From NCBI GenBank assembly GCA_944363805.1, contig CALVVH010000014.1:1-23532 (forward strand): 23,532 nucleotides of DNA, read 5' to 3'. A program made the translations under genes and the position numbers. The stretch's first letter is position 1. Each line of letters opens with the position of its first letter. The stretch is from an uncultured Bacilli bacterium (GTDB lineage: Bacteria; Bacillota_I; Bacilli_A; RF39; UBA660). Under the pieces are notes generated by a model that did not search any database, was not told the origin of the DNA, and saw nothing but the letters and a program-made list of their open reading frames with translations. Of the stretch, positions 1-23,532 are shown one piece after another.

Positions 1-59
1 TATTATATATTTATTATAAAATTATTTTATATATTTAAAAAGAGAAAGGAAGTTGATAT

Positions 60-134
60 ATGCATGATAAAAAAATAATTTTAAACATAAATTTAAATAG
101 GTGGTTTAAATATGAAAGGAGCCTATTTGAATAA
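60..134 (+). CDS. possible 24-residue mini-ORF upstream of recombinase
   Basis: ATG at 60 follows an AAAGGA-type ribosome binding site at about 44-49 and reads 24 codons to TAA. It overlaps the next mini-ORF (112-210) in another frame. The product is basic with a few aromatic residues and has no recognisable domain. It could be a leader peptide for the second mini-ORF or a chance ORF. Only the start context supports it. Confidence 0.25.
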   Translation: MHDKKIILNINLNRWFKYERSLFE

Positions 135-210
135 AATTTCATTTAAAGATCTTATTTTGAAGTACTTAATCGAAGAGATAATGAAAGAAGAAGGAGTAAA
201 CAATAATTAA
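112..210 (+). CDS. small 32-residue protein upstream of recombinase
   Basis: ATG at 112 is preceded by a strong AGGTGG site at 99-104 with 7-base spacing, the same type used by real genes in this window (12251-12256 and the minus-strand gene starting at 6195). It encodes 32 residues, mostly a predicted helix rich in Leu, Ile, Lys and Glu. I recognise no family. It lies 78 bases upstream of the serine recombinase on the same strand, so it may be an element-encoded regulatory or accessory peptide. The good ribosome binding site argues that it is translated; the function is unknown. Confidence 0.4.
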   Translation: MKGAYLNKISFKDLILKYLIEEIMKEEGVNNN

Positions 211-232
211 TGATTTGCAATTATTCATTAAT
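206..232. repeat. short inverted repeat before recombinase gene
   Basis: ATTAATGA at 206-213 and TCATTAAT at 225-232 form an 8-bp inverted repeat. ATTAATGAT also recurs directly at 206-214 and 228-236. It lies between the mini-ORF stop and the recombinase start, so it could be an operator for recombinase expression. The AT richness makes chance plausible. Confidence 0.3.
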
Positions 233-288
233 GATGTTATCATTCATTTGTCTAAATACCCAATTAAGTAAGAGGATTGGAGGAATGA

Positions 289-1944
289 ATGAATAATACT
301 TACTTAAATGGATTAGATTTCAATGTTGGAATCTATATAAGATTATCTCAAGAAGATAAGGACAAAAAATATGAATCTGATAGTGAAAGTGTAATAAATC
401 AAAAAGAATTATTAAGAAATTATGTTAAAAATAATAATTTTAATTTAGTTAAAGAATATGTTGATGATGGATTTTCTGGAACTGATTTTGAAAGACCAGG
501 ATTTAAAAGTTTATTAGAAGATATCAATAATAAAAAAATTAATTGTGTAATAGTAAAAGATTTATCAAGACTTGGCCGAGATCATGTTATGACTGGTTAT
601 TATATTGAAACCTTTTTTCCAGAGAACAATATAAGATTTATTTCTATATTGGAATCCTTTGATAGTTTTAAAAATCAAGCTAGTAATGATTCATCAACAT
701 TTATAATTGCTTGTAATGATTATTATAGTAAACAAAATTCTATTAAAATTAGAAATGTTTTAAATGAAAAAAGAAAGAATGGAAAGTTTATAGGAAGTTT
801 ACCTAGTTTTGGATATATGAGAGATCCTAAAGATAAAGGACACTTAATTCCTAATCCAGAAACTGCTCCGATTGTTAAAAAGATATTCAAGTGGAGAGCA
901 GATGGTATTGGACCTACTGAAATAGCAACTAGATTAAATAATAATAATGTTCCAACTCCAAGTGGTTATAAGAAAACAAATTTTTCTTCTAGATTAATTG
1001 ATAGAGATACTTGGAATATTTCCACAGTAAAGAAAATTTTAACAAATAGAATTTATACTGGAGATATGGTTCAACATACTCAAACTAAAGTAAATTATAA
1101 GTCTAAGAAAAAAATAAATCTTGATGAAAGTTTATGGATGATAGTAGAAAATACACATGAACCTTTAGTTGATAAAACAACATTTGAGTATGTTCAATCA
1201 CTTAGAAAAAGATATACAAGAAATGTACCTATAAAAACAGGTAGGGAAAAAAGGATTTTGGAAGGTAAGCTATTTTGTAAGGAATGTGGAAATAGATTAT
1301 CTATTTATTATAGAAAAAAACAAAAGTATTGGTCTATTAATTGCAATAGATATTCTAGAGATCCAAAAAGAGGTAGATGTAGTTCACATTTCTTTCCATA
1401 TGATTATCTAGAAGAACAAATATTAGAAAAAATTGATGAATCAGTATCTACTTTTATTAAAGAATTAAATATAGATGAATTAAATAAAGAAGTAATAAAA
1501 ACAATTTATAAGCAAACACAAAGTGTTGATAAAAAGATTAGTGATTTAAAGAAAGAGAAAGAACAAATATTAAATAGGTTATCTAATTTGTATAATGATA
1601 GATGCGAAGGTATTATAACGGGAACATTATATAAAGAATTATCTTTAGAATCAGAAAAAAAGTTACAGAAAATAAATGAAAGTATTAAAAATGAAGAAAC
1701 AAAAAAATTAAATATAAAAAATAAAAGTGCAATATTACCTAATTACACTAAAAGAATAAAAGAACTATTAGATTTAAAGAAACCTAAAAAAGCATTAACA
1801 GATACATTGATAGATAGAATAGTAATTGACGAAAAAAGAAATATATATATAATGTTTAAATATGAAGTTATTCCAAATATTAATTTTAAATATGAAACTA
1901 GAAATTTATCTAGAAATCCGTATGGTAGAAAAGGAAAAAAATAA
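289..1944 (+). CDS. large serine recombinase (site-specific integrase)
   Basis: This 551-residue protein catalyses insertion and excision of a mobile element through a covalent serine-DNA intermediate. An N-terminal resolvase domain (about 13-160) contains the nucleophile Ser20 in the IRLSQ motif, the GFSGTDFERP motif and KDLSRLGRD. A recombinase DNA-binding domain follows (about 170-290), then a zinc ribbon with Cys330, Cys333, Cys352 and Cys364, then a coiled coil (about 395-460) typical of large serine integrases and TnpX/TndX proteins. ATG 289 is chosen because GGAGG at 279-283 precedes it and ATG 285 meets a stop at once. It is probably the enzyme of the element whose right end lies near 4380 in the amidase gene, and it points towards that junction. 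Family assignment is firm; the link to that junction is inferred. Confidence 0.96.
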   Translation: MNNTYLNGLDFNVGIYIRLSQEDKDKKYESDSESVINQKELLRNYVKNNNFNLVKEYVDDGFSGTDFERPGFKSLLEDINNKKINCVIVKDLSRLGRDHVMTGYYIETFFPENNIRFISILESFDSFKNQASNDSSTFIIACNDYYSKQNSIKIRNVLNEKRKNGKFIGSLPSFGYMRDPKDKGHLIPNPETAPIVKKIFKWRADGIGPTEIATRLNNNNVPTPSGYKKTNFSSRLIDRDTWNISTVKKILTNRIYTGDMVQHTQTKVNYKSKKKINLDESLWMIVENTHEPLVDKTTFEYVQSLRKRYTRNVPIKTGREKRILEGKLFCKECGNRLSIYYRKKQKYWSINCNRYSRDPKRGRCSSHFFPYDYLEEQILEKIDESVSTFIKELNIDELNKEVIKTIYKQTQSVDKKISDLKKEKEQILNRLSNLYNDRCEGIITGTLYKELSLESEKKLQKINESIKNEETKKLNIKNKSAILPNYTKRIKELLDLKKPKKALTDTLIDRIVIDEKRNIYIMFKYEVIPNINFKYETRNLSRNPYGRKGKK

Positions 1945-2027
1945 CTTTAATATTGTTCTATTTTAATCATAATTAATAAATTTATAGTATAATAATGTTG
2001 TAGTTTAATTTGAAGGGATGTAATTAT

Positions 2028-2756
2028 ATGATTAAAGTCGAATTAACAAAAAATTATACTGGCATTAATATATCTGGTGACTATGAAGATTTAGATTTTC
2101 TATATGATTCAATCTATTATTTTATAAAAGAAGAACCTAAAAGTTTAATTGAAGAATCTATGCAAGATCATATTTTTGGATTTTTATATGAGGTTAGACA
2201 TTGTTATCAAGGCGATAGAGATTTTAAATTTGTTGATAATGAACTTAGAGAAGAAGTTAGAGAATATCAAAAGATACCAAAAAAGGAGATCTCAAATAAC
2301 AATTTATATTATAGTTTTGACTATGTTTTAACTGATTTATTTACAGATATGGTATTAATAAAATATTTTATTATGAATATTCCAAAAACTGAAAAAAATG
2401 ATTATAATCCATATTTGAATAATGTTAAATTGTTTTATTCGCAAATTTTAAATTTAATGCAAGAAATTTTAACACCTACAAAGATGAAAAAATTAGAAAA
2501 AGGATTAATTGATACAATAATTTCAGATAAAATATTTTTTCCGCAATGGTTTGATGTTATAACATGCAATTACTTGAAACAAACTAAAGAAAAAAGGGTA
2601 AAAGAGTTATCTAAAACTTTAGATGCTATTTATAATTATAGTGATTATATAGATTACTCTGAAATGAAAATAGAAGTAGAAAAATATTGTAATGAAAATA
2701 ATTGTTTAATAACAAATGTAACAATGTGTGAATATCCTGATGAAATAGAATGGTAA
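2028..2756 (+). CDS. DUF6904-like protein of unknown function
   Basis: This 242-residue soluble protein has no membrane segment. Start ATG 2028 is preferred over an in-frame TTG at 2010 because AAGGGA (2013-2018) sits 9 bases before it. The opening KVELTKNYTGINISGDY, the RHCYQGDRD motif near residue 65 and the C-terminal YPDEIEW resemble my recollection of the DUF6904 family, found mostly in Firmicutes, which has no known biochemical role. It lies between the recombinase and the element's right junction, so it is cargo. A TATAAT at 1988-1993 could be its -10 box, but no good -35 is visible. The family assignment is from memory and should be treated as tentative. Confidence 0.6.
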   Translation: MIKVELTKNYTGINISGDYEDLDFLYDSIYYFIKEEPKSLIEESMQDHIFGFLYEVRHCYQGDRDFKFVDNELREEVREYQKIPKKEISNNNLYYSFDYVLTDLFTDMVLIKYFIMNIPKTEKNDYNPYLNNVKLFYSQILNLMQEILTPTKMKKLEKGLIDTIISDKIFFPQWFDVITCNYLKQTKEKRVKELSKTLDAIYNYSDYIDYSEMKIEVEKYCNENNCLITNVTMCEYPDEIEW

Positions 2757-2777
2757 TATGTAAATATTTTTAAAATA

Positions 2778-2810
2778 TCGACAATAAAAACGCTTTATAC
2801 TATGTATAAT
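2778..2810 (+). promoter_or_regulatory. possible promoter for the AlbA_2 gene
   Basis: TATAAT at 2805-2810 lies 21 bases after TCGACA (2778-2783), and TATACT lies at 2796-2801. Spacing is not ideal for either pair, so only the -10 element is suggestive. It sits just upstream of the ribosome binding site of the 2831 gene. Confidence 0.35.
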
Positions 2811-2830
2811 AAATATAAGGAGATGATTCG

Positions 2831-4333
2831 ATGACTGAAGCTGAAGTAATTGAGGCAATAAATTATGTAAGAAAATATAATACCGAAACAAATATGATTG
2901 AAGTTAAGACAGCATCAATGGATTTTCCTAAAAAATGTTATGATACTTTTTCAAGTTTTTCTAATAAATATGGTGGAATCATTATTTTTGGTATAAATGA
3001 AGAAAATGGCTTTAAAACTGAAGGCGTATATGATTTGAATGATTTGCAAAAGAAAATTTCTTCTTTATGTAGTGATTCTATGGAACCGGCAATTAGACCT
3101 GATATTTTACCTATGGAATTTGAGGGTAAAAATATATTGGCTGTTAAAATCGATGAAATTCTTCAAAATAAGAAACCTTGCTATTATATACCAAAAGGGT
3201 TAAATAAAGGTTCATATACAAGAGTTGGAGATAGAGATGAAGTAATGACTGATTATGAAATTTATGCACTCCAAAGTTATAATGATCATATTTTTGAAGA
3301 TACCAGACCTACAAAGAGAGCAAGTATTGATGATTTAAATCAAGAAGAATTAACAAAATACATCAATAAGTTAAAAGAAGAAAAACCAAATTTTGCTAAA
3401 AACGATTTTGATAAATGTTTAAAAATATGTGGTATTACGGATACTAATGATGAGAAAGTATATCCAACTTTAGCTGGTACGATGTTGTTTGGAGAATTTC
3501 CACAGACTTATTATCCTCAACTATTTGTTGCTTGTGTTGTAATTCCAGGTATCGAAATTGGAGATACAGGTGTTTTAGGAGAAAGATTTATTGATAATAA
3601 AAGAGTTGAAGGAACTATAGAAGAAATGATTACTGGTACTATGAACTTTTTGACGCGAAATATGAAAAATAGTGTAATAATTAATTCTCAAGGAAAAAGA
3701 ATTAATAGAACTGAGTATCCATTAGAGGCATTAAGAGAAGCTGTTGCTAATGCTTTAATTCATAGAGATTATAGTACACAAACTGAAAATGCATATGTAT
3801 CAGTTTATATGTATAATGATAGAATTGAAATTATAAATCCAGGTGCACTTTATGGTACTAATAAATTAGAAAAATTAGGAACAGCAACAACGATGGAATC
3901 AAGAAATCCAACTATTGTTAGAATTCTTGAAGAAAAAGGTGATGTAATTGAAAATCGTCATTCTGGAATTCCAACAATGATAAGAGAAATGAAAAAATAC
4001 GGATTACCTAAACCTGAATTTTATGAAGAAAGAGATAGCTTTAAAGTTATTTTTAGAAATAAAAATGTTGTTACTAATGAACAAAGTGATACACAAAGTG
4101 ATGCACAAAGTGATACACAAAAATCACAATTAGATATAGAAAAGAAAGTTCTTGACTTTTGTATAGAACCAAAGTCAGCACAAGAAATAAGAACATATTT
4201 AAATATTTCATCAAAAAGATATGTTGCGTACGAAATAATTCGTCCTTTAATTAATAGTGGAAAATTAGATTATACAAATAAAAATAGTATTAATGCTAGA
4301 AATCAAAAATATTTAACTATAAAAAAAGATTAA
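2831..4333 (+). CDS. AlbA_2 / HATPase_c_4 regulator-like protein
   Basis: This 500-residue protein has the layout of putative transcriptional regulators with a Schlafen AlbA_2 domain. Residues about 15-135 form AlbA_2 (MIEVKTA, then FSNKYGGIIIFGI). A RecG-like HATPase_c_4 region at about 295-400 carries EAVANALIHRDY. A hydrophilic linker (about 418-432) is built of SDTQ repeats. The C-terminal 70 residues look like a winged helix. Start ATG 2831 follows AAGGAG. Members are common on mobile elements and are thought to bind nucleic acid; no reaction is established for this type. It is the last gene before the element's right boundary, on the same strand as the recombinase. A regulatory or defence role is only inferred. 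Confidence 0.88.
   Translation: MTEAEVIEAINYVRKYNTETNMIEVKTASMDFPKKCYDTFSSFSNKYGGIIIFGINEENGFKTEGVYDLNDLQKKISSLCSDSMEPAIRPDILPMEFEGKNILAVKIDEILQNKKPCYYIPKGLNKGSYTRVGDRDEVMTDYEIYALQSYNDHIFEDTRPTKRASIDDLNQEELTKYINKLKEEKPNFAKNDFDKCLKICGITDTNDEKVYPTLAGTMLFGEFPQTYYPQLFVACVVIPGIEIGDTGVLGERFIDNKRVEGTIEEMITGTMNFLTRNMKNSVIINSQGKRINRTEYPLEALREAVANALIHRDYSTQTENAYVSVYMYNDRIEIINPGALYGTNKLEKLGTATTMESRNPTIVRILEEKGDVIENRHSGIPTMIREMKKYGLPKPEFYEERDSFKVIFRNKNVVTNEQSDTQSDAQSDTQKSQLDIEKKVLDFCIEPKSAQEIRTYLNISSKRYVAYEIIRPLINSGKLDYTNKNSINARNQKYLTIKKD
4081..4116 (+). repeat. three 12-bp tandem repeats inside the AlbA_2 gene
   Basis: Three in-frame copies of a 12-base unit (ACAAAGTGATAC, with one A-to-G change) run from 4081 to 4116, with a partial fourth copy after them. 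They encode a repeated Ser-Asp-Thr/Ala-Gln linker. Because the unit is a multiple of three, copy changes would alter linker length without shifting frame. Confidence 0.85.
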
Positions 4334-4371
4334 ATATAAATTTTTTTAAAATAAGTTGTAGTGGAGAGTAG

Positions 4372-4386
4372 AATATTCGTGGTGGT
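4372..4386. other. inferred right junction (attR) of the integrated element
   Basis: Homology to the amidase begins at about 4381 (GGDGAEV and onward), while a TAG stop in that frame at 4369 and unrelated AT-rich sequence lie to the left. Family memory suggests a third Gly codon (GGT) where CGT stands at 4378-4380. This places the crossover near the GT shared by CGT and GGT, consistent with the 2-bp core that serine integrases use. The exact base is uncertain, because the left junction is outside the window. Confidence 0.5.
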
Positions 4387-5466
4387 GATGGGGCAGAAGT
4401 AATATATGCTCTTAGAAATAGCGATGCTTTTTCCGCGAGGATAGCTAGAGAATTGGAAACTGCTGGTCAAAATGTTAGGAAGTACTATCAAAGGAGATTA
4501 CCTAGTAATCCAGCAAAAGATTATTACTATATAATGCGGGATACTCCAAATAATGAAACAGTAATTGTGGAATATGGTTTTGCTGATTCAACTGGTGATG
4601 ATGTAAATCAGCTTAAAAATAATTGGGAAGAGTTAGCAGAGGCAGTAACTAAGGCAATTGTGGAATATGCTGGAGGTGTTTATCAAGCGCCAGTTGGTTC
4701 AAATTATTATACAGTTCAAAGTGGAGATAGCTTGTGGAGTATTTCTAAAAAGTTTGGTATAAGCGTAGGTGAGTTAAAACAAGCAAATAATTTGACAAGT
4801 AATTTATTAAGTATCGGTCAAAATTTATATATTCCAAATAAAGAAACAGATGTTACTAAATCAGAATATATAGTTAGTAAGGGAGATACTTTGTATGGAA
4901 TTGCTCAAAAATTTGGAACTACTGTTGATAACTTAAAATCTATCAACAATTTAACAACCGATTCACTTGCTATTGGACAAATATTAAAGATTCCAAGTGA
5001 AGAAGAAAGTAACACAAATACTTATACAGTAAAAAGCGGAGATACGCTTTATGGAATAGCTAGTAAATATAATACAACTGTAGATGAATTAAAAAGTTTA
5101 AATAACTTAACAAGTAATACATTAAGTATTGGTCAAACTTTAAAAATACCTAGTGGTACAACTAGTGATAATTCTTCTACATATACTGTAAAAAGTGGAG
5201 ATACTTTATATGGTATTGCTAATAAATATAATACAACAGTTGATGCAATAAAGAATTTGAATAATTTAGGCAGTAATAATCTTAGTATTGGCCAAGTATT
5301 AAAGATACCTAATGGTAGTACTGAAAAAGTTACTTATACAGTTAAAAGTGGTGATACTCTTTATAGTATAGCTAGAGAATTTGGGACGACAGTTTCAGCT
5401 CTTACAGCTTTAAATAATTTGGCAACGACAGTCTTATCAATTGGCCAGAAGTTATTATTACCATAA
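4372..5466 (+). pseudogene. 3' part of interrupted LysM N-acetylmuramoyl-L-alanine amidase
   Basis: The intact enzyme would cleave the amide bond between MurNAc and the stem peptide. From 4381 the frame reads straight into the C-terminal part of an Amidase_3 domain (GGDGAEVIYALRNSDAFSAR, later QRRLPSN and VIVEYGF with the catalytic Glu), then five LysM wall-binding repeats of about 44 residues starting near 4702, 4861, 5020, 5179 and 5332, each with a GDS/GDT-LW/Y core. The N-terminal half with the zinc-binding His/Glu/His residues is missing, and a stop at 4369 closes the frame. No convincing start precedes the remnant (TTG 4453 has no ribosome binding site). The serine-recombinase element ends here, so the gene is probably split by insertion and its 5' half lies left of the window. 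Excision could restore it. Confidence 0.85.
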
Positions 5467-5467
5467 G

Positions 5468-5505
5468 AAAAGAACAAGTTATTTTTTCAACTTGTTTTTT
5501 TTGTT
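5468..5505. terminator. bidirectional hairpin terminator
   Basis: The stem 5468-5480 / 5489-5501 has the core AACAAGTT/AACTTGTT and an 8-base loop. It is followed by a T run on the plus strand and a T-rich stretch on the minus strand. It ends the amidase remnant and overlaps the stop of the converging minus-strand gene. Confidence 0.85.
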
Positions 5506-6195
5506 TTTGTTTTTCTCATTGATTTCAGCAATAAACTTTTTTGTTTTTTCCTTTTGGTCTTGAATTATTTTGGACATATTAGGGAAGGCTTTGACAATCC
5601 GTTCATACATGAATATATTATTATGAATAAATTTGTGGACGGCCTTTTTAATCTCTTCAGTAGAATCTTTAGTAATGCTACGCGTAATAGTCTTTAAATT
5701 AAATACTACATTGAAAGAAATAAATACGTCGATGATAAATAAGCTCATGGTAATTATGGCAATTATACTGAGGGAATTAAAACTCAATTTGCCTAATAAA
5801 TTTAGTAAAAATGGATTAACATATTTGACTACGATGACTCCAACTATACCAAAAGGAACCATTGTTTCTAGACAGATTCTTCCATTGATATTAAAGCGCA
5901 TGTTGGAGTAATCCCACCAGCGAAGTTTAAATATTTTTTCCATTAACCAACTAGTTACATATTCTAGAACAGAACAAATTAGAACTGACAAAGCAAATAA
6001 TACAATAGGGTCATCAGCATAACTAGAAAGTAAAATAACTAAAAGAAGACAACCGGCGCCATATATAGGACAGTAGGGGCCAATTAAAAAACCACGATTT
6101 ACAATTCTTTTTAGTTCAACTATAGAAAATAGTAATTCCAACATCCAGCCAATTATTGAATAGATAATAAACAATAAAAAATAGGTATAATACAT
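5479..6195 (-). CDS. CmpB/DUF1113-type membrane protein (putative ABC permease)
   Basis: This 238-residue polytopic protein has about five to six hydrophobic helices in the first 190 residues and a Lys-rich cytoplasmic tail ending in a KNKKNK stretch. GWMLELLF, NRGFLIGPYCPIYG and EYVTSWLMEK are typical of the family annotated as putative ABC transporter permease (CmpB, DUF1113), whose substrate is unknown. Start ATG at 6195 is chosen because GGTGG stands 6 bases before it. An in-frame ATG at 6216 overlaps the -10 box of a good promoter and cannot be the start of that transcript. It stands alone between a terminator and the sleB-like gene on the same strand, with its own promoter. Confidence 0.85.
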   Translation of the reverse strand: MYYTYFLLFIIYSIIGWMLELLFSIVELKRIVNRGFLIGPYCPIYGAGCLLLVILLSSYADDPIVLFALSVLICSVLEYVTSWLMEKIFKLRWWDYSNMRFNINGRICLETMVPFGIVGVIVVKYVNPFLLNLLGKLSFNSLSIIAIITMSLFIIDVFISFNVVFNLKTITRSITKDSTEEIKKAVHKFIHNNIFMYERIVKAFPNMSKIIQDQKEKTKKFIAEINEKNKNKKNKLKK

Positions 6196-6214
6196 GTTAA
6201 ACCACCATATACCC

Positions 6215-6242
6215 ATTATACTCTATATTGCCAGTTTTGCAA
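6215..6242 (-). promoter_or_regulatory. promoter for the CmpB-like gene
   Basis: On the minus strand, TTGCAA (6242-6237), a 16-base spacer and TATAAT (6220-6215) make a sigma-A-type promoter with transcription expected from about 6208. This gives a short leader and decides the start at 6195. Confidence 0.7.
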
Positions 6243-6244
6243 GT

Positions 6245-6667
6245 TTAATGTAATTCTTGACATATACCTGGGTCAGGATTGTAGAAACAATGGCCTTTAT
6301 AGCGTCCTGCTAGTTGTTGGTCATACCAAGTTGATTTGCAATCACTATTTCCTGATGGAGCATAAAACCACAATGCATTAGTGGCAGGATAGTAGTATTC
6401 ACCATTTAGTATTCTTTGAGCTAATTGTTTTTCATAGGCGGTAGATGTAGCATTAAATAATGAAGAATTAGTTCCAACAAATTGATTAGGTTGGTAGATT
6501 GCATCGTAGATGCTATCAATATTTCTAAAAGTTAAACAATCAGCTAAAACACGATTGATTACTACATTTCCGACCATTAACATGCCAAGGTCTCCTTCAT
6601 TTAAAGCTTCAGCGCGCATTATTCTTGCTAACAAGTCAAGTTCATTAGCGGTATAGTTGATAATCAT
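6245..6667 (-). CDS. SleB-like cell wall hydrolase
   Basis: This 140-residue protein corresponds to the Hydrolase_2 domain of SleB/CwlJ enzymes, which cut peptidoglycan glycan strands and degrade cortex in spore formers. Glu20 in RIMRAEA is the expected catalytic acid, followed by MVGNVVINRV, the IYQPNQF motif and NALWFYAP. There is no signal peptide and no peptidoglycan-binding domain, so it is the CwlJ-like minimal form. ATG 6667 is favoured over an in-frame GTG 9 bases upstream because AGGTG stands 6 bases before it. It may act in spore germination or in vegetative wall turnover; nothing nearby settles which. No clear promoter was found. Confidence 0.9.
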   Translation of the reverse strand: MIINYTANELDLLARIMRAEALNEGDLGMLMVGNVVINRVLADCLTFRNIDSIYDAIYQPNQFVGTNSSLFNATSTAYEKQLAQRILNGEYYYPATNALWFYAPSGNSDCKSTWYDQQLAGRYKGHCFYNPDPGICQELH

Positions 6668-6754
6668 ATAACTCACCTAGTAGTATTTTATGTTATTAGT
6701 TTGGTATTAGTGCCTAAAAATACAACAAAAATACTAGTAAAATAAAATTTATTG

Positions 6755-6763
6755 TGTTATAAT
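6755..6763 (+). promoter_or_regulatory. extended -10 promoter of tRNA-Trp
   Basis: TGTTATAAT gives an extended -10 element (TGn plus TATAAT at 6758-6763), 20 bases before the tRNA 5' end. The -35 region is weak. It probably drives tRNA-Trp and possibly the operon that follows. Confidence 0.6.
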
Positions 6764-6783
6764 TTTTATACCAAGTCGTAATT

Positions 6784-6857
6784 AGGGGCGTGGTATAATG
6801 GTAGCATAGGAGTCTCCAAAACTTTTGATGGGAGTTCGATTCTCTCCGCCCCTGCCA
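6784..6857 (+). tRNA. tRNA-Trp (CCA anticodon)
   Basis: A full cloverleaf is visible. The acceptor stem AGGGGCG pairs with CGCCCCT. The anticodon loop is CTCCAAA with anticodon CCA, on a stem with two G-U pairs, and the T loop is TTCGATT. The 3' end is discriminator G followed by an encoded CCA. It closely resembles Bacillus tRNA-Trp. No strong terminator follows before the secretion operon. Anticodon CCA reads UGG only. Confidence 0.96.
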
Positions 6858-6923
6858 TTTTTTAGGTGATAAAATATTTTATTTTAGACTTTCGACTTGA
6901 GAGAAAAGGATGGAAGTGATTGT

Positions 6924-7376
6924 ATGACGTTTGTAAGAAATACCTTATTTATATGTTGTATAGCGCTTTTATCTTTTTTTTGTTATATGAATGAACCATT
7001 AGCTAGTAGTGGAAATGTTGAAACTATTAGTATTGTGGAGAGTGATAGATTATTTGCTGGCCAAAGTGATGGAGTTTGCCAAAGTGTTAAGTCTTGTGAT
7101 AACTTATTTGGAGATCCTGATGATGTTGACTGTACTGCTTATTGGATGCAATGGATTTTAAATATAGCTAAATATGTAGCCATTGCAGCATTATTAGTAC
7201 TTAGCACAGTAGATTTTATTAAAGCTTTGGCTTCTAATGATAAAGATGCTTTAAAGAAGGCGAGTATGACTACTGCAAAACGTTTTATTTTTGTAGTAAT
7301 TTTGTTCTTCTTACCGATTATTGTCGATTTCATAATGCGTTTATTTGGAGCTTATGGAACTTGTGGGATTGGTTAG
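6924..7376 (+). CDS. VirB2-like pilin subunit of the type IV secretion operon
   Basis: This 150-residue protein has a signal peptide (about 1-28, hydrophobic core CCIALLSFFC, likely cut near LASS), then an extracytoplasmic segment with Cys52, Cys58 and Cys70, and two hydrophobic helices (about 77-101 and 120-141) joined by a short basic loop, ending GTCGIG with Cys147. Signal peptide plus two helices and a short polar loop is the VirB2/T4SS-pilin pattern; it resembles small pilin-like proteins of Gram-positive and mycoplasma conjugation modules. ATG 6924 follows GGAAGTG; an upstream in-frame TTG (6897) is less likely because the signal peptide fits ATG. It is the first gene of the operon and 67 bases after tRNA-Trp. 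The role is inferred from topology and position. Confidence 0.75.
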   Translation: MTFVRNTLFICCIALLSFFCYMNEPLASSGNVETISIVESDRLFAGQSDGVCQSVKSCDNLFGDPDDVDCTAYWMQWILNIAKYVAIAALLVLSTVDFIKALASNDKDALKKASMTTAKRFIFVVILFFLPIIVDFIMRLFGAYGTCGIG

Positions 7377-7386
7377 GTGAGTTAGA

Positions 7387-9591
7387 GTGGGAATAGTATT
7401 TAGTGCATTGTTGTTAATTGATGGTGCTATTTTTAATTTAATTGATTATCTTTATGATATATTTGATTTTTTAGCAAGAATAAATATTTTTGGTCAAGAT
7501 GATTACAATGTAATTGTTAGCCGAATATATGTTATTTTGGGAATTTTTATGCTCTTTGTTTTGGCTTATTCGTTACTTAAAGCTGTAATAAATCCTGATG
7601 ATTTTGCCAAAGGAGAAAGTTCTTTTCCAAATTTAATAAAAAATGTAGTTGTTTCATTGGTTATAATAATATTGTTACCTACAGTTTTCACTGTGGCTTT
7701 TAATATTCAAAATACTATATTGAATAACGATACTATTCCAAGACTGATTTTGGATGTTGAGAGTTTTGACGAGGTAGATGCTGATGCAGGACGAAAAATG
7801 GCTTTCTATACTTTTAGTGCCTTTTTCTATCCAAGTGCTAGTTATTGTACTGATGGAAATAGTGAATCTATGACTGAACAAGAAGAAAAAGAATGTAAAG
7901 AACGGATTAAAACATCGAATGTTACATGGTTTATACCAACTACTTGGGGTAATAGAGATTTCACTTTAGCGGTTGTTGATGAACAAGTCATGAATGGGGC
8001 TTCATTTACAAATTATAGCCAATTTAGTGATGAGGTGGCTAATAATCAAATAAATTACACGCCATTGGTTTCGACGGTAGCTGGAGTATTTTTGCTTTAT
8101 GTTTTACTAAATTTCTGCTTTGATTTAGCGGTACGTGTTGTAAAATTAGCTTTCTATCAAATAATTGCTCCGATACCAGTAATATGCCGTATTTTACCTG
8201 GTGGAAATATGAAGGATGTTTTTTCAAAGTGGGTAAAACAAGTAATTAGTATTTTTGTAGAGGTGTTTATAAGAATTGCTATAATGTATTTAGGGGTATT
8301 TATAATTACTTTAATTATGGATAATTTTGATAATATTCAAGGATTAAATCAATTATTATTTTCTCAAAAAATGATCGTTAGAGCTTTATTAATAATGGGA
8401 GTTATTATATTTATAAGACAAGCTCCAAAATTACTTAGCGAATTGTTAAATCTAGATACTGGTGGTATGAAACTTGGCATTATGGATAAACTTGCTATGG
8501 GCGGTGGCCTTATTGCTGGAGCAGCTGGTGCTGGACTTCTTACCGGTGGTGTTCGAAACCTTGTTGGAGGAGTTAGAAACACTGCTACTAATTTCAAAAG
8601 TGCAACTGGCGTTAGAGGTAAGCTTGGTGCAATAGCTGGTGGTGTTTTAGGTACTGGCGCATCAACAATAGCTGGCGCAGGTTCTGCAATGGTACGTTCT
8701 GGAGTTGGTGCTCGTGGTGCTAAGAATTTTAAGGATGCATCAGCAGCTACAAGTAAAGGACTTGCTGGAGCAGCAGTAGCTAAAACAAAACGCGCTGCAT
8801 ATAAAGCTAGTCATAGAAATGTTAGAGTTGCTGGACATAATTTTGATGTTGGAAAAATCCCAGTTATTGGTGGAGCTTTAGGAGTAGGTGCTGGACATAT
8901 CGGAGACGCATTCTATGGTGTTGGACAATGGGCTGGTTTAACTGGAGGCTTGGAACGATTACAAGCTGAACAAGCTGTTTATCAAGAAGGTATGGGATTT
9001 AAGAAAGATTTATTTGATTTGGTTTCAGATGACAAAAGTGTAATGGCTTATCAAGGTTTGATGAAAGCAGCACAAGATAGAGAGTTGTCCGATTATACTA
9101 ATTTCTATAAATTAAATGCTAATGGTGAAGTTTATGATAAACGTAATGGAGCAATTTTAAAGGATAAAGATGGGAATGTATTTAAAAATGTAGAAGCAGC
9201 TGCAATATTTACTAAAACGCAAGAAATTGATAAGTATGATACTGCCATTAAATTAGCATCAATGCGTGCTATTCATGAAAAATTACAAAGTGGTGACGGA
9301 AGATTTACAGCACAATTTGAAAAATTTGAAACGTATAAGAAGCAACATGCTGATAATGAATTGGTTAATTCTTTGATAATGAGGGATATAGACCAATCAC
9401 AATTGGATTTAATTAATCAAGCCTTAAGTACAAATGATTTTAATGATATTGATACTGCTAAGAAAACTCTTGAAAGTACCATTGGTGGAATTCTATATAA
9501 TGATAAACAATTTAAGATTAAGAATGGTGATGTAACTACAGAAATTGCTAAATTAGTTCAAGAAAAGAAGCAAAAAGAAGGAAATAAATAA
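7387..9591 (+). CDS. VirB6/TrbL-like polytopic channel protein
   Basis: This 734-residue inner-membrane protein has hydrophobic segments at about 3-22, 44-67, 84-106, 227-250, 288-315 and 329-347, with an extracytoplasmic region at about 110-220. Next comes a Gly/Ala-rich stretch (about 372-505) and a polar C-terminal region (about 505-734). VirB6-type proteins form part of the translocation channel; the conserved AFYQIIAPIPVI region fits the TrbL/VirB6 superfamily of Gram-positive systems. The start is GTG 7387 with AGGTG 7 bases upstream, only 10 bases after the pilin stop. The long soluble C-terminus is larger than in classical VirB6 and might contact the ATPases. Confidence 0.85.
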   Translation: MGIVFSALLLIDGAIFNLIDYLYDIFDFLARINIFGQDDYNVIVSRIYVILGIFMLFVLAYSLLKAVINPDDFAKGESSFPNLIKNVVVSLVIIILLPTVFTVAFNIQNTILNNDTIPRLILDVESFDEVDADAGRKMAFYTFSAFFYPSASYCTDGNSESMTEQEEKECKERIKTSNVTWFIPTTWGNRDFTLAVVDEQVMNGASFTNYSQFSDEVANNQINYTPLVSTVAGVFLLYVLLNFCFDLAVRVVKLAFYQIIAPIPVICRILPGGNMKDVFSKWVKQVISIFVEVFIRIAIMYLGVFIITLIMDNFDNIQGLNQLLFSQKMIVRALLIMGVIIFIRQAPKLLSELLNLDTGGMKLGIMDKLAMGGGLIAGAAGAGLLTGGVRNLVGGVRNTATNFKSATGVRGKLGAIAGGVLGTGASTIAGAGSAMVRSGVGARGAKNFKDASAATSKGLAGAAVAKTKRAAYKASHRNVRVAGHNFDVGKIPVIGGALGVGAGHIGDAFYGVGQWAGLTGGLERLQAEQAVYQEGMGFKKDLFDLVSDDKSVMAYQGLMKAAQDRELSDYTNFYKLNANGEVYDKRNGAILKDKDGNVFKNVEAAAIFTKTQEIDKYDTAIKLASMRAIHEKLQSGDGRFTAQFEKFETYKKQHADNELVNSLIMRDIDQSQLDLINQALSTNDFNDIDTAKKTLESTIGGILYNDKQFKIKNGDVTTEIAKLVQEKKQKEGNK

Positions 9592-9609
9592 AAGAAAGGA
9601 TAAAAGGGA

Positions 9610-9930
9610 ATGAATAACAATTATTTGATACCGGCGAATTCCAAAAAATCACAATTGATATTAGGGTTCTTTACTCCAGTTGATTTGATATTATTTGGTT
9701 CTGGATGTGGGCTTACAATATTACTTTTGATGTTAGTTAGAAATGCTGATCTAGCTAAGATGATAATAATATTGTTGCCGGCGCTAGTTACAGGATTCTT
9801 GGTAACTCCGGTAATGTATTACCATAATGTATTGCAATTTATAATAAATGTTGTCAGTTTTATCTTTAATACGAGAAGGTATTATTGGAGAGGTTGGTGT
9901 GTGAAATATGACTCAGAAAATAAACAATAA
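9610..9930 (+). CDS. PrgI-family (VirB3-like) membrane protein
   Basis: This 106-residue protein has an N-terminal polar segment (IPANSKKSQLILGFFTPVD) followed by two close transmembrane helices (about 25-45 and 50-70), then FIFNTRRYYWRGWCVKYD. This is the typical PrgI/VirB3 plan: small, two helices, next to virB4. VirB3-type proteins dock the VirB4 ATPase at the membrane. ATG 9610 follows AAAGGA. Its end overlaps the next gene by 23 bases, which suggests translational coupling. Confidence 0.88.
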   Translation: MNNNYLIPANSKKSQLILGFFTPVDLILFGSGCGLTILLLMLVRNADLAKMIIILLPALVTGFLVTPVMYYHNVLQFIINVVSFIFNTRRYYWRGWCVKYDSENKQ

Positions 9931-10462
9931 TGTAAGTTATAGTGAAGATTGGCTTCCTATTAAACAAATAATGAATGGAATGATTCAGTTAGATGATGGT
10001 ACTTATGTAACTGGCGTGAAAGTATTTCCTAAAAATATTTTCATAATGGATGTGGGAAGTCAAAATAATACGATATATAATTTGCGAAACTTTTACAATA
10101 GTATAGATTTTGAGTTTTGGTTATTAATTGCTGATCGACCTGTAGATATTGATGTTTATGTTTCACAATTACAACTTATGTATAATAATGCACAAAACAA
10201 TGCTATTAAGAAACTTATTATGCAAGATATAAATAAAGCTAATCTATTTACTAGCGTCGAATATAATGTAGTTGATACGGAATATTATATTTTATTTAAG
10301 GAAAAGAGAATGGAACTAGTACAAAAGAAGTTGCACAATTTGATAAGTGGTCTAGCTAATGCTGGGTTGCAATCACAACAAGCATCTAATAATGACTTGC
10401 GAATGCTTTTGGATAACTTCTTAAATGGCGGCGAACAAACTAATTTTGGGGCGGTGATGTAG
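9908..10462 (+). CDS. VirB4 N-terminal (TraC-like) domain as a separate ORF
   Basis: This 184-residue soluble protein (WLPIKQIMNGMIQLDDGTYV, then a long helical segment near 140-184) matches the N-terminal non-ATPase domain of VirB4/TraC proteins, which contacts the membrane partner PrgI/VirB3. It overlaps the prgI-like gene by 23 bases. It ends with TAG at 10460-10462, and the next base starts ATG of the ATPase part in the same frame, so the two ORFs would form one normal-length VirB4 (about 780 residues) without that codon. They may be made as two coupled proteins, or TAG may sometimes be read through. Confidence 0.82.
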   Translation: MTQKINNNVSYSEDWLPIKQIMNGMIQLDDGTYVTGVKVFPKNIFIMDVGSQNNTIYNLRNFYNSIDFEFWLLIADRPVDIDVYVSQLQLMYNNAQNNAIKKLIMQDINKANLFTSVEYNVVDTEYYILFKEKRMELVQKKLHNLISGLANAGLQSQQASNNDLRMLLDNFLNGGEQTNFGAVM

Positions 10463-12247
10463 ATGAAACTTAAAAGTGAAATTGCTCCTAAAGGAATGGA
10501 GTTTAAACCAACGGAATTTGTAATCGGAGGCAAATATGCTACGATTATGACTGTAATTTCTTTTCCAAGGAACATTGCTCCAGGATTTTTGTCAGATATG
10601 ACTAATATCAATGGTGTAAAGATTGCGATAAAGCATATTCCAATTGAATTTTCTGTTTTACAAAAAATGCTTAATAAAGAAATAGCGGATTTAAAGGTAA
10701 GATATCAAAGTGAAAAAGACCAAACTATGCAAGAAAGAATAAGACAAGACTATGAAAGTTTGGAACAATTTATTCAAATGCTTGCAGCTACTCAAGCAAG
10801 AATATTTGATTTTCAAATGCATTTGATGATTACAGCAAATAATAAGGAAGAATTGGAACTTAGAAAGATTCAAGTAAGAAGTTATTTAGATGCTTTGGGA
10901 ATGCGGGCAGTATCTTTGATGTTTGAACAAGAAAAAGCATTGAAGTCAATTTTACCGATATTTCCCCCACAAGATATTGAAAATAGAATTGGAACACCAA
11001 TTCCATCTGTTACGATTGCGGCGATGTATCCATTTGTATTTGACAGTATAAAAGATCCGGGAACAGCAACCCTTCTTGGGGTAGATATTTCTGGTGGGGT
11101 TATCTTATTTAATCAATTTTTATATCAAATTAGAAAAGAAAATAATCGGAATAATGCTAATTTAATTTTGCTTGGTATGTCAGGTTCTGGAAAATCGACA
11201 GCTGCCAAAGTTTTGTTGCGAGCTCACATTAGAAATGGTTATAAGATTGTTTGTGTCGATCCAGAAGGTGAACTTGAAGAAATGACAATTTCCCTTGGTG
11301 GAGACTTCCTAGATCTTGGTAAAGGTGGAGACTTTGGAATGATTAATCCACTAGAAATTGTAATTGATTCTGATGAAGAAGAAATTGCTCAAGGACTAGG
11401 TTATACTGTATTAACGAGAACACTACAACAAGTTAAGGCCTTTATGAAGTATTATTCTCCCAGTATTGAAGAAGATGTACTTACAATGTTTAGTGAAGTA
11501 TTACAAGATACATATAAGAGATATAAAATAGATTATGATACAGATTTTACTAAACTAACAAGTGCTGATTATCCAACATTTGATGATGTTTATGCAACTA
11601 TTAAAGGTCGTCTTTTATCGATGACAGATGCCACTCATGAACGGGATGTAATGGAAAGATTGGAACTAAAGGTTAGACCATTAGTTAAAGAACTTAGATA
11701 TTACTTTACAGGACATACAACCTTGAAAATTGAAAGTGATTTTATAGTATTTAACATAAAAGAATTAATGAATAGTGATGAAAACATTAAAAATGCATTA
11801 TTTTTCAATATTTTGAAATATGCATGGGGATTATGTTTGGATAAAGATGTCAACACAGTAATGATGGTAGATGAAGCTCATGTATTATTAGCTGGCCATA
11901 ATGAACTTGGTGCGGAATTTTTAGCTCAAATTCAAAGACGGAGCAGAAAATATAATACGGGAACAATTATTATTACGCAACAACCAACTGACTTTGCAGC
12001 TCCAAATATCATTACCCATGGTAAAGCAATATTCGATAATGCTTCATATTACTTAATTATGGGGTTACGGAAGCAAGCAGTTGATGATTTGGCTAAGTTA
12101 ATTGATTTGAATGATGCCGAAAAAGAATCGATTAAATATTATAATCAAGGTGATGCACTCTTTGTTTGTGGTAATAAACGTTTGCGTATTCAAGTTGTTA
12201 TTACCCAAGAAGAACTAGATTCGTTTGGATCAGGTGGGGGATTTTAG
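10463..12247 (+). CDS. VirB4-like conjugal transfer ATPase
   Basis: This 594-residue motor ATPase powers assembly and substrate transport at the cytoplasmic face of the type IV machine. Walker A is GMSGSGKST (Lys244, Ser245); Walker B is MMVDEAH (Asp470, Glu471). QRRSRKYNTG and IIITQQPTDF follow, as in VirB4/CD1110-type ATPases. The N-terminal 180 residues (IAPKGMEF onward) match the middle VirB4 region. ATG 10463 directly follows the previous stop, with GGCGGTG at 10450-10456 as a plausible ribosome binding site inside the previous gene, so reinitiation or coupling is likely. Confidence 0.95.
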   Translation: MKLKSEIAPKGMEFKPTEFVIGGKYATIMTVISFPRNIAPGFLSDMTNINGVKIAIKHIPIEFSVLQKMLNKEIADLKVRYQSEKDQTMQERIRQDYESLEQFIQMLAATQARIFDFQMHLMITANNKEELELRKIQVRSYLDALGMRAVSLMFEQEKALKSILPIFPPQDIENRIGTPIPSVTIAAMYPFVFDSIKDPGTATLLGVDISGGVILFNQFLYQIRKENNRNNANLILLGMSGSGKSTAAKVLLRAHIRNGYKIVCVDPEGELEEMTISLGGDFLDLGKGGDFGMINPLEIVIDSDEEEIAQGLGYTVLTRTLQQVKAFMKYYSPSIEEDVLTMFSEVLQDTYKRYKIDYDTDFTKLTSADYPTFDDVYATIKGRLLSMTDATHERDVMERLELKVRPLVKELRYYFTGHTTLKIESDFIVFNIKELMNSDENIKNALFFNILKYAWGLCLDKDVNTVMMVDEAHVLLAGHNELGAEFLAQIQRRSRKYNTGTIIITQQPTDFAAPNIITHGKAIFDNASYYLIMGLRKQAVDDLAKLIDLNDAEKESIKYYNQGDALFVCGNKRLRIQVVITQEELDSFGSGGGF

Positions 12248-12261
12248 TTAAGGTGGTTTAA

Positions 12262-14820
12262 TTGAATAGAAAAAGAGGAGTAAATAACGAAAATAAATTA
12301 CTTTATGATCCTAATCAAAGGCAACAAAGACGATTAGGTGCTTTTTCTATGCAAGAAATTGAAGAACCAGAGGAAGAAACTGTTGAAGAAAATGAACAAG
12401 ATGAAAGTATAGAAAGTGAAGAACAAGAAACATTACAAAATAATGGACAACAAGTAAATGAAGAAATTCCTCAAAATAATAATGTTGTAAAAGAGTCTTT
12501 AGCACAAGCTAAAAAAGTGGCTGGAAATACAGCGAAAACAGCTGTCAAGAATGTGGCTAAGAAAGCGGGGAGTGCTGTTGCTAAAGTAGCGGGTCAAATT
12601 GCAATGAAGTTACTTGCATTCATAATTGCTAATCCTTGGGTTTTAGCTATTCTTGGCATAGCTGTATTAATTATTATATTTATAGTTATCCTTGTAGGAG
12701 GTTCTTCTGAAAGCACTGGTGAAGGATATTATGATAAGCAATGTAACTTTAATGAGTCAGTTGTTACTCTTACAACATGTAATACTACAGAAACAACGGA
12801 AATGCCTTTAGATAAATATGTTATTGGGACTACTTATTCTCTAGTTAAAGATGGGACATATTCTAATGAAACAATTAAAGCTTTAATGGTAGTAATTAAA
12901 ACTAATGCTTTAAGTTATGGGGGATATAATAGTTCAGATAAAGATTTAACTTTAGATGATTGTTCAATACCATTTGTTAGTGTAGCTGATGGAGATAGTG
13001 ATTTATATGATAGTTTATCAAATATTTATAATGAAATAGAAAATAATATATATGTTGCTTCTTCTTATCAAGAAGTTATTTCATCTATGTCAGCTGCTGA
13101 TGCTTTACCAATTAATGACAGTATAATTAGTCAGATGGAAACTTTGGCAAGTGAAAGTAATCAATATAATACTATTCTAGATAATATTTACAATAATTCA
13201 GAAAATATAGTAAATAGTGCTGCTGGAACCATCTATGTGGGAGATTCAAGGACACAAGGAATGGTACTAGCAGGAGCAATTGATGCCGTTAATGCTGTTT
13301 ATGGTGTTGGCTATGGTTATAATTGGTTTATCGGTAATGGTTCATTTAATGCTAACAATACTAATGCAACAAGTGGTGCTATTGCAGCAGTAAATTCTAA
13401 AATTGGAAGTGGTTCATACAATATAGTTATTTGGTTGGGAGTAAATGATTATACTAATTTTAGTGCAGAGGATTATTATAATAAGTATTATGAATTAGCA
13501 ACTGGGGATTGGAAAAATCAAAATATTTATATTGTAGCTGTAGGTCCAGTTGATGATAATTTGGCACAAAATGTTGATAATGCAGGTATTAATAACTTTA
13601 ATAATGAAATGGCTAATTTAATTAGGAATACTAATGTTAATAATCTTCATTATATTAATTTGAATTATAGTATTCAAAGTTATGATAGTATGGGTGTTCA
13701 TTATAGCAATGCTGATTATGTAGAAATTCATGAACAAATTAGTAATAATATTACAACAGGAAGAAATGTTGATTTGGCGATTTATGATTTATCAACTTAT
13801 TGTACTTTTTATACGGTTACAGAAAATGATGCTTATTGGTGGCCAATAGGTAGTACGAATGCAACTAATGGTAATGTTTATGGCGGAAATCCTAGTACTA
13901 CTAATGTTTCTTCACCTTATGGTCCTAGAACTATTAATGGTATTTATAGTTTTCATAAAGGGGTAGATATAGCTGCCACTTGTAATCAAAATGTTATTAT
14001 TGCGACTAAATCTGGTACTGTTACGAAAGTAAATGATACTTGTCCAAGCTATGGTAGTTATCAAAATGACTGTGGCGGTGGTTATGGTAATTATGTTATG
14101 ATTGACCATGGTGATGGTACTTCGAGTGTTTATGCCCATATGTATTCTGGTTCAGTAACTGTTAATGTTGGAGATACTGTTCAACAAGGGGAAAAAGTTG
14201 GAATGATGGGTTCTAGTGGTAGTTCTACTGGTTGTCATTTACACTTTGAAATTAGAATAAATGATTCACAAGTAGATCCTTTAGAATATATTAGTGCTGA
14301 TAATCCAAGACCAGTTGTAAGAAATATATCGATAGATGCTGGTTCTGAGGGAGGACAACAAGCAGTGTGTCAAGCACTTTTAGATAGTGGTTTTTCAGAA
14401 AATGCTACGATAGGTATAATGGTAAATGTTAATGCAGAAAGTGGCTTTAGAACTGATGCTGTTGAATATTCAAGTGGGTATACAATCGATAATATTTATA
14501 GTGCACCAGCTGATGTAGCTGCAGGGTTTGGATTGTTTCAATGGAGCTTTGGCAGAAGAATTAATGTTATAAATTATGCTCGAAATAATGGAATGGATCC
14601 AACATCATTGCAAGCACAATTAGAGTATTTTGTTCAAGAACTTAATACATCTTATCCGGTAACTTTAAAATATGTAACTGGTAATTATTCGGCATATGAT
14701 ATAGCTACTAATTTTTGTTTAGATTTTGAAAGACCAGCAAATAAAAATACTACCTGTCCAAATAGAGCTACAAATTATGTTGATATGTTTACTAGTTATG
14801 TTAAAAATGGTTGTAGTTAA
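12262..14820 (+). CDS. membrane-anchored multi-enzyme wall remodeller (VirB1-like)
   Basis: This 852-residue protein should open peptidoglycan for the secretion channel. The start is TTG 12262, with AGGTGG 5 bases before it. Order of parts: an acidic cytoplasmic N-terminus with a Lys/Ala-rich helix (about 75-113), one transmembrane helix (about 117-145), then outside the cell a weak SpoIID/amidase-enhancer-like region (about 165-310, MPLDKYVIGT and KALMVVIKTNA), and an SGNH/GDSL hydrolase domain (about 322-490; Ser329 in GDSR, Asn395 in GVND, His480 in GVHYS). Next are an M23 endopeptidase (about 550-680; zinc ligands His565, Asp569 and His661, catalytic His626 and His659) and a C-terminal phage-tail-lysozyme-like domain (about 688-850; Glu726 in NAESGF). 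M23 and lysozyme are confident, SGNH good, SpoIID tentative. The domain set could cut glycan and peptide and remove an ester decoration. Confidence 0.88.
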   Translation: MNRKRGVNNENKLLYDPNQRQQRRLGAFSMQEIEEPEEETVEENEQDESIESEEQETLQNNGQQVNEEIPQNNNVVKESLAQAKKVAGNTAKTAVKNVAKKAGSAVAKVAGQIAMKLLAFIIANPWVLAILGIAVLIIIFIVILVGGSSESTGEGYYDKQCNFNESVVTLTTCNTTETTEMPLDKYVIGTTYSLVKDGTYSNETIKALMVVIKTNALSYGGYNSSDKDLTLDDCSIPFVSVADGDSDLYDSLSNIYNEIENNIYVASSYQEVISSMSAADALPINDSIISQMETLASESNQYNTILDNIYNNSENIVNSAAGTIYVGDSRTQGMVLAGAIDAVNAVYGVGYGYNWFIGNGSFNANNTNATSGAIAAVNSKIGSGSYNIVIWLGVNDYTNFSAEDYYNKYYELATGDWKNQNIYIVAVGPVDDNLAQNVDNAGINNFNNEMANLIRNTNVNNLHYINLNYSIQSYDSMGVHYSNADYVEIHEQISNNITTGRNVDLAIYDLSTYCTFYTVTENDAYWWPIGSTNATNGNVYGGNPSTTNVSSPYGPRTINGIYSFHKGVDIAATCNQNVIIATKSGTVTKVNDTCPSYGSYQNDCGGGYGNYVMIDHGDGTSSVYAHMYSGSVTVNVGDTVQQGEKVGMMGSSGSSTGCHLHFEIRINDSQVDPLEYISADNPRPVVRNISIDAGSEGGQQAVCQALLDSGFSENATIGIMVNVNAESGFRTDAVEYSSGYTIDNIYSAPADVAAGFGLFQWSFGRRINVINYARNNGMDPTSLQAQLEYFVQELNTSYPVTLKYVTGNYSAYDIATNFCLDFERPANKNTTCPNRATNYVDMFTSYVKNGCS

Positions 14821-14834
14821 GGGGAAGATTTGTG

Positions 14835-15734
14835 ATGAATGATAAGAAATATTTAAGAATAGTCATTGTAATTATTTTAATTTTAGCAGTAGTTTCAGTT
14901 GGTTTAATTTGGTTATTGGGCAATAATACTAATGATAATATAGATAATATAGATGATACATCTTCGATTGATAATCCAACATTACGAGTGTTGCAAAATG
15001 CGGCTAATGAGTTTTTTACAGTTCAAAGAATAGTCAATAATTATTATGAAATTATAAAAAGTAATAATGCCCAAGAAATATATAACGTTTTGGATAAAGA
15101 TTATGTAATAAGTAATGCAATTGATGAAAATAATGTTTTAAACTTTTTTACAAATGATTATGAAGATACATCTTATATTGCGAAAGAAATACAATACATT
15201 AGAGGAGAAAATACCACGTATTATTTTGTTAATGGATATTTATTAAATCAAAATATTGTAACAGAAGAAATAGAATATGATGCAAATGTAAATTACTTAG
15301 TGATTACAGATACAGAAAAAAATTTATATGCTATACATCCTTTAGAAAGTAATGAATTTAATAATTTTGTAAGTAGTTATGATTTTAAAAATACATTAGA
15401 ATTAAATGAAGATAATTCATATAGTAATATAAATATTATAGAAACTAATAAACTTACCACTTATATAAATGAATTTTTAAGTTTAATGTTTTTAGATACT
15501 GAAAGGGCTTATAATATGCTCGATGATGCTACTAAAAGTTATTTTGGTTCGTATGATAGTTTTAGTGATAGTTTGTTAGATACTTATGATAGAATATCTC
15601 CGGTTATATTTTCGTATTCACAAGAAACTGGTGATGATTATATTTTATATAGTGTTATAGATAATAATGATAATCGAATTAGAATATATGAGTATAATAC
15701 TATGAATTATGTTTTAGGTTTTAATTTTGATTAA
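14835..15734 (+). CDS. VirB8/TcpC-like bitopic protein
   Basis: This 299-residue protein has a short basic cytoplasmic N-terminus, one transmembrane helix (about 6-28), an Asn/Asp-rich linker, and two similar extracytoplasmic modules (about 55-175 and 205-299). Each begins with a helix pair ending in a Leu-Asp motif (EIYNVLDKDYV, then RAYNMLDDATK). Two NTF2-like modules after one helix is the layout of TcpC from the Clostridium perfringens plasmid pCW3 and of VirB8 scaffolds. ATG 14835 is chosen over the adjacent GTG 14832, with GGGGAAG upstream. Primary sequence similarity is weak, so the call depends on topology, the internal repeat and position between the wall enzyme and virD4. Confidence 0.72.
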   Translation: MNDKKYLRIVIVIILILAVVSVGLIWLLGNNTNDNIDNIDDTSSIDNPTLRVLQNAANEFFTVQRIVNNYYEIIKSNNAQEIYNVLDKDYVISNAIDENNVLNFFTNDYEDTSYIAKEIQYIRGENTTYYFVNGYLLNQNIVTEEIEYDANVNYLVITDTEKNLYAIHPLESNEFNNFVSSYDFKNTLELNEDNSYSNINIIETNKLTTYINEFLSLMFLDTERAYNMLDDATKSYFGSYDSFSDSLLDTYDRISPVIFSYSQETGDDYILYSVIDNNDNRIRIYEYNTMNYVLGFNFD

Positions 15735-15763
15735 AATTTTTCCAAATATTATGTATTTTGTTG

Positions 15764-15769
15764 TATAAT
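15764..15769 (+). promoter_or_regulatory. possible internal -10 box before virD4-like gene
   Basis: TATAAT lies in the 58-base gap between the VirB8-like and VirD4-like genes, the largest gap in the operon. No good -35 is visible. It might allow separate expression of the coupling protein. Confidence 0.35.
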
Positions 15770-15792
15770 AATTAAAGAAAGGAAGAAGACTT

Positions 15793-18039
15793 GTGAAATT
15801 TAAAGTTGAACCCAAAGATTTTTTGTTATTTTGTATTTATTGTGGTTTGTTGTTATACCTTTGTGCAATAGCGGTTTTGAATATTCATTCATTAGCTCAA
15901 GAAGGTGCTTTTTATGGTCTCCTTCCATTTAAGGCTTTTACGGGAGCTTATTTACCTATTACTTTGTTACTTTTTATTGGGGCTTTGGTGGCGATATTTT
16001 CAAGTGTTTCTAGTTATATATTTAAAAAAGAAAAAGGAAGTCACGGAATAGGCTTAATATTTAAAGATAAATCTAGTGATGGTTATTCAAAGTGGGCGAA
16101 AGAAAAAGATATTAAAGGAGAAGAAAATGTAGTTAAAGTAAATCCTTTAAGTGATACTTTAGATGCAGCAGGTATTCCATTAATTAATAACGGAAAAGAA
16201 ATTTGGGTTGATAATGGGGAATATCATAATTTAGTAATTGGGTCTACTGGTAGTGGTAAAACACAAACGATAGTTAAGCCAATGGTTAATTTGCTAGCTA
16301 AAAAAGGCGAAAGTATGATTATTACTGACCCCAAAGGTGAAATATATAAATATAGTGCTTCTTATTTGAAAGAAAGAGGTTACAGAATTATCGTTTTGAA
16401 TTTCCGGGAACCTCAAAGAGGTAATTCTTGGAATCCTTTGACACTTCCATATAAGTATTATACTGGGGGTAATCAAGATAAATCTATTGAATTGTTAAAC
16501 GACGTTGCTTTAAATATTTTGTATGATCCAAGCAATAAATCGGAATCGGATTTCTGGGAAAAGTCAGCTGCTGACTACTTTTCAGGACTTGCTTTAGGTT
16601 TATTTGAAGATGCTAAAGAAAGAGAAGTTAATTTAAATAGTATTAACTACATGAGTGCAGTTGGGGAAGAAAGATATGCAACGAGTAATTATATCAAAGA
16701 ATACTTTGGGCTTAAAGGTGAAAAATCAACTCCTTATATCTTTGCCACAAGTACAATCAATGCTCCGAATGATACTAAGGGAGGATTACTTGCAACATTT
16801 AGACAAAAGATAAGAAACTTCTCAACTGGGGAAGCTTTAAGTGAAATGCTTTCGTATAGTGACTTTAATATGCGAGATATCGGTAACGGAAAGACAGCAG
16901 TATTCATGATTATTCATGATGAAAAGAAGACGTATCATAGTTTGATGACGATATTTATTAAACAATGTTATGAAACATTAATCGATGTTGCGCAAGAAAA
17001 TGGGGGAAAACTTCCTTATAGAACAAATTTTATTCTAGATGAATTTGCAAATATGCCACCACTTAAAGATGTTGATGCCATGGTATCAGCAGCCAGAAGC
17101 CGGGATATTAGATTTACTTTTATTATTCAAAACTTTGCTCAACTTAATGATGTATATGGGGATAATGTTGCTGAAATTATTAAAGGTAATTGTGGTAACT
17201 TAGTTTACTTAATTAGTACCGAAATGAAAGCTTTGGAAGAAATTTCGAAGATGTGTGGGGAAGTAAAAGTAACCGATGATAAAGATAAGAATGCCACGAG
17301 ACCACTTATTACAGTAACAGATTTACAAAAAATGAAGTTATTTGAAGCAATTATTAAAAGACTTAGAACAGATCCTTTTAGAACAAAACTAGAGCCAGAC
17401 TTTAAGATGGAATGGGGAATTGAGCGAAAAGAAGAACCATATCCGTCACGAATTAAACAAGAAGTAGAAATATTTGATTTAAAAAAATTTGTTACAGAAG
17501 AAAAAAGTAAGAGTATGGCTAACATGCGAGGTAATAATTTAAATAATCCTAATCCTTTTAGACCAATTAATACTGATTTTGGTATGGGAAATTCAATGAA
17601 TACACCAAGAAATAATTTTAATTCTTTAGATATCGATAGTATGCTTAAAGACTTAGATGAGAAATTTAAAGAATTGGATAGACAAGAAGCAGAAAAGAAA
17701 AAGAAAAGTAATAGTTTACTAGATGTTGGGGCAGATATTGAACTTCCTACGAAAAAGAATGATTTTAGTGATAATAAGTTTTTTAATTCAAATCCTTTTA
17801 TGAATAATATACCAAATAAAAAAGAAGTTGATAATGACATTGGTTCTCTAGATAGTTTTATGAAAAGTGTTGATTCAAAGGTAGTTGATATGCCTAAACT
17901 TAAGGAAGAAAAACCTAAAGTGGAAGTGTTTAAAGAAGAAAAGCCGAAGATCAATGTCGATGCTGATAGTAAAGTACTAGGAGATAATATTATTACTGAT
18001 GATGAATTCTTTGATGATTTTTTTGGAGATGATGAATAG
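15793..18039 (+). CDS. VirD4/TraG-type coupling ATPase
   Basis: This 748-residue coupling protein normally recruits substrate (relaxase-DNA or effector protein) to the channel. Two N-terminal transmembrane helices (about 10-31 and 54-77) precede the ATPase. Walker A is GSTGSGKT (150-157, Lys156); MIITDPKGEIY follows; Walker B is ILDEFANMPP (Asp416, Glu417); then SRDIRFTFIIQNFAQL. After about residue 560 comes a 180-residue low-complexity tail rich in Asn, Phe, Pro, Lys and Asp/Glu, ending in an acidic EFFDDFFGDDE. The start is GTG 15793 after AAAGGAAGAAG. It is the last gene of the operon. No relaxase is near, so the tail could be a site for protein substrates; that is inference. Confidence 0.95.
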   Translation: MKFKVEPKDFLLFCIYCGLLLYLCAIAVLNIHSLAQEGAFYGLLPFKAFTGAYLPITLLLFIGALVAIFSSVSSYIFKKEKGSHGIGLIFKDKSSDGYSKWAKEKDIKGEENVVKVNPLSDTLDAAGIPLINNGKEIWVDNGEYHNLVIGSTGSGKTQTIVKPMVNLLAKKGESMIITDPKGEIYKYSASYLKERGYRIIVLNFREPQRGNSWNPLTLPYKYYTGGNQDKSIELLNDVALNILYDPSNKSESDFWEKSAADYFSGLALGLFEDAKEREVNLNSINYMSAVGEERYATSNYIKEYFGLKGEKSTPYIFATSTINAPNDTKGGLLATFRQKIRNFSTGEALSEMLSYSDFNMRDIGNGKTAVFMIIHDEKKTYHSLMTIFIKQCYETLIDVAQENGGKLPYRTNFILDEFANMPPLKDVDAMVSAARSRDIRFTFIIQNFAQLNDVYGDNVAEIIKGNCGNLVYLISTEMKALEEISKMCGEVKVTDDKDKNATRPLITVTDLQKMKLFEAIIKRLRTDPFRTKLEPDFKMEWGIERKEEPYPSRIKQEVEIFDLKKFVTEEKSKSMANMRGNNLNNPNPFRPINTDFGMGNSMNTPRNNFNSLDIDSMLKDLDEKFKELDRQEAEKKKKSNSLLDVGADIELPTKKNDFSDNKFFNSNPFMNNIPNKKEVDNDIGSLDSFMKSVDSKVVDMPKLKEEKPKVEVFKEEKPKINVDADSKVLGDNIITDDEFFDDFFGDDE

Positions 18040-18062
18040 TTGTTTATCATCTTCTTTTTTAT
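18025..18062 (+). terminator. terminator of the secretion operon
   Basis: The stem 18025-18033 / 18046-18054 (GGAGATGAT with ATCATCTTC, one G-U pair) is followed by TTTTTT. It begins inside the last codons of the VirD4-like gene. Confidence 0.85.
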
Positions 18063-18092
18063 TTTAGTGACATAAATTATAGTGTGATAATT

Positions 18093-18347
18093 ATGAAGAA
18101 AATAATGTATAGTGAGTATAATCCTAATATGGGTGTTTTAATAGATGTACAACATCCTTTAGATTATAAGGAACATCCTACTCCAAATAGTAAAAATATG
18201 TATGCGGATAAATTACTTATGAATTATAAAGCAGTACTAGATAAGAATCAAAAATACTACATTATATGTAATAAAGGTACTCTAAGTAAAAGAGTGGTAG
18301 CAATGCTTGAATACTTAGGATATGATGTAACCCAGGTTATTAAGTAA
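18093..18347 (+). CDS. short rhodanese-like protein
   Basis: This 84-residue protein resembles a trimmed single rhodanese domain: VLIDVQHPLDY near the N-terminus, and Cys59 in IICNKGTLSKRVV, the place of the sulfur-carrying Cys, followed by MLEYLGYDV. Such domains move sulfane sulfur or act as redox/phosphatase folds. Standard rhodanese domains have about 100 residues, so some helices are short or absent. The start is uncertain among GTG 18084, ATG 18093 and ATG 18105; none has a strong ribosome binding site, and GATAAT just upstream of 18093 could mean a near-leaderless transcript. It lies just after the operon terminator. Confidence 0.7.
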   Translation: MKKIMYSEYNPNMGVLIDVQHPLDYKEHPTPNSKNMYADKLLMNYKAVLDKNQKYYIICNKGTLSKRVVAMLEYLGYDVTQVIK

Positions 18348-18385
18348 ATTACATAATTGTAATAGTAATTTCTAGTGTTTTGTAC

Positions 18386-18391
18386 TATAAT
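18386..18391 (+). promoter_or_regulatory. possible -10 box before the VTT-family gene
   Basis: TATAAT stands 17 bases before ATG 18408 and 38 bases after the rhodanese-like stop. The -35 is poor. It argues against the upstream in-frame GTG at 18375 as the start. Confidence 0.4.
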
Positions 18392-18407
18392 AACAATAGT
18401 GGTTTTT

Positions 18408-18992
18408 ATGGGAGAAGTGTTTAGTAGTTTTTATAATTTTATTATGGATACGATTGATGCAATGGGAGTTTATGGGCCTTTGTTAGGTTCTCTTTTTATC
18501 GTGCTTGAATCAATTATTCCGCCACTTCCATTATTTGTTTTTATAACTATTAATTTTATTGCTTTTGGTTATGTAATAGGTTTTATTATATCTTGGGTAT
18601 GTACGATAATTGGGTGTATTATATCTTATTATTTGGTAAAAAAGTTTTTACGTAATTTTGTGGTAAGAAAGATAAAAAATATTGATTTATTGACTAGATG
18701 TATGAATTATATTGAAAATTTATCTTTAACAAAGATAACTGTTATTTTATCTATTCCATTTACTCCAGCTTTTATGATGAATATTGCTGCTGGTTTAGTC
18801 AATATGAATTTTAAAAAGTTTTTTATTGCTATTTTGATTAGCAAAGTATTTTTGGTTTATTTCTGGGGATTTGTGGGTACTAGTTTAGTGGAAAGTTTTC
18901 AACATCCAGAAAGTTTAATAACTGTTGTTGTTATGATGGTAATAGCTTATGGAATTAGTTTTTTAATAAAAAAAGTATTTAAAATTAATTAA
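18408..18992 (+). CDS. VTT/DedA (SNARE-associated) family membrane protein
   Basis: This 194-residue polytopic protein has the DedA/TVP38 layout: VYGPLLGSLFIVLESIIPPL near the start with re-entrant-loop Pro residues, the membrane segments of FGYVIGFIISW, IPFTPAFMMNIAAGLVNM in the middle, and two C-terminal helices. Family members flip or transport lipids, including undecaprenyl phosphate and phosphatidylethanolamine, across the membrane. ATG 18408 is preferred, with AGTGG 5 bases upstream. Its stop overlaps that of the converging minus-strand gene. Confidence 0.88.
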   Translation: MGEVFSSFYNFIMDTIDAMGVYGPLLGSLFIVLESIIPPLPLFVFITINFIAFGYVIGFIISWVCTIIGCIISYYLVKKFLRNFVVRKIKNIDLLTRCMNYIENLSLTKITVILSIPFTPAFMMNIAAGLVNMNFKKFFIAILISKVFLVYFWGFVGTSLVESFQHPESLITVVVMMVIAYGISFLIKKVFKIN

Positions 18993-18998
18993 ATACTT
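18964..18998 (-). terminator. terminator of the minus-strand 256-residue gene
   Basis: The stem 18973-18982 / 18989-18998 contains AAGTATTT/AAATACTT. On the minus strand it is followed by seven Ts, so it works for the minus-strand gene. On the plus strand no T tract follows. Confidence 0.75.
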
Positions 18999-19759
18999 CG
19001 GGCAATATGACGAATTAATAAGTGTTTTAAAGTAGATGTTGATTGTGAATAATTATATTTACTTTTAAAATCCTTTGTAAGTCTAGTGAGTATTTCATTA
19101 TATCTGCTATTAATATCACTTTCAAGAAGAGGAGTGTTGCTGGCTTCTTGTTTTTTTATTTTGTTTATTAATGACAGTAGTTCTGGGCTACTAGCAGTAA
19201 CGTGTTGAAGTTCATTATCGATTTTAATGGTGTATTCAACTAATTCTGGTTGAAATTCACAGTCAAATTCGGTAATATCAACAGTGGCTTTTTGATAATG
19301 TTTTATACAACCTAAATTGAATATAATTAAAGAACTAACAGCAAATGTGGCAATTTTTTCTTTATCTTCTAAGGTAATATCCGAGAAAGTACATTTTAGA
19401 TCAATAAATATGCCATCATAATCATTACTTATTTTTTCAAAATCAATCCATCCATCTTTAGATGGGTAGTATTTTTTTAAAAATTCTAATTGATTATGGT
19501 TATTGATTAGAAATATGTTAGCGCTTTCTTTTAAAGTAATTAAAGTAGCAGGAAGCAACAAAGGTGATTGTTTAGCACCTTTATAAAATAAAATGTGAGG
19601 ATGATATGTTAAAAAATCTATCCAAGGGTTGTAGTTGGGGTATTTTGTATCGTGAATCGTTGCCCACAAGCCACCGGTTGGTTTAGATTGGCCATTTTTT
19701 ATTGGTTGATGTAAATCCATTAAGATTTGATTTGTTCCTACGCTTAAATATGTTTCCAT
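18989..19759 (-). CDS. unrecognised 256-residue cytoplasmic protein
   Basis: I do not recognise a family with confidence. It has no signal peptide or membrane helix. The N-terminal part has KPTGGLWATIHD, then a Trp-rich stretch with PWIDFLTYHP, and later GWIDFEKISNDYDGIFIDL. The motif K-P-x-G-G-L-W-A resembles one I recall in some phage and bacterial hypothetical proteins with an ADP-ribosyltransferase-like fold, but that is a weak resemblance. The C-terminal third is helical and polar, with RYNEILTRLTKDFKSKYNYS. ATG 19759 follows AGAAAGGGG, and a strong promoter stands upstream. It is monocistronic, divergent from mscS, with its own terminator. Confidence 0.85.
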   Translation of the reverse strand: METYLSVGTNQILMDLHQPIKNGQSKPTGGLWATIHDTKYPNYNPWIDFLTYHPHILFYKGAKQSPLLLPATLITLKESANIFLINNHNQLEFLKKYYPSKDGWIDFEKISNDYDGIFIDLKCTFSDITLEDKEKIATFAVSSLIIFNLGCIKHYQKATVDITEFDCEFQPELVEYTIKIDNELQHVTASSPELLSLINKIKKQEASNTPLLESDINSRYNEILTRLTKDFKSKYNYSQSTSTLKHLLIRHIARSI

Positions 19760-19789
19760 AAATAGACCCCTTTCTGTAAATTAAAATTT

Positions 19790-19818
19790 ATTATAGCAGT
19801 ATTTATTTGTAAAGTCAA
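19790..19818 (-). promoter_or_regulatory. promoter of the minus-strand 256-residue gene
   Basis: On the minus strand, TTGACT (19818-19813), a 17-base spacer and TATAAT (19795-19790) form a near-consensus promoter. It overlaps the divergent mscS promoter. Confidence 0.85.
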
Positions 19819-19835
19819 AAATTTCTTGATATACT
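19807..19835 (+). promoter_or_regulatory. promoter of mscS-dapF
   Basis: TTGTAA (19807-19812), a 17-base spacer and TATACT (19830-19835), with TG at 19827-19828 as an extended -10. Transcription should begin near 19842, almost at the AGGTGA ribosome binding site (19842-19847). Confidence 0.8.
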
Positions 19836-19851
19836 TGTATTAGGTGATGCT

Positions 19852-20697
19852 ATGGAAAATTTTGTGGAAAAATATTTAGATAAAGTTATTGCTGTTATTA
19901 TTATCTTAGTAGTAGCATTTATTTTAAATAAAATAATTGATGGATTAATTAGTAGAACGATAAGACATAAAAGAAAGAAAAACGTAACAACACTTCTGAT
20001 GTTTGTTAAAAGAATAAAGAAGTTTGTAATATATGCATTAGCAATACTAATTTGTTTAACCCAATTTGATGTATTTAATTCTTTCTCTGTAACTATTTTA
20101 TCTGGTTTAGGAATTGGATCTGTTGTAGTAGGTTTGGCTGCTCAAGAAAGTTTAAAAAATTTCTTTGGTAGTGTTGCTATAGTTTTAGGAAATCCCTATG
20201 AAGTCGGAGATTTTATTGAATGTGTTGATAAGGCAGTAAGTGGGACTGTTGAAGATATTACTATGCGTCACACGATTATTAGAACTATTAATAATCGGAG
20301 AGTAATTATTCCTAATTGTGAAATGAATACATATACTATTGAAAACTTTAATTATAGTGAAAATGAAAATGTTAAATTAGTAGATTATGAAATTGCTTAT
20401 GAATCAGATGTCGATAAAGCAATAAAAATATTGAAAGAAGAAATGGAAAAGTTATATCATCCTAATCCAAAGGGAAGAAATAAAGATGTAGAATTTCCAA
20501 AAGTTAGAGTCCTAGAATTAGGGGATGATGGAATTAAACTTCGAGTTTGGGTTTGGGGAGATGATAATAGTGATGTATTTGAAAACATGTATCAACTTAA
20601 TTATGCAATAAATAAAAGGTTTCCAAAAGAAGGTATTGAAATACCTTATCCTCATGTAGAAATAGTTGAAAATAAAAAGCCAAGAGGTAAGAAATAA
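19852..20697 (+). CDS. small-conductance mechanosensitive channel (MscS family)
   Basis: This 281-residue protein releases solutes on membrane tension during osmotic downshock. Three transmembrane helices lie at about 10-32, 52-70 and 77-105; the third carries the Gly/Ala-rich pore-lining pattern (GLGIGSVVVGLAAQESLKNF). The beta domain follows (NPYEVGDFIE, GTVEDITMRHT, RRVIIPNCEMNT), then the C-terminal alpha/beta domain. Length and layout match MscS/YkuT-type channels. ATG 19852 follows AGGTGA. It has its own promoter, and its stop is one base before the dapF start, so the two form an operon. Confidence 0.95.
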   Translation: MENFVEKYLDKVIAVIIILVVAFILNKIIDGLISRTIRHKRKKNVTTLLMFVKRIKKFVIYALAILICLTQFDVFNSFSVTILSGLGIGSVVVGLAAQESLKNFFGSVAIVLGNPYEVGDFIECVDKAVSGTVEDITMRHTIIRTINNRRVIIPNCEMNTYTIENFNYSENENVKLVDYEIAYESDVDKAIKILKEEMEKLYHPNPKGRNKDVEFPKVRVLELGDDGIKLRVWVWGDDNSDVFENMYQLNYAINKRFPKEGIEIPYPHVEIVENKKPRGKK

Positions 20698-20698
20698 T

Positions 20699-21553
20699 AT
20701 GCAGTTTACAAAAATGCATGGAATTGGCAATGATTATATTTATATAAATTGTTTTGAAGGGAATGTGGTTCCAGATGAAATGATTGAAGAAATTATTGCT
20801 ATTAGTGATAGACATAAAGGTATTGGGGGAGATGGTGTAATATTTATTAGGCCAAGTGATAAAGCTGATGCAAAAATGCGCATGTTTAATGCTGATGGCT
20901 CAGAAGGTAAGATGTGCGGCAATGGGATAAGATGTGTAGGAAAGTATGTTTATGAACATGGAATATCACACAACAATCCATTACAAATAGAAACGGCATC
21001 AGGTATAAAAACATTAAATTTAGAAGTAGTTCAAGGTAAAGTAGAAACTGTTACAGTTGATATGGGTAGTCCTATTTTAGATCTTAAATTAATACCAGTT
21101 GATTTAGATGTAGAACAAGTTATAAATTATCCACTTATAATAAACAATCAAGAATATTTAATAACTTGTGTTTCAATGGGAAATCCTCATTGTGTTATAT
21201 TTACTGAAGGAATTGATTATTTAGATTTAGAAAAAATTGGTCCATTATTTGAAAATAATCCTGTATTTCCTGAACGAATTAATACCGAATTTGTTGAAAT
21301 AATTGATGATAAAACTATGAAAATGCGAGTTTGGGAACGGGGTAGTGGAGAAACTTTTGCTTGTGGTACTGGTGCAAGTGCTTCAGTTGTAGCAGCAAAT
21401 TATAACAATGTATTTACTCGTGATCAAGAAATAAAAGTAATTCTTAAAGGTGGAGAATTGTATATAACATTAACTAGTGATAATCATGTTTTCATGCGTG
21501 GTAGTGCTACTGAAGTATTTACTGGAGAATACAAACTAAAAAATAAGTTATAG
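20699..21553 (+). CDS. dapF: diaminopimelate epimerase
   Basis: This 284-residue enzyme converts LL- to meso-diaminopimelate for lysine and cross-linked peptidoglycan. Both catalytic cysteines are present: Cys73 in MCGNGIRC and Cys222 in FACGTGAS. MHGIGNDYIYIN at the start, GDGVIFI, GNPHCVIF and ERGSGE are also family motifs. ATG 20699 is one base after the mscS stop with GAGGTAAG upstream; an in-frame extension back to 20666 lies inside mscS and is not needed. A meso-DAP enzyme indicates a DAP-type wall and argues against a wall-less mollicute. Confidence 0.97.
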   Translation: MQFTKMHGIGNDYIYINCFEGNVVPDEMIEEIIAISDRHKGIGGDGVIFIRPSDKADAKMRMFNADGSEGKMCGNGIRCVGKYVYEHGISHNNPLQIETASGIKTLNLEVVQGKVETVTVDMGSPILDLKLIPVDLDVEQVINYPLIINNQEYLITCVSMGNPHCVIFTEGIDYLDLEKIGPLFENNPVFPERINTEFVEIIDDKTMKMRVWERGSGETFACGTGASASVVAANYNNVFTRDQEIKVILKGGELYITLTSDNHVFMRGSATEVFTGEYKLKNKL

Positions 21554-21558
21554 CCTAT

Positions 21559-21590
21559 AAAAGTGAAGTAGAGAGCACTTGACTTTTTAT
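21559..21590 (+). terminator. likely terminator after dapF
   Basis: Outer stem AAAAGT/ACTTTT (21559-21564 / 21582-21587) and inner stem AAGT/ACTT (21566-21569 / 2177-80 of the same block, i.e. 21577-21580) are separated by a G-G mismatch. The loop is 7 bases, followed by a short T-rich tail. It starts 6 bases after the dapF stop. Confidence 0.6.
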
Positions 21591-21630
21591 ATATTGAATT
21601 ATTTCTTAAATAAGAAACGATTCAATATAT
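21589..21630. promoter_or_regulatory. 42-bp nested palindrome, putative operator
   Basis: Outer arms ATATATTGAAT (21589-21599) and ATTCAATATAT (21620-21630) match perfectly over 11 bp. Inside are arms TTTCTTA (21602-21608) and TAAGAAA (21611-21617), separated by a 2-base mismatch from the outer arms. The inner motif recurs inverted at 21642-21660, next to the promoter of the ATPase gene. Confidence 0.75.
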
Positions 21631-21641
21631 GTATAAAATAA

Positions 21642-21660
21642 TTTCTTATTTGAGAAATAA
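21642..21660 (-). repeat. second copy of the palindromic operator core
   Basis: The reverse complement of 21642-21660 equals 21599-21617 at 18 of 19 positions. Centres are 43 bp apart, about four helical turns. This copy ends one base before the TTGACA box, an ideal place for a regulator to block or aid RNA polymerase. Confidence 0.75.
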
Positions 21661-21661
21661 C

Positions 21662-21690
21662 TTGACAATGTATTTTTAGTATTATATAAT
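21662..21690 (+). promoter_or_regulatory. full-consensus promoter of the AAA_14 ATPase gene
   Basis: TTGACA (21662-21667), a 17-base spacer and TATAAT (21685-21690) match the sigma-A consensus completely. Transcription should start near 21697, at the AGGTGA ribosome binding site (21697-21702). Confidence 0.93.
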
Positions 21691-21707
21691 TTATATAGGT
21701 GATAAAA

Positions 21708-22901
21708 ATGCTTAAAAGAGAAAGTTATATATCTAGAATTAGGGGTTTTTATAATAGTGATTTAATAAAAATTCTAGTAGGAATAAGAAGATGTGGTAAA
21801 TCAGTTATCCTAAGACAAATCATTGATGAATTAAAAGAAAATGGCTGCGATGATGAACATATTATATTTATAAACTTTGAATATATTGAATATGAAGAAT
21901 TAAGGGATTATAAAAAACTTAATACTTTTATAAAAGATAAAATAATTGATAATAAGAGATATTATATTTTTTTAGATGAAATTCAAAAAGTTGAAAAGTT
22001 TGAAGAAGTAATCAATTCTTTAAGAGCATCTACTGATAATACTAGTATATTTATAACAGGATCAAATAGTAAATTATTATCTAAAGAATTATCCACGGTT
22101 TTATCAGGAAGATATGTTTTATTTAATATTTATCCTTTATCATATAAAGAATTTACTCTTTTATCTAAAAAGAATCCTTTATCCGAAGAGACTTTTTGGA
22201 ATTATGTTAAATGGGGAGGTCTTCCTAATAGATGTGAGTTTAGTGATGATAATAATATAAGGGATTATTTACATAGTGTTTTTGATTCTATTATATTAAG
22301 GGATGTTGTAGATAGACTTGGTTTAAAAGATACATTGTTATTTAATTTATTACTGCAATACATTGTTGATACTACAGGTAGAGAGTTTTCAGCTGAAAAT
22401 GTTATTAATTATTTAAAAAGTGAAGGTAAGTCCATATCAACACAAACTTTATATACATATTTAGATGCTTTATGTAAGGCTTTAATAATTAATAAGATAT
22501 ATAGATATGATATACATGGTAAAGCTATACTTAAAACATTAAATAAGTATTATATGACTGATTTAGGTATTGCTCAAATAAAGAATAATAATTTTGAAAT
22601 TAATAAAAGTTTTGCTATTGAAAATGTTGTATATAATGAATTATTAAAACGAGGATATGATGTTTATATAGGGAAAACTAAAAATGGAGAAATAGATTTT
22701 ATTGCTATTAAAGGTAATATAAAAGAATATTATCAGGTTACTTATTTGTTAGATTCTGATAAAGTAATTGATAGGGAATTTAATGTATTTGATACAATAG
22801 ATGATAATTATCCTAAATATGTTCTTTCACTTGATAAAACTGATTTTTCACGGGATGGTATAATTCATAAAAATATAATTGATTGGTTATTAAGTGAATA
22901 G
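21708..22901 (+). CDS. AAA_14 / DUF4143 ATPase
   Basis: This 397-residue protein has an N-terminal AAA_14 ATPase domain with Walker A GIRRCGKS (25-32, Lys31), Walker B YIFLDEIQ (Asp90, Glu91) and sensor-like FITGSNSKLLS, then SGRYVLFNIYPLSYKEF. A winged-helix-like middle (about 220-280) follows, then a C-terminal DUF4143/restriction-endonuclease-like fold (ENVVYNELLKRGYDVY, GEIDFIAIKG). Cellular role is unknown. ATG 21708 is chosen, with AGGTGA 5 bases upstream; an in-frame GTG at 21699 overlaps the ribosome binding site. It is a single gene with a full-consensus promoter and two palindromic operator copies, which suggests tight repression. The helical winged domain could bind the operator itself; this is a guess. 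Confidence 0.93.
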   Translation: MLKRESYISRIRGFYNSDLIKILVGIRRCGKSVILRQIIDELKENGCDDEHIIFINFEYIEYEELRDYKKLNTFIKDKIIDNKRYYIFLDEIQKVEKFEEVINSLRASTDNTSIFITGSNSKLLSKELSTVLSGRYVLFNIYPLSYKEFTLLSKKNPLSEETFWNYVKWGGLPNRCEFSDDNNIRDYLHSVFDSIILRDVVDRLGLKDTLLFNLLLQYIVDTTGREFSAENVINYLKSEGKSISTQTLYTYLDALCKALIINKIYRYDIHGKAILKTLNKYYMTDLGIAQIKNNNFEINKSFAIENVVYNELLKRGYDVYIGKTKNGEIDFIAIKGNIKEYYQVTYLLDSDKVIDREFNVFDTIDDNYPKYVLSLDKTDFSRDGIIHKNIIDWLLSE

Positions 22902-22932
22902 TAATGATTTATATAAAAATGTCAAGTTAAAT

Positions 22933-22958
22933 AAAAAATAGCGAAGAGCTATTTTTTT
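22933..22958. terminator. bidirectional terminator
   Basis: The stem AAAAAATAGC (22933-22942) with GCTATTTTTT (22948-22957) and a GAAGA loop has T runs on both strands. It separates the ATPase gene from the converging permease gene, whose stop lies at its edge. Confidence 0.9.
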
Positions 22959-23532
22959 AATTTGTGAATAATACTTTTTCAGATTTGTATTGTTTGATAA
23001 TGTAATAGATAACTATAACTATTATGATTATTGTTGATGCAAACATGAGTATTAAATGTAATATGTTTAGATTGCCATTAGTAATATCTGTGAATATTAC
23101 ACTGAAATTGATGAATGGAATAATTGATAATAACCAATTGTTGGATATGTTTAGCATGAAAGCAATCATTCCTGGAAAGAAAGCAATGAATGTAAGTGGA
23201 GTTAAAGCACTTTGGGCTTCTTTGAAGGTTTTTGACATACTTGCTATTGCTATACATAAGCCACTGATCATGATTGAGAATGCTATGATAATTACTATAG
23301 AACTGATAATTATTGGAGCATTTAATAGATTAGCACCGTTATAGATATCAAAAGTATTTTGAATATAGATAATAGCAAGAATTGCTAATATTAAGCTAAG
23401 TAAGCCAGTTATTATTGATGAAAGAGTAACACTAAGTAACTTACCTACAATGATGTCTTTGCTTTTGATTGGGAATGTTAATAATGTTTCAAGTGTTCCT
23501 CTTTCTTTTTCTCCAGCAGTGGCATCAGTTGC
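22957..23532 (-). CDS. ABC-2 type transporter permease (NatB-like), partial
   Basis: The gene runs off the right edge; 191 C-terminal residues are present. The first visible residues, ATDATAGEKERGTLETLLTF, are the conserved cytoplasmic motif of NatB/YhaP-type ABC-2 permeases. Hydrophobic helices follow (LLSVTLSSIITGLLSLIL, IIISSIVIIIAFSIMISGLC, LTPLTFIAFFPGMIAFM, a shorter one with LLSIIPFINF, and a final one near ILMFASTIIIIVIVIYYI), ending in a basic tail. Internal ATG 23271 is not the start, because the frame stays open to 23532 with clear homology. Family members export sodium, antibiotics or peptides with a partner ATPase, expected to the right of the window. The substrate cannot be told. 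Confidence 0.92.
   Translation of the reverse strand, partial: ATDATAGEKERGTLETLLTFPIKSKDIIVGKLLSVTLSSIITGLLSLILAILAIIYIQNTFDIYNGANLLNAPIIISSIVIIIAFSIMISGLCIAIASMSKTFKEAQSALTPLTFIAFFPGMIAFMLNISNNWLLSIIPFINFSVIFTDITNGNLNILHLILMFASTIIIIVIVIYYIIKQYKSEKVLFTN

Follow-up and report, generated by a model that had tools for sequence, protein, structure and literature searches.

The locus described here raises the question of what a type IV secretion system (T4SS) with no relaxase of its own does in a Bacilli genome, and whether it resides there or is in transit. Nearly all known functions of Gram-positive T4SSs are DNA transfer, and effector secretion by such systems is an open question for which Streptococcus suis 89K is so far the instance, as passages of PMC12857230 have it. 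The window, i.e. the whole 23,532-nucleotide stretch of DNA that was analysed, had been read in a preliminary description as containing a complete minimal T4SS operon that is a resident device.

Composition of the operon

Positions 6924-18039 hold VirB2-, VirB6-, VirB3-, VirB4-, VirB1-, VirB8- and VirD4-like genes on one strand, with no relaxase among them (Table 1). The preliminary description had named these core parts correctly but overlooked that VirB4 is encoded by two adjacent genes; its observations that a relaxase is absent (Pfam detected none in the ORFs annotated in the window) and that the operon has its own terminator (a T-tract hairpin at the virD4 end) were borne out. Of the components that define MPF-FATA systems, the VirB4 ATPase and the VirD4-type coupling protein are both recognised in the window by Pfam/NCBIfam, and VirB3, VirB6 and VirB1 are likewise present, the matches for VirB3 and VirB6 lying below curated cut-offs and being backed by gene order and synteny. 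A Pfam-based call of VirB8 was dropped, with nothing over the cut-off, and the assignment of the VirB8/TcpC-like protein follows its fold instead; a convincing VirB8 row was not found for it with Foldseek. A PHROG scan was uninformative on the T4SS core. By motif reading, the VirB1-like protein also includes an SGNH-like stretch. Across the order, synteny frequently places the rhodanese-like gene 3' of virD4 and the VTT/DedA-like gene 3' of the rhodanese gene.

Table 1. Coordinates of features in the window and the evidence for their assignment.
Feature	Position	Strand	Evidence or remark
Separate element	289..4370	+	serine recombinase (289-1944), DUF6904, AlbA/Schlafen-like gene
tRNA-Trp	6784..6857	+	left neighbour of operon
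VirB2-like	6924..7376	+	signal peptide and two hydrophobic helices, from sequence; curated HMM support weak
VirB6/TrbL-like polytopic membrane protein	7387..9591	+	NF045848 2.4e-14, NF045889 3.7e-10, both below cut-off
VirB3/PrgI/TcpE-like	9610..9930	+	TcpE 3.7e-4; NF045975 positions 2-96, E 0.004
VirB4 N-terminal domain, separate gene (TrsD-like)	9908..10462	+	NF045975 96-276, 1.3e-12
VirB4 ATPase half	10463..12247	+	NF045975 294-891, 6e-102 (below equivalog cut-off); P-loop_TraG over cut-off
VirB1-like membrane-anchored wall hydrolase	12262..14820	+	M23 peptidase, phage-tail lysozyme, weak SpoIID-like part
VirB8/TcpC-like	14832..15734	+	one N-terminal helix, two compact alpha-beta (NTF2-like) domains; by fold
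VirD4/T4CP coupling protein	15793..18039	+	PF02534, NF045973, over cut-off
Terminator-like hairpin with T tract	18025..18054	+	overlaps virD4 end
Small rhodanese-like protein	18084..18347	+	PF00581 1.4e-6
VTT/DedA-like membrane protein	18375..18992	+	PF09335 9.4e-19

The division of VirB4 into a TrsD-like N-terminus followed by the ATPase is conserved in relatives, which rules out a pseudogene. For the N-terminal piece (pLDDT 63), the top 14 PDB fold matches are all R388 TrwK/VirB4 entries (best E 1.1e-3), and it shares 21.6% identity (1.3e-11) with the equivalent ORF of plasmid pEYLC1.2. A separate VirB4 N-terminal protein is a feature of the pGO1 subclass, and the name TrsD-like follows the description given in part of PMC12102498.

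Distribution and inheritance across the order

Matches to VirB4 were obtained in 262 of 288 genomes of the order (258 at E<1e-200) and to VirD4 in 270, with rpoB as a control matched in 272; these counts are per assembly, genome completeness being unstated, and order, family and class membership is as assigned by the genome collection used. The name of the order we take to be RF39; in NCBI taxonomy, one relative, Candidatus Caccenecus, is listed under Bacilli incertae sedis. Both VirB4 and VirD4 are missing in 15 of the 288 genomes, all 15 of which match rpoB, and in G115 and G127 the VirB4 match is merely of the ICE-like sort. Real losses of the system are thus probable, and the order probably does not depend on it strictly. 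In a survey of 198 genomes of the class, VirB4 identity was 64-95% in 22 genomes of the order and at most 35% in every other match, and a relaxase was present in four of the seven stretches read around VirB4 matches outside the order.

For phylogenetic comparison, 30 genomes were hand-picked (i.e. non-randomly) across the identity range, of which 26 entered the tree; of the four dropped, three gave no match to rpoB and the fourth had it only in part. For G001 the rpoB copy on contig C10 was taken because the second, on C68, resembles a contaminant. The VirB4 and rpoB trees have 19 of 23 splits in common (label permutation: mean 0.25, maximum 3), and their patristic distances correlate with r 0.925 at a VirB4/RpoB distance ratio of 0.62, i.e. 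VirB4 evolves at about 0.6 times the rate of RpoB. That the VirB4 tree should follow the species tree had been proposed beforehand as a check on residence, and this congruence, an occurrence across the order that nearly equals that of rpoB and the relaxase-free loci together uphold a resident device over an element in transit. The patchy, horizontal distribution of an ICE is not what the window's system displays.

The tRNA-Trp site and the nearby recombinase element

The preliminary description further proposed comparing synteny around tRNA-Trp, and took empty sites in relatives as grounds for rejecting residence. Among 30 loci with the Hyd2 gene, 21 also have tRNA-Trp, and 20 of these 21 lack a T4SS gene within about 1.5 kb. 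Empty sites thus exist, but VirB4 lies elsewhere in 15 of the 20 genomes (the VirB4 search took in 17 of them), in G036 some 10 kb from the site on the same contig; of two others, G056 has VirD4 alone and G115 only an ICE-like VirB4. The presence of the operon is therefore ancient, its position at tRNA-Trp being peculiar to the window's clade.

The absence of an attachment repeat was confirmed as regards the tRNA 3' end, of which no repeat was found, and tRNA-Trp was rejected as an attachment site. The claim that there is no integrase needs amending, since the window does contain a serine recombinase; this belongs to a separable element outside the T4SS and was discarded as the operon's integrase, leaving the operon with no integrase of its own and no repeat of the tRNA 3' end. 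The right end of the element interrupts a LysM wall amidase gene (remnant about 4375-5466). Accordingly, the reading as a conjugative element at tRNA-Trp, whether decayed or newly integrated, to which the nearby recombinase and the operon-free Hyd2-tRNA-Trp sites (one, in G115, in a genome without resident VirB4) might point, is very improbable given vertical inheritance throughout the order, intact frames, the missing tRNA repeat and the separability of the recombinase element. Carriage by phages or viruses was also rejected: 81 pattern matches in viral_contigs, from only two peptide patterns, included no relative. There was no DNA match to phages or plasmids.

Relaxases and mobilisable elements

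The 110 loci read around the operon, with 1756 ORFs in all, yielded no relaxase homologue (11 genomes being in both locus sets), and neither did 1.04 Mb of the closest relative, G205; in this, too, the operon departs from an ICE. The 110 loci combine the 30 order-wide genomes with L001-L080, which were chosen by VirB4 match from at least 353 confirmed; as 11 of the 30 genomes recur in L001-L080, the 110-locus set and the 75-locus set used below hold up to 11 doubles. Some relaxase occurs in 27 of 50 genomes, none of four families occurs in the other 23, and PF03389 relaxases were found in 0 of 50.

It is conceivable that the machine mainly moves DNA, as a conjugation port provided by the host and served in trans by relaxases of mobilisable elements with serine recombinase and MOBV, or by release of chromosomal DNA. 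MOBV is present in 22 of the 50 genomes, 20 of them with a single VirB4 match at E<=1e-30, although VirB4 families too divergent from the query could escape this count. A serine recombinase adjoins MOBV in all five neighbourhoods read (G128, G008, G249, G011 and G001; annotated by Pfam on two stretches and by similarity on a third), none of which contains anything that matches VirB4 or VirD4 of the window. The genome of G128, with 1.26 Mb of about 1.3 Mb in one contig, gave a single match to each of VirB4 and MOBV. Such elements may hitchhike on the resident T4SS, which might account for the spread, within this group, of small MOBV elements that lack their own T4SS. Nevertheless, the machine is strongly constrained even though 23 of 50 genomes have none of the four relaxase families, and we regard DNA transfer as its main role as unlikely.

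Pilus locus and variable components

A Tad-type locus with a TadZ-like gene lies directly upstream on the same strand in 20 of the 80 loci (80 of at least 353 confirmed) and in 11 of the 30 order-wide loci, the latter from both sides of the deepest splits in the tree; this is a minority of the sampled loci, many of which are truncated where a contig or stretch stops. None was seen in the window, and in G205 the locus is on another contig, terminating in two VirB2-like genes. Its Tad character is given by HMM matches to a TadA/VirB11-type ATPase (T2SSE 1.6e-28, over cut-off; TIGR03819 2.8e-26 and TIGR02788 7e-32, below) and to a CpaB-like protein (SAF over cut-off; TIGR03177 about 5e-8, below the NCBIfam cut-off), whilst the labels TadB/C/E/F/Z and Flp derive from gene order, lengths and N-termini, with no Pfam/NCBIfam match of weight. 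The linkage is probably ancestral, pilus and T4SS having once formed one gene supercluster.

The VirB2-like gene of the window has family members that stand in arrays in relatives: a profile census counted at least two copies in 51 of 75 loci (up to 11 loci counted twice), and the VirB2-like proteins reach about 600 aa. With a Tad-type pilus locus and extra VirB2-like genes linked in many relatives, the label "complete minimal" proved inexact. In the VirB1 position, wall hydrolases are exchangeable modules whose composition varies among 38 proteins including the window's; the scan omitted four of 41 loci, three (L032, L058, L061) because the first ORF after VirB4 was not VirB1-like by length or place, and L069 as a presumed double of L068, which it equals in size. 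A VirB8 BLAST match was obtained in 16 of the 80 loci (80 of at least 353 confirmed); in the others the protein in that place is LppM-like or has no match. VirD4 was reached within six ORFs of VirB4 in 41 of the same 80. The long VirB2-like proteins, the VirB2 arrays and the linkage to a pilus locus would suit a device for adhesion or pilus assembly with no translocated substrate, but VirD4 and the wall hydrolases are retained, which makes this improbable.

The VirD4 C-terminal tail

VirD4 ends in the tail DDEFFDDFFGDDE (17998-18036), whose motif FFDDFF is present in 52 of 53 distinct proteins. Of five VirD4s from mobile relatives, the four with readable ends lack it; the fifth (L226) is cut by the end of the stretch. 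A search of 50 genomes with the tail's DNA pattern gave 63 matches, and the reversed control gave 40, a sizeable background; a match lies at the 3' end of virD4 in at least 36 of the 50. An import machine for DNA or nutrients (ComB/Ced-like) could be envisaged in auxotrophic small-genome cells: assemblies are small (about 0.6-1.9 Mb), and T4SS-related import is known elsewhere (a passage of PMC12102498). We give this a low probability, in that the conserved tail and a VirD4 about as widespread as rpoB suggest coupling to export.

Proposed function and relation to known systems

We favour, with a probability of roughly 0.6, a chromosomal, vertically inherited and relaxase-free translocation machine of the monoderm (MPF-FATA/trs) type that would act on contact. 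Tad/Flp and VirB2-like fibres would touch a neighbouring cell and the VirB1-position hydrolase would open the wall locally; VirB6, VirB3 and VirB8 with the two-piece VirB4 would form the energised channel, and VirD4 would recruit a cytosolic substrate and feed it outward, an adaptor probably docking on its conserved acidic-aromatic tail. As no relaxase is linked, the normal substrate is probably protein or other non-conjugal cargo and not the system's own DNA; some relaxase does occur in 27 of 50 genomes, so that DNA might also pass through the machine. A machine usually borne by mobile elements is here inherited in almost all sampled members of a small-genome gut group, which offers a second natural lineage in which to pursue effector secretion by Gram-positive T4SSs, with testable parts in the VirD4 tail, the two-piece VirB4, the linked pilus locus and the swappable wall hydrolases.

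A bolder picture, tentative and rather doubtful as a whole, is that the order lives by close or near-obligate bacterial contact, its Tad pilus and T4SS exchanging molecules with a partner or prey, the tail docking a lineage-specific adaptor, the VirB4 motor being more constrained than RpoB and mobilisable elements parasitising the port; this would be a second strategy of the Patescibacteria type in an unrelated lineage.

Systems of the pGO1/trs subclass of MPF-FATA are conjugative and have a relaxase. They too place TrsD beside VirB4 but lack a VirB6 homologue (portions of PMC12102498), whereas a VirB6-like gene is present here. On published description, the window's T4SS is best read as most like that of Patescibacteria (CPR). 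According to parts of PMC12102498 and PMC12857230, the latter is likewise chromosomal, widespread in a small-genome lineage and mostly relaxase-free, with TrsD apart from VirB4 and with VirB2 arrays; in Southlakia epibionticum, peptidase and lysozyme homologues lie just 3' of virB4 (cf. the VirB1 position here) and a type IV pilus is also essential. The saccharibacterial T4SS was the first T4SS for which a role essential to survival was described (within PMC12857230). The relaxase-free locus, spread through the lineage and VirB2 arrays recur here, but the host is a Bacilli order and not CPR, the pilus genes are Tad-like and often clustered with the T4SS, the VirD4 tail is conserved, and VirD4 is often near virB4, as it rarely is in Patescibacteria (same passages). 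The 89K system of S. suis, likened by description, is also Gram-positive but lies on a pathogenicity island, and the evidence for protein secretion is its own (excerpts of PMC12857230).

Among mobile systems, Mollicutes/Bacilli ICEs (Mbov_0397 VirB4, MobL relaxase) share the VirB4 and VirB6 families by NCBIfam, but their VirB4 is mostly unsplit (frames of about 790-880 aa) and a relaxase is linked where read. The Exiguobacterium acetylicum plasmid pEYLC1.2 (NZ_CP082335.1) differs in being plasmid-borne, in its VirB4 (about 30% identity), in the absence of the FFDDFF tail and in a relaxase annotated as MobP3, despite the plasmid's typing as non-mobilizable in PLSDB; it likewise has a split VirB4, a pilin, TrbL and VirD4, and it also carries CpaB/CpaF-type pilus genes.

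Inheritance in the order RF39

Matches to VirB4 were found in 262 of 288 genomes of the order RF39 (258 at E<1e-200) and to VirD4 in 270, against 272 for the rpoB control; both proteins are absent from 15 genomes and, since all 15 have an rpoB match, some of these absences probably reflect genuine loss. Among 198 genomes drawn from across the class, the 22 matching members of the order show 64-95% identity, and all matches outside those 22 lie at or below 35%. The preliminary description had looked to agreement of the VirB4/VirD4 tree with the species tree as one mark of a resident system. Trees of VirB4 and rpoB built for 26 genomes have 19 of 23 splits in common (permutation mean 0.25, maximum 3), with a correlation of tree distances of 0.925 and VirB4 distances about 0.62 of those for RpoB. 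No relative was confirmed among viral contigs, searched with two peptide patterns, and phage and plasmid records gave no match to VirB4 DNA. VirB4 is vertically inherited under strong constraint, and that the type IV secretion system (T4SS) is resident in the order we regard as close to certain.

Operon organisation and location

In the window, whose DNA is AT-rich and Bacilli-like, the T4SS genes run on one strand in the order VirB2-like, VirB6-like, VirB3-like, VirB4, VirB1-like, VirB8-like and VirD4, between tRNA-Trp and mscS/dapF, with rhodanese-like and VTT genes 3' of virD4, a pair often found there in relatives. The preliminary description had the operon lacking both a relaxase and an attachment repeat; in the window no relaxase was identified among the ORFs scanned by Pfam, and a search for a second tRNA 3' end found none. 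It would have recognised a resident operon partly by recurrence at tRNA-Trp. Upstream of the operon, tRNA-Trp is present in 8 of 80 loci picked by VirB4 match (from at least 353 confirmed). Of 30 loci marked by the Hyd2 gene and drawn from across the family, 21 have tRNA-Trp, and 20 of these lack T4SS genes over about 1.5 kb around it. Fifteen of these 20 genomes have VirB4 elsewhere, which argues that the present address is clade-specific and the machine old; three lay outside the VirB4/VirD4 search, one (G056) has VirD4 only and one (G115) only an ICE-like VirB4.

VirB4 is encoded by two genes, a small ORF and an ATPase half, which match positions 96-276 and 294-891, respectively, of one VirB4 model. 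The N-terminal piece is a separate ORF in all 30 genomes chosen across the order, and the ATPase half measures 593-596 aa in all of the best 120 homologues listed. The small protein has a predicted structure of modest confidence (pLDDT 63), for which the first 14 PDB fold matches are all R388 TrwK/VirB4 entries (best E 1.1e-3). The split as such has precedents: according to PMC12102498, both the pGO1 subclass and Patescibacteria have a separate N-terminal piece, TrsD. On plasmid pEYLC1.2, too, VirB4 is split, with an annotated MobP3 relaxase next to it. One in-frame stop lies in or near the matched region of the resident ATPase genes of two genomes, possibly reflecting decay or assembly error.

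Coordinates of features in the window and in related loci
Feature	Sequence	Position	Remark
Serine-recombinase element	window	289-4370	amidase remnant 4375-5466
AlbA/Schlafen + HATPase_c_4	window	2831-4333	within the element
tRNA-Trp	window	6784-6857	left neighbour of operon
VirB4 N-terminal piece	window	9908-10462	ends at TAG
VirB4 ATPase half	window	10463-12247	begins at once, same frame
VirB4 with in-frame stop	G249:C52	11541-13121
VirB4 with in-frame stop	G298:C2	21751-23523
TadE-like/M15 gene	L290	2604-4148	genome G205
Lipoprotein-like gene	L018	13936-14631	VirB8 position
Lipoprotein-like gene	L066	12920-13636	VirB8 position
Serine recombinase + MOBV	L217	5542-9144
Serine recombinase + MOBV	L220	4059-7756
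Serine recombinase + MOBV	L221	4671-8242
Serine recombinase + MOBV	L222	4299-7743
Serine recombinase + MOBV	L224	1075-4563

Accessory components and proposed function

At least two VirB2-like genes are present in 51 of the 75 loci with enough upstream sequence (up to 11 of them doubles), one in 19 and none in five. Wall-hydrolase modules at the VirB1 position vary among 38 proteins (M23 in 15, Phage_lysozyme2 in 13, C39-like in 7, SpoIID in 6, Phage_lysozyme and NlpC/P60 in 5 each, CHAP in 4). Upstream of the operon and in the same orientation, a Tad-type pilus locus is present in 20 of the 80 VirB4-picked loci; in an order-wide set the count is 11 of 30, and the genomes that have it fall on either side of the deepest splits of the 26-genome tree. 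The window has none, and its closest relative, G205 (VirB4 97% identical), has the locus on a different contig, with two VirB2-like genes at its end. For the TadA-type ATPase the best-scoring model is VirB11, with a score short of that model's cut-off. CpaF-type pilus genes also stand beside the T4SS of the split-VirB4 plasmids of Exiguobacterium and Mycoplasmatota zrk4. After a variable linker, 52 of 53 distinct VirD4 proteins end in [FY][FY]DDFF, a tail absent from four VirD4s of mobile relatives; a DNA pattern for it is matched in 47 of 50 genomes (63 hits vs 40 for a reversed control), at the virD4 end in at least 36 of the 50. Partner-recruiting tails are known for DotL and TrwB (PMC12857230).

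We propose that the resident T4SS may carry out contact-dependent translocation of protein or other non-conjugal cargo, a full statement to which we assign a probability of about 0.6. Export is suggested by the fact that VirD4 has been kept, with its fixed tail, and cell contact by the wall hydrolases, VirB2 arrays and pilus locus; the lack of a linked relaxase speaks against self-transfer. Among systems in the literature, the T4SS of Patescibacteria comes nearest by its description. No description of the present system was found in open-licence literature on RF39 or Tenericutes with type IV secretion, partly represented by titles, and no mention of conjugation, VirD4, pilus or type IV in the available part of PMC7301438, on RF39/RFN20 genomes.

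Some relatives, L018 and L066 among them, have a lipoprotein-like gene at the VirB8 position in place of the NTF2-like protein; that of L018 matches an LppM domain, short of the model's cut-off. In G205 an M15 D-Ala-D-Ala peptidase domain, together with a weak match to SH3, extends the TadE-like gene, which would, judged from sequence, encode a pseudopilin-hydrolase fusion.

Relaxases and mobile elements

Twelve relaxase queries found no match in 1756 ORFs around the resident operon (110 loci, up to 11 of them doubles) or in 1.04 Mb of G205. Of 50 genomes with the system, 27 have at least one of four relaxase families (PF01076 in 22, PF03432 in 7, PF18555 in 4, PF03389 in none) and 23 have none. 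In G011 and G022, MobL is found at a distance of 2-4 kb from another VirB4, which is unsplit. MOBV genes adjoin a large serine recombinase in all five neighbourhoods read, stretches in which window VirB4 and VirD4 find no match. The main rival to contact-dependent translocation, that MOBV elements use the T4SS as a port for DNA, seems to us rather unlikely; the two are compatible, and both may be true. Outside the order, four of seven stretches read from relatives hold a relaxase (L118 by annotation; MobL by Pfam in L226, L228 and L230), and reading of L117, L227 and L229, without a family scan, identified none.

The recurring serine recombinase and MOBV relaxase pairs, in some cases joined by a third gene for roughly 90 aa, are apparently minimal mobilisable elements. 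Serine-recombinase genes lie at a LysM amidase gene by the T4SS/tRNA-Trp region in the window and in L005, L007, L008, L183, L184 and L192, and the amidase gene is intact in L001-L003, a pattern that suggests an integration hotspot inside its coding sequence. The AlbA/Schlafen + HATPase_c_4 protein of the window element belongs to a PHROG 'DNA helicase' family and is possibly defence or regulatory cargo.
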